DNA of 51,252 nucleotides from the NCBI RefSeq assembly GCF_016652235.1, contig NZ_JAEPKU010000016.1:1-51252 (forward strand), read 5' to 3'. Made by a program: the position numbers and the translations under genes. The notes under the pieces were generated by a model that did no database searches, was not told the DNA's origin, and worked only from the letters and a program-made list of their open reading frames with translations. Numbering within the stretch: the first letter of the stretch is position 1; every line of letters begins with the position of its first letter. Source of the stretch: Dysgonomonas sp. Marseille-P4677 (GTDB taxonomy: Bacteria > Bacteroidota > Bacteroidia > Bacteroidales > Dysgonomonadaceae). This document shows positions 1-51,252 of this stretch, piece after piece.

Positions 1-38
1 TATTAATATATTTATATATATGTATCATTTTTATTATT

Positions 39-68
39 TTGTAAATACATTTATAGGTCTTATCTTTG
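39..68 (+). promoter_or_regulatory. Bacteroidetes-type promoter of the pirin gene
   Basis: TTG at 39-41 and TATCTTTG at 61-68 are separated by exactly 19 nt. This matches the Bacteroides housekeeping consensus TTG-N19-TAnnTTTG. The -7 box lies about 72 nt upstream of the ATG at 141. Confidence 0.75.
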
Positions 69-140
69 TAGTGTAAATCAGAACATTTTAATTAATCAGA
101 ATGTTTATAACAAAAGGATTTTAAAGAAAGGATCATTTTT

Positions 141-863
141 ATGAAAACAACATTGTATCGCGCTTCTTCAAGAGGACATGCTAATCATGGATGGTTGGAT
201 TCTTATCATACATTCAGTTTTGCGAACTATTACGATCCTAATCGTATCAATTTTGGAGCATTACGGGTGGTTAATGATGATATTGTAAAAGGGGGAGAAG
301 GTTTCGGCACCCATCCTCACGATAATATGGAAATTATCTCCATACCCTTATATGGTGATTTGGAGCATAAAGATAGTATGGGGCATACCGAAGTTATACG
401 TTCGGGTGAAGTGCAGGTAATGAGTGCCGGAACGGGGATTACACATAGTGAATATAACTCGAATAAAGATAAACCTGTAAACTTTTTTCAAATATGGGTT
501 TTCCCTGATAAGAATAATGTAGAGCCTCGTTACGATCAAAGGGCTTTTGATTTTATACAAAATAAAAATCAATTGGTGCAGATTGTAGGTCCTGTAGATG
601 ATAAGGAAAATGAAGGCTTATGGATTCATCAAAGTGCATGGTTTAATATCGGAACCTTTGAAAAAGAAACTCAAGTAGACTACAAGTTAAAGAAACAAGG
701 AAATGGTGTATTTGCAATGGTAGTGGAAGGAGAGTTTACTATCGACGGCAAGAAATTATACCGCCGTGACGCATTAGGGATATCAGATATAGAAAGTATA
801 AAACTAACGGCTGATACGGATAATGCACGTATCCTGTTAATAGATGTGCCTATGGTATTTTAG
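141..863 (+). CDS. Pirin family protein (bicupin)
   Basis: This 240-aa protein has the length and layout of bacterial pirins such as YhhW-type quercetinases, which are two-cupin metalloproteins of the cytoplasm. The N-terminal cupin holds the complete metal-binding set: H58 and H60 in GTHPHDNMEI, then H102 and E104 in GITHSE. These match the His-His-His-Glu iron site known in pirins. The start of the protein (RGHANHGWLDSYHTFSF) is also typical of the family. The natural substrate of most bacterial pirins is unknown; quercetin 2,3-dioxygenase activity is one documented possibility. The gene stands alone, with its own promoter upstream and a shared terminator against the convergent MBL-fold gene. 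Confidence 0.93.
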   Translation: MKTTLYRASSRGHANHGWLDSYHTFSFANYYDPNRINFGALRVVNDDIVKGGEGFGTHPHDNMEIISIPLYGDLEHKDSMGHTEVIRSGEVQVMSAGTGITHSEYNSNKDKPVNFFQIWVFPDKNNVEPRYDQRAFDFIQNKNQLVQIVGPVDDKENEGLWIHQSAWFNIGTFEKETQVDYKLKKQGNGVFAMVVEGEFTIDGKKLYRRDALGISDIESIKLTADTDNARILLIDVPMVF

Positions 864-898
864 CTATTTTAATATCTAAAGAGTGATATGTATAGAAT

Positions 899-926
899 AA
901 AACCGGAGTCTGATGGCTTCGGTTTT
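899..926. terminator. Bidirectional terminator between pirin and MBL-fold genes
   Basis: AAAACCG (899-905) pairs with CGGTTTT (920-926) around a GC-containing loop region. The A and T runs at the stem ends allow termination from both sides. It sits where the two convergent genes meet and overlaps the last two bases of the MBL-fold gene. Confidence 0.7.
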
Positions 927-1749
927 ATAGTTTTGTAATTAATGCTTTATAATTATCATTTACTTTTTTTACTTTGCTACTTTTTATAAAGGCATCGTGG
1001 TAGTAGATAAGTGTATAACCATCTCTTTCGGCTTCGGCTAAGAACCTTTCTTTTTCTATTACAGATGTTAGAGCACAGATATCATAGGCCGATATCCAGT
1101 TTAAGGATACATGAGATGATGTAGGGATAAGGTCTCCGGGAAGGACATGTATTCCCTCCTTTGTATTTATATATACAACTAATTGGCCCGAAGTATGTCC
1201 ATCGAACAATTGCACGCTGAATCCATCATATAATGAAATATCTTTATCAATCAAAGAGAGTAATCCCGATTCCTTTATAGCGAGAATATTTTCTATGAAT
1301 ATAGAGTCGGACTCTAGCCGATTCGGATTTTGTGCATTTTCCCATTGTTTCTTGCTTATCCAGTATTTAGCATTGGGAAAAGATGGAACAATATTTTCGT
1401 TTTCGTTCCTGTATGTTGCATAACCGCAATGATCGAAGTGCAAATGAGTAAGAACAATATCGGTTATATCGTTAATCGAATAGCCCATGTTTTCAATTTC
1501 TCGGGCTATATTTTTTAATTCTTTAGGCTGATAATAAGATATCTGTTTAGTGTGCTGATCTCCTATTCCTGTGTCTATTAATATCTTGTGATTTTCGGAT
1601 ATGGCGAGTATGCATCGCATAGCTAACGGACAAAGATTTTCTTCGTTTGCCGGGTATTTTCGTTGCCATACGCGTTTGGGTATTGCACCAAACATAGCGC
1701 CTCCATCGGCCATTATGTACCCGCTTTCTATGATATTAATTTTAAACAT
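925..1749 (-). CDS. MBL-fold metallo-hydrolase (lactonase-like)
   Basis: This 274-aa protein carries every ligand of a dinuclear metallo-beta-lactamase-fold site. The HLHFDH motif supplies H102, H104, D106 and H107. GHTSGQ supplies H185, LPGDL supplies D206, and YYHDAF supplies H251. The fold and length resemble N-acyl homoserine lactonases and related lactone or phosphodiester hydrolases, but the substrate cannot be assigned from sequence. No signal peptide is visible, so it is probably cytoplasmic. It lies 109 nt downstream of the mutarotase gene on the same strand, but a strong palindromic repeat in that gap probably separates the two transcripts. Confidence 0.88.
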   Translation of the reverse strand: MFKINIIESGYIMADGGAMFGAIPKRVWQRKYPANEENLCPLAMRCILAISENHKILIDTGIGDQHTKQISYYQPKELKNIAREIENMGYSINDITDIVLTHLHFDHCGYATYRNENENIVPSFPNAKYWISKKQWENAQNPNRLESDSIFIENILAIKESGLLSLIDKDISLYDGFSVQLFDGHTSGQLVVYINTKEGIHVLPGDLIPTSSHVSLNWISAYDICALTSVIEKERFLAEAERDGYTLIYYHDAFIKSSKVKKVNDNYKALITKL

Positions 1750-1767
1750 TGCTTTCTATTATTTAGA

Positions 1768-1815
1768 ACGGAGTGAAGAATCTCAAATTTACTTTATTGA
1801 GATCTTTCACTCCGT
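1768..1815. repeat. Palindromic intergenic repeat (REP-like, SEES type)
   Basis: ACGGAGTGAAGAATCTCAA (1768-1786) is mirrored by TTGAGATCTTTCACTCCGT (1797-1815). The arms match at 17 of 19 positions across a 10-nt loop. Read through as protein, one strand gives an ERSEESQ...HSVRND-like string. I recall such strings as a common over-annotation artefact of dispersed palindromes in Bacteroidota genomes. It lies between two minus-strand genes and could fold into a strong RNA hairpin. Confidence 0.7.
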
Positions 1816-1858
1816 CCGGAATGACCAAGGAAAACTAAAATTCTCTTGGTTTAAAACC

Positions 1859-2998
1859 TTATTTCTTTACAGAAAATTTATAAATAGTTTCTCCTGTGTA
1901 TTTTTCTCCGGGACGAAGAGTTGTTGTAGGCCAATCTTTCTTGTTAGGAGTGTCAGGATATTTTTGAGTTTCAAGGCAAATAGCAGTTCTGTGTTTGTAT
2001 ACAATACCTTTTTTACCTGTATCTGTACCTTGCATGAAGTTTCCTGCGTAGAACTGGATTCCCGGTTCAGTAGTGTATACGTCTAATACAATACCGGTTT
2101 TAGGAGACTCTACAGTTGCAGCTACTTTATTTATATCTCCTCCTGTATTCAATACCCAGTTGTGGTCGTATCCTTTTCCGTTTACTAGTTGGACAAAAGA
2201 AGCATCATCTATTCTTGAGCCTATAGCAGTTGGTGTGCGGAAGTCCATTGGGGTATTCTCTACAGTAAGTATTTCTCCTGTAGTCATAAATGTAGAATCA
2301 ATTGGAGTATATTGATCAGCATGCAGCGTAAGCAGCCAGTCTGAGTTTGTTATATTAGGATCGCCGTCCATATTGAAATACGAGTGGTTAGTCAGATTCA
2401 CTACAGTAGGTTTGTCTGTTTCAGCTTCGTATTTAATTTGGATGGCATTGTCATCACTAAGTATGTATGTAACTTTAACATTTAAATTTCCGGGAAATCC
2501 CTCTTCACCGTCTTTCGACAAGTAAGTTAGTTCAAGTACATTGCTGCTTGCTAGTTTTGCATCGAATACAACTGTGTGATAGCCTTTATCTCCACCATGT
2601 AGAGTATGCCCGAAATTATTTTTAGGCAGATCGTATTTTACTCCGTCTAATTCGAATGTACCATTGCCGATTCTATTACCATAACGGCCTATGACAGCTC
2701 CATAATTTGATGGAACATTGATGTAATCTTGGATTGAGTCGAATCCTAATACTACATCTTTTTTCTGACCGTCTTTATCGGGAACCATCACAGATACAAT
2801 TCTTCCCCCTAAGTTAGTGATGCATACTTCCATGCCACTACTGTTGGTGAGCACATATAAATCTGTTTTTTTACCATTAATTTCGGTTTCGAACTTGGCT
2901 TTGTCCAATCCCGATTCCGTGAGCTTGCCAACGGGGGCTTCATTACACCCCGCAAGGAGTAGAGTTGCTGCCAGAGCAGCAAAAAATGTTTTTTTCAT
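1859..2998 (-). CDS. galM: Aldose 1-epimerase (galactose mutarotase), lipoprotein
   Basis: This 379-aa protein interconverts alpha and beta anomers of aldoses. It begins with a lipoprotein signal ending LLLAGC, with C18 as the lipidated Cys, so it should be anchored in the periplasm or at the outer membrane rather than be cytoplasmic. The mutarotase residues are present: H134 in HTLHGG, the general acid H205 in NHSYFN, D278 in GYDHNW and the general base E343 in CLETQKYPDTPN. It starts 10 nt after the GH43 lipoprotein gene on the same strand, so the two are almost certainly one operon. The pair suggests that sugars released by the GH43 enzyme are anomerised outside the cytoplasm. Confidence 0.95.
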   Translation of the reverse strand: MKKTFFAALAATLLLAGCNEAPVGKLTESGLDKAKFETEINGKKTDLYVLTNSSGMEVCITNLGGRIVSVMVPDKDGQKKDVVLGFDSIQDYINVPSNYGAVIGRYGNRIGNGTFELDGVKYDLPKNNFGHTLHGGDKGYHTVVFDAKLASSNVLELTYLSKDGEEGFPGNLNVKVTYILSDDNAIQIKYEAETDKPTVVNLTNHSYFNMDGDPNITNSDWLLTLHADQYTPIDSTFMTTGEILTVENTPMDFRTPTAIGSRIDDASFVQLVNGKGYDHNWVLNTGGDINKVAATVESPKTGIVLDVYTTEPGIQFYAGNFMQGTDTGKKGIVYKHRTAICLETQKYPDTPNKKDWPTTTLRPGEKYTGETIYKFSVKK

Positions 2999-3007
2999 AA
3001 GGTTTAT

Positions 3008-4003
3008 TTATTTAAGTGAGTTAATTTCTACGCCTTCGTTAGTCATGACTACTGGCTTTATTAGGCCGTTTTCGTCAAAGAACATTTCATCTATACAGGT
3101 TACACGATGATTTCCATCGGTTTCTGTCAACGGGCGACGGTGGTAAACAATATACCATTTGTCTGATTTATTTTCGTGTATTACTGAGTGATGACCAGCT
3201 CCTCTACCAATGTTCGGATCTTGTTGCAATATCTTGCCGATACGTTTGAATGGACCGAATGGACTATCAGCAATGGCATAAGCAACAGAATAATCTGGGC
3301 CGGTCCATCCACCTTCCGACCACATGAAGTAATATTTACCATCGCGAATAAACATAAATGGGCCTTCAACATAACTTTCGGGAGTAACCTCTCTGTACAG
3401 TGTTCCATCTTCGAAAGGTACTATTGATTTAAAGTCGTCGCTAAGTTTGGCCACATTGCAATGTCTCCATCCTCCGTAATATATATAATAGCTGCCATCT
3501 TTATCTTGGAATACAAACTGGTCGATAGGTTGGGCTCCATTGTAGAATTTGTCGATAAGTGGTTTTCCCAAATAATCTTTGAATGGCCCTTCTGGTTTAT
3601 CCGCAACGGCAATACCTATACCTCCGTATTCGTTATCACTTTGAATATCATTTCCTCCAAAGAAAAGGAAATACTTGCTGTCTTTTTTTACTATGGCCGG
3701 AGCCCACATTGCTCGTTTAACCCATTTTACAGCAGATGTGTCGACAATGCGTTCATGCTTGGTCCAGTTAACCAGATCGGAAGACGAGTATGCATCCATA
3801 AAAACCTGCTCATCGTAAGGTGCTGAATAGGTTGGATAAATCCAGTATTTATCATCAAAAATGATTCCTTCTGGATCAGCATACCATCCTTCCCAGATGG
3901 GGTTTCCGGAAGTTGCTTTGGTTTTAGACTCGGTGGGCTTGTTTTGGGCACAAGACTGAAGAATTAAGATACTTGCTATAACAAGTAGGTAACAGTTTTT
4001 CAT
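3008..4003 (-). CDS. Glycoside hydrolase family 43 lipoprotein
   Basis: This 331-aa five-bladed beta-propeller glycosidase has the three GH43 catalytic acids in order: D43 in WYADPEG (general base), D161 in PIDQFVF (pKa modulator) and E213 in YVEGPF (general acid). GH43 enzymes cleave alpha-L-arabinofuranosides, beta-xylosides or beta-1,3-galactans. The subfamily cannot be settled by eye. A lipoprotein signal ending LQSC (C18) places it in the periplasm or on the cell surface. It is the first gene of a two-gene unit with a mutarotase lipoprotein. No SusC/SusD genes adjoin it. Confidence 0.92.
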   Translation of the reverse strand: MKNCYLLVIASILILQSCAQNKPTESKTKATSGNPIWEGWYADPEGIIFDDKYWIYPTYSAPYDEQVFMDAYSSSDLVNWTKHERIVDTSAVKWVKRAMWAPAIVKKDSKYFLFFGGNDIQSDNEYGGIGIAVADKPEGPFKDYLGKPLIDKFYNGAQPIDQFVFQDKDGSYYIYYGGWRHCNVAKLSDDFKSIVPFEDGTLYREVTPESYVEGPFMFIRDGKYYFMWSEGGWTGPDYSVAYAIADSPFGPFKRIGKILQQDPNIGRGAGHHSVIHENKSDKWYIVYHRRPLTETDGNHRVTCIDEMFFDENGLIKPVVMTNEGVEINSLK

Positions 4004-4080
4004 TTACTTAATTACTTTTTTGTTAATGACCTATAAAATTAGAAATAATTTTAAATTAAAATGTTCTATTTTAGAATATT

Positions 4081-4110
4081 TTGATTTTTATAGCTAATAG
4101 ATTATCTTTG
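4081..4110 (+). promoter_or_regulatory. Promoter of the polyprenyl synthase operon
   Basis: TTG at 4081-4083 and TATCTTTG at 4103-4110 are separated by exactly 19 nt. This is a full match to the Bacteroidetes sigma-ABfr consensus. It reads toward the gene starting at 4193, leaving a leader of about 75 nt. Confidence 0.75.
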
Positions 4111-4192
4111 CTTGGATACGTAAAGCATCTGTTTTTGAAATAGATTAATTTATCGTATATGGATTATATAATTTAGTAACTATTATTCACGA

Positions 4193-5170
4193 ATGAAACC
4201 ATTGTACACTTTCGATGAAATATTAGATATTGTAAACTCTAATATAAATACAATAAAATACAAAAACGCACCACAATCACTTTTCGAACCCATAACTTAT
4301 ATACTCTCATTGGGAGGCAAAAGAGTACGTCCCGCTTTAGCGCTAATGTCTTATAACTTGTATAAAGACGATATAGAGAAGGTTATCCCCATTGCATTGG
4401 CTGTTGAAGTTTTTCACAATTTTACATTATTGCATGACGATCTGATGGATAGGGCTGATATGCGCAGAGGAAAACCGACTGTTCACATAAAATGGAATGA
4501 TAATACAGCAGTGCTTTCAGGAGACGCCATGTTGATAGAGGCATATAAAGAGATTGCTAAAATAGAATCGGCGTACTTACCCGAAGTATTAGATTTATTT
4601 TCAGTTACAGCAACCGAAATATGCTGTGGACAACAATACGATATGGAATTTGAGCAACGGATTGATGTATCAATACCGGAATATTTGGAGATGATACGTC
4701 TTAAGACGGCTGTATTGTTGGCTTGTGCACTGAAGGAAGGTGCTATTGTGGCAGGAGCATCGAAGGCTGATGCCGAGAATCTTTATAACTTTGGAATAAA
4801 TGTCGGGCTGGGTTTTCAATTGAAGGATGATTTACTCGATGTATATGGGGAAAGTAGTAGTTTTGGAAAGAAAATCGGAGGTGATATTCTGTGTAATAAA
4901 AAAACGTTTTTATTGATAAATGCTTTGTCTGATGAATCAGCAAGAGAAGAGTTAATGAACTGGATTAACAAAGTTGATTTTGAAGAGACAGAGAAAATAA
5001 AAGCAGTGACAGATATTTATAATAAGCTTGGCTTAAAGCAAAAATCGGAAGACCTTATTAATGATTACTATAAAGAAGCTTTGATATGTCTCGATAAAGT
5101 AAGTGTAGACAAGGCTAAAAAAGCAGAATTATATGAGCTTGCCGAGAGCTTAATGACAAGAATTTCCTAA
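4193..5170 (+). CDS. Polyprenyl (isoprenyl) diphosphate synthase
   Basis: This 325-aa all-alpha prenyltransferase condenses isopentenyl diphosphate with an allylic diphosphate. The first Asp-rich motif is DDLMD at 82-86 and the second is KDDLLD with D212, D213 and D216. GGKRVRP at 41-47 is the conserved diphosphate-binding segment. The residue five positions before the first motif is aromatic (F77). In this family that position limits chain length, so I infer a short product (C15-C20) rather than an octaprenyl chain, with moderate certainty. It has its own promoter and is followed after 10 nt by an uncharacterised gene and then tatD, forming a likely three-gene operon. Confidence 0.93.
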   Translation: MKPLYTFDEILDIVNSNINTIKYKNAPQSLFEPITYILSLGGKRVRPALALMSYNLYKDDIEKVIPIALAVEVFHNFTLLHDDLMDRADMRRGKPTVHIKWNDNTAVLSGDAMLIEAYKEIAKIESAYLPEVLDLFSVTATEICCGQQYDMEFEQRIDVSIPEYLEMIRLKTAVLLACALKEGAIVAGASKADAENLYNFGINVGLGFQLKDDLLDVYGESSSFGKKIGGDILCNKKTFLLINALSDESAREELMNWINKVDFEETEKIKAVTDIYNKLGLKQKSEDLINDYYKEALICLDKVSVDKAKKAELYELAESLMTRIS

Positions 5171-5180
5171 TCTAAAACAT

Positions 5181-5882
5181 ATGCCATATCGTCGTTTACC
5201 AAATACTGATAATGCACGGATAAAAGCGTTGAGGACAGCGATCGAAAGACATAATTCGCTATTCGGTCAGGGTGTAGTGCTGCTTGACATTCGCAAACTT
5301 GAGGTGTTACTGCTGAATTTTGAGAATGCTCAGATTCGTTACCGGGATAGTTTACAAATACAGGCTGCTGCAAATAAAAAATTTCAGAAATTGGTAAAGA
5401 ATGCACGACTTTATATCTCTCATTTTATTCAAGTGCTTAATCTTTGTGTTATTCGCAATGAAATAAAAAAGGAACATAAGCAACTTTATAATCTGGAACC
5501 GGACAATTTTACTGTTCCCGATTTGACAAGTAACGATGCTATTCTCTATTGGGGAAATAGCTTAATTAAAGGAGAACAAGCCAGATTAGCACAAGGGGCG
5601 GCTCCGATTTATAATCCTGCTATTGCACGTGTAAATGTTGCTTTTTCTTTATTTAAGGATGCTTATTTTGCTCAAAAAACACATCAAAATACTACAATCC
5701 GAGAGCTGGATTTGTTAACAGAACAGAGAGCCGGTGTAGATGAAGTTTTGGCTACTCTTTGGAATCAGATCGAAGGAGCGTTTGCCTATTTACCCGCTAA
5801 GGAACGTCTGGAGCGTTGTAAAGAGTACGGTGTTGTATATTATTTAAGAAAAGGAGAAAAAGAAATAAGTGAAGATAATTGA
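5181..5882 (+). CDS. Conserved-looking hypothetical protein, helical
   Basis: I do not recognise a family for this 233-aa protein. It has no signal peptide or membrane segment. It is rich in Lys, Glu, Arg and Leu and reads as mainly helical, with a long heptad-like stretch around residues 20-110. It lies 10 nt after the polyprenyl synthase gene, and its 3' end overlaps the GTG start of tatD by 14 nt. That tight packing argues it is a real, co-transcribed gene. The neighbours say nothing definite about its role. Confidence 0.8.
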   Translation: MPYRRLPNTDNARIKALRTAIERHNSLFGQGVVLLDIRKLEVLLLNFENAQIRYRDSLQIQAAANKKFQKLVKNARLYISHFIQVLNLCVIRNEIKKEHKQLYNLEPDNFTVPDLTSNDAILYWGNSLIKGEQARLAQGAAPIYNPAIARVNVAFSLFKDAYFAQKTHQNTTIRELDLLTEQRAGVDEVLATLWNQIEGAFAYLPAKERLERCKEYGVVYYLRKGEKEISEDN

Positions 5883-6645
5883 TACTCATACACATATTTA
5901 TGCCGAAGAATTTGATAACGATTTGGATAATGTTATTTTAAGGGCAAAGCAAGCTGGAGTAGAAAAAATATTACTTCCAAATATAGACAGGGAATCATTA
6001 GACAGATTGCATAAGCTATCGGATCGGTATCCTGATTATTGCCTTCCAATGATGGGACTTCATCCTACAAGTGTCGGAGCTGATTGGAAAGAGCAATTGT
6101 CTTTTTTGAAAAAGCTTTTTGCTATTCGGCATTATGTTGCTGTGGGCGAAATAGGTATCGATTTATATTGGGATAAGACATATGAGCAAGAACAAAAGTT
6201 AGCTTTCGAGGAACAACTTCGTTGGAGTATCGAATATGATTTGCCTGTTTCGATACATTCTCGCGATGCTATATCAGAATGTATAGAAGGCATTAAGAAT
6301 GTTGGGCCTGAGAAGTTAAGAGGGGCGTTTCACAGTTTTGGAGGGACAGAACAGGAGCTGGTAGATATACTGTCTTTGGGAAACTTCCTTATAGGTATAA
6401 ATGGTGTTGTTACATTTAAGAATTCGACTCTATCTACTGTTTTGAAAGCAACAGATTTATCTAAGATAATAATAGAGACGGATGCTCCATATTTGGCTCC
6501 TGTTCCGTATCGTGGTAAACGAAACGAAACATCCTATACTGTTAATATAGCTCAAAAGCTAGCTGATATATTTACAGTAGAAATCGATGAAGTAGGAGAA
6601 ATAACAACAGAAAATGCTGTAAAGCTATTCGGCTTAGAAAAATAA
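5869..6645 (+). CDS. TatD family metal-dependent hydrolase/DNase
   Basis: This 258-aa TIM-barrel amidohydrolase-type protein carries the TatD metal site: H7 and H9 in DTHTH, E94 in VGEIGIDLYW, H130 in SIHSRDA, H155 in GAFHSF and D205 in IETDAPYLAPVPYRGK. TatD proteins act as Mg-dependent 3'-5' exonucleases in DNA or RNA repair and turnover. The start is a GTG at 5869, overlapping the previous gene by 14 nt. An AGGAG at 5852-5856 lies upstream, which is notable because this phylum rarely depends on Shine-Dalgarno sites. Confidence 0.93.
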   Translation: MKIIDTHTHIYAEEFDNDLDNVILRAKQAGVEKILLPNIDRESLDRLHKLSDRYPDYCLPMMGLHPTSVGADWKEQLSFLKKLFAIRHYVAVGEIGIDLYWDKTYEQEQKLAFEEQLRWSIEYDLPVSIHSRDAISECIEGIKNVGPEKLRGAFHSFGGTEQELVDILSLGNFLIGINGVVTFKNSTLSTVLKATDLSKIIIETDAPYLAPVPYRGKRNETSYTVNIAQKLADIFTVEIDEVGEITTENAVKLFGLEK

Positions 6646-6648
6646 TTC

Positions 6649-6656
6649 TATCTTTG
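6649..6656 (+). promoter_or_regulatory. -7 box of the tRNA-Ser promoter
   Basis: TATCTTTG lies 17 nt before the mature tRNA 5' end. It is followed by GCACTCGC, the same downstream bases found after the -7 box of the tRNA-Gly/Leu unit. No exact TTG lies 19 nt upstream. Confidence 0.6.
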
Positions 6657-6673
6657 CACTCGCAACCTAAAAA

Positions 6674-6761
6674 GGAGAGGTGCTCGAGTGGTTGAAGAGG
6701 CACGCCTGGAAAGCGTGTATACCCCTAAAGGGTATCGAGAGTTCGAATCTCTTCCTCTCCG
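6674..6761 (+). tRNA. tRNA-Ser (GGA)
   Basis: This is an 88-nt class II tRNA. The acceptor arm GGAGAGG (6674-6680) pairs with CCTCTCC (6754-6760), with G as discriminator at 6761. The anticodon GGA is at 6708-6710 in a CUGGAAA loop. A long variable arm (TACCCCTAAAGGGTA) and a GTTCGAATC T-arm are present. The CCA end is not encoded. It reads UCC/UCU serine codons. Confidence 0.97.
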
Positions 6762-6763
6762 CG

Positions 6764-6795
6764 AAAAGATAATCGTTAGTGATTATCTTTTTTTT
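6764..6795 (+). terminator. Intrinsic terminator after tRNA-Ser
   Basis: AAAAGATAATC (6764-6774) and GATTATCTTTT (6781-6791) form an 11-bp stem with a 6-nt loop, followed by further T residues and G. Confidence 0.8.
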
Positions 6796-6811
6796 GTAGA
6801 GCTAAGGTCTG

Positions 6812-7309
6812 TTAATTTATTAAAATATAGATTATCTCCTTAAAAAAATAGAACGCTAATACTATAGCCACAACCAACTTCATGATGGTGCCAGCTACAA
6901 AACCGAGAAAAGCCCCGAGTCCAGCTTTTAGGGCTATCTTAAACTCCTTTTCATCCATAAGTTCTCCGATTACAGCACCAACAAAAGGAAATATTATTAT
7001 TCCCCAAGGAGGAATAATAAACATACCAACTACAATGCCTATAGCACTGCCCCAAGCTCCTTTTTTACCACCACCAAGCTTTTGGGTACCCCATATTGGA
7101 ATATAGTAATCAAGTATTTGTACAGCGATTACAATAAGACCCCATAGAACTAGAAATGTTGTGGAAAATTCAACTCTGGTTGTAAGATGCAAAAGAACAA
7201 TCCCTATATAACTAAGAGGTACTCCTGGTAAAACAGGTAAGACACATCCTAAAATGCCTATAATAATAAACGCAGCTCCTAATATTATAAGGATAATATC
7301 TAAAGTCAT
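6812..7309 (-). CDS. DUF456 family integral membrane protein
   Basis: This 165-aa protein is mostly hydrophobic. The N-terminal segment (ILIILGAAFIIIGILGCVLP) followed by VLPGVPLSYIGIVLLH is the signature start of DUF456 proteins. Several further transmembrane helices follow, plus a glycine-rich segment (GGGKKGAWGSAIGIVVGMFI). The function of the family is unknown. It is a single gene facing the tRNA-Ser terminator. A near-match to the minus-strand -7 box (TATCTTTA) is at 7328-7335. Confidence 0.88.
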   Translation of the reverse strand: MTLDIILIILGAAFIIIGILGCVLPVLPGVPLSYIGIVLLHLTTRVEFSTTFLVLWGLIVIAVQILDYYIPIWGTQKLGGGKKGAWGSAIGIVVGMFIIPPWGIIIFPFVGAVIGELMDEKEFKIALKAGLGAFLGFVAGTIMKLVVAIVLAFYFFKEIIYILIN

Positions 7310-7415
7310 ATTATTAAATTTTAGTTGTAAAGATAGAATTAATATTGTAAAAAAAGAACTGTAAATATGTCAGCGAAAAGTCTTAAATAAAGGCTATATT
7401 GTCGAATAATAGTTT

Positions 7416-7423
7416 TAAATTTG
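7416..7423 (+). promoter_or_regulatory. Possible -7 box of the lyase gene
   Basis: TAAATTTG fits TAnnTTTG and lies 90 nt before the ATG at 7513. No TTG is found at the usual spacing, so this is only a candidate. Confidence 0.3.
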
Positions 7424-7467
7424 TAGAAAGACCTGCTTCGATAGGTCAAATAGATAGATCTGATTAG

Positions 7468-8895
<1,428 letters not shown>

Positions 8896-8910
8896 AAGAA
8901 AAATATTCTA

Positions 8911-8953
8911 AATCAAACCCTAAAAGTCAGATATGGCTTTTAGGGTTTTGATT
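8911..8953. terminator. Bidirectional terminator between lyase and nitroreductase genes
   Basis: AATCAAACCCTAAAAG (8911-8926) pairs with CTTTTAGGGTTTTGATT (8937-8953), with one bulged base. The stem is long and its T-rich 3' sides suit both convergent genes. Confidence 0.85.
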
Positions 8954-8973
8954 ATAGTAAAGTAGTATTCTAA

Positions 8974-9576
8974 TCATTTGAATACTAAAACTCGTTTATC
9001 CAAAGGTTGGAACTCTTTTGCTCCCGGTTGGCTATTCGGTGTTCCGAATGGCATTTGGGCTATAAGCTTCCATTTCGGGTTAAGATTAAATGCCTTAGCA
9101 ACCTCTTCATCTATTATAGGATTGTAATGTTGCAGAGACGCTCCTAATCCAGCATCCTCAAGCATAGTCCATATTGTGAGTTGATGCATGGCAGATGTAT
9201 GTTGAGACCATACAGGGAAATTATCTTTGTATGACGGAAAAGCATTCTGCAATCCTTCTACTACACTTTGGTCTTCAAAGAATAATATTGTGCCGTATCC
9301 GGCAGCAAATGCGTTATCTATTTTCGACTCAGTTGCAGGGAAAGCATCTGCCGGAACAATTTTTCTTAACACATCTTTTACTATGTTCCATAGTTTTTTA
9401 TGATTGTCGTTGAGTAGCAATACTATTCTTGAGGATTGCGAATTGAATGAAGACGGTACATTTAAGACCGCAAAATCTATAATTTCTTTTATAGCTTCGT
9501 CAGATATAGGACTTTTGTCGTTAATGCTGTAATATGTTCTGCGATTTTTAATCGCGTCTTTAAAATCTCTTTTCAT
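8974..9576 (-). CDS. Nitroreductase family protein (Frm2/Hbn1-like)
   Basis: This 200-aa FMN-dependent oxidoreductase opens with KNRRTYYSINDKSPISDEAI and VPSSFNSQSSRIVLL. These are the arginine-rich FMN phosphate-binding and PSSFNSQ segments of the fatty-acid-repression-mutant type nitroreductases. LEDAGLGASLQHYNP and the C-terminal MPFGTPNSQPGAKEF also fit. Such enzymes reduce nitroaromatics and may affect lipid or redox signalling. No signal peptide is present. It is a single gene, divergent from the HAD gene. Confidence 0.9.
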   Translation of the reverse strand: MKRDFKDAIKNRRTYYSINDKSPISDEAIKEIIDFAVLNVPSSFNSQSSRIVLLLNDNHKKLWNIVKDVLRKIVPADAFPATESKIDNAFAAGYGTILFFEDQSVVEGLQNAFPSYKDNFPVWSQHTSAMHQLTIWTMLEDAGLGASLQHYNPIIDEEVAKAFNLNPKWKLIAQMPFGTPNSQPGAKEFQPLDKRVLVFK

Positions 9577-9708
9577 AACCTGATTTTTAAGTGTTAGTAA
9601 TCCAGATTGTTTGATAATCTAACAACAAAGGAAAGCCAAAAGTTTGGATAAAAAGTATAAAAAAAATAATAGTTAGCTCTTCAAATATCTATATATCTAA
9701 GTATTTCG

Positions 9709-9716
9709 TACATTTG
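9709..9716 (+). promoter_or_regulatory. -7 box of the HAD/methyltransferase unit
   Basis: TACATTTG fits TAnnTTTG. It lies 24 nt before the ATG at 9741, so transcription would start near 9723. That makes the alternative TTG start at 9714 unlikely. Confidence 0.5.
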
Positions 9717-9740
9717 TGGCTAATTCTAAAGAAAAAGTTT

Positions 9741-10400
9741 ATGTCGTTTTCGGGAGTCATTTTTGATTTTAATGGTACTTTGTTTTGGGATACTAAGCTA
9801 CATAACAAAGCATGGGATATATTCCTTACAAGGTATAATTTATCTCTTTCTGATGAAGAGAAATTTCAGAAAATGCACGGGAAAAATAACCACGACTTAT
9901 TTATCTCTCTCTTTAATAAGTCTCTATCCGATAAGGAGGTCGCAAATTTTATACTCGAAAAAGAAGGGTTGTATCAACAGTTGTGTTTGCAAACAGAAAT
10001 GAACCTGGCTCCGGGTGTAACTGATTTCCTTGATTTTCTAAAGAATGAGAATATTCCTTTTACTATAGCTACTGCTTCCGGAAAGGAAAATGTCGATTTT
10101 TATTTTGAGCATCTTCCACTAACCCAGTGGTTCGAGTATGATAAGGTGATTTATAATAATGGGAAAATAAAAGGCAAACCCGATCCGCAGATTTATCAGT
10201 TGGCCTTAGCTGTTATAGGAAAACAACCTAAGGATGTGATTGTATTTGAAGATGCTATCGCAGGACTGCAATCGGCAAAGAATGCCGAGGTAGGGAAAAT
10301 AATAGCTGTCAACTCTAACGATGATGATTATACAGGATGGGAAGACTGCCAGATAATTAAGAACTTTAATGAGGTAGACCGAACTCAATTTGTTAAGTGA
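9741..10400 (+). CDS. HAD superfamily hydrolase with DxN motif I
   Basis: This 219-aa protein resembles the beta-phosphoglucomutase-like branch of HAD hydrolases, which act on small phosphorylated metabolites. Motif I is FDFNGTL (D9, N11), motif II lies in FTIATASGKEN, motif III in KGKPDPQIYQLAL and motif IV in VIVFEDAIAGLQSAK. The general acid/base Asp of the usual DxD motif is replaced by Asn (N11). This should weaken or alter phosphatase activity, although I recall FDFNGTL in a subgroup of anaerobe HAD proteins. The ATG at 9741 is preferred over an upstream TTG at 9714 that overlaps the -7 box. The methyltransferase ATG begins 2 nt after its stop. Confidence 0.88.
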   Translation: MSFSGVIFDFNGTLFWDTKLHNKAWDIFLTRYNLSLSDEEKFQKMHGKNNHDLFISLFNKSLSDKEVANFILEKEGLYQQLCLQTEMNLAPGVTDFLDFLKNENIPFTIATASGKENVDFYFEHLPLTQWFEYDKVIYNNGKIKGKPDPQIYQLALAVIGKQPKDVIVFEDAIAGLQSAKNAEVGKIIAVNSNDDDYTGWEDCQIIKNFNEVDRTQFVK

Positions 10401-10401
10401 T

Positions 10402-11313
10402 ATGACGGATAAACCAATGAATACAATAAACACTAAGGTTTGCCCTGTCTGTGGGAGCAGTGAACTTATTCCATTTCTTTCGTGTGAAGATTTTTTGACA
10501 ACAAAAGAGGTCTTTAATATATGTAAGTGTAAGTCTTGCAATTTCGCTCTTACTCAGGATTTCCCTGCCGAGGATGAAATTGGGCCTTATTATGATGCTC
10601 CTGCATATATATCACATTCAGATAGCCATAAGGGTATAATCAATAGTCTCTATCATTTGGCTCGGAAGATAGCACTTAGATCGAAATCAAAGATAGTAAC
10701 TTGCCATGCTTCGAAAAAAACAGGTATGTTATTAGATATAGGTTCGGGGACAGGTTATTTTCTGAATAAGATGAAAAGTAAGAAATGGATCGTTACAGGT
10801 ATTGAAAAATCAGATGCTGCCCGCAAATATGCCAAGCAGAAATTTGGTATGGATTGTCAAAATTCGGAATATCTATACGACATTCCGGCTAAGACTAAGG
10901 ATATAGTGACTATGTGGCATGTGCTCGAACATTTGGAACATCTGAATAAAGTAATGGAGCATCTTCATACTATTTTAAAGGATGATGGTGTTGCTATTAT
11001 TGCGCTGCCTAATAAAGACTCGTTCGATGCCGGATATTATAAAGAATATTGGGCCGCATACGATGTTCCACGCCATTTGTGGCATTTTTCGCCTGCCGAT
11101 TTTAAATATTTAGCCGATAGGCATCATTTCGAATTACAAGAAATAAGACCCATGAATTTCGATTCTTTTTATATATCCTTATTGAGTGAACAAAATAAAG
11201 GTACCTTTATGGCCAGCCTGGTTGGACTGGTCAAAGGTGGAATCTTTTTTCTTCGTTCTCTGGCGAATAAAAAACGCTGTAGCTCGTTAATATATATATT
11301 GAAGAAAAAATAG
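10402..11313 (+). CDS. Class I SAM-dependent methyltransferase with N-terminal zinc ribbon
   Basis: This 303-aa protein starts with a likely zinc-binding ribbon, C14-P-V-C17 and C43-K-S-C46. A Methyltransf_23-type Rossmann domain follows, with the SAM-binding motif LLDIGSGTGYFL near residue 110 and the motif II/III region DIVTMWHVLEHLEHL. This architecture is common in enzymes that modify sugars or lipids in surface-polysaccharide loci. The ATG at 10402 is 2 nt downstream of the HAD stop; a TTG at 10390 would overlap it. A YfhO-like membrane protein and a GT2 follow on the same strand, supporting a cell-envelope role by inference. Confidence 0.9.
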   Translation: MTDKPMNTINTKVCPVCGSSELIPFLSCEDFLTTKEVFNICKCKSCNFALTQDFPAEDEIGPYYDAPAYISHSDSHKGIINSLYHLARKIALRSKSKIVTCHASKKTGMLLDIGSGTGYFLNKMKSKKWIVTGIEKSDAARKYAKQKFGMDCQNSEYLYDIPAKTKDIVTMWHVLEHLEHLNKVMEHLHTILKDDGVAIIALPNKDSFDAGYYKEYWAAYDVPRHLWHFSPADFKYLADRHHFELQEIRPMNFDSFYISLLSEQNKGTFMASLVGLVKGGIFFLRSLANKKRCSSLIYILKKK

Positions 11314-11406
11314 AAATGGACTAATGATACATTAAAGTCTAATATACAATATCTGTCATATATACCAGAATAATAAATAGGTCTTTGGCCTTAAAAATGA
11401 AATAAG

Positions 11407-13923
11407 ATGATAAACAAAGAGCAATCCTTACTCAAAACAATGTTGCCTCATATTGTTGCTATAATAGTATTTTTAGCTATTACGATGATATACTTTAGTC
11501 CTGTCATGGATGGTAAAGTTTTGTCACAACATGATGTAACCCAGTTTCAAGGGGCATTTCAAGAATTAAACGAATATTATGAGAAAGAAGGGCAATCTTC
11601 GGCTTGGACTGGTTCTATGTTTTCGGGTATGCCTGCATATCAAATAGGAATAAAGGGAGGAAGCCCTAATTTTCTCGATTATATTCAGATGCCTTTCAAG
11701 GCATTAGGCTCTAATACGGCAGGCCCTGTATTTGTAGGCATGTTGATGGCTTATCTTTTGTTTTGTATTATGGGTTTCAAGCCCTCTATATCTATAATAG
11801 GGGCTATTGCTTACTCTCTTTCATCATATAATATAATAATATTAGAGGCCGGACATGTTACTAAAGCATGGGCTTTAGCATATATGCCGTTGATTGTGGC
11901 CGGAATAATGGCTCTGTTTAGGAAAAAGATATTGCTCGGAGGTCTCCTGGTTGCGTTGGGACTAGCCTTGCAAATAAAGAATAATCACTTGCAGATGACA
12001 TACTATACAGGTATATTCTGCTTTATATTGTTTGTTGCTTTTGCTGTTCAAATGATATCGGAGAAAGATATCAAAACTTTAGTGAAAGCCTGTGGTGTGA
12101 TGATTATCGCCCTTGTAATGGCAGCAGCATGTAACATGGGGAATATATATTCCAATCTGAAAATGGCAGAAGAAAGTACACGAGGAAAATCGGAACTTAC
12201 TACACCCACTTCAACCGAAAAACAATCTTCGGGCTTGGATAAAGACTATGCCTTTGCTTGGAGTTATGGCAAAGCCGAAACTTTATCTTTGATGATACCT
12301 AATATATATGGTGGTTCATCGGGCGGCATGCTTGACCATTCATCCAATTTATATAACGAGATGGTGAAGAATGGAGCACAGGTCGATGCCAAAGGAGTAC
12401 GGGCAAATACGTATTGGGGTGAACAGCCATTTACTTCCGGTCCTGTCTATTTCGGGGCAATTATTTGCTTCTTGTTTATCTTGGGTATGATTGTTATACG
12501 CAGTAAGGTAAAGTGGGCTTTGTTTACCGGTACTATATTATTTATATTCTTGTCATGGGGAAAAAATATGGAATGGTTTAATGACTTGTTCTTCTATCAT
12601 TTCCCGTTATATAATAAATTTCGTGCTGTATCGACAGCTTTAGTTATACCCGCACTTTCGGTGGTGATGATTGCTGTATGGGGTATAAAAGAATTTTTGT
12701 CAGGTGATATTGAGATTCAAAAATTGAAAAAAGCGCTTTATATTTCCTTCGGGGTAGTAGGAGGGCTATGTTTCTTCTTCTGGATCGCACCCGGATTCTT
12801 CTTTAATTTTACTTCCGGAACAGACGAGACTTGGCGTAGTCAGGTGCCTGATTGGTATTACAATGCTCTGTTGGCCGATCGAAAAGATCTTTTATCTGCC
12901 GATGCTTTTAGGTCTTTGATATTTGTTGTTTTGGCAGGTGCTGTATTATACTTTTCTTTCCGTACTAAGATAGAGAAGCAAAAATTGATGATGTATTCGG
13001 CTGCTATTATTTCAGTTTTATTACTCATTGATTTGTGGGGAGTGGATAAACGCTATCTGAACGCAACTAACTTTGTGAATAAAACGACTTATACAACACA
13101 AACATTCTCTCAAACTCCTGTCGATAAAATCATATTGCAAGACACTCATCCTTCTTATCGGGTTCTCAATTTGAACAATCCGTTTAATGAAACGAATACT
13201 TCTTATTATCATAAGTCGATAGGAGGATATCATGCTGCTAAGCTCAAACGTTATCAGGAGCTTATCGACCATCAGTTAGAAGGAGATATAAGACATGTTG
13301 CGGCCTCTTTCGCATCGCAGAATATAGATACCATTACAGCTTCATTTGCAGCGACTACAGGATTGAACTTATTGAATACAAAATATATAATTTATAATCC
13401 AGAGCAACCTCCATTGATAAATCCTTATGCAATGGGTGCTGCATGGTTTGTCTCTGAATATAAATTGGTAAATAATGCAGATGAGGAGATTGCTGCTTTA
13501 AAGACATTGGATACTCACCAAACAGCATTAGTGGACAAACGTTTTGAAGCCGAATTGTCTGGATTGAATATTGTCGCCGATTCTATGGCTACAATAGAAA
13601 TGACTATATATAAACCTAATATATTAACATATAAATCGAAGGCTGTCGGTGAGCAGCTTGCTATATTCTCAGAAATGTATTTTGCTGATGGATGGCAGGC
13701 TTATTTGGATGGAAAGGAAGTGCCGCATTTTCGTGCCGACTGGACATTGAGAGCTATGCGTATACCTGCCGGTGAGCATGAAATAGTATTTAAGTTCGAA
13801 CCAAAAGATTATTATTTAAGTACCACAGTAGCTACAGCATCTTCAGGATTGCTAGTGCTATTGTTGTTCGGAATGATTGGTTTGGGTATATTTAGGCGTA
13901 AGAAGGAAGATAAAATAAATTAA
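11407..13923 (+). CDS. YfhO family large integral membrane protein
   Basis: This 838-aa protein has roughly a dozen hydrophobic helices, an extended extracytoplasmic region near residues 540-790 and a final membrane helix (SSGLLVLLLFGMIGLGIF) before a basic tail. It fits the YfhO family. Characterised Gram-positive members help glycosylate lipoteichoic acid or cell-wall polymers, and the fold resembles GT-C glycosyltransferases. The early loop segment SQHDVTQFQGAFQEL carries the acidic residue expected there. The stop is one base from the next gene's ATG, so it is translated alongside the GT2. Bacteroidota members have no assigned substrate. Confidence 0.9.
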   Translation: MINKEQSLLKTMLPHIVAIIVFLAITMIYFSPVMDGKVLSQHDVTQFQGAFQELNEYYEKEGQSSAWTGSMFSGMPAYQIGIKGGSPNFLDYIQMPFKALGSNTAGPVFVGMLMAYLLFCIMGFKPSISIIGAIAYSLSSYNIIILEAGHVTKAWALAYMPLIVAGIMALFRKKILLGGLLVALGLALQIKNNHLQMTYYTGIFCFILFVAFAVQMISEKDIKTLVKACGVMIIALVMAAACNMGNIYSNLKMAEESTRGKSELTTPTSTEKQSSGLDKDYAFAWSYGKAETLSLMIPNIYGGSSGGMLDHSSNLYNEMVKNGAQVDAKGVRANTYWGEQPFTSGPVYFGAIICFLFILGMIVIRSKVKWALFTGTILFIFLSWGKNMEWFNDLFFYHFPLYNKFRAVSTALVIPALSVVMIAVWGIKEFLSGDIEIQKLKKALYISFGVVGGLCFFFWIAPGFFFNFTSGTDETWRSQVPDWYYNALLADRKDLLSADAFRSLIFVVLAGAVLYFSFRTKIEKQKLMMYSAAIISVLLLIDLWGVDKRYLNATNFVNKTTYTTQTFSQTPVDKIILQDTHPSYRVLNLNNPFNETNTSYYHKSIGGYHAAKLKRYQELIDHQLEGDIRHVAASFASQNIDTITASFAATTGLNLLNTKYIIYNPEQPPLINPYAMGAAWFVSEYKLVNNADEEIAALKTLDTHQTALVDKRFEAELSGLNIVADSMATIEMTIYKPNILTYKSKAVGEQLAIFSEMYFADGWQAYLDGKEVPHFRADWTLRAMRIPAGEHEIVFKFEPKDYYLSTTVATASSGLLVLLLFGMIGLGIFRRKKEDKIN

Positions 13924-13924
13924 A

Positions 13925-14830
13925 ATGAGATTTTCCGTTATATTCTGTACATATAATAGAGCGAAATATATCTACAATGCCATGAAGAGTATTGCAGAGC
14001 AGGATTTCCCCTATCAGGACTATGAGATAGTATTGATAAATAATAATAGTACAGATGCGACGGAAAGTATTTGCAGTCAGTTTCAGAAAGATTATCCTCA
14101 TATACAGTTTCGCTACTTTGTAGAGACCAACCAAGGCTTGTCTTATGCTCGTAACAGAGGTGTGGCAGAGAGTAGGGGAGAGATACTTGTTTTTGTAGAT
14201 GACGATGCTACTGCTTTCGATCATTATCTTTCTTCAATAGATATATTATTTAAAGAAAATCCTTCGGTGGGAGCTTGTGGAGGTCCTATCGAACCGGTTT
14301 ATGAAGTTGTAAAACCGAAGTGGCTATCTCATTATACAGAGCAACTTATCGGTGGTGCTTTGTATGAAGGGGATAAGGTGAAGCCATTTAAGAATGGGAA
14401 ATATCCTGGAGGTGGAAATTCCGCTTTTAGAAGAGAAATATTTGAAAAATACGGTCTCTTTAATGTAGATCTTGGCCGCAAAGGCACAGGATTGATCGGT
14501 GCAGAAGAAAAAGATTTATACGATAGGCTTACGCGAGGGAAGGAGCAGTTTTACTATTTACCGCAAATGGGTATTTATCATTATATACCTGAGAAAAAGC
14601 TGACTGAATCACATTTTAGAGAACTGACCTATTCTATTGGAAAGAGTGAACGTATACGTACAAAAGCTGTATCCCGGAAAGCTTTTCGAAATCGTATTTT
14701 TTCTGAATTGAAGAAATGGATTGGTTCGTTTGTTTTATTCTTTGGCTACATATTTGCTTTTTCTCCATCTAAGGGCTGGAAATTACTCCAGTTTAGATGG
14801 TACGTAAGTAAAGGTTTGTTTGGTAAATAA
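13925..14830 (+). CDS. Glycosyltransferase family 2
   Basis: This 301-aa GT-A enzyme has the GT2 nucleotide-sugar entry motif FSVIFCTYNRAKYI at the N-terminus, the acidic VLINNNSTDAT segment and the metal-binding triad D92-D93-D94 in LVFVDDDATAF. GGGNSAFRREIF and GAEEKDLYDRL resemble the acceptor and catalytic-base region. A hydrophobic segment near residues 262-275 may associate it with the membrane. It lies one base after the YfhO-like gene, so the two probably act on the same envelope glycan or glycolipid. The sugar donor is unknown. Confidence 0.93.
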   Translation: MRFSVIFCTYNRAKYIYNAMKSIAEQDFPYQDYEIVLINNNSTDATESICSQFQKDYPHIQFRYFVETNQGLSYARNRGVAESRGEILVFVDDDATAFDHYLSSIDILFKENPSVGACGGPIEPVYEVVKPKWLSHYTEQLIGGALYEGDKVKPFKNGKYPGGGNSAFRREIFEKYGLFNVDLGRKGTGLIGAEEKDLYDRLTRGKEQFYYLPQMGIYHYIPEKKLTESHFRELTYSIGKSERIRTKAVSRKAFRNRIFSELKKWIGSFVLFFGYIFAFSPSKGWKLLQFRWYVSKGLFGK

Positions 14831-14891
14831 TATAAAATGTCTCGATATTTTTATCTATATGGAAATAGAAAAGACGAATAACAATTAATAG

Positions 14892-14924
14892 GTTACAGTT
14901 TATTATTACTTCTTTTTCTGTAAC
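14892..14924 (+). terminator. Possible terminator after GT2
   Basis: GTTACAG (14892-14898) pairs with CTGTAAC (14918-14924) across a 19-nt loop. T-rich sequence follows. The large loop makes this only a moderate candidate. Confidence 0.4.
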
Positions 14925-14972
14925 TTTTGTCACTTTTTAGTTAAAATCATTAATGGAAACTACATAAAAGAT

Positions 14973-15563
14973 ATGGGTAAAAATATGAAAGGGATAATTG
15001 TAAGAACAGTTCTAATTATTGTTGTCATTTTAGTTGCGGCTTTTTTATTGAAAGGTGCTATATATCGAATGGCTGTGAAATATGAAGATGGCGGAGGGCG
15101 TAAATCATATGAATTGAAAGACGATAAGCTGGCGGCGCATATCAATCAGAGCTTGCCCAATGATGAGTCGTTGGATACAAATATCGATATCGAGGCAATA
15201 ATAGATTTTTCATTGAATATAACAGCTGATGCGTTAGATTTTTCTACCGAATATACAGACAATGAACCCTTGAAGGCTTTTGAGAATGGAGGGGCTAATT
15301 GTGTTGGTTATGCTGCATTTACAGCAGCAACAGGTAGTTATCTTATAAAAAGATTTGGATTAGATAAAGAATGGGAGGCAAAACCGAAAAAAGGTAAGTT
15401 GTACCTATTCGGAAACAATATGCATAAGAATGTAAAGGATGGATGGTTTAAAGACCATGATTTTGTTGTATTTAGAAATAAAAGTACCAAAGAAGAAATA
15501 TATGTTGATCCTACTGCATTCGACTATTTTGGAGTAAAGAGGGTCGATAAACGTCAAAAATAA
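14973..15563 (+). CDS. Membrane-anchored protein with transglutaminase-like triad
   Basis: This 196-aa protein has one N-terminal membrane helix (residues 8-27, VRTVLIIVVILVAAFLL) and a soluble domain. Three segments stand out in the order found in transglutaminase/papain-fold enzymes: C110 in GGANCVGYAAF, H162 in KDHDFVVF and D179 in YVDPTAFDYF. I infer a transglutaminase-like cysteine peptidase or amidase facing the periplasm; this is not a confirmed family match. QueG begins 7 nt downstream, so the two share a transcript, but no functional link is apparent. The start could also be the ATG four codons later (14985). Confidence 0.75.
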   Translation: MGKNMKGIIVRTVLIIVVILVAAFLLKGAIYRMAVKYEDGGGRKSYELKDDKLAAHINQSLPNDESLDTNIDIEAIIDFSLNITADALDFSTEYTDNEPLKAFENGGANCVGYAAFTAATGSYLIKRFGLDKEWEAKPKKGKLYLFGNNMHKNVKDGWFKDHDFVVFRNKSTKEEIYVDPTAFDYFGVKRVDKRQK

Positions 15564-15570
15564 ATAAAGA

Positions 15571-16494
15571 TTGGTTACTTCCATACAGATAAAAGAATAC
15601 GCTTATAGCCTTGGGTTCGATGCTTGTGGTGTTTGTGAGGCGGAGGAAGTTGATTTGGAGAATCAGCGAGGGTATAAAGACTGGATTAGTAGTTCATTTC
15701 ATGCCAATATGGAATATATGAACCGTAATGCAGAGAAACGACTCAACCCTACCGTCTTAGTTGAAGGGGCGCGTTCTATTATTTGTGTAGCTTTAAACTA
15801 TTATCCGGAAGTAAAACAGCCTGAAGATCATCCGCAGTTTGCTTATTATGCTTATGGTAAAGATTATCATGATGTTGTAAAAGCAAAATTGCAGATGTTG
15901 TATGATTATATCAAATCGTTGAATCCCGAGTTGGAGGGTCGTTGTTTTGTGGATACTGCACCTGTTCTGGAACGCTATTGGGCTGCGAAAGCAGGTATAG
16001 GGTTTATCGGAAAAAATTCATTACTGATTATCCCGAAGAAAGGTTCTTATTTCTTTCTTGGAGAACTAATACTTAATTTGGAATTGGATTATGATATTCC
16101 TCTTTCAAATTCATGTGGAAATTGTACTCGTTGTATTGACGCTTGTCCGACCAGTGCAATAGTAACACCTAAGGTGATAAATGCAAAGAAGTGTATCTCT
16201 TATCAGACAATAGAAAACAAGGGTGAAATAGATGAAGATATTATACCCAATCTGAATAATAGATTTTATGGTTGTGATATTTGTCAACAGGTTTGTCCTT
16301 ATAACAGATATGCACGTTCACTTAGTGCAGAAGAGTTTAAGCCATCTGATGCATTCCTGGGATTATCTTTCGATCGGTTAAATAGTCTTAGTGTAGAAGA
16401 GTATCAAAGTATATTTAAAGGATCAGCTGTGAAAAGAGCTAAATATACGGGGCTTAAAAGGAATCTGGAGGCTTTAAGGGCGAATAGGAAATAA
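15571..16494 (+). CDS. queG: Epoxyqueuosine reductase QueG
   Basis: This 307-aa cobalamin-dependent iron-sulfur enzyme reduces epoxyqueuosine to queuosine in tRNA, the last step of queuosine synthesis. Two 4Fe-4S sites are visible: C182, C185, C188 and C192 in CGNCTRCIDACPTSAI, and C208, C235, C238 and C242 in CDICQQVCPYN. The catalytic Asp is D128 in FVDTAPVLER. The length is somewhat short because the C-terminal HEAT-like extension of some QueG proteins is absent. The only in-frame start that keeps the N-terminal domain is the TTG at 15571, 7 nt after the previous stop, so a rare start codon is probable. Confidence 0.95.
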   Translation: MVTSIQIKEYAYSLGFDACGVCEAEEVDLENQRGYKDWISSSFHANMEYMNRNAEKRLNPTVLVEGARSIICVALNYYPEVKQPEDHPQFAYYAYGKDYHDVVKAKLQMLYDYIKSLNPELEGRCFVDTAPVLERYWAAKAGIGFIGKNSLLIIPKKGSYFFLGELILNLELDYDIPLSNSCGNCTRCIDACPTSAIVTPKVINAKKCISYQTIENKGEIDEDIIPNLNNRFYGCDICQQVCPYNRYARSLSAEEFKPSDAFLGLSFDRLNSLSVEEYQSIFKGSAVKRAKYTGLKRNLEALRANRK

Positions 16495-16525
16495 TATTTT
16501 ATATGTAAGCAACGTTGTATATAAT

Positions 16526-16996
16526 ATGAAAAGCTTAAAATATATATTTATAGTGGGTATACTCGTATTTGGAACTTTATCTTGTAGTAAAGATGAAGAG
16601 AGAAATATAATTCCGGGCTACCCTAATTTTAAAATAGATTTGAATAATCTTGATGCTGATTTACGGGGGGCTGGAAGTATTAAGGTATTTACTAAACCTA
16701 GATTAGTGAATGAGTCGGTTGGTTATTCAGGGTTACTTGTTGTTAGTAATATCATTCAGGAAAATGGAGTTGTGAGTCTTTCTGCATTTGATCTGTGTTG
16801 TCCAAATGAGAAAATGAGAGATATTGTAGTTGTGCCATCTAGTTCTGATGGTACAGCGACGTGTACTAAATGTAAAAGTATTTTTGATTTATATTCCGGC
16901 TTGGGAAATGTAAAATCGGGTCCGTCAAAGACAGGATTACAGCGATATACAGTCCAATCGGAAGGAAATGGGACAGTTTTTTATATTATACGATAA
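16526..16996 (+). CDS. Rieske-like lipoprotein with cysteines replacing cluster histidines
   Basis: This 156-aa protein has a lipoprotein signal ending TLSC (C20). The C-terminal half has a Rieske-like layout: FDLCCPNE (C91, C92), CTKCKSIFDLYSG (C113, C116) and a final SGPSKTGLQRYTV segment resembling the SGPA-LxxY end of Rieske domains. True Rieske proteins use CxH and CxxH. Here both His positions are Cys or missing, so a standard 2Fe-2S Rieske cluster is not expected; a four-Cys zinc or iron site is possible. I recall similar CPKCGSxFD lipoproteins in Bacteroidales. It is the last gene before the tRNA cluster. Confidence 0.8.
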   Translation: MKSLKYIFIVGILVFGTLSCSKDEERNIIPGYPNFKIDLNNLDADLRGAGSIKVFTKPRLVNESVGYSGLLVVSNIIQENGVVSLSAFDLCCPNEKMRDIVVVPSSSDGTATCTKCKSIFDLYSGLGNVKSGPSKTGLQRYTVQSEGNGTVFYIIR

Positions 16997-17014
16997 TTTT
17001 ACTCGGTTAAACCC

Positions 17015-17045
17015 TTGCATAAAGCAAAAACATTTTTTACATTTG
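17015..17045 (+). promoter_or_regulatory. Promoter of the tRNA-Gly/tRNA-Leu unit
   Basis: TTG at 17015-17017 and TACATTTG at 17038-17045 are 20 nt apart. The bases just downstream (GCACTCGC) are identical to those after the tRNA-Ser -7 box. Confidence 0.65.
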
Positions 17046-17107
17046 CACTCGCTAAACGAGAAAGAGACTGAGGAGTCGGTCTGGAAAGATTCTCAAAGCA
17101 TCAATTT

Positions 17108-17180
<73 letters not shown>

Positions 17181-17188
17181 CTAAGGAT

Positions 17189-17272
17189 GCTCGGATGGTG
17201 GAATGGTAGACACGCAAGACTTAAAATCTTGTGACCATTACGGTTGTGCGGGTTCAAGTCCCGCTCCGAGTA
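17189..17272 (+). tRNA. tRNA-Leu (UAA)
   Basis: This is an 84-nt class II tRNA. Acceptor GCTCGGA (17189-17195) pairs with TCCGAGT (17265-17271), with a G-U at the first pair, and the discriminator is A at 17272. Anticodon stem CAAGA/TCTTG encloses loop CTTAAAA, with UAA at 17222-17224. The variable arm and the GGTTCAAGTCC T-arm are intact. It lies 8 nt after tRNA-Gly. Its 3' end is duplicated at 31551-31563. Confidence 0.97.
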
Positions 17273-17273
17273 C
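17261..17273 (+). repeat. Attachment-site copy inside the tRNA-Leu 3' end (attL)
   Basis: CCGCTCCGAGTAC covers the T-arm 3' strand, the acceptor 3' strand and the discriminator of tRNA-Leu. The same 13 bases occur at 31551-31563. tRNA 3' ends are classic targets of tyrosine recombinases, so this is the proposed left junction of the island. Confidence 0.65.
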
Positions 17274-17275
17274 AG

Positions 17276-17316
17276 AAAAAGCTTATAATCGATTGATTAT
17301 AAGCTTTTTTGTTTTT
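17276..17316 (+). terminator. Intrinsic terminator after tRNA-Leu
   Basis: AAAAAGCTTATAATC (17276-17290) and GATTATAAGCTTTTT (17295-17309) form a perfect 15-bp stem with a GATT loop, followed by TG and TTTTTT. Confidence 0.9.
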
Positions 17317-17429
17317 TAAGGAGTGACTTAAGGGATAAGTAAAAGAATTTCTTTTTCAATAATAGTTTTTTTGAGTTTAGTGTTTAAATCTCTAACAATC
17401 AAATTTTTAAATCAAAAAAACGCTCTGTT

Positions 17430-17978
17430 ATGCCAAATAGTTGTGAGGTTACAGATATTTTCTATTTATGTGATGAGTTTTCCTCAGATTTTCAAGTTTA
17501 TTATTCCAAACATGCTCTGCGTGAAGATAACAGTAAAAAGTATCGCAATAAATCTAAGTGTTTATCGGATAGTGAAGTAATGACTATCTTGATTTCCTTT
17601 CATTTAAGTGGAATGAGAAATCTGAAGGTTTATTATTTGTTTTATGTTTACACACACATGAACAGTGAGTTTCCTCAATTAGTTTCTTATAACCGCTTTG
17701 TAGGACTTCAACAGCGGCTTCTTCTGGTTTAGAAGCTAAGAAACAACATGAAAAGAGAATTGCCTCTTAAAGACACGATAATGCTTCGTAAAAGAGCTAT
17801 TATTGAGCCGGTGAATGATAAGTTGAAAAACATTTGTCAGATTGAACATACAAGACATCGTTCGTTTGCAAACTTCTTGACCGATCTGATTACTGGATTA
17901 TTGCCATATAGTTTCTTTCCTAAAAAGTCTTCAATTAGAGTAGATATAATAGAAGATAGCCAATTGACTATCTTCTGA
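17430..17978 (+). pseudogene. IS982-family transposase remnant (internal deletion)
   Basis: Two fragments of one transposase are present. Codons from 17430 to 17732 encode the N-terminal part, including LSDSEVMTILISFHLSGMRN and SEFPQLVSYNRFVGLQQRLL. From about 17733 to 17978, in another frame, comes the C-terminal part with MLRKRAIIEPVNDKLKNICQ and HRSFANFL. Both resemble IS982 transposases. The middle of the protein, which carries the first two catalytic Asp residues, is missing, so no active enzyme can be made. TATCGAACTCACGTTA at 17992-18007 resembles an IS982 end as I recall it; no matching left end was found. Confidence 0.8.
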
Positions 17979-18046
17979 AATAATTTTCTTATATCGAACT
18001 CACGTTAAATGAATATAAAATGTTGTTGGTAATATTTTTGTGAATC

Positions 18047-19330
18047 TTATTTATCAAAACCTTTAAAATTGCCGTTTAAATCAAATATCAGTTCTATTTC
18101 TGGATATCCTGATAATTCTATTTTGTATCCCGAATATTTCTTTTCAAATTCTTCTATCAATCGTGTTGAGTAATTTGCTTTCACATATGACAATATTTTT
18201 GAAGGGATTATTGCGTCGGGGACGCTCTTGCTTGGCAAAACCTCTACACTTAACAGTTCGCCACCTGCCGAGAAATCAACCTCTGTACCATCCGAAAGTT
18301 TTACTTCAAATTTATTATCGTCTTTTTCTACATACAAGATGGTAACCGATTGAAGAAAATAGGTATTCAAAATTGTTCTAGCTGCCGTAGGCAAAACATC
18401 AACAGAGACTCTATCGTTATCATGGTTGCTGTTATTATCGCCTCTGTCTTCACTCCACAAATTTCCCTGGAGATCGAATACCAAATCTACATTGCCCGAT
18501 AAGTCAATTTCATATGTACTCACTTTCTTTTCCATACTTTCTACCTTGCGTGAAGCGTGATTTGCTTGTATGTAGTCATTTATACTCTGAGGAAGTAATA
18601 CTAAAACAGATGTGGGTATAGTAGCTTTATTGGCATCTATATCTTTCCATTCCCCTTGCAGAGTGAAGTCTATTTCAAGGCTATTAGCCAGTGTCACATC
18701 GTAGCTGTCGTTGTCTTTTTTTACCATGGCCACGTCCACCCCAGTAAAGTGAGTGATCAGAAAGGTTTGAGATATAGTTGGCAAATTGCTTACAGGTACA
18801 TCCACATCATGGTCATCGTGATCTGTACCCACATAATTACCATTTACGTCGAAGTGCAACTCTATATCGGTATTACCCGTGAGGTCGACTTCATATCCTG
18901 CAGTTGTTTTTTTTATTTCGGTTATACTCTTTGCCGGATAGTATTGAACCACATATGAAACAACAGAACGGGGTACGAGCGCCAGAACATTATCAGGTAA
19001 GGCACCATCATTGTTAGCTTCTATGTCATACCATACTCCATTCTGATCAAATTTAATTTCATAACCCGAAGCATACGTCGTTGTATAAGTACTTTTAGCG
19101 GTAGCTGATTTTGCCAAAGAAACATCATATCCGCTAATTGCTTTTAAAGCCTTCGTTACTTCATATCCGTTAAAGTGATCTGTTATAAAAGTTTGTGAAA
19201 TCGCAGGCAACTGGTTGTAAGCGATTGTCTCCGTTCCATCTCCGTTGTCGTTATTGTCGCTACTGCATGCAACAAAATTTAGAGAACCTGCCAAAAATAA
19301 TACTGTAAAAAATAATTGTACTGTTTTCAT
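18047..19330 (-). CDS. Lipoprotein with three tandem PepSY-like double domains
   Basis: This 427-aa protein has a lipoprotein signal with C22 in FVACSSD, followed by an acidic linker. The remainder is three tandem repeats at about residues 41-170, 183-295 and 313-427. Each begins with an LP-x(2-3)-T/R-hydrophobic helix (LPAISQTFITDHF, LPTISQTFLITHF, LPTAARTILNTYF) and ends with a strand plus turn (LHFDVNGNYVGTD, LVFDLQGNLWSED, LIFDLNGNFKGFD). Each repeat appears to hold two PepSY-like (DUF2874/PF11396-type) units, giving six in total. These domains are periplasmic or surface proteins of unclear function, with suggested inhibitor or ligand-binding roles. It is transcribed away from the sugar-utilization genes. 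Confidence 0.85.
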   Translation of the reverse strand: MKTVQLFFTVLFLAGSLNFVACSSDNNDNGDGTETIAYNQLPAISQTFITDHFNGYEVTKALKAISGYDVSLAKSATAKSTYTTTYASGYEIKFDQNGVWYDIEANNDGALPDNVLALVPRSVVSYVVQYYPAKSITEIKKTTAGYEVDLTGNTDIELHFDVNGNYVGTDHDDHDVDVPVSNLPTISQTFLITHFTGVDVAMVKKDNDSYDVTLANSLEIDFTLQGEWKDIDANKATIPTSVLVLLPQSINDYIQANHASRKVESMEKKVSTYEIDLSGNVDLVFDLQGNLWSEDRGDNNSNHDNDRVSVDVLPTAARTILNTYFLQSVTILYVEKDDNKFEVKLSDGTEVDFSAGGELLSVEVLPSKSVPDAIIPSKILSYVKANYSTRLIEEFEKKYSGYKIELSGYPEIELIFDLNGNFKGFDK

Positions 19331-19355
19331 TTGCTATTAAGGATTGATTATAATA

Positions 19356-19363
19356 CAAAGGTA
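19356..19363 (-). promoter_or_regulatory. -7 box of the PepSY-like lipoprotein gene
   Basis: The minus strand reads TACCTTTG, fitting TAnnTTTG, 26 nt upstream of the ATG at 19330. No TTG at 19-nt spacing was found. Confidence 0.5.
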
Positions 19364-19686
19364 TATACCTAAATCTGAAAAGATTTGGGAATAAAATCAG
19401 AATTCAATAAAAAAAATAGAAAAATCTTGTTGGTGAGTGATTTAGACAAAGGAAAAAAACTGTTTCTTTTTCCTTTTGAGTGTACAAACTGAAAAACAGT
19501 TATCTATTTGAGTTTATTAATGTCTAATATAAATAGACAAGAGATATTATACTACCTGTCAATAGCTTATTTTCAGATATTGTTTTGAGCTACAAAACAG
19601 TTTACTGGCATTTTCAAAAATGGAGTAAAAAACGGAGAATGGTTGAATTCATGGTTACACATTTCTTTAAAATTCCACTTATTACT

Positions 19687-19718
19687 TTGGGCTGGTTAGC
19701 AAAACAATATTATATTTG
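19687..19718 (+). promoter_or_regulatory. Promoter of the ECF sigma gene
   Basis: TTG at 19687-19689 and TATATTTG at 19711-19718 are spaced by 21 nt, slightly longer than ideal. The -7 box is 51 nt before the ATG at 19770. Confidence 0.5.
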
Positions 19719-19769
19719 CCGTGAGAGTGAGCAATACTCAACGTTAATATAGAAATCCAGAATGAACCC

Positions 19770-20348
19770 ATGATAAATATTTCAGATGAACATAAGAAAA
19801 AACAGACAGTCGGTTCATATGGGGATTTTACGTCTATGTATGAGATGTTTGCACCTCAGTTATATACCTTTATATTTAACTTTACACGATCAAAATCATT
19901 GACTCAAGATATTGTTCAGGAAACCTTTCTAAAAGTATGGATCAAATACAAAGGAATCGATGAGTCATTATCATTCAGATCCTATTTGTTTACAATAGCG
20001 AAAAACCATATGCTAAATGAATTCCGTAAACAATTGAATAACCCTGCCTTTCTCGATTATGTACAATTAAGCATGGAAGAAGAGTCAACGGAAACTATGG
20101 TTGAACAGAAAATAGACTTCGATGAATTTAACCGCCTGCTTCAGCGTTCGAAAATGAAATTATCCTCCCGGCAGGCACAGATATTTGAATTGAATAAAGA
20201 GCAAGGTTATTCAGTCCGGGAAATTGCGCAAATGCTTAATATTTCCGAACAAGTCGTTAGAAATCAATTATCTTTGGCCTTGCAAATTTTACGTCCTGAA
20301 ATGAAAAAATACTCATTGCTCTTCATACTCCTCTTTATCCAACTCTGA
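19770..20348 (+). CDS. ECF RNA polymerase sigma factor (Bacteroides expansion type)
   Basis: This 192-aa protein has sigma region 2 at about residues 22-90, with the core-binding DIVQETFLKVWIKY and SFRSYLFTIAKNHMLNEFRK. Region 4 follows at about 128-175, with the helix-turn-helix YSVREIAQMLNISEQVVRNQLS. It ends in a hydrophobic stretch (YSLLFILLFIQL). In such systems ligand binding by a SusC-type receptor is relayed through a FecR anti-sigma to free the sigma factor, which then activates the receptor operon. Here FecR and an STN-containing SusC follow on the same strand, so the relay is complete. An unusual 135-bp gap with two palindromes separates it from fecR. Confidence 0.95.
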   Translation: MINISDEHKKKQTVGSYGDFTSMYEMFAPQLYTFIFNFTRSKSLTQDIVQETFLKVWIKYKGIDESLSFRSYLFTIAKNHMLNEFRKQLNNPAFLDYVQLSMEEESTETMVEQKIDFDEFNRLLQRSKMKLSSRQAQIFELNKEQGYSVREIAQMLNISEQVVRNQLSLALQILRPEMKKYSLLFILLFIQL

Positions 20349-20369
20349 ACTCTTTTTAATTAAATGTTT

Positions 20370-20395
20370 TATAACATATCTTATGGCATGTTATA
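20370..20395. promoter_or_regulatory. Inverted repeat between sigma and anti-sigma genes (first)
   Basis: TATAACAT (20370-20377) and ATGTTATA (20388-20395) form a perfect 8-bp inverted repeat with a 10-nt spacer. It could be a weak hairpin or a dimer-binding site; it lacks a T-tract. Confidence 0.4.
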
Positions 20396-20406
20396 ATTAT
20401 AGCCAG

Positions 20407-20429
20407 ACATGTGTATAATATATACATGT
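20407..20429. promoter_or_regulatory. Near-perfect palindrome between sigma and anti-sigma genes (second)
   Basis: ACATGTGTATA and TATATACATGT flank a single central A, matching at 10 of 11 pairs. It lies 55 nt before the fecR start. It fits an operator for a dimeric regulator or an RNA hairpin. Confidence 0.4.
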
Positions 20430-20483
20430 TGTATATGTCTTTTATAAATATTTATAAAAAAAGGTGAGCCCATTTAATTCGCA

Positions 20484-21479
20484 ATGACAGAATCGAGAAT
20501 TTATTATTTACTATCCCGCTATGCTGACAAGGAGATAAGCAAGGAAGAACTGCTGGAATTGAAAGAACTGGTGAATAGTTCGGACAATTCATTATTAGGC
20601 GGAATGTTTGAACACCTTTGGTGCAATTTTGATTATAAAGACGGAGAGGCTGATAAAAAGGAATTGGATAAAATATATTCCGGCATACAGAAAAAGCTAA
20701 AACGGAAACAAATAAACATGTTTTTATATCGTACATTAAAATATGCAGGAATAATACTTATACCGCTTTTGTTCACTCTTTCCCTTTATTTTTATCAGGA
20801 CCGGAAAAAAATGTATCAGTTAGGTCAGAAAGAAATAACTATAGATGTTGCAAAAGGACAAAAGGCCGGCATAACCCTTCCAGATGGTTCCAGAGTTTAT
20901 CTAAACTCAGAATCCTTATTACGCTATAAGCAGAACTTTGACTATAAGGATAGAAAAGTAGATCTTATGGGAGAAGCTTTTTTTGAAGTGAAAAGAGATA
21001 CTACAAAGCCGTTTATTGTTTATACAAAACATTTAAATATAGAAGTTTTAGGAACTACCTTTAATCTCTATGCCTATGAACAGGAAAACACAATAGAAAT
21101 GGCTCTTGTTTCAGGATATGTAAAGATCGAAACGCATACTGTGCCATCTGAGGTGATGTATGTCAAATCAAAAGAGAAAATATTATTTGATAAGATATCG
21201 GGAAAGCTACACTTAGAAAAAACAAATACACTCTTTGAAACAGCATGGATGCGCAATGAATTGGTTTTCCGTTCCGAACAGATAGAATCTGTTCTTACCA
21301 AAGTAGAACGAAAGTATGGTGTAAAAATACACGTTGATGGAAAATGGATTGAGAATGATCGCTTTACAGGATATTTCTATAGCGATCATGTTGGAGATGT
21401 CATGGAAATACTCAGAATGCACTATAAATTTGAATATAGAATGAAGAATGATGAAATATGGATCATTACAGCTAATTAA
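20484..21479 (+). CDS. FecR family anti-sigma factor
   Basis: This 331-aa inner-membrane protein has a cytoplasmic helical N-terminus (residues 1-80) that would hold the sigma factor and a single membrane helix at about 85-104. A periplasmic FecR domain spans about 120-215 (GITLPDGSRVYLNSES, GEAFFEVKRDTTKPFIVYT). A DUF4974-like C-terminal domain (about 255-328) would contact the STN domain of the partner SusC. Its position between the sigma gene and the STN-SusC gene identifies it as the transducer of this locus. Confidence 0.94.
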   Translation: MTESRIYYLLSRYADKEISKEELLELKELVNSSDNSLLGGMFEHLWCNFDYKDGEADKKELDKIYSGIQKKLKRKQINMFLYRTLKYAGIILIPLLFTLSLYFYQDRKKMYQLGQKEITIDVAKGQKAGITLPDGSRVYLNSESLLRYKQNFDYKDRKVDLMGEAFFEVKRDTTKPFIVYTKHLNIEVLGTTFNLYAYEQENTIEMALVSGYVKIETHTVPSEVMYVKSKEKILFDKISGKLHLEKTNTLFETAWMRNELVFRSEQIESVLTKVERKYGVKIHVDGKWIENDRFTGYFYSDHVGDVMEILRMHYKFEYRMKNDEIWIITAN

Positions 21480-21527
21480 TTGATTATTAACCTTAAAAAA
21501 AGAAAAACATGAATTCCACATGAAAAG

Positions 21528-21554
21528 GCCGGAGAATGGATAAGATTCTCCGGC
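21528..21554 (+). promoter_or_regulatory. Strong hairpin in the SusC leader
   Basis: GCCGGAGAAT (21528-21537) and ATTCTCCGGC (21545-21554) form a perfect 10-bp GC-containing stem with a 7-nt loop, 75 nt upstream of the susC ATG. No T-tract follows, so it is more likely an RNA stabiliser, processing site or regulator target than a terminator. Confidence 0.55.
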
Positions 21555-21628
21555 AATATAAGTTAACCTTTTTCATAAATGCGATCCCCACCGCATAAAT
21601 TATTTGTATTAACCTTTAAAAATTGAGT

Positions 21629-24600
21629 ATGTTAAATTATCGAAAAGGTCAATTATGCTACATAAACAAAGGTAGCAAAAAAAAGCAACTGTCTTTTCTT
21701 ATTTGTGCTATATTTTTATTCATTAGTCCAATTGGAATATTAGCACAGCAGTCAAAGAATATCACAGTTTCAGTCAAAGAAGTTACATTGCAGCAGTTCT
21801 TTGAGGAAATAGAGAAACAGAGTTCTTACAAGTTCTCCTATAGGGATATTGTATTGGAGAATAAAAAAGATGTTACAATCAATGTTTCAAGTCAACCGGT
21901 AGAGTTTATTCTGAATAAAATACTTCCTTCCCGCGGCTTAGCATACAAAGTAATGGGAAATTCAGTCATTGTTACTGCTGTAGTAGGACAACAGAAGGAA
22001 GAACCAAAAACGATTAGCGGAATCATTGTTGATAAAGCAGGAGAACCTCTTATTGGAGCTAATGTAATAGTAAAGGGTACAACGAATGGAACGATAACCG
22101 ATCCGGAGGGTAATTTTTCATTAAAAACATCACCCGATGCAATTCTGGAAATATCTTATGTTGGATTTAACAAACAGGAGGTGCATGTAGGTTCTCAACA
22201 CTTCTTATCTATCTATATGGAGGAAGATTCAAAAGCACTTGATGAGGTGATTGTTATTGGATACGGAACAACAAAACGGCAGGATTTTACAGGGTCTGTT
22301 TCTTCAATTAAACTGGAAGACTCTCTGATAGCTTTGGCTTCAAACTTAAATGCACTGGAATCCATAAAAGGCAATGTCGCTGGCCTTGATATCGGTGCCA
22401 CAAACTCTGCCGGAGGACAACCTTCAATGCAGATGCGGGGTCAGAAGTCTATTTCCGGATCCAATGATCCGTTAATAGTCGTAGATGGAGTTATTTATAT
22501 GGGAAGCCTCAATGATATTAATCCCAATGATATTGCCTCTTATGATATATTAAAAGATGCGACATCGGCGGCCGCTTATGGTTCGCGTTCAGCAAATGGT
22601 GTTATCATTATTACAACTAAAAAAGGACGTTCAGGTAAGCCTATCATCAACTTTAATGCTTCCGGTAGTTTGCAAACCTGGCAAAACCGCCCGAAGCTGA
22701 TGAAAGGTGAGCAATGGCTGGAATCTGTTTCAGCTCGGAACAATAGTTCGGATTTATCTTGGCTGACCCAGCAGGAAGCAGCCAATAGAGAAGCAGGCCG
22801 GGAAATTAACTGGTTAGATGAATCTACCCGTACAGGTTGGGTACAGGATTATTCGGTATCTGTTTCCGGAGCAGGCGAAAAATTAAATTATTATTTGTCC
22901 ACAGCTTATGCTAATAATCAGGGCGTTGTTATTGGTGATGATTTCGACCGTATTTCTGTACTCGGAAAAGTCAATGCAGATATCACAAGTTGGTTGCAGA
23001 TAGGTGTTGATGGTGCATATACACGATCCAACTATCCGGGTACGAGAGCCAATATATACATGGCAACTGTTATGACTCCTTATGGGGTTATGTATAGAGA
23101 TGAAGAGAATAAATTATTAGAAAGATATCCTCAGACACAAGCTCTGATCAATCCTCTCTGGGGAGTGCATGACGGTACGCATGACAGGTATGATGAAAGA
23201 AATAGCTTTCGCTTGAATGCTTATGCAGTAGTAAAATTACCCTGTCTTCCCGGATTGAGCTATCGATTCAACTATTCGGGTAATCTGAACAAAAATCAGG
23301 TCGGTGAATTTTATAATGAACGATATTTTGTAAGGCAGGGTGCTTATGATGATGTTTCCCGCTATACACCGGCAGCCTATCAGTTGCTATTAAGTAACGC
23401 TAATGGAAATATTGATAACAACAGCTCCTCCAGCTGGGTAATTGATAATATTCTGAATTATAAAAACACCTTTGGTAGGCATACAATCGACTTAACAGCC
23501 GTAGCAACCCGCGACCGGAAGGATTATGGACAAGTAATTTCCAGAGGTAATGATTTCTCAGCCAATGGAAATACCGTGTTGGAAGTAAACGGCCTTCATA
23601 AAGTCGTCGTTCAGAAAATTGAACTGAATAAGTGGAGACGTTCCAATATCGGTTATCTGGGCCGGTTGTCCTATTCGTTTAAGGATCGGTATTTCTTAAC
23701 TGGATCTTTTCGCCGCGATGGTGCCTCCGTATTCGGAGTAAACCAGAAGTGGGGCAATTTTGCAGCAGCCGGAGCTGCCTGGAGAATATCGAATGAGGCA
23801 TTTATGCAAAATATAAAAGTACTGAACAATCTGAAACTAAAGCTTTCATGGGGTAAAAACGGTAATCAGGGATTGAATCCTTATGGTACGCTTTCCACCA
23901 CAAAGAATGGTTCTACAGGCGGTCTTCGATACGAATTCGGCAATAGTAGTAATATTCTGTATGGATTGGCTGCCGATGCACTTGGTAATGCAGACCTAGG
24001 ATGGGAATCTACGGAGTCATGGAATACAGGATTTGAGTCGGCCTGGTTGGGTTCTCGGATTTTCGTTGATCTAGATGTTTACTTATCACGGACAACCAAT
24101 CAGATATTTGAACGTGACATACCTGTAATAACCGGTTTTAAGAAGATTAAATCTTCCATGGGACAAGTTAATAATAAAGGTTTGGAAATAACGGTCCGTT
24201 CCGTTAATATCGATAATAGGGAATGGAACTGGATGACAAATGTCACTTACTGGATAAACCGTAATAAATTGGTACATCTATATGGTGAAGATCTGGATAA
24301 AGATGGCAAAGAAGATGATGACATCTCCAACAGCCGGTTTATAGGCAAGCCGTTAGGCGTTATTTATGGCTATGTCCAGGATGGAATTGTCCAGGAAGAT
24401 GATACGGAATACATAAAAGCGAATGGTGTAAGTGCGGGCGTTCCCAAATATAAGGATCTGGATGATGATGGTGTGATTACGTCTAAAGACCGTGATATTT
24501 TGGGATATACCAGCCCTAGTTTTAAATTGAATATGAGCAATACTGTCAGTTATAAAAACTGGAATCTTTATGTAATGGTTACAGGAACTTTTGGTGGTGG

Positions 24601-24988
24601 TGGATATTACATGAAGTCTAATACGGCTGCTTTTATGGTCAATGGCACCGGTAACTTTAATACAAATGGTATCTATATCCCATGGTGGACGCCGGAAAAC
24701 CGAAGCAACACATATCCTTCAGCAACTTTCTCCGGTGACGGAGGGCGGTTTCAGGGATTGCAGAACCGTGCATTTGTTCGCTTTCAGGATGTTACCTTGT
24801 CTTATACCTTCCCTCAACAGTGTGTAAAGAAGATGGCTATCAACAATATGAAGATATTCATGACGGTGAAGAATCTGGCAACAATCACAAACTGGAAAGG
24901 TGGAGATCCGGAAGTTGGCACACCTGTACTTGGAGATACATACCCTGTGCTGACTTCTTATTCATTAGGTATAAATCTTAGTTTTTAA
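21629..24988 (+). CDS. SusC-type TonB-dependent receptor with STN signalling domain
   Basis: This outer-membrane glycan importer of about 1119 aa starts with a signal peptide ending GILAQ. An STN domain follows at about 43-110 (VSVKEVTLQQFFEEIEKQSS to GNSVIVT), which signals to FecR. A carboxypeptidase-regulatory-like beta-sandwich lies at about 125-200 (ISGIIVDKAGEPLIGANVIV). Then come the TonB-box region (DEVIVIGYGT), the plug with LKDATSAAAYGSRSANGVII, and a long beta-barrel ending in YSLGINLSF. The ATG at 21629 is chosen over a TTG two codons upstream. SusD follows after 17 nt. Together they import the glycan processed by the downstream GH78 and six-hairpin enzymes. Confidence 0.96.
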   Translation: MLNYRKGQLCYINKGSKKKQLSFLICAIFLFISPIGILAQQSKNITVSVKEVTLQQFFEEIEKQSSYKFSYRDIVLENKKDVTINVSSQPVEFILNKILPSRGLAYKVMGNSVIVTAVVGQQKEEPKTISGIIVDKAGEPLIGANVIVKGTTNGTITDPEGNFSLKTSPDAILEISYVGFNKQEVHVGSQHFLSIYMEEDSKALDEVIVIGYGTTKRQDFTGSVSSIKLEDSLIALASNLNALESIKGNVAGLDIGATNSAGGQPSMQMRGQKSISGSNDPLIVVDGVIYMGSLNDINPNDIASYDILKDATSAAAYGSRSANGVIIITTKKGRSGKPIINFNASGSLQTWQNRPKLMKGEQWLESVSARNNSSDLSWLTQQEAANREAGREINWLDESTRTGWVQDYSVSVSGAGEKLNYYLSTAYANNQGVVIGDDFDRISVLGKVNADITSWLQIGVDGAYTRSNYPGTRANIYMATVMTPYGVMYRDEENKLLERYPQTQALINPLWGVHDGTHDRYDERNSFRLNAYAVVKLPCLPGLSYRFNYSGNLNKNQVGEFYNERYFVRQGAYDDVSRYTPAAYQLLLSNANGNIDNNSSSSWVIDNILNYKNTFGRHTIDLTAVATRDRKDYGQVISRGNDFSANGNTVLEVNGLHKVVVQKIELNKWRRSNIGYLGRLSYSFKDRYFLTGSFRRDGASVFGVNQKWGNFAAAGAAWRISNEAFMQNIKVLNNLKLKLSWGKNGNQGLNPYGTLSTTKNGSTGGLRYEFGNSSNILYGLAADALGNADLGWESTESWNTGFESAWLGSRIFVDLDVYLSRTTNQIFERDIPVITGFKKIKSSMGQVNNKGLEITVRSVNIDNREWNWMTNVTYWINRNKLVHLYGEDLDKDGKEDDDISNSRFIGKPLGVIYGYVQDGIVQEDDTEYIKANGVSAGVPKYKDLDDDGVITSKDRDILGYTSPSFKLNMSNTVSYKNWNLYVMVTGTFGGGGYYMKSNTAAFMVNGTGNFNTNGIYIPWWTPENRSNTYPSATFSGDGGRFQGLQNRAFVRFQDVTLSYTFPQQCVKKMAINNMKIFMTVKNLATITNWKGGDPEVGTPVLGDTYPVLTSYSLGINLSF

Positions 24989-25005
24989 TCTTATAATAAT
25001 AAATC

Positions 25006-26790
25006 ATGAAAAAGATAAAGAATAGTCTTCTGGCCTTGTTCTTTCTGCTGATTGCAGGTGCTTGTGACGATGCCGGCTTTTTGACAGAGAAACCCGATAC
25101 ATTCTATACAATAGACAATACATTTTCTACTTCAGAACAGGTAGACCAGGTTTTAGTAGCTTGCTACTCTCATGTGAGAGTAATGATGTGCATGATAGAA
25201 GAAGGTACTCCGTCTTTTGCATTCAGAGGTGGAAATGGTACCGATATGTTTGATGTAGCTACAATCAGAAGAGGAAACCGCTTCAATGACTATAGTATAT
25301 TGAATGCTTCTAACGATGTGTTCTATATAAATTTTTCTCATTGGTATCAACTATTGGCAAAAGCAAACTTAGCATTATATGCTGCAGAATTACCTCAAAT
25401 ATCTTGGGGATCGGCCTCCGATAAAGCTTATGCTATAGCACAAGGTCGTTTTTTTCGTGCTTTCTGTTACAGAAATCTAGGAGAATTATATGGAGGAGTT
25501 CCTATTGTAACAGAAATTACTACCAAACCTCGTTACGATTTTAAACGGACCTCACGGGTAGAAACTTATCAATTTGCAATCGATGAACTCGAAGTTATAT
25601 TAAACGATCTGCCGGAAACAACACCCATCGGAGGACGGTTAGTCCGTGGAGCAGCACAGCATAATCTTTGCCAATTGTATATAGACAAAGGTGTAGCATT
25701 GGAGGAAGAGGGCAAAGCCGGTGAAGCCCGAAGTGCCTACGAGAAGGCTGTCGAGTATGGTAATGTATTGATAGATGGCTCTTTATATAAATTGATGACA
25801 GAGCGCTTCGGTACACGTATGAATGAAAATCCCGATTATTATTATGCAAACACGGTAGCAGACCAGACACCAGATCATCTGTATTCATCCACCGGGTTTA
25901 TAATAAAAGGAAATGTTTATTGGGACCTTTTTCAGGAAGGAAATCAGAATTATCAGGAAGGCAACAAAGAAGCTATTTGGGTCGCACAAGTAGACTATGC
26001 AGCTTATAAAGCTGAAGATAAGCAATCTCTACTTCAATATTCACGTGTGTTCGGCCCCGTTTTTCGTGACCCGATGTCTGCTCATCTGGCTAATGAACTG
26101 GAGGATGTGGGAGGACGTGGCATTGTGCAAGTAATGCCTACCATGTATACCCGCGATATTATTTACAGTGGTAAGTGGGGAGACGATATGAGAAACTCTG
26201 AAGCGGTGTTGAGAAGAACCTTTTTAGGAAATAAAAAAACTTCTCCATATTATGGGAAAGTTGTACCCTGGAGTATAATCTACCGTGACGGTGAAAGCAA
26301 AGATGCTGTGGATGCAGCTAAAACTCAATGCTTCCCTATTTCATGTAAAATTTCAACCGATAAATATACAGGATTGAAAGACGGACAGAACAGGAGTAAT
26401 TTATTTCGTGACGAATATCTGATTCGATTGCCGGAAACGATTCTATTGCGTGCAGAAGCCAAAATGCGTGCAAATGATAAACCTGGTGCGGCATCTGATA
26501 TAAACTTATTACGTACCCGTGCTAATTGTGGTTATCTGGTTACTGCAGCCGACGTAAATATAGACCTGATACTCGATGAACGTGCCCGGGAACTTGTTTA
26601 TGAAGAATGCCGGTGGAACACCCTGCTTCGTATGGGAGGAACAGTTGCTTTAGAGCGCATTAAGAAATATGCGTATTGGGATGATCCTCGAAATACATTG
26701 ACTAGAAGTTTCAATCTATGGCCAATACCTCAAGTTGTGATAGATACCAACAAAGACCAAATAATGAGCCAAAACCCGGGTTGGAATTGA
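25006..26790 (+). CDS. SusD/RagB family glycan-binding lipoprotein
   Basis: This 594-aa surface lipoprotein has a signal ending IAGAC (C20). The N-terminal TPR-like SusD core is visible in AIAQGRFFRAFCYRNLGELYGG and VPIVTEITTKPRYDFKR. The RagB C-terminal signature is ETILLRAEAKMRAND, SDINLLRTRANCGY and LDERARELVYEECRWNTLLRMG. It forms the lid of the SusC channel and binds the polysaccharide. It is encoded 17 nt after susC. Confidence 0.96.
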   Translation: MKKIKNSLLALFFLLIAGACDDAGFLTEKPDTFYTIDNTFSTSEQVDQVLVACYSHVRVMMCMIEEGTPSFAFRGGNGTDMFDVATIRRGNRFNDYSILNASNDVFYINFSHWYQLLAKANLALYAAELPQISWGSASDKAYAIAQGRFFRAFCYRNLGELYGGVPIVTEITTKPRYDFKRTSRVETYQFAIDELEVILNDLPETTPIGGRLVRGAAQHNLCQLYIDKGVALEEEGKAGEARSAYEKAVEYGNVLIDGSLYKLMTERFGTRMNENPDYYYANTVADQTPDHLYSSTGFIIKGNVYWDLFQEGNQNYQEGNKEAIWVAQVDYAAYKAEDKQSLLQYSRVFGPVFRDPMSAHLANELEDVGGRGIVQVMPTMYTRDIIYSGKWGDDMRNSEAVLRRTFLGNKKTSPYYGKVVPWSIIYRDGESKDAVDAAKTQCFPISCKISTDKYTGLKDGQNRSNLFRDEYLIRLPETILLRAEAKMRANDKPGAASDINLLRTRANCGYLVTAADVNIDLILDERARELVYEECRWNTLLRMGGTVALERIKKYAYWDDPRNTLTRSFNLWPIPQVVIDTNKDQIMSQNPGWN

Positions 26791-27030
26791 TAACATTGGA
26801 TGAAATTCATTGCGTTGAATTTATAGACTAATCATATTGCCGGAAGCCAACTTTTACCAGAAAGTTAGAACCTGTTCAGACCAATGGGAGAAGATATACA
26901 GAAGTGTTCTTTTGTATCTTCCGGCTCGATTAGCCTGTCAACATATCGTTTGTATTTATAGTCTTTAGTTGATAAATTCCTTTTTATAAGTTATTCATAC
27001 CATTTACGTAATGTTATAAAAAATAATTTC

Positions 27031-29328
27031 ATGTATAAAACAAAAAAAACAGTAACCCGAATTATTCTGATATGTTCTTTTGTTTTTTTTACTATTTTGC
27101 TACAAGCTGCAAAAAATAAGCCATTCGGATTGATGACCGATCTGATAGAGCATACCGACCGGATATGGCAAAATGGATATGCTAGCAATATATTTGTTTG
27201 GCAGACAGATGGCGCAATAGAAGCCCTTCAATATGCACAAATACGCTCTACTCATCCCTCTCTTAGCTGGATTGTACCAGGAGAGACAAAGGGTACCAGG
27301 CAGATCGCCTACCATATTATATTAGCAGATACTTACTCCGAGGCTGTAGCCGGAAGGGGGACTGTATGGGATAGCGGACTTATCGATAGCGATCAATCTA
27401 CCGCTGTGCCTTATTGGGGAACAGAGCTTAAGAAAGATAAGTGTTACTTCTGGCGGGTAAAGTGCGTGACAAATACGGAAGGGGAGAGTGAATGGTCAGA
27501 TGTTAAAGCTTTTCGTACAGCATCCGCCCTATCAGACTATGCAGCTACATCCTATCCTCAGGTCAAATCTATGGAATATCCGATATCTGTGACAGCAGTT
27601 ACAACAGGTACCTATGTTGCGGATTTTGGGAAGGACGCTTTTTCCCAGTTATTATTGACACTAACCTCTCTATCAGATACAGATACAGTACTTGTACATT
27701 TGGGAGAATGCATGTCGGGAAGTCGTGTGGACCGTAATCCCGGAGGAACAATCCGCTACCACTCTTATCCTTTGGTTCTACTAAAAGGAACATATACTTA
27801 CCGGATCAAGATAGCCAAAGATAAACAGAATACAAGAAGCGCCGCAATATTAATGCCTGGATATGTGGGCGAGGTGCTCCCTTTCAGGTATTGCGAAATC
27901 GAAGGTTATGCATCTCCGTTACTTTCGGGTGCGATATCCCGGGAACATGTTCATTATCCGTTTGATACAACTGCGTCCTCCTTCCAATGCAGCAATGATA
28001 CATTGAATCAGATTTGGAATATGTGCAAATATTCGATTCAGGCTACTTCCTTTACCGGCATGTATGTAGACGGTGACCGCGAACGTATTCCTTATGAAGC
28101 GGACGCTCTAATCAATCAACTCTGCCATTATAGTGTAGAGAGGGAATATTCGATGGCACGCCGTACACACGAATACTTACTTCAATATCCGACCTGGCCT
28201 ACAGAATGGATATTACAAGCTGTTCTGATCGCATGGAATGACTATATGTATACAGGTGATAGTCGTTCACTCAAAGTTAATTATAACATACTCAAAGCAC
28301 GTACATTAATGCAACTACGGGAAAAGAACGGAATGATAAGTACGACTCAAAACTTACAGACTCCTGAATTCTTATTCTCTATTAACCGGCCAGGTGAAAA
28401 AATAAGAGATATAGTAGACTGGCCTCATACAGGAATTCTCGGCCTGAATAAACATGAGGGAGGGGAAGCTGATGGATTTGTTTTCACTGATTATAATACT
28501 GTAACAAATGCTTATCACTACGAAGCGTTAAAACTTATGGGTAAGATTGCCAAAGCACTGGATTTAAAGTATGATGCTTCTTTTTTCGAAGAAGAGGCAA
28601 ATATGTTCCTTATTAGGTTTAATAAGATGTTCTTTAATCCCAAATTAGGCTATTATGTAGATGGTGATACAACAAACCATGCATCTCTTCATGCAAATAT
28701 GTTCCCTGTTGCATTTGGAATGGTTCCGTCAGGCAGAATGAATAAGGTAATGGAATTTATACAAACTCGCGGGATGGCCTGTAGTGTGTATGGTTCTCAA
28801 TTTTTGATGGATGCAATATACGAGTCCGGTAATGCAGATTATGGCCTGCATATGTTAACAAAAACAGACGACAGAGGATGGTATAATATGATCCGTGTAG
28901 GCTCCACTATTTCGCTAGAAGCGTGGGACAATAAGTATAAACCGAATCAGGACTGGAATCATGCTTGGGGGGCAGCTCCTGCTAATATCATTCCCCGAAA
29001 AGTAATTGGAGTAGAACCGTTGATTCCCGGTTATGGACTGGTACGTATAAAACCGCAGTTAGGGTCATTGAAATGGGCAAAGTCAACCATCCCTACGATA
29101 AAAGGAAAGATACAGCTTGCAATAGAAAACAAGACGGAAAAGTTTTCCATGAAAGTAGTACTTCCTGCCAATATGGAGGCTGAAGTTTATTTGCCGCTAC
29201 CTTTCGGAAAGTACGAAATCTATAATAACGGAACATTTGTAAAGGCAACGAAAGTAAAGGGAGAACCATTCTTGTATGTGGGTATGATAACCTCCGGTAC
29301 TCATGAAATAACAATGTATATCAAGTAA
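27031..29328 (+). CDS. Alpha-L-rhamnosidase, GH78
   Basis: This 765-aa enzyme removes terminal alpha-L-rhamnose. A signal peptide (ILICSFVFFTILLQA) sends it to the periplasm or surface. A fibronectin-like N-terminal region (HPSLSWIVPGETKGTRQIAY) and beta-sandwich domains precede the (alpha/alpha)6 catalytic barrel. Near residue 350 the active-site segment MYVDGDRERIPYEAD carries the acidic residues of GH78, and DWNHAWGAAPANIIPRKVIG near residue 640 is the conserved late motif. It lies 240 bp after susD on the same strand. It gives the best clue that this locus targets a rhamnose-containing glycan such as rhamnogalacturonan, an arabinogalactan or a plant rhamnoside. Confidence 0.93.
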   Translation: MYKTKKTVTRIILICSFVFFTILLQAAKNKPFGLMTDLIEHTDRIWQNGYASNIFVWQTDGAIEALQYAQIRSTHPSLSWIVPGETKGTRQIAYHIILADTYSEAVAGRGTVWDSGLIDSDQSTAVPYWGTELKKDKCYFWRVKCVTNTEGESEWSDVKAFRTASALSDYAATSYPQVKSMEYPISVTAVTTGTYVADFGKDAFSQLLLTLTSLSDTDTVLVHLGECMSGSRVDRNPGGTIRYHSYPLVLLKGTYTYRIKIAKDKQNTRSAAILMPGYVGEVLPFRYCEIEGYASPLLSGAISREHVHYPFDTTASSFQCSNDTLNQIWNMCKYSIQATSFTGMYVDGDRERIPYEADALINQLCHYSVEREYSMARRTHEYLLQYPTWPTEWILQAVLIAWNDYMYTGDSRSLKVNYNILKARTLMQLREKNGMISTTQNLQTPEFLFSINRPGEKIRDIVDWPHTGILGLNKHEGGEADGFVFTDYNTVTNAYHYEALKLMGKIAKALDLKYDASFFEEEANMFLIRFNKMFFNPKLGYYVDGDTTNHASLHANMFPVAFGMVPSGRMNKVMEFIQTRGMACSVYGSQFLMDAIYESGNADYGLHMLTKTDDRGWYNMIRVGSTISLEAWDNKYKPNQDWNHAWGAAPANIIPRKVIGVEPLIPGYGLVRIKPQLGSLKWAKSTIPTIKGKIQLAIENKTEKFSMKVVLPANMEAEVYLPLPFGKYEIYNNGTFVKATKVKGEPFLYVGMITSGTHEITMYIK

Positions 29329-29358
29329 ACCCTAATAATGTAAAATTATAAATAATAG

Positions 29359-31467
29359 ATGTCTATCAATATATTTTCTTATATTATATTACTAATATCC
29401 TTTTTGGGATATAAAGATAATGAGTCTAAAATTAATAGAAAATCCCTGGTCCATAGAAACAATCCTACAGTGGTAAATGTTGATACACTATCTTCCTTTA
29501 CTATTGGGAACGGAGGCTTTGCCTTTACAGTAGATGCTACCGGATTGCAAACATTTACTGATTTGTACAAAAATGGTATTCCATTGGGAACACAGTCCGA
29601 CTGGGGGTGGCATAGTAAGCCTAATCTTAGAGAATTCACCTTTCAGGATATATTAAAACCGTTTGACTTTGGACGCGGTAAAGTAGAATATTATGCTATA
29701 CAGAAAGATGAGTCTACAGATTCGAAAGAAGCAGCAAATTGGTTCAGGGCAAATCCCCACCGTATACACTTGGGAAATATAGGATTAGGACTGGATGAGG
29801 GTGTAAAAGCTTCTGAATTAAAGAATATTTCGCAGGAGTTAGACATGTGGGATGGAATAATAAAAAGTAGTTTTACTATTAGAGATCAACAGTTTGATGT
29901 AAAAACAGTTTGCCATCCGGAGAAAGATGCAATAAGTGTGTCTATTCATTCAAACGCCAAGCCATCTGTAAAATTCTGCTTTGCTTATCCTTCAGATAAG
30001 AATATATCCGATGGTTGTGAATGGGATAAGAACGATTTGCATCATACTTCTATTATTCATTCGGATAAATATCGGGTTATTTTGAAACGTCAGATCGACG
30101 AAACCATCTATTATGTGACAATAAAATGGGACGATGAGGCAGACTTTTCCGAAAAGGAGAAGAATTATTTTACATTATCATCCAAAAGTAATGGGCTCCA
30201 TTTGGTCTGCTCATTTTCACAAAAAAGAGATGCCGGTGATTCGCTTTCATATGACGATGTACAGCAATTATCGGCTCGATACTGGAACTCCTTCTGGAAT
30301 AAATCGGCGGTTGTAGATTTTTCGTTATGCAAAGATCCCCGGGCTAAAGAATTGGAACGCCGGGTGGTACTATCACAGTACCTGCTCGCTACTCAATGTG
30401 CAGGTGGAAGCCCTCCGCAGGAAACAGGTTTGACTTATAATTCCTGGTATGGTAAATTTCATTTAGAGATGGTGTGGTGGCATCAATCGCATTTTGCTCT
30501 TTGGCAACATCCTGAATGGTTGAGCAACACATTGAATTGGTATATAAATGCATTACCTATAGCCCGTGAGATTGCGGTTCGACAAGGCTTCGACGGAGTA
30601 AGATGGATGAAAATGACCGATCCTTCGGGTATGGATACGCCATCTTATGTTGGCCCTTTTTTGATATGGCAGCAACCTCACCCTATCTATTTATCAGAGT
30701 TATTATACAGAACTGAACCTTCACAGAAAATAATTGATAAATATAAAGATATGATCCAGCAAACAGCAGAATTTATGTATTCGTTTGCCAGCTATGATGT
30801 AAAGAATGATCGTTACATATTGAAAGGTTATATACCTGCTCAGGAGAGGTTTGAACCCCAAAATACAGTAAACTCTCCGTTCGAAATGTGTTATTGGATC
30901 GTGGGATTGGAAATAGCACAAAAATGGCGTGAACGCTCAGGGCTTGACCGTTGTATGGAATGGGATGATCTGATTAAAAAGTTATCTCCTCTTTATTCAG
31001 AAGATGGTATTTATCCTGCGGCCGAATCGGTGGGTAAAGATTATGCAAATGAACGTTATACCACCGACCATATGAGTGTATTAGGATCTTTAGGTATAAT
31101 TCCTCAATGCCATCTGGTAGATAAAAAGATCATGAGTAATACTTTGGATTGGGTCTTAAAGAATTGGAATTGGGATCAAACCTGGGGATGGGATTATCCA
31201 ATGACTGCTATGACTGCTGTGCGTTTAGGGGAGGCTCAAAAGGCCATTGATATATTGTTGATGGATAGGCAAACTAACACATATTTAAATAATGGTCATA
31301 ATTTTCAAAATAAAGATTTACGTGTATATTTACCGGGTAATGGAGGATTACTTACAGCTATTGCCTTAATGTGTGCAGGATGGGATGATAATGATATTCC
31401 TAATCCGGGATTTCCCAAAGACGGGAATTGGGATGTAAGGTGGGAAGGGCTGTTACCGTTACCTTGA
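29359..31467 (+). CDS. Putative six-hairpin glycosidase, family uncertain
   Basis: This 702-aa protein has a short hydrophobic leader (IFSYIILLISFLGY), a beta-rich N-terminal region with FTIGNGGFAFTVDATGLQTF, and an all-helical C-terminal domain rich in Trp. QETGLTYNSWYGKFHLEMVW near residue 365 resembles the (alpha/alpha)6 barrels of GH65/GH95-type enzymes. FDGVRWMKMTDPSG and WDQTWGWDYPMTAMTAVRLG are other acidic-aromatic segments that could hold the catalytic residues. I cannot assign a GH family. It begins 30 nt after GH78 and presumably acts on the same substrate. It is the last gene before the proposed right island junction. Confidence 0.75.
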   Translation: MSINIFSYIILLISFLGYKDNESKINRKSLVHRNNPTVVNVDTLSSFTIGNGGFAFTVDATGLQTFTDLYKNGIPLGTQSDWGWHSKPNLREFTFQDILKPFDFGRGKVEYYAIQKDESTDSKEAANWFRANPHRIHLGNIGLGLDEGVKASELKNISQELDMWDGIIKSSFTIRDQQFDVKTVCHPEKDAISVSIHSNAKPSVKFCFAYPSDKNISDGCEWDKNDLHHTSIIHSDKYRVILKRQIDETIYYVTIKWDDEADFSEKEKNYFTLSSKSNGLHLVCSFSQKRDAGDSLSYDDVQQLSARYWNSFWNKSAVVDFSLCKDPRAKELERRVVLSQYLLATQCAGGSPPQETGLTYNSWYGKFHLEMVWWHQSHFALWQHPEWLSNTLNWYINALPIAREIAVRQGFDGVRWMKMTDPSGMDTPSYVGPFLIWQQPHPIYLSELLYRTEPSQKIIDKYKDMIQQTAEFMYSFASYDVKNDRYILKGYIPAQERFEPQNTVNSPFEMCYWIVGLEIAQKWRERSGLDRCMEWDDLIKKLSPLYSEDGIYPAAESVGKDYANERYTTDHMSVLGSLGIIPQCHLVDKKIMSNTLDWVLKNWNWDQTWGWDYPMTAMTAVRLGEAQKAIDILLMDRQTNTYLNNGHNFQNKDLRVYLPGNGGLLTAIALMCAGWDDNDIPNPGFPKDGNWDVRWEGLLPLP

Positions 31468-31550
31468 AACTCATAGTCTGTCTTATCCTAAAATAGGTGG
31501 TTCTTTGTCATATTTGCTGAAAATATTCTTGTTGATTAATATATACTCAA

Positions 31551-31563
31551 CCGCTCCGAGTAC
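31551..31563 (+). repeat. Second copy of the tRNA-Leu 3' end (attR)
   Basis: CCGCTCCGAGTAC is identical to 17261-17273. It is followed 3 nt later by a terminator-like palindrome, just as the tRNA copy is. It would be the displaced 3' end of the original tRNA gene at the right edge of the island. Confidence 0.65.
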
Positions 31564-31566
31564 TTT

Positions 31567-31604
31567 AAAAAGCGCTAATCATTTATAAATGATTAGCGCT
31601 TTTT
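31567..31604. terminator. Perfect 38-bp palindrome, bidirectional terminator
   Basis: AAAAAGCGCTAATCATTTA (31567-31585) is exactly mirrored by the next 19 bases. The A/T ends make it a terminator in both directions. It closes the rhamnoside locus. Its layout (AAAAAGC...GCTTTTT) resembles the tRNA-Leu terminator at 17276-17316. Confidence 0.85.
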
Positions 31605-31718
31605 CTTTATGATTATATTTTAAGCGGATGTAATCTCAAATCTGAGTATGTCCTTTGTGATCTCAACCTTTGAAATTACTTTAAACGGTTTGATGATGTT
31701 CTAATGTTTAATAATAAA

Positions 31719-32261
31719 TTAATTAACCCATTTTTTATAAGCGTCCATGAATTGTTTTAAAAACTTGATTGTTCTTTCCGATGTAATGATACCATTCTCG
31801 TCTAAAGAGTTCATGATCTCGCCCAAATAACATTCAGGTTGGTTCATCATACGTACATCAAGGAAAGAGGTCACTTGGCGAAGATGATGATTTGCTCCAA
31901 AACCTCCGATAGCACCGTATGATTGGCTTATTATTGCTCCGGGTTTACCGGCCCAAACACTTTTGCCATAAGGTCTAGATCCCACATCTAAGGCATTCTT
32001 TAATACTGCAGGTATAGAACGATTGTGTTCGGCTGTTACTATCAAAATAGCATCAGAAGCTTTTATTGTTTCTCTAAATTTAGTATAAATATCTATCTCC
32101 TCATCGTCGTAATCTTGATTATATATAGGCAGATTACCTATTTCTATAATTTGCATATCAAAGTCATCTGAAGCCAATCCTATTACACAATTAGCCACAC
32201 TTTTCGAATATGCTTTCTTTCTTAAGCTTCCTACTAATACTGCAATTTTCTTTTTCTTCAT
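31719..32261 (-). CDS. NADPH-dependent FMN reductase (ChrR/YieF-like)
   Basis: This 180-aa flavodoxin-fold quinone/chromate reductase shows the FMN phosphate loop in VGSLRKKAYSKSVA. The family core is TAEHNRSIPAVLKNALDVGS, RPYGKSVWAGKPGAIISQS, GAIGGFGANHHLRQ and FLDVRMMNQPE, closely following the E. coli YieF pattern. These enzymes transfer two electrons from NAD(P)H to quinones and protect against oxidative stress. It has no signal peptide. It is a single gene, the first beyond the proposed island. Confidence 0.93.
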   Translation of the reverse strand: MKKKKIAVLVGSLRKKAYSKSVANCVIGLASDDFDMQIIEIGNLPIYNQDYDDEEIDIYTKFRETIKASDAILIVTAEHNRSIPAVLKNALDVGSRPYGKSVWAGKPGAIISQSYGAIGGFGANHHLRQVTSFLDVRMMNQPECYLGEIMNSLDENGIITSERTIKFLKQFMDAYKKWVN

Positions 32262-32614
32262 AATTTCTTGTTTTTATATTACTACTTTAATTATTGGACT
32301 CGCGTAAAAAGTTATCCTAGATCAGTTAATTTATTGACTAAACGATTAAATAAAATAGGATACAACCTTATTTGCAAATTACTAAAAAAGATTAGTAGTA
32401 GAATAATAAATAGAAGGTTTAACTTAAAAGAACAGTTTTATATTCACTCTTTAATCGTTTTATTATGGAGTGTCGATGCATCTTTGTTGATCAAAAAAAC
32501 TATTATAGATATAGATATTAAGTAGATTTAGTGATTACCCATAAGTATTTTCATTTGCTTATCACAAATAATGTGTATTTATATCTATATTTGCGATATA
32601 AGTATTATTAATAA
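32262..32614. other. Intergenic region, 353 bp
   Basis: This A/T-rich region lies between the FMN reductase (minus) and the FISUMP gene (plus). It holds a candidate -7 box at 32586-32593. An open frame at 32268-32525 has low-complexity Leu/Ile/Lys/Tyr-rich translation and no recognisable start context, so I do not call it a gene. Confidence 0.5.
32586..32593 (+). promoter_or_regulatory. -7 box of the FISUMP gene
   Basis: TATATTTG fits TAnnTTTG, 39 nt before the ATG at 32633. The only nearby TTG (32555-32557) is 28 nt upstream, too far for the normal spacing. Confidence 0.4.
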
Positions 32615-32632
32615 GTGAGTGGTGACAAATAT

Positions 32633-33745
32633 ATGGAACGGGGCGTAATATTATCTAAATTCATTGCCGGAATTTTGATATTTATCATGTTGAATGGTAG
32701 TACAGCATTATTTTCGCAGATAACTATTGGCAGTAGCCATGAACCCAATGTCGGTAGTCTATTAGATCTGAAAGAACATTTAGCAGATTCAGATAATACT
32801 ACAGCATCAAGAGGTTTGCTATTACCTCGCGTAGCTTTGAAAAAGTTGGAGGGTAATCTATCCGAAACTCTAGGGGTAATTGATTCTTATTCAAATATAG
32901 ATCATACAGGTTTAATTGTTTACAATATAACTGATCCAGAGTGCCCTTTATTCATGTCTGGTATTTATGTTTGGGATGGTTCATCTTGGCAAATCTTAGG
33001 AAGAGAAAATCTTAAAGATAATTTTTCGTACATCGAAAATACAGATGGAACTGGAGTCGTCACAGATTATGAAGGGCACTCGTATACGACAAAGCGATTT
33101 ATGGGAACATTGACCGATGGCACAATATACAATAAGGTATGGACAACTCAAAATCTTAGATCTTTGAAAGATAAAGACGGTCAATGGATTGAATGTCCCG
33201 ATGGACTGTATTTTAATCAAGGGTATAATAATACTGCTGGTGTGTTAGGGGTTAATGTAGTTACCGAAATACCAAATGAAGTAATAGGAGATTATATTAA
33301 TGCCGGGGTAGCGATATCTGGGCAGTCATACGATGATTTTATTGATAACTTTGGTCTACTTTATACTGTGGATCAGGGTACTAAGGCATGCCCTAAAGGT
33401 TGGCATATGCCAACATATAATGAGTGGAAGGATTTATTGGATATGATGGGTGGTACAACTGCAGCTTTGGAACCAATAAAAGCTAATGCGGGTAAAGTAT
33501 ATGGCTATGTAGAAGGCGGTTCTTATACATGGGGGAAGGCAAATAATACACCTAATGGCTTCAATGCAATCCCTGCTGGCTATGTAGAAGTTACAAGCCG
33601 GAAACCTTTAAATTTTGGAAGAACGGCTGGATTTCACGGAGTTGGAGCCGTTGTAAATATACACTATGGAGGCTTTACTTATATAGGTTTTACTAATAGT
33701 AATAACGCATCTATGAGATATTCTGTTAGATGTGTAATGGATTGA
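32633..33745 (+). CDS. FISUMP-domain secreted protein
   Basis: This protein of about 370 aa has a signal peptide (ILIFIMLNGSTALFSQ), an N-terminal region (ITIGSSHEPNVGSLLDLKEH, GLLLPRVALKKLEGN, TGLIVYNI) common in Bacteroidales surface proteins, and a C-terminal Fibrobacter succinogenes major paralogous domain. The latter shows as VWTTQNLRSLKDKDG, KACPKGWHMPTYNEWKDLLD, FNAIPAGYVEV and the terminal YSVRCVMD. The domain is probably a carbohydrate- or surface-binding module with a stabilising Cys pair; its role is not established. The ATG at 32633 is preferred to a GTG at 32615. Its stop abuts the stop of the convergent DUF493 gene. Confidence 0.88.
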   Translation: MERGVILSKFIAGILIFIMLNGSTALFSQITIGSSHEPNVGSLLDLKEHLADSDNTTASRGLLLPRVALKKLEGNLSETLGVIDSYSNIDHTGLIVYNITDPECPLFMSGIYVWDGSSWQILGRENLKDNFSYIENTDGTGVVTDYEGHSYTTKRFMGTLTDGTIYNKVWTTQNLRSLKDKDGQWIECPDGLYFNQGYNNTAGVLGVNVVTEIPNEVIGDYINAGVAISGQSYDDFIDNFGLLYTVDQGTKACPKGWHMPTYNEWKDLLDMMGGTTAALEPIKANAGKVYGYVEGGSYTWGKANNTPNGFNAIPAGYVEVTSRKPLNFGRTAGFHGVGAVVNIHYGGFTYIGFTNSNNASMRYSVRCVMD

Positions 33746-34063
33746 TTAAAGTGCCATAATTCCGTCAATGGCAGAAGCTTGCCTATAATAAATTATAATA
33801 TCGTCAGCATCATTTACTGGAACCTTTACGGTTATGCTTGTATATTTACCATTCTTACTATCTCTGGTAGAAAAACTTGTATTTGGATCATCGAAGATTG
33901 CACATAGTCTCGCAATTATACTTTGTTCCGAAGGTACAATATATTTAAATATATAATCAGAAGGGAACATATGAGTTTGTTCAAGTTTCTCTTTAAACTT
34001 CAAATAAAAATCGTCAATATGCTGATTCCTATTATTTTCTAATATTTCTATTTTTTTATCCAT
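33746..34063 (-). CDS. DUF493 family protein (YbeD-like)
   Basis: This 105-aa cytoplasmic protein matches the small DUF493 family through FKYIVPSEQSIIARLCAIF, FSTRDSKNGKYTSITVKVPV and the ending DIIIYYRQASAIDGIMAL. The fold is a ferredoxin-like alpha/beta domain similar to ACT domains. The function is unknown, with an allosteric or regulatory role proposed for the E. coli homologue. There is no gap between its stop codon and that of the convergent FISUMP gene. Confidence 0.88.
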   Translation of the reverse strand: MDKKIEILENNRNQHIDDFYLKFKEKLEQTHMFPSDYIFKYIVPSEQSIIARLCAIFDDPNTSFSTRDSKNGKYTSITVKVPVNDADDIIIYYRQASAIDGIMAL

Positions 34064-34144
34064 GACAATTTTAAAACAAATATTGAGCCATAATATATCT
34101 ATGTCAAATTGACTGAGTCGGCGACTGAAAATATGCTATAAACA

Positions 34145-34176
34145 AAACCTCATAACCATTATAAGTTATGAGGTTT
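34145..34176 (-). terminator. Terminator of the giant FG-GAP gene
   Basis: AAACCTCATAAC (34145-34156) and GTTATGAGGTTT (34165-34176) form a perfect 12-bp stem with an 8-nt loop. Read on the minus strand it is followed by TGTTTATAG after a T-rich stem end. Confidence 0.75.
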
Positions 34177-34221
34177 AATCTTAAGAAGAATATATATGAT
34201 CGTTTAGAATATTAGAAACGA

Positions 34222-37200
34222 TTATTTAGCAATAAATTTACAACTAACAGACTTACCATCTGTTCGCATAACTTTTACTACATATATAGATGGAGATAAA
34301 CTTATGTTATGCGTGTAATAAGTAGAGGTTCCATCCAACTTCTGGCTTTTGAATATTTGTTGTCCTGATAGATTGTAAATAATTACACTTTCGATACCTA
34401 ACGATGAATCTATACTAAACACATTGTCAATATAGCAGACTGACAGATCGTCGGAAAATAAGGTAGAAGCTTCACCGGATGTAAATCGAATAGAAAATCT
34501 GCTAAGATCGATATAACTTGATTTAGAACTGGTAGAAGTCTGACTAAATGTGTAGCTGTTCTTATCTACCAAGTTTTGCTTCGTACCTGTACTCTTATCT
34601 ATGAGTACAGGTGTGATTCCGGTCAATGCTACAAATTCCTCAACCTTTCCAAAGGTTAGAGTCAGGTCGCTGTTACCTTCTGGATATCTTATTCCTATAC
34701 TGACTTCCTTATCGCCCGGTTGATAAATCTGCATGAGATTGTAGCTGGTATCATTCTTTCCGATAAAAAAGACTTCGGGAGTTAGGCGTTCTTCTTTATT
34801 AATGAGTTTACTAACATTATTTGCTGACTCATCTACTGATGAGGCTGGACTCAGTTCAGCATAATCACCTTCAAGTCCTTCGCTACTTTTGATAGTTACA
34901 TTTAAAGCTCCGGACAATTCGATTCGTCTAGGGGTAATGTTAGTTGTGGTACCGGTCAGTGCGTAACGGCCTTCAATAGGAAAGTATAGTTTCCTTCCTG
35001 CACCGGTTGTAGTAAAAGTTACTATAAACGATTGAAGGCTATTTACGGCATTATAAGAACCATCTGTCATTCGATATTCATACTTTTTCCATTGTAAACC
35101 ATTATCATCGACATATAAGCGATATCCTTCGTCTTTTACTAAAATGTTTTGGTTGATTTCATAGAAGTGATCCATATTTATAGAGGCCATAAATGGATTT
35201 CCTATTAGCACATGGGGGCTATTTGTTGAGCTAACGTTCATAACATAACAACGTAGGGTGTCACCACTCGACGAAATAATTTCCTCAGTCTTTCCTTCAT
35301 AAATAAAGCGGTAGGATTCGTTCCCACGTTTCATTTTACCAATCGGATTGTGCAAAGTTTGAAGCGTTTTTGCATTAAAGTAGTAGAACGAGCTGAGCCC
35401 GGCAATATAGTCGTAACTATGTCCCGGATGATAGATTTCTTCATCAGTGTTATTCCAATAAGGAATTTCTAGGACACCTTTCAAGCCCTGAAGATGTTTG
35501 TGATCGTTATAGCCTATTTTCCCAGACTGATAAAGCCCAGTATTAACAATAATAACATTGTTTGTCTCTGCCAAATTGATATCATTTTTCACACTATTAT
35601 TCTCGAAAGTAATAGTATTTCCGGATATCACATTATGTAGGGCTTGCCAAGTGAAAGGATATCCACCAAATGCAAAATCACCGGATGCCATACTTTTCAA
35701 TGGAGCTGCCAATGGATACCAACGATTTCGTTTCATGCTCAATGCAGATGCTCCATCTTTGTTTTCAGTTGGTTGCAAACCATCCGACATATTTGCATAA
35801 TAGCCAAAGTTATATTGTACTTTGGCATTATTATAAGCCAACTGATGCTGATATGCTAATTCAGAACCATAATGAAAAATGATGCTGTCTGCTTCAGGTT
35901 TACCATATATTCCGGTTGCTCCATGTGATTCATTTGTTGGAGTAACATCTGGTTTTAAGGATGGATAATTAGCATTAGCACCTGAAATATAAGGTATATG
36001 CACACTAGTACATAGTGTTGGAATCGCTTTAATTTCTGTCCCACTAATATCGGAAGCCCAATTGTCAATGTTATTCCAATTTCTATCTATTTTCCCGGTC
36101 CAATACATCGTTTTAGGAGCAACAGACATATATGGTAGTCTATATCTTATAGATAGGTCTTCATTGATCCCTTCGGCAATAAATGTATACCTTCCGGCAT
36201 GGTCTAAAGTTAAATTTGTTATACTAGGGTTCCGTATTCCACTCAATTGTGTTGAGTCAGGATTGAGCCATTTGTATTTTACATCTGTACCTGTAGTGCT
36301 GAAATCTTTACTATCGAATTGGACTGTCCCGCCGATACAATTCTTATATGGATTTGCCCAAGCTAAGCCACTAAGGTCTATATTGGCAAATGAATCACTC
36401 TTATTCGGAGGACATTCTTCGCATACAGGCTGACTTGTCTTTCCTGTCCCATCATCGTTGATGTTTATAATCAAGTTATCAGTTGGAATATATTTCCCGA
36501 AATCTTCGATCTCAATTGAGACCGTAATTGTTTCATTCTTATTTATATTGCATTCTTCTTGCTGTGTTATGATAAGATTCTCGGAATTAATAACCATATT
36601 ATATACAGATATCATTATAGGTCCATCAAAAATAGCATCACCTTTATTGATTAACTTCAGGTCTTTGATCGTTAGTTTATCTATGTCAGCATTGTATTCG
36701 TATCTAATGTCGCTAGCATCTGCAATTTGTATATTTGGTGCTAAAAACAGAGATATTCCTTTATGATTGAGCGTTGTTTGCTGCATCAGAAAGCTATTGT
36801 AAGGACGTATGTCATCATCTGTGCCCAATATGGCGTCTTTTCCGGGAAAAATTGTCGATGTGTTTAACGGAATGCGGGGTACAGTAAGATCTTCATTTAT
36901 GTTTACGGCATTATATGCATATTGGTTCCACACTTTACGTGCGGGAGCCCACGATGCCCCGCCTGACTTATAGATACGCAGTAAGCCATTGAAAGCGAAT
37001 GCTGCTGGTCTATTGCCAATGGTAACAATTTCGGCCTGTCCATCATCATCAACATCGGCAACGATAGGATATTCAAATGTAGTAATCGATCCACATTCAA
37101 ATGTAGCCAGATTATAAACAGCAGTAGTATCCATGCCTGTTATGTGGCTTTTGAGACTTCCGTTTATAATGCGTAGAAGCTTTTCGTCGCGATAAACCAA

Positions 37201-40200
37201 TTCTGCAATATTATCTTGATTAAAGTCAAAGAGTGTTATAGATGTGGCTCCTGATCTATCATAATGATCTATTTGCCAAAATGTCTTCATTTCTAGAGGT
37301 GATGAAGGGTCATATTTTAGGGCCGTAATTTTATCTGTTTCGGGATAAATAACGTCCCCAGCGGCTCGTCCGTGTATCAAAACAATTTCAGGATATTGAT
37401 CTCCGTCTATATCGCCTATAAATGGTATATTCTTTTTATATACATTAGCAATTTTAGCTGATGATATTATTTTCTGTTTGAATGGAGACCATGCATAGAC
37501 ATAGCAAGCATTCTTAGCTCTGTCTATTGTCGAAACTATAACATCTGGATGTCCGTCCAGATCAAAATCTACCATTTGTGCACATCCATCTATTGGAGCT
37601 ATTGTTCCATCGAATATTTCCGGTGTGACAGTCGTTGTTGATAATAGAGAGTTGCCAGTTGTACCTTCTCTGTTTGTTATTTTAACATCATATACAGCGT
37701 TTCCTGCAAAAATTTGTTGGCGGCCATTTTCAAGGACACTGCCTACTCCGACCTGAAAATAATTATCTGACCACCCATGGCTGATACCTGTATTTCCTCC
37801 TGGAATTTCTAATAGTAATTTGCCACTTTCTGCTGCAAATATTTTATTGCGGACAATAAGTTCAGCCCATCCATCCCCGTCAATATCGGCAAGATTAACA
37901 GCGGCTCCATAGGGTTGAGCTCCATAGTCTGTTGAAGAATTCCATAGTAGCTTTCCATCAATGTTGTAACCATGTAACTTTTTTGTAGAGCTGGATATGC
38001 TTACTATCAGCATAGTGTCTTTTTCGTTGTTATATTTGATTCGTCCTATCGCAGCTATAGGTACGGCACCCACATAACTATAGTTAATCGTTATCGATTT
38101 TTTTAGAGTTCCATCTCCTTTCAATATGTCGATTATATTGCTGGATGCTCTTAATGCTAATATTTCTGGCTTTCCGTCGCCGTCAACATCCCCAACATAT
38201 GGAGGTTGTCCTACGTCATATTGAGTGGTATTCTTTATTACTACTTCATTTACAGACCAAGTTTGTTTCGGAGGTTCTATGTAACATGTTGCATCACTTA
38301 TATTATCAGGTTGTGGCACAACATTTATATAAACGTAAGCGGCGGAAGTACCTGAGCCGCAGGATATCTGATACTTTAACGTATCGTTTCCTATATAATC
38401 AGTATCAGGCGTATAGTCGATAAATGAACCGTTAGGAGTTGCTGTTCCATGTTTCGGAAGTTCTAGTAGAATGACTGAAGGCGTACTACATGTAGTAGGT
38501 ATAACATCATTGCTGGTAATATGGAGTGAGTTAGTTTTATCCATAAATGCCAGTAAGTTGTCATTATTAGCAAAAATTCCACTGACACTTACCGTATTAT
38601 TGTTCATGTTACAATCCATATACGACCCCGGAGCAGGGTAGGTGGTCCCATCGTCTTGCAATCGTATAGAATAATTCGCAGCCATATTTTTTATATCAAG
38701 CTCCATTAGTTCTAATTCGGTCGAGCTTCCTGGTGCTAAGGATACGCCTAATGGTTTTGTTACCAGTAGACTACTTGGGTCGAAAGTACTGCCTTTATAT
38801 AATGAGACTGGTAGCCCCGAGTTTACATATTTCTGTCCCTGATTAGCTATAATCACAGAAAGCTTAACGGTAGTCTCATCTTTAAGAACTGCGTTTAATT
38901 TCACGACAAAGGGATCGGGAGCATCCAATACAGGTTCCATATTTATATTCGATATCGGCACTTGAATCAATGTTCCATTAAATGGTGAGTGCTTGACTCC
39001 GTTCACTTCGAATTTCATATTTTTAGGTATGGAAGTGGTTGGTACAGTCAGGTCGTTATTGATTTGAGTAGGTTCATAATTTACTTGATTCCATACCTGA
39101 CGTGTCGGAGCCCAAGGTTTCGAACCACTTTCGTAAACACGTATATATTGAGGACCAATGCCATATCCGGCGGAACATGTCACGCAAACATTAACACTCC
39201 CATCACCGTCGACATCTGCAATAATCGGAAATTCGAATGCTGTACCCGAAGCACAAGCGATAGATGCTCCGGCATCGGATAGTATAGGTGGTGTATTATC
39301 TGCACGTCCATCAAGTATACGCAATAACGTTTGATCGCGATAGACTAATTCATTAATTCCGTCATTGTTAAAATCGAACAAAGTAATACCTGTACCTCCT
39401 GATGTATCGCTAGTTTCCAGCGTCCACTTCTCTTTCATTTTACCTGTTGCAGAGTCATATTTATATGCAAGTACTTTTTCTTTTATTGTTAAACATATTT
39501 CAGGGTGTTTCTCCCCGGTCAATGGATCTACAACGCCATCGATATCACCTACAAATGGGTATGATTGTGCGGGGTAACCGGCATCTGTGTAAACTAAAAT
39601 ATTATCTATAGCCCTGCCATCAATAGGACTCCAAACATATAATCTGGTTTGTCCTGCATTTTGTACATTTGTAACTATTACATCCAGCTTTCCATCCATG
39701 TCTATATCAGCCACAGCAGTAAAACCATCTCCAATCGAAGTATTTTCATATAGCTTGGTACAAGTAACAGATTGTTTGTTTGCGGCAAACGTGACTTTGT
39801 ATATTTTACCTCCCGCAACTATTTCAGGTAAACCATCCTCATCGAAATCTGCTGTTGTAATAAAGTTTGAAGCCTTATTCCCAACACGATTTGGTACTCG
39901 TCCGACATTGGCGGAAGCTATTGGTTCGGTTTCTCCCAGATAAGCACCTGTAACAGCGTTATAAATCTTATTATAAACAATCAATTCAGGAATACCGTCG
40001 CCGTTGAGGTCCGCCACGATAGGCTGCGGAAAATTATCCACAGTGATAGGATTGTCAAATGTGACGGTTCCTAAAAGAGGCCATTTCTTTACCATATTGA
40101 ATGTTCCCCCCGTAGTATCAGCTTCATACGAAGTAAGAGTTTTATTTGGATTTGCTACAATAATTTCTCCCATTCCGTTCCTGTCTGCATCTACCAGCAC

Positions 40201-42171
40201 GGCAGTCATCACCGGATACCAACCGCCAGAACCTAAAGCGGCAGACGATAAGTTAATAGTTGCTTTGGTCACTCCATCCGCACCATTGTATATATTTATC
40301 TTTGTCAGATCGGGTGAATAGCCAATGATTTCGGCTAGCCCGTCGCCATTGAGGTCGCCTACCAAAACTCCGGTATTAGAATTTCCCTGATTAGCTTGTG
40401 ACCATTTTTCCTTAATCTTAAAATCTATTGGTTCGAAAGGGACAAAACATCCCGAAGGGTCGGTCTGGATATTGTCGGGCAACGTCTTGTATATCTTGAC
40501 CTGAATATTATATGATTGTTGGCAAGATTGGGGAACTCCGCTTATATTATAGTTGTCGACAGCTGTAATTGTATATTGCAGGATAGCAAAGTCTTTTCCG
40601 GTAGCTAATTTAAAAGCCTGAGCCGGAATAACATTAGTCATTCCACTTTTAGTAATACCAGACCAGTTTTCAATCGCATTACCTCCTGTTGAAATGTCAA
40701 CCAGATCCCATTTGTATGTAACAATGCCTTTATTTCCTGTATGTTGTATGGTACGCGAAGGAAAAGTCTTTTCCGATAGTAAAATAACATCAGATGAGCC
40801 CCCGATATTCAGTTGAAAATTAGCACAAGTTGATAGTTTTGCTATACTGGTTTTTCTTGTCACAGGATCGAAGCCCATCGAGAAGAATCCATCTTGTAGC
40901 CCGACTATACGCAACGATGTATTGTTTGGATAAGGATCACCTTCGGTTAATTCGTAGGTGGTTCCTTTATCTTTTATCTCATAGATATAATTGGTTCCAT
41001 TTTTCTGAATAGTTCCTACATATTTATTCTCATTCATGTTTAGAATAAGAGGATTTTCATATGAAATCATTCTTGAACTCTTATTCTCGTATACTCTATA
41101 TGCAAGAGTTCCGTTACTGTTTAATTTAGCAAAAGAGGCTCCTTGAGGTCTGTTTTCTGTTGCATATTGTGGATTAAAGAATGAACCTCCATCTATAGTC
41201 GGAGTGCCTGCCATTGGCATGTTTATAGCACCACTACTTACTGTGTTTGCATTAAAAGTTCCTAGACTAACATTAGGATTATCAGGGTTTATTTTCATAG
41301 CAACGTCTTGCCATCCAAATAAAAGAATATTTCCATCGGGATATTTGTTAGCTCCAGTAATAGCTACGCCGTCTTTACTGTTTGGACAACGTTCTGCAAC
41401 AAAGATACCATCAAGGGTATATTCATGTAACATACCAACGCCTTCTCCACCAGCTGCTCCTATTTTTCCCGTTGTATGTATATCTAATCCTGTAAGCAAT
41501 ATTTTATCCTCATAGGGAAATATTTTATAGGCTTCTGCCCCACGAGCAGTTTGATTTTTCACTATATTACCCTCTGGGTCAATCGCTACCATCCAAACTC
41601 CTTGTTTCATTCGTGAACTACCATGGCTTCCTGGAGAATAATCTGTCACCGCATCTTCTGGCGCTTTCCACAAGTCGGCTCTGAAACGAGTAACAAACCC
41701 AAAAGCTAAAATACTTCCGTCTTTTTTCATGACAGCAGTATTTAAAGAGGAGGCTAGTATATCTTGGACATTATAGGTACCTAACAAACCTAATACTCGG
41801 AGACCAAATATATCATCTGGATAAGTATATCCAAGACTCTGAGGTGTGCGAGCTATATATTTATCATAGTAAGACGGAATAGGAATACTCCAATATTTTA
41901 GAATATTACCCGATTCGTCAAGCATAGCAATAAAGCCTGTGCGAGTATCTTCTGTACCGGTTAGTAGGTACCGGGTTTGCCCTGTTTCAGCAAAATATAG
42001 TGGCTGAGCTTCCAATCCTTGAGGTGATCCTTTTAGCCCTGCGGGAATATTATTATATTCTTTGACCCATACTACTCCCAATTCTGATTGGGCCATGGCC
42101 TTACTTCCCAGAATCAAGGTAAGTATTAAGATTGTAGTTGAAAGTAAATAATGTTTGTTCTTAAGTATCAT
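34222..42171 (-). CDS. Giant FG-GAP repeat surface protein with T9SS sorting domain
   Basis: This 2649-aa protein has a signal peptide (ILILTLILGSKAMAQ). Residues 30-590 start with a WD-like/fact-reporting region. Two homologous FG-GAP/VCBS modules follow, at about 600-1040 and 1320-1760. Each has several blades with Ca-binding DxDxDG turns (VGDLNGDGLAEIIGY, VADIDMDGKLDVIV; VGDVDGDGKPEILAL, MVDFDLDGHPDVIVS). Each ends with the same W-APxR-VWNQ...LTVP segment. Between them are a CARDB-like and a cadherin-like Ig domain (FIDYTPDTDYIGNDTLKYQI). An Ig-like domain near 1940-2010 and a long C-terminal region follow. The last 75 residues (VIIYNLSGQQIFKSQ to CKFIAK) form a type A T9SS sorting domain. 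It should be exported and fixed at the cell surface. Partners are unknown. Confidence 0.92.
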   Translation of the reverse strand: MILKNKHYLLSTTILILTLILGSKAMAQSELGVVWVKEYNNIPAGLKGSPQGLEAQPLYFAETGQTRYLLTGTEDTRTGFIAMLDESGNILKYWSIPIPSYYDKYIARTPQSLGYTYPDDIFGLRVLGLLGTYNVQDILASSLNTAVMKKDGSILAFGFVTRFRADLWKAPEDAVTDYSPGSHGSSRMKQGVWMVAIDPEGNIVKNQTARGAEAYKIFPYEDKILLTGLDIHTTGKIGAAGGEGVGMLHEYTLDGIFVAERCPNSKDGVAITGANKYPDGNILLFGWQDVAMKINPDNPNVSLGTFNANTVSSGAINMPMAGTPTIDGGSFFNPQYATENRPQGASFAKLNSNGTLAYRVYENKSSRMISYENPLILNMNENKYVGTIQKNGTNYIYEIKDKGTTYELTEGDPYPNNTSLRIVGLQDGFFSMGFDPVTRKTSIAKLSTCANFQLNIGGSSDVILLSEKTFPSRTIQHTGNKGIVTYKWDLVDISTGGNAIENWSGITKSGMTNVIPAQAFKLATGKDFAILQYTITAVDNYNISGVPQSCQQSYNIQVKIYKTLPDNIQTDPSGCFVPFEPIDFKIKEKWSQANQGNSNTGVLVGDLNGDGLAEIIGYSPDLTKINIYNGADGVTKATINLSSAALGSGGWYPVMTAVLVDADRNGMGEIIVANPNKTLTSYEADTTGGTFNMVKKWPLLGTVTFDNPITVDNFPQPIVADLNGDGIPELIVYNKIYNAVTGAYLGETEPIASANVGRVPNRVGNKASNFITTADFDEDGLPEIVAGGKIYKVTFAANKQSVTCTKLYENTSIGDGFTAVADIDMDGKLDVIVTNVQNAGQTRLYVWSPIDGRAIDNILVYTDAGYPAQSYPFVGDIDGVVDPLTGEKHPEICLTIKEKVLAYKYDSATGKMKEKWTLETSDTSGGTGITLFDFNNDGINELVYRDQTLLRILDGRADNTPPILSDAGASIACASGTAFEFPIIADVDGDGSVNVCVTCSAGYGIGPQYIRVYESGSKPWAPTRQVWNQVNYEPTQINNDLTVPTTSIPKNMKFEVNGVKHSPFNGTLIQVPISNINMEPVLDAPDPFVVKLNAVLKDETTVKLSVIIANQGQKYVNSGLPVSLYKGSTFDPSSLLVTKPLGVSLAPGSSTELELMELDIKNMAANYSIRLQDDGTTYPAPGSYMDCNMNNNTVSVSGIFANNDNLLAFMDKTNSLHITSNDVIPTTCSTPSVILLELPKHGTATPNGSFIDYTPDTDYIGNDTLKYQISCGSGTSAAYVYINVVPQPDNISDATCYIEPPKQTWSVNEVVIKNTTQYDVGQPPYVGDVDGDGKPEILALRASSNIIDILKGDGTLKKSITINYSYVGAVPIAAIGRIKYNNEKDTMLIVSISSSTKKLHGYNIDGKLLWNSSTDYGAQPYGAAVNLADIDGDGWAELIVRNKIFAAESGKLLLEIPGGNTGISHGWSDNYFQVGVGSVLENGRQQIFAGNAVYDVKITNREGTTGNSLLSTTTVTPEIFDGTIAPIDGCAQMVDFDLDGHPDVIVSTIDRAKNACYVYAWSPFKQKIISSAKIANVYKKNIPFIGDIDGDQYPEIVLIHGRAAGDVIYPETDKITALKYDPSSPLEMKTFWQIDHYDRSGATSITLFDFNQDNIAELVYRDEKLLRIINGSLKSHITGMDTTAVYNLATFECGSITTFEYPIVADVDDDGQAEIVTIGNRPAAFAFNGLLRIYKSGGASWAPARKVWNQYAYNAVNINEDLTVPRIPLNTSTIFPGKDAILGTDDDIRPYNSFLMQQTTLNHKGISLFLAPNIQIADASDIRYEYNADIDKLTIKDLKLINKGDAIFDGPIMISVYNMVINSENLIITQQEECNINKNETITVSIEIEDFGKYIPTDNLIININDDGTGKTSQPVCEECPPNKSDSFANIDLSGLAWANPYKNCIGGTVQFDSKDFSTTGTDVKYKWLNPDSTQLSGIRNPSITNLTLDHAGRYTFIAEGINEDLSIRYRLPYMSVAPKTMYWTGKIDRNWNNIDNWASDISGTEIKAIPTLCTSVHIPYISGANANYPSLKPDVTPTNESHGATGIYGKPEADSIIFHYGSELAYQHQLAYNNAKVQYNFGYYANMSDGLQPTENKDGASALSMKRNRWYPLAAPLKSMASGDFAFGGYPFTWQALHNVISGNTITFENNSVKNDINLAETNNVIIVNTGLYQSGKIGYNDHKHLQGLKGVLEIPYWNNTDEEIYHPGHSYDYIAGLSSFYYFNAKTLQTLHNPIGKMKRGNESYRFIYEGKTEEIISSSGDTLRCYVMNVSSTNSPHVLIGNPFMASINMDHFYEINQNILVKDEGYRLYVDDNGLQWKKYEYRMTDGSYNAVNSLQSFIVTFTTTGAGRKLYFPIEGRYALTGTTTNITPRRIELSGALNVTIKSSEGLEGDYAELSPASSVDESANNVSKLINKEERLTPEVFFIGKNDTSYNLMQIYQPGDKEVSIGIRYPEGNSDLTLTFGKVEEFVALTGITPVLIDKSTGTKQNLVDKNSYTFSQTSTSSKSSYIDLSRFSIRFTSGEASTLFSDDLSVCYIDNVFSIDSSLGIESVIIYNLSGQQIFKSQKLDGTSTYYTHNISLSPSIYVVKVMRTDGKSVSCKFIAK

Positions 42172-42223
42172 GAGACTAATTTTATAATTATCAATAATGT
42201 AGAAGAGGTACTAGAACCTTAAT

Positions 42224-42469
42224 TTAATGATAGTACTTCTTCAATTGAAAACTCAAAGTTTCCGCCTGGTTCGTCTTTTTATTTGGTAAATCTGCGATGA
42301 AGATTTTAACTGAGGCTGTATATTCTCGAGTATTGGTGTTACAGGCTTGTGCTTGTGTTGTAGTCTCGGGCAATAATGCATTTTCTTCTCCAATTCCACG
42401 ACCAGAGCTAGAAACTAGTAACGTGTCAATAGGAGAAATAAGATTAGTAGCCAAAAAAAACATTTTCAT
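42224..42469 (-). CDS. Doubtful 81-aa ORF in the giant gene's leader
   Basis: This ORF lies 52 nt upstream of the giant gene and downstream of a possible -7 box at 42599-42606, so it would be in the same transcript. The translation (starting MKMFFLATNLISPIDTLL, later TQAQACNTNTREYTASVKIF) matches no family I know and has no convincing signal peptide. Its uninterrupted frame over 81 codons in A/T-rich DNA is the only support. It may be a small protein, a leader peptide or chance. Confidence 0.35.
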   Translation of the reverse strand: MKMFFLATNLISPIDTLLVSSSGRGIGEENALLPETTTQAQACNTNTREYTASVKIFIADLPNKKTNQAETLSFQLKKYYH

Positions 42470-42598
42470 AACTTAAATATTAATTTGTTAATATACGTAC
42501 ATACATAATGAAATAATATTATTTCATCATCACTTGTTTTTAATACGTAACTGAAAAAGATTTGACTACCGAGTAGTTATTGAAAAGTTTTTGACGCC

Positions 42599-42606
42599 CA
42601 AAGATA
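42599..42606 (-). promoter_or_regulatory. -7 box upstream of the giant gene
   Basis: The minus strand reads TATCTTTG, a full match to TAnnTTTG. No TTG is found at 19-nt spacing. It would drive the 81-aa ORF and the giant gene, with about 420 nt of leader before the latter. Confidence 0.45.
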
Positions 42607-42771
42607 AACAATTTTAAATATAAACATTAAAATTAAGTTTAAATAATCAAGATTATTGCATATTTAAGATTTTTTGACTCTATGTAATAAGTTGCTGTAG
42701 TGGAGATTAATCGAAAAAGAGTAAGTTAATATATTGCACTGTATTATACTTCTTGTTATAATGATAAAGTA

Positions 42772-42807
42772 AAAGGCACAATCGGAGTAATATCCGGTCA
42801 TGCCTTT
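42772..42807 (-). terminator. Terminator after the histidine phosphatase gene
   Basis: AAAGGCA (42772-42778) pairs with TGCCTTT (42801-42807), with an inner CGGA/TCCG pair (42783-42786, 42793-42796). On the minus strand a TTACTTTATC tail follows. Confidence 0.65.
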
Positions 42808-42858
42808 CTTTATATCATTACCCGATAGGGTAACTCTGTTGATATTGTCTATGATTGA

Positions 42859-44130
42859 TCAATTGAGTAGTTTGCTGTAAAAAGCTTTTAAATCTGTCCA
42901 GTTGTAGTAAGGTAAATTATCACTTTTTACAGGAGGAATAAGTATTTCCTTCTCGTTATGTAAGAATTTCACTATTATATTGTCACTACCCTTTTTTTTG
43001 AAAAATATTATTTGGATATTTGCTGCCATCGGGCTTACCCTAAAGTCACTCCAAACCTTATAGAAGCTTGAAGGGTCTGATATGCTGTTATAGCAACCAT
43101 CCAAATGAAGAAGCATTGCGAGAGGAATTATATTACCATCGTGAGCGAATCTGAAATCACCACCTTTACTTTTGGTTGATATAATATTTTCGGCACTTTC
43201 TAAGATATTTCTCAACAGGGGTTTTCCGTTATTCATCATAATGCCGCCATTCAACGAACAATTAGCATCATTGACATATAATTTGTAGTTTTTACATTGC
43301 CATAAGTCGAATAGTTCTTCATCCATAAATAAGTCATAAAAGGAAATATCTGTTTCTATATTTTGCATTCCTCCGGCTATAGAAGCTAAATTCCACATTA
43401 CAAATTCGGGATTCACCTTTCGTACTATATAGGTGCTATCGGAAAATAAAGATTTGATTAAACGATCAGGTTTAACATGTTCTTTCTCAAACTTTCGATA
43501 TTCTTCCTTCCATGTATTTGACGCTGATCTGTAAGCGATTGCTTCTTTGGTATGAAAATTCAGGTAGCGTTGCCATTTAGTTCCTGAATTCCGATCGATG
43601 ACTAGTGTCGGATTAAATTCTTTTAACCGTTCGCAAAAAGCATCCATACTAAGTACACAACGTACTATAGTAGTAGCACAAGCTGTTATTTTTGCATCAT
43701 TGGTAAATATACCAGGAAAAGATTTATACATACGTTCTGCAATGTCTCTTTGCTCAGATACCCCAAGAGAAGAAAGATCGCCACCTCTGAATTCGACTTC
43801 TTTCCATACTTGTTGCAACCGGCTTAAGACATCTACTCCTAAATCGGTCAACGAATTATTTATTTTTGCATCTTCAAGTAGATTTATTATATCTTTATAT
43901 TCGCTATCACTAATCAGGTAACGTGAACCATGTCTTCCCAAATGGCTTATATAAAATGGCTCATAACCTTTCGGTATTGGAGTTCCGGCTGTAATATCCT
44001 TCGAAGGATAGGCAAAATGAACACCTGCCATTTTATTTTTATTATCAAACAATTCTTCTTTTGTTGTCTGTGCTACTGTCCTAGTAAAAATCAATAGTAG
44101 TAATAATAGTAAAAAACAAATATTTTTCAT
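42859..44130 (-). CDS. Histidine acid phosphatase, MINPP/phytase-like
   Basis: This secreted protein of about 423 aa has a signal peptide (ICFLLLLLLLIFTRTVAQ). It has the two hallmarks of clade-2 histidine phosphatases: RHGSR at residues 66-70 near the N-terminus, with H67 as the phosphorylated His, and FRFAHDGNIIP near residue 328, where HD supplies the proton donor. An HD rather than HAE proton donor and the preceding YEPFYISHLGRHG are as in MINPP-type inositol polyphosphate phosphatases. It lies about 105 bp downstream of susD in the same direction, so it likely belongs to that uptake locus and would remove phosphate from the substrate. The ATG at 44130 gives the best signal peptide; ATGs at 44136 and 44175 are also possible. 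Confidence 0.88.
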   Translation of the reverse strand: MKNICFLLLLLLLIFTRTVAQTTKEELFDNKNKMAGVHFAYPSKDITAGTPIPKGYEPFYISHLGRHGSRYLISDSEYKDIINLLEDAKINNSLTDLGVDVLSRLQQVWKEVEFRGGDLSSLGVSEQRDIAERMYKSFPGIFTNDAKITACATTIVRCVLSMDAFCERLKEFNPTLVIDRNSGTKWQRYLNFHTKEAIAYRSASNTWKEEYRKFEKEHVKPDRLIKSLFSDSTYIVRKVNPEFVMWNLASIAGGMQNIETDISFYDLFMDEELFDLWQCKNYKLYVNDANCSLNGGIMMNNGKPLLRNILESAENIISTKSKGGDFRFAHDGNIIPLAMLLHLDGCYNSISDPSSFYKVWSDFRVSPMAANIQIIFFKKKGSDNIIVKFLHNEKEILIPPVKSDNLPYYNWTDLKAFYSKLLN

Positions 44131-44152
44131 TATCATATCCGGTTTATATAAT

Positions 44153-44222
44153 AAGAAGAGCTTGAAAGTGTCCATATGGAAAGAAAGAGTAAGTGAATAT
44201 ATGGAAACAGACAGCTCTTCTT
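44153..44222. repeat. Nested inverted repeat between susD and the phosphatase gene
   Basis: AAGAAGAGCT (44153-44162) and AGCTCTTCTT (44213-44222) are perfect 10-bp arms separated by 50 nt. The spacer contains the 10-bp palindrome TCCATATGGA (44171-44180). It could act as an attenuator or RNA-processing site lowering phosphatase expression relative to susCD. Confidence 0.45.
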
Positions 44223-44235
44223 CAATTTTTTAGTT

Positions 44236-45912
44236 TTATTGGAAATCTGGGTTTTGAGTTAGGTTCGGATTAACTGTAAACTCTTCCTGAGGAATAGGAA
44301 ATAATTTAAACTTGTCACTCACGTCTTTACCTATATAATTGTCGGCGGATCCGTCACTACCTTTCCAGTCCCAGTTATTTCCTTTCGTAAATTTTCCAAA
44401 ACGGATAAGGTCAGTCCGGCGAACTAATTCTGTATGTAGTTCCCTAGCTCTTTCGTCCAGAATAAAATCGAGTGTCAGTTGATTATCTGATATTCTTCCG
44501 GATATTCCACTGCCATACTTACCAGACATATATGCTCGATCACGCACTTCATTAATGTAATCCAGTGCTTCGGCTCGTGTTCCGCCTCCACCTCTGAGTA
44601 TTGCTTCTGCAGCCATCAAATAAGCATCAGCAGTTCGGAACATAGGAAAATCTATAGAAACATATTTAGTTCCTTTCTCAGCAAGAGGCTTCCTATCCTT
44701 AGTCATGTTTCTCCACTTTAAACACGCGTATCCGTTATTAAAGTCATTTTGAAAAGCTTTTCCTACTACCCATGTAATCTTGGTATGCCCTATTGTATAG
44801 AATTGAGCACGTTTGTCTTTTTTGCTATCTCCCCATGGATCATTTTGATCAAAGATCTGGTCTGCATCTTCGAACTTATTTACCAATTGTGTTTTTACTC
44901 GGGCGTTGCCCCATGAATCTGTCATTCCGGTAAAACTACTCATCTTTCCATCTGATAAGGCCTTAATCATAAAATTAGTACCTGCACTATTTGGGGTGTT
45001 AACCTCATCTTGTGGCATAGCCCAAATGATTTCCCGACAAGTGTGATTGTCTGCTAAGAATAGATGCCTATAGTCGGCAGCTAACGGGTACTTACCACTT
45101 TCAATAACTTTTTTTGCATTTGTATATGCTTTTTGATATTCATTCTTGTCGCCCCATGTCTGAGCGTTCAAATACAGACGTGATAACAAAAACCATGCTG
45201 CTACCTGATCTACTCTCGCATACTCGTTAGCTCCCGGAGCTTTTAATTGTTCAGCGACGGCTTCAGTTTCTGAAGCAGCATAGTTATATATTTCCTGACG
45301 CGATTTTTGAGAAGGAATTGTTCCCAACGACATAGACTCATCAATAAACGGACCTGAGCCGAAGAGATCACACAGCATCGTGTAGCAATATGCACGAATG
45401 AAACGTACCTCTGCTCTATAATATGGTATTTCGTTTTTCATCTCGTCATATAATCCTCTTTCCTTAAGCTTTTCGTCAGTAGATTCTCGTAAAAATTCAT
45501 TACAATAGCTTATTGACATATACAGCCTATAATACGAATATCGGATAATTTGAGTAGAAGGATTCCAGTTCATGAATAAAAGGTCCCTGCTACCTTGCGA
45601 ACTCCCCGAGTGAAGGGCTATTCCGTCTGTAGTACAATCCTGTAGATAGAATACAGCACGTGTATAACCGCTATATCCGGTATCCATACCATTGAGGTCA
45701 CCATCGCTATCCGATCCTTTCTGGGCATTATTTATTAAAGAACCGTAGCATTTTGCTAAAACACCCTTGTATGCTTCGGCTGAAACGTAGACATTATCGC
45801 TGGTGAGTATGTGTTTGTTCAAAGGCATAGAGTCCAGATCGCTTAAACACGAACTAAAGAATGGGCATAAAAGGCCTGCAATTAAGATGATATAAATATT
45901 TTTTATTTTCAT
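44236..45912 (-). CDS. SusD/RagB family lipoprotein (second locus)
   Basis: This 558-aa surface lipoprotein has a signal ending FFSSC (C22). SusD features include EVRFIRAYCYTMLCDLFGSG, the RagB region TADAYLMAAEAILRGGGG and ALDYINEVRDRAYMSG, and the end signature LDERARELHTELVRRTDLIRF. It pairs with the SusC gene located 21 nt upstream in the same direction, forming the substrate-capturing lid of the outer-membrane importer. Confidence 0.96.
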   Translation of the reverse strand: MKIKNIYIILIAGLLCPFFSSCLSDLDSMPLNKHILTSDNVYVSAEAYKGVLAKCYGSLINNAQKGSDSDGDLNGMDTGYSGYTRAVFYLQDCTTDGIALHSGSSQGSRDLLFMNWNPSTQIIRYSYYRLYMSISYCNEFLRESTDEKLKERGLYDEMKNEIPYYRAEVRFIRAYCYTMLCDLFGSGPFIDESMSLGTIPSQKSRQEIYNYAASETEAVAEQLKAPGANEYARVDQVAAWFLLSRLYLNAQTWGDKNEYQKAYTNAKKVIESGKYPLAADYRHLFLADNHTCREIIWAMPQDEVNTPNSAGTNFMIKALSDGKMSSFTGMTDSWGNARVKTQLVNKFEDADQIFDQNDPWGDSKKDKRAQFYTIGHTKITWVVGKAFQNDFNNGYACLKWRNMTKDRKPLAEKGTKYVSIDFPMFRTADAYLMAAEAILRGGGGTRAEALDYINEVRDRAYMSGKYGSGISGRISDNQLTLDFILDERARELHTELVRRTDLIRFGKFTKGNNWDWKGSDGSADNYIGKDVSDKFKLFPIPQEEFTVNPNLTQNPDFQ

Positions 45913-45933
45913 GTTTTGTTCCTCCTTATGATA

Positions 45934-48885
45934 TTAGAATTTTAGATTAAGAGAGAATGTATAGATTTCCGGTCGTTGGTAAATTGAATTGTCTATACCA
46001 CTAAAAATCTCAGGATCAACCCCGGAATATCCTGTAAAAGTGGCTACATTTTGCGCACTGAAAGCTAAGCGCATTGAGCTTGAAGTATTCCAAAGCTTTC
46101 TGAATGTATATCCGAGTGTTATGTTGTCGATCTTAAAGAAAGATCCATTTTCCAAAAAGTAATCGGAAAAATATTGTTCCTGCATAAAACCTCTTTCCAT
46201 AGCTTTTCTGGAAATATTGCTCGATACTTTCTCCGAACTTATCAAAGAGGTTATAGATTGTTTGGCTTCTTGGTAGTTGAATACATAGTTGCCGAAACTG
46301 CCATGACCGTTTATCCCTAAATCCCAATCTTTATAATTTAGACGTGTAGATATACCGTAATAATAGGGCGTATTGGAGCTTTTTCCAGTCATATATTTAT
46401 TGGCGTCACTTTGTACATCAGTTATTGAGCCGTCTTTTGCCATATATTTTCCTTCCATTGGTTTACCGTTATCGTCATAAGCTTGCTGTAATAAAAAGAA
46501 CATGTCCGGCATTTCACCTACTTTATGTATCTTAAGATTATTTCGGCTGACTCCTCCTGCATTTACCCAACTATCTTCGCGATCAATCGTGTTCAATTTT
46601 GTAATTTTAGACATGCTATATGTGAAATTACCGCCGACAGACCATTCAAAATCTTTTGTTTTGACAGGTATGGCATTTATTCCAAGTTCAAATCCATGAC
46701 CTTTCATATTACCGATATTGGTGGCAAGGCTATTTGTGAAATTACTACCTGCCGGGAATGCAATTTCGTTCAGTAAATCTTTTGTGTATCTTTTGTATAA
46801 ATCGAACGTACCTGAAATACGGTTATTCAGAAAACCATAATCAATACCCACATTGTAGGTAGTGGTAGTTTCCCATTTAATGTTAGGGTCGTATCCGTTA
46901 GGACGATACATATTAACCCACTCATTACCGAATAAATAGCGTGCATTGTCGGTGGAAATAGTATACGTTCCTAAATAAGGGTGATATCCACCTATAGCCT
47001 GTTGTCCGGTCTGTCCGACACTTAGCCGTAGTTTCAAATCGGATAATGGTTTAAACCCTTTTAGGAAACTCTCTTCCGTTAGGCGATAGGCTAAAGCTGC
47101 TGAAGGAAAATATCCCCAATGGTTTTCAGGCGCAAAACGAGAGGTTGCGTCAGCCCTAAGAGTAGCAGTAAATAGTAATTTTTGTGCATAGGAATAGTTT
47201 AAGCGGCCAAAAAACGAAATGAGGTATAAATGGTCTTCATCCGGTATAGAGTTATCCTCTACATCTTTTACGATTGTTTCGGAATCGTTGCGATACCAGA
47301 ATTTTTGCCATTCGTAGCCGCCCATAACACTAATATTATTTTTATCATTAATGTCTTTCGTATAATTGATATAAGAGTTGAACAAATAGTTTTTGTTTTC
47401 ACTCTCCGACCAGTATATTTTACCTCGCCCATCGTTTCTGTTGGACGTATACATAGAGGGTGCTAAATCGGGAATAGTTTCGTCATAAGTAGATCTTCGA
47501 ATATCGTAACCAAGATTAAGGTGTAATTGTAGATCTTCAAACCCATGAATCTTATAATCAAGAGCAACACTACCTATCGAACGTTTTGTAACATCGAGCT
47601 TATCGGGAAGCATAAGATCTGCAACAGGATTGCTAGACGCAAGTGTTATAGGCTTATCTCCATTCATCCACATATAGTAGCCCAAGCCCATATTTCCTTC
47701 ATAATTTTCATATACCGGACGAGTAGGGTCGAAGAAAGTTGCTGCTCCAATTGTACCTGATGAAGCTGGTTTGCTACGTTCGATACTTCCTTTAAGATTA
47801 AGGTCGATAGATAAGTGTTTATCCAATAATTTGGGAGATAATGCTATATCTCCGCTGAAACGCTGATAATTATCTTCTTTCAGTATTCCATCTTGATTGA
47901 TGTATCCTATCGAAATACGATAAGGTATTTGTTTTGTATTTCCGCTTATCGATAAGTTGTGGTCCATACTGAATGCAGTTCTATAAATTTCTTTTTGCCA
48001 ATCTGTATTAGCTGTTCCAAGTTGGAATCCTTCCGGTATATTCGCCTTTTCTTGAAATGCGGTTCTGTATTCATCAGCGGATAATACATCATAATACGAT
48101 GGAAGTTTGCTCACAGTATAATTTGAACTATAGTTTATATTAGGTTTCGATTGTGTTATACTACCCTTTTTAGTTGTAATGATAATAACACCATTAGATG
48201 CACGAGATCCATAAATGGCAGTTGCCGATGCATCCTTAAGAACTGTGAAAGATTCTATGTCATTTGGGTTGATAGAACTTAAGGGAGCGCTATTGGCAAC
48301 AGGTAATCCATCTATAACTATCAGAGGATCCTTTGTCGCAGAAAGAGAGGCCCCCATACGGATACGTATTGTACCGGTACTGCCGGGTCTTCCGTCACCC
48401 GGAACAATATTTACTCCTGCGACCTTGCCTATTAAAGCATCTTGTGCTGTAACTTGCATTCCTTTATTCATTTCGTCAGGCTTTATCGTTGTTAACGATC
48501 CTGTTATATCTCCTTTCTTTACCTGCCCGTAACCAATAACTATTACTTCATTGAGCAATCCTTGATTCTCAAGCAGAGTAATGGAAAGTTTGTTTTTGCC
48601 ACTGATTGGTATTTCCTGAGTTTCAAAACCGACATAACTGATTATCAAAACGGCATCATAAGGAGCGTTTATCTTAAAAAAGCCATCTATATCTGTAGTT
48701 GTTCCATTAGTAGTTCCTTTGACTACAACATTAGCTCCAATTATTACCTCTTTTTCTTGATCCAGGATTTTGCCCTCGACGAGAATATTGTTCGATGTTT
48801 GGGCATGAATACTTGAATGAATTAAGATACTCATAAGAAGAATGAATATCTCTTTCATCGGTTTCCTTTTAAATTTGCATTTCAT
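45934..48885 (-). CDS. SusC/RagA-type TonB-dependent receptor (second locus)
   Basis: This 983-aa outer-membrane receptor lacks an STN domain. After a signal peptide (IFILLMSILIHSSIHAQ) come the carboxypeptidase-regulatory-like domain (VEGKILDQEKEVIIGANVVV to ISYVGFETQEI), the TonB-box region LNEVIVIGYGQVKKG, the plug (TVLKDASATAIYGSRASNGV) and a beta-barrel ending in YTFSLNLKF. Without STN it cannot signal through a FecR relay. Regulation is more likely through the DUF6377-type regulator encoded upstream. The start may be the internal ATG at 48858, which trims a basic nine-residue extension. Confidence 0.96.
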   Translation of the reverse strand: MKCKFKRKPMKEIFILLMSILIHSSIHAQTSNNILVEGKILDQEKEVIIGANVVVKGTTNGTTTDIDGFFKINAPYDAVLIISYVGFETQEIPISGKNKLSITLLENQGLLNEVIVIGYGQVKKGDITGSLTTIKPDEMNKGMQVTAQDALIGKVAGVNIVPGDGRPGSTGTIRIRMGASLSATKDPLIVIDGLPVANSAPLSSINPNDIESFTVLKDASATAIYGSRASNGVIIITTKKGSITQSKPNINYSSNYTVSKLPSYYDVLSADEYRTAFQEKANIPEGFQLGTANTDWQKEIYRTAFSMDHNLSISGNTKQIPYRISIGYINQDGILKEDNYQRFSGDIALSPKLLDKHLSIDLNLKGSIERSKPASSGTIGAATFFDPTRPVYENYEGNMGLGYYMWMNGDKPITLASSNPVADLMLPDKLDVTKRSIGSVALDYKIHGFEDLQLHLNLGYDIRRSTYDETIPDLAPSMYTSNRNDGRGKIYWSESENKNYLFNSYINYTKDINDKNNISVMGGYEWQKFWYRNDSETIVKDVEDNSIPDEDHLYLISFFGRLNYSYAQKLLFTATLRADATSRFAPENHWGYFPSAALAYRLTEESFLKGFKPLSDLKLRLSVGQTGQQAIGGYHPYLGTYTISTDNARYLFGNEWVNMYRPNGYDPNIKWETTTTYNVGIDYGFLNNRISGTFDLYKRYTKDLLNEIAFPAGSNFTNSLATNIGNMKGHGFELGINAIPVKTKDFEWSVGGNFTYSMSKITKLNTIDREDSWVNAGGVSRNNLKIHKVGEMPDMFFLLQQAYDDNGKPMEGKYMAKDGSITDVQSDANKYMTGKSSNTPYYYGISTRLNYKDWDLGINGHGSFGNYVFNYQEAKQSITSLISSEKVSSNISRKAMERGFMQEQYFSDYFLENGSFFKIDNITLGYTFRKLWNTSSSMRLAFSAQNVATFTGYSGVDPEIFSGIDNSIYQRPEIYTFSLNLKF

Positions 48886-48967
48886 GGTTTTTTAATAATA
48901 GATTTAATTAAACTTCTCAGGAAAGTAGTCATAATTGAGAGTTACTTTCAACTGAGTTTATGTTGAG

Positions 48968-48975
48968 CAAAATTA
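48968..48975 (-). promoter_or_regulatory. Possible -7 box of the second susC gene
   Basis: The minus strand reads TAATTTTG, fitting TAnnTTTG, about 83 nt before the ATG at 48885. The -33 position shows CTG rather than TTG, with 18-nt spacing, so the call is weak. Confidence 0.3.
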
Positions 48976-49113
48976 TTATCTATTATTTCAGATCAGATAT
49001 GTAGGGAGATACGGTGAGTAGATCCCTTTTAAGGTTATATTTCTTATATGTAGAGTGTTATGTGTTTTTGTCTGATTCAAAAAAGTAGATGAAAACATAT
49101 CTTCAGGGAGATT

Positions 49114-50736
49114 CTATTTGCCAATTTTTTGGATTAAACTTGCGAAATCTTCCTTTGATACAGCTAGCTTATTATGAACTTTCAACTTGTAGTTATATAC
49201 TGTTTGTGGAGAATAATGAAGGAAATTTGCAATCTTACTACTATCGTTAATACCCAATCTGATGAGTGCGAAAACTCTAAGTTCCGGAGTCAATATGTCT
49301 TCACTTTTCGGTATAATATGTTCGTCGTCTCTAAATAAAGCATTGAATTCTTCAACAAAGTTTGGATACAGATTTAAAAAAATGACATCGAAATTGCGGA
49401 AAAATTCTTTCAATTCATCTGATACCAATGACCCGGAATTAGTGGTTTTTAGGGCCTCATCTATTTTTCCCGCTTTCAATTTTCTGTTTATATTGATCCG
49501 ATATGTCTCCATTTTGTCTATATAGCTAGAACACAGATGGAAAACATAACCGATGTATTCTTCCTTTACTAGATTAGATTCGGAAAGTTTTTTGTTCAGT
49601 TCATTCAGGTGTGTGTTCATATGCTTTACTTTTTCATACATATCTTTTATGCGCTTTCTTGCTTGAGAAAGCTTTCTCAGTTGTTTGTAGATGTATATCA
49701 GAGAAATTATAAGCACAATTGATAATATAGAAATAAGGGCAAGATATTTTTTTAGATTGTCTTTTTCCTGTGTAACTTTTTTGTCATATGCGGCTACTAT
49801 TATAGGTAATGTTTCGGATATTTCCAGAGTTCTGAAGCGGGCTTTACAAAAAGTCGCATCTTCCATAGAACATTTTATATATAAATATGCTCTATCCAAG
49901 TCCCCTTCTTTATATAGGATTACTGCCAGTTTTCGCAAAGAAATGTAGCTTTTTACTGCTCTTCGTATATCTGATATAGCCGATATTGTTAAATATTTTT
50001 TTTGCTCTTCAATATTTCCTAGCTTTTCATAAATTTCGGAAAGACCGTACGCCAATGAGCCAGCTATAGACTCATTATTTTGGTTTTCTCTATATCGGTC
50101 GGTCATAATAGATAAAGCATCTTTGTATCGACCTAATTCTATTAATTTCCCATTCTTTATGAGGTGGTATGTTACAGTTTGAGGATCATTTACCTGCAAT
50201 AGTGAATCTTTATAAAGACTAACTAAATGTTCATAGTGCTTTTTCTCTTTCTGTGATAAAGAATTTCCAAATAATAATGAATATGTAGAATGGTAGAAAT
50301 GATAAATGTAAGGTAGCTGATCTTTATTTAATCTATTTCTATCTATTTCGTCTGCAATATCAAAAGCTTCTTTATACATACCCATTATACCCAAAATCTC
50401 AGCAATATTCATTTTTGCCGTGTATTGATATTGTGTATTTTCCAGACCCAAAGCTATATCATATTTCTTGGTCGCCATAAAGAGGGCTGAGTCCATATTA
50501 TAATTTCTATACTCTTTGTACAAACTGTGATAGATGTTATATGAATTTTCTAAATTGAGATTTTGAGTAAGTTTGGTTTTAAGGCTATCTATCTGCAATT
50601 CTTTTATTTTGTTAAATTGAGTCCGGTTTTTTATTGTCTGATCCAGTTCATTAAGAAGAGAATCTAACTGATTCTTTGATCCAAACATAGATAAAGAAAT
50701 GAAAAAAGATAATAACAATAAAAATGAATGTTTCAT
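49114..50736 (-). CDS. TPR-TM-HTH transcriptional regulator (DUF6377 type)
   Basis: This membrane-bound regulator of about 540 aa has a signal-like N-terminus (FLLLLSFFISLSMFGS), a helical tetratricopeptide-like sensor region (about residues 20-320), one membrane helix (YLALISILSIVLIISLIYIY, near 330-350) and a coiled-coil segment. The C-terminal LuxR/SpoIIE-like helix-turn-helix includes ELRVFALIRLGINDSSKIAN and SPQTVYNYKLKVHNKLA. Such proteins are encoded next to SusC/SusD pairs in Bacteroidota and are thought to control them. Here it lies upstream of susC on the same strand, with 228 bp between. The ATG at 50736 is chosen because it begins the signal-like segment; one at 50781 is also open. 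Confidence 0.88.
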   Translation of the reverse strand: MKHSFLLLLSFFISLSMFGSKNQLDSLLNELDQTIKNRTQFNKIKELQIDSLKTKLTQNLNLENSYNIYHSLYKEYRNYNMDSALFMATKKYDIALGLENTQYQYTAKMNIAEILGIMGMYKEAFDIADEIDRNRLNKDQLPYIYHFYHSTYSLLFGNSLSQKEKKHYEHLVSLYKDSLLQVNDPQTVTYHLIKNGKLIELGRYKDALSIMTDRYRENQNNESIAGSLAYGLSEIYEKLGNIEEQKKYLTISAISDIRRAVKSYISLRKLAVILYKEGDLDRAYLYIKCSMEDATFCKARFRTLEISETLPIIVAAYDKKVTQEKDNLKKYLALISILSIVLIISLIYIYKQLRKLSQARKRIKDMYEKVKHMNTHLNELNKKLSESNLVKEEYIGYVFHLCSSYIDKMETYRININRKLKAGKIDEALKTTNSGSLVSDELKEFFRNFDVIFLNLYPNFVEEFNALFRDDEHIIPKSEDILTPELRVFALIRLGINDSSKIANFLHYSPQTVYNYKLKVHNKLAVSKEDFASLIQKIGK

Positions 50737-50939
50737 GTAATATAATTTAACTGGAGGCAATCTTTTTATAAACAGAATCACAAATCCAAGCTTACTAAAT
50801 GGAATTAAAGTATTAGAGACAGTTGACAGCCGCCTGCAACCAATATAGAAAGAAATATGCCGCCACGTAAAGTGTTGTTTATAGATTAGAGTTACACAAA
50901 CAAGAGACTTATTACTGTTTGTACTGTATTTTTACGATA

Positions 50940-50947
50940 CAAATATA
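50940..50947 (-). promoter_or_regulatory. -7 box of the DUF6377-type regulator gene
   Basis: The minus strand reads TATATTTG, a full match to TAnnTTTG, about 200 nt upstream of the ATG at 50736. No exact -33 TTG was found. Confidence 0.4.
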
Positions 50948-51204
50948 ATATTTCATTTCATACCATTTCATATTTCCATTCATATTTCATGTGTTATTAT
51001 TCTTCGGTTTCAAATAAATAAAAAGTGGTATTTAATATTAAATAAATATCTTTTCATTTTGGCCTAGAAGAATAGGGGAGATAGATGATTTTAATAAAAA
51101 GCGTTGAGTATTTGATATGTATAATCATATAGATTACTTAAAATAGACTGTTTATTTATGGTGTTATAGATGTAAAGTTTACTATATGTTTATAAATAAG
51201 AAAA

Positions 51205-51223
51205 GGTTGTCATCACGACAACC
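51205..51223 (-). terminator. Terminator of a minus-strand gene beyond the right edge
   Basis: GGTTGTC (51205-51211) and GACAACC (51217-51223) form a 7-bp GC-containing stem with a 5-nt loop. On the minus strand the stem is followed by TTTTCTTATTT. Confidence 0.7.
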
Positions 51224-51252
51224 AATCTTCATTGTTAACCTTAAATCTAATA

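Follow-up and report, generated by a model that had tools for sequence, protein, structure and literature searches.

A 14.3 kb interval at the 3' end of a tRNA-Leu(UAA) gene of Dysgonomonas (positions 17274-31563 of the window, the whole stretch of 51,252 nucleotides that was analyzed) is probably a single genomic island that has decayed to its cargo; we put the probability of this reading at roughly 0.6. We infer that one integration made the interval, with the genes for glycan uptake as cargo, and that the integrase and mobilization genes were lost later. The reading of the interval as a tRNA-anchored genomic island is well supported, because integrase-bearing intervals bounded by the same 13 bp sequence are found at tRNA-Leu in related genomes and in a genome of another family (G303).

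The tail of tRNA-Leu recurs at the far end of the interval

The tRNA-Leu(UAA) gene (17189-17273, forward strand; ARAGORN) is the putative integration target. It lies behind a tRNA-Gly gene (17108-17181; ARAGORN) and a gene at 15571-16494 with conserved counterparts in 13/17 of the genus relatives for which this region was fetched. Its 13 bp tail, CCGCTCCGAGTAC (17261-17273), recurs exactly and on the same strand at 31551-31563, 83 bp after the last stop codon, confirming both the positions and the orientation given in a preliminary description of this DNA. These are the only two copies in the 4.73 Mb genome on either strand. The 13-mer is thus rare, as had been claimed, although the expectation of 0.0008 copies per strand that was given for it is too high: we calculated approximately 0.0001 for each strand of the window. 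For the whole genome, a first-order Markov estimate, scaled up from the window, gives 0.017.

The two copies share exactly 13 bp. Of the 20 bases to their left, 2 match. The distal copy therefore does not extend farther into the tRNA, and the earlier concern that it might be a remnant of a local duplication of tRNA-Leu was not borne out. The last 13 bases of the window's other two tRNA genes are not repeated within the window.

Each copy is followed on the forward strand by a perfect hairpin that ends in T's, as had been noticed before. The proximal hairpin is at 17276-17309 (arms 17276-17290 and 17295-17309) and the distal hairpin at 31567-31604 (arms 31567-31585 and 31586-31604). Degenerate short repeats (AGGGATA-like) follow the proximal hairpin at 17317-17338 (forward strand); compared by eye with G032, G303, and G095, they appear to stand where elements of the B type (below) have arm repeats.

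Genes in the interval

Beside the tRNA is an IS982 transposase remnant in two reading frames (17430-17978, forward strand). Its pieces match the 243-position IS982 model NF033520 at positions 1-52 (17430-17732) and 188-240 (17748-17978; also PF13612) only, so the middle of the transposase is missing and the decayed gene reported previously is confirmed. A 427 aa PepSY-like protein is encoded on the reverse strand (18047-19330; PF11396, E = 2e-52). The other genes are on the forward strand and encode an ECF sigma factor (19770-20348; PF04542, PF08281), a FecR anti-sigma factor (20484-21479; PF04773, PF16344), a SusC transporter with an STN domain (21623-24988; TIGR04056, E = 6e-243; PF07660), a SusD glycan-binding protein (25006-26790; PF07980, PF14322), a GH78-type alpha-L-rhamnosidase (27031-29328; PF17389, E = 2e-44, and PDB rhamnosidases), and a 702 aa glycosidase-like protein (29359-31467). 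The domain matches agree with all of the sigma, FecR, SusC, SusD, and GH78-type identities proposed earlier. The interval also holds what defines a polysaccharide utilization locus, a SusC/SusD pair together with glycan-active enzymes (TIGR04056, PF07980, PF17389).

Judging from the protein families, uptake by the cargo is probably induced by its substrate. The STN domain of the SusC transporter is predicted to signal to FecR and the ECF sigma factor; SusD would bind the glycan, and the GH78-type enzyme and the second glycosidase would cut it.

The 702 aa protein had been called a six-hairpin enzyme. A glycosidase match is present (PF14498), although it is weak (E = 5e-4; 20.6 bits, with a cut-off of 27.7). 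The protein had no PDB match at E 0.01, and the best E in a two-sequence profile search was 0.29. Homologues are present in 27/101 family genomes, counting its own. Within the genus it was matched in 2/25 genomes, and it is closer to proteins of another genus, g2 (58-59%), than to that of G006 (54%). The same genome has a second copy that is 53% identical (G000:C257:50090-52156).

No rhamnose-catabolism genes were recognized in a domain search of the eight island proteins scanned. The phrase "complete rhamnoside utilization locus" in the preliminary description is too strong, because the specificity rests on one domain match: one protein is of GH78 type by domain, and the second enzyme has no assigned family. 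Nine tyrosine recombinases from related islands, used as tblastn queries, detected no integrase in positions 14001-51252 of the window. Among the eight island proteins scanned, none had a relaxase or primase domain. Farther along the window, a 2649 aa protein with FG-GAP repeats (34222-42171) has only partial matches in the genus.

The 13-mer bounds integrase-bearing elements in other genomes

The 13-mer is present in 76 of the 101 family genomes, with 89 copies in total, 13 of which are beyond the first. A reversed control pattern gave four scattered matches in all in the same genomes. Copies on the same strand and contig bound nine intervals of 1.1-23.2 kb in 8/101 genomes. They measure 14.3 kb in the window, 1.1 kb in G005, 11.4 kb in G029, 16.5 kb in G031, 13.1 and 13.4 kb (in tandem) in G032, 12.4 kb in G034, 8.5 kb in G035, and 23.2 kb in G049. 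Four other extra copies are on other contigs (G033, G073, G085, and G095), that of G085 in a repetitive stretch.

Seven of the nine intervals have a tyrosine recombinase gene 154-526 bp inside one of the 13-mer copies. In six of these seven, the gene is 182-526 bp inside the distal copy and reads leftwards; in G034, it is 154 bp from the tRNA and reads rightwards. In contrast to these seven, the intervals of the window and G005 have no tyrosine recombinase. Eight of nine integrases scanned match PF00589; the exception, from G034, matches PF13102 and barely reaches the cut-off of PF17293.

The arrangement extends beyond the family. The 13-mer is held by 17/295 genomes of an order-level sample. 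In G303, which belongs to another family (L182/L183, oriented 5391-23672), three copies bound two tandem elements, both with an integrase. Their integrases share 57% and 92% identity with the two of G032, and the elements come in the opposite order to those of G032. Comparison thus shows the 13-mer to be an attachment core at this tRNA-Leu, and the proposal that the pair marks a real integration site is upheld by integrase-bearing elements with the same 13-mer at the same tRNA elsewhere. A limited literature search found no published report of the tRNA-Leu site in Dysgonomonas.

The G049 island (L105/L106, oriented 2983-26194) encodes a relaxase, a primase, a VapE-like protein, FecR, a TonB receptor, a subtilase, and two integrases, along with a weakly matched ECF sigma factor. 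An extra copy of the 13-mer with one mismatch splits this interval in two, with an integrase in each part. The G034 island (L103, oriented 3447-15901) encodes type III restriction-modification and HEC-01-like defense proteins, and its distal copy is a longer piece of the tRNA than the 13-mer.

Element types and the ends of the interval

In several distal copies ACTC precedes CCGCTCCGAGTAC; others read otherwise. Together with the 13-mer, ACTC makes an imperfect inverted repeat centered on seven bases, suggesting a crossover region there.

We distinguished two types of element by what lies behind several of the 13-mer copies. The B type has a hairpin and paired short repeats like GAGGGATA (first island of G032, second of G303, and G095), and the C type has a hairpin and paired short repeats like TTTGCACAAC (second island of G032, first of G303, and G005). 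Right ends of the B type are common to G032, G303, and G095 (87-94% over 47-114 nt). Those of the C type match at 88% over 292 nt between G032 and G005, and over only 20 nt in G303. The G005 interval (L063, oriented 2962-4096) has two small ORFs, neither with a PADLOC match, and is best read as an integrase-less derivative of a C-type element. Because its right end is shared with an integrase-bearing element of G032, integrase-less relics do occur at this site. Four other loci (L060, L062, L065, and L073) have, just behind tRNA-Leu, repeats like GTGTACTAAA, as in the integrase-bearing G029 island, and no integrase in the fetched stretch; they may be stumps of lost elements.

The left end of the window's interval resembles the B type. 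Aligned over 41 nt, its hairpin shares 95% identity with the one in the B-type island of G032; over 35 nt it shares 100% identity with the hairpin of G004, where the repeats are different. The distal hairpin, by eye C-type-like, resembles the hairpin directly after tRNA-Leu in G005, G016, G019, G021, and G030. Compared together with the 13-mer, it has 79% identity to G021 over 63 nt; without the 13-mer, the best E to that type is 0.18. The likeness to the C type is therefore weak, since it has no significant match once the 13-mer is removed. Among the elements sampled, none has a right end that matches the 150 nt preceding the distal copy. As candidates for attL and attR of one element, the window has two cores, a left hairpin of the B type, and an unmatched right end. 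Because the left hairpin matches the B type of G032 and the right end matches none of those sampled, the interval may be composite. It is delimited by two attachment cores, with a right arm that was lost or is of a type outside the sample. A search for a B-type integrase in 25 genus genomes gave nothing better than 34%.

The glycan cluster was not seen at this site in the relatives fetched

The genus sample had 24 further genomes. We fetched the tRNA-Leu region from 17 of these and left out the other seven; the fetched stretches reach 0.6 to 17 kb past the tRNA. At E 1e-8 and over 40% of the length, the SusD, GH78-type, and 702 aa proteins of the window had no match downstream of tRNA-Leu in these 17 relatives, and SusC had matches of 25-29% only, in 3/17. 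The preliminary description would have been undermined if relatives always carried the locus at this place with both repeats. The cluster was seen downstream of tRNA-Leu in none of the 17 relatives fetched.

Among the best SusC candidates of the 24 genus genomes (at most 29 scored in each, so weaker relatives may be missed), only that of G003 exceeded 50% (58%), and it is elsewhere in that genome. SusD of G003 is 62% identical, with no GH78-type gene in the fetched stretch. In G377, from another family, the gene order is the same as in the window, and the identities are 60% for SusC, 69% for SusD, and 59% for the GH78-type protein, with 25% for the sigma factor and 23% for FecR.

The search for an empty site, proposed earlier as a check, gave no clean one. 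Relatives without the cluster at tRNA-Leu exist, but none has the right flank of the window directly behind tRNA-Leu. Two Dysgonomonas loci (L001 and L002) have an FMN reductase 83-84% identical to that of the window and no tRNA within the fetched flank; these are the enzyme's best matches and make Dysgonomonas the most likely genus of the window. We rejected G072 and G080, in which an FMN reductase is beside tRNA-Leu, as empty sites; the enzymes are 51-52% identical and in the opposite orientation. The DUF493 gene (33746-34063) was considered as an ancestral right neighbor. In G031 it follows the distal copy at approximately 0.1 kb, and in G021 it follows tRNA-Leu at 15.6 kb; in the window it is inverted, and it was matched in only 8/25 genus genomes. 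Base composition is uninformative, as it hardly sets the interval apart from its flanks (GC 39.1% versus 37.5 and 37.1%; GC3 34.4% versus 31.4 and 30.0%).

G091 (L154) and G092 (L155) form an occupied and empty pair at tRNA-Leu, with flanks that are 84-93% identical. The 6.7 kb cassette in G091 has genes for GH43, DUF4450, and a homologue of the 702 aa protein, and only one 13-mer, so cargo can reach this tRNA without leaving a pair. The homologue (56.5%, 4.6 kb from tRNA-Leu) was considered as cargo shared with the window and rejected. With homologues in 27/101 genomes, one neighbor near tRNA-Leu by chance is not unlikely (approximately 0.2, a rough estimate from 26 genomes with ~20 kb of 3 Mb each). 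SusC/SusD-like genes are also near tRNA-Leu in G001, G010, and G021, with no second exact 13-mer in the fetched stretch.

Origin of the interval

In the reading that we prefer, a tyrosine recombinase element would have crossed over within the 13 bp core of the tRNA tail. The incoming element would have left its version of the tail, with its terminator hairpin, next to tRNA-Leu, pushing the old tail and its hairpin to the far end of the interval, and the integrase and mobilization genes would have been lost afterwards.

Several findings argue for an island with the cluster as its cargo. The 13-mer pair is unique in the genome, with a negligible probability of chance, and the distal core closely follows the last gene. 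SusC and SusD are closer to those of G377, in another family, than to those of G003, and the 702 aa protein, found in few genomes of the genus, is closer to genus g2 than to G006. At the same tRNA, G049 has an element with an integrase, a relaxase, FecR, and a TonB receptor. An island is also favored by the match of the left hairpin to G032 and G004 and by the finding that none of the fetched relatives shows the cluster at the site. Against a single island are the unmatched right end and a distal hairpin that is significant only together with the 13-mer, the lack of a clean empty site, the small compositional contrast, the lack of a close B-type integrase in the genus, and the cassette of G091, which sits at the tRNA with one 13-mer.

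A composite locus is a possible but clearly less probable origin. The two 13-mers would be scars of different integrations and the left hairpin a stump of a B-type element, and the cluster would have come separately, by homologous recombination, an IS-mediated change, or another element. The mismatch of the two ends is as expected for such a history, as are the IS982 remnant between the left end and the cluster, the stacking of elements at the site in G032 and G303, and the glycosidase cassette that distinguishes G091 from G092. However, the distal core is only 83 bp behind the last gene of the cluster, and the genome holds just two copies of the 13-mer. The earlier proposal that the genes arrived as one unit that has since lost its integrase stands only in part: the integration site is real, but a single unit is only probable, with the right end unmatched while the left hairpin matches the B type of G032.

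It is very improbable that this is an ordinary chromosomal locus with a 13-mer pair due to chance or to a local tRNA duplication fragment: only 13 bp are in common, the composition is not unusual, SusC genes are many in these genomes, and SusC/SusD-like genes occur near the tRNA without a second exact 13-mer (G001, G010, and G021), but approximately 0.0001 copies are expected per strand, integrase-bearing elements elsewhere end exactly at the 13-mer, and the distal copy has no tRNA sequence on its left.

Beyond the probable decayed island itself, we raise a speculative and rather doubtful idea, that the tRNA-Leu(UAA) tail is a dock for cassettes in this family and at least one other, and that passengers without an integrase could be moved by any integrase compatible with the core. 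One 13 bp core would serve elements that differ in arm repeats and have distantly related integrases; each would bring its own tail and terminator, and they could stack in either order (G032 versus G303). The glycan cluster of the window and the 1.1 kb unit of G005 would be passengers.

Comparison with known systems

The window ties a regulated glycan uptake cluster to a tRNA-Leu site that is used repeatedly, also in tandem, in two families. The G005 miniature, the G032 and G303 stacks, and the G091/G092 pair offer material for testing how cargo, both glycan and defense genes, enters and becomes fixed at one site.

NBU1 and MTnPi4 are described as mobilizable elements of Bacteroidales that integrate at the 3' end of tRNA-Leu (PMC5704250). 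The window interval is like them in its target, the 3' end of tRNA-Leu in Bacteroidales. Its relatives' elements encode tyrosine recombinases, and the G049 element also a relaxase, as in the elements described there; unlike those elements, the window has neither an integrase nor a relaxase that we could find. The G049 island shares with the window the tRNA and the core (its first distal copy has one mismatch), FecR, a TonB receptor, and, by a weak match, an ECF sigma factor. It differs in having VapE-like, primase, relaxase, integrase, and subtilase genes and no SusD or GH78 among the proteins scanned.

Cis-mobilizable elements (CIMEs), according to the same source, keep attL and attR, have lost the genes for integration and transfer, and occur in tandem with other elements (PMC5704250). 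The window is similar in that it has two cores at the 3' end of a tRNA gene, with no integration or transfer gene found between them, at a site where related genomes have integrase-bearing elements. It is unlike a CIME as described there in that its two ends fit no single element type and that a B-type helper was not found in the 25 genus genomes searched. Polysaccharide utilization loci have been reported on gut mobile elements, 47 of them in one account (PMC6907783). Like these, the window has a SusC/SusD pair and glycosidases between attachment cores; unlike these, no mobility gene is left in its interval. The best reading of the interval is that of a probable cargo-only relic, similar to a CIME, at a tRNA-Leu site of the sort used by NBU1, and as such it adds another example to the known kinds: tRNA islands, CIMEs, and polysaccharide utilization loci on mobile elements.
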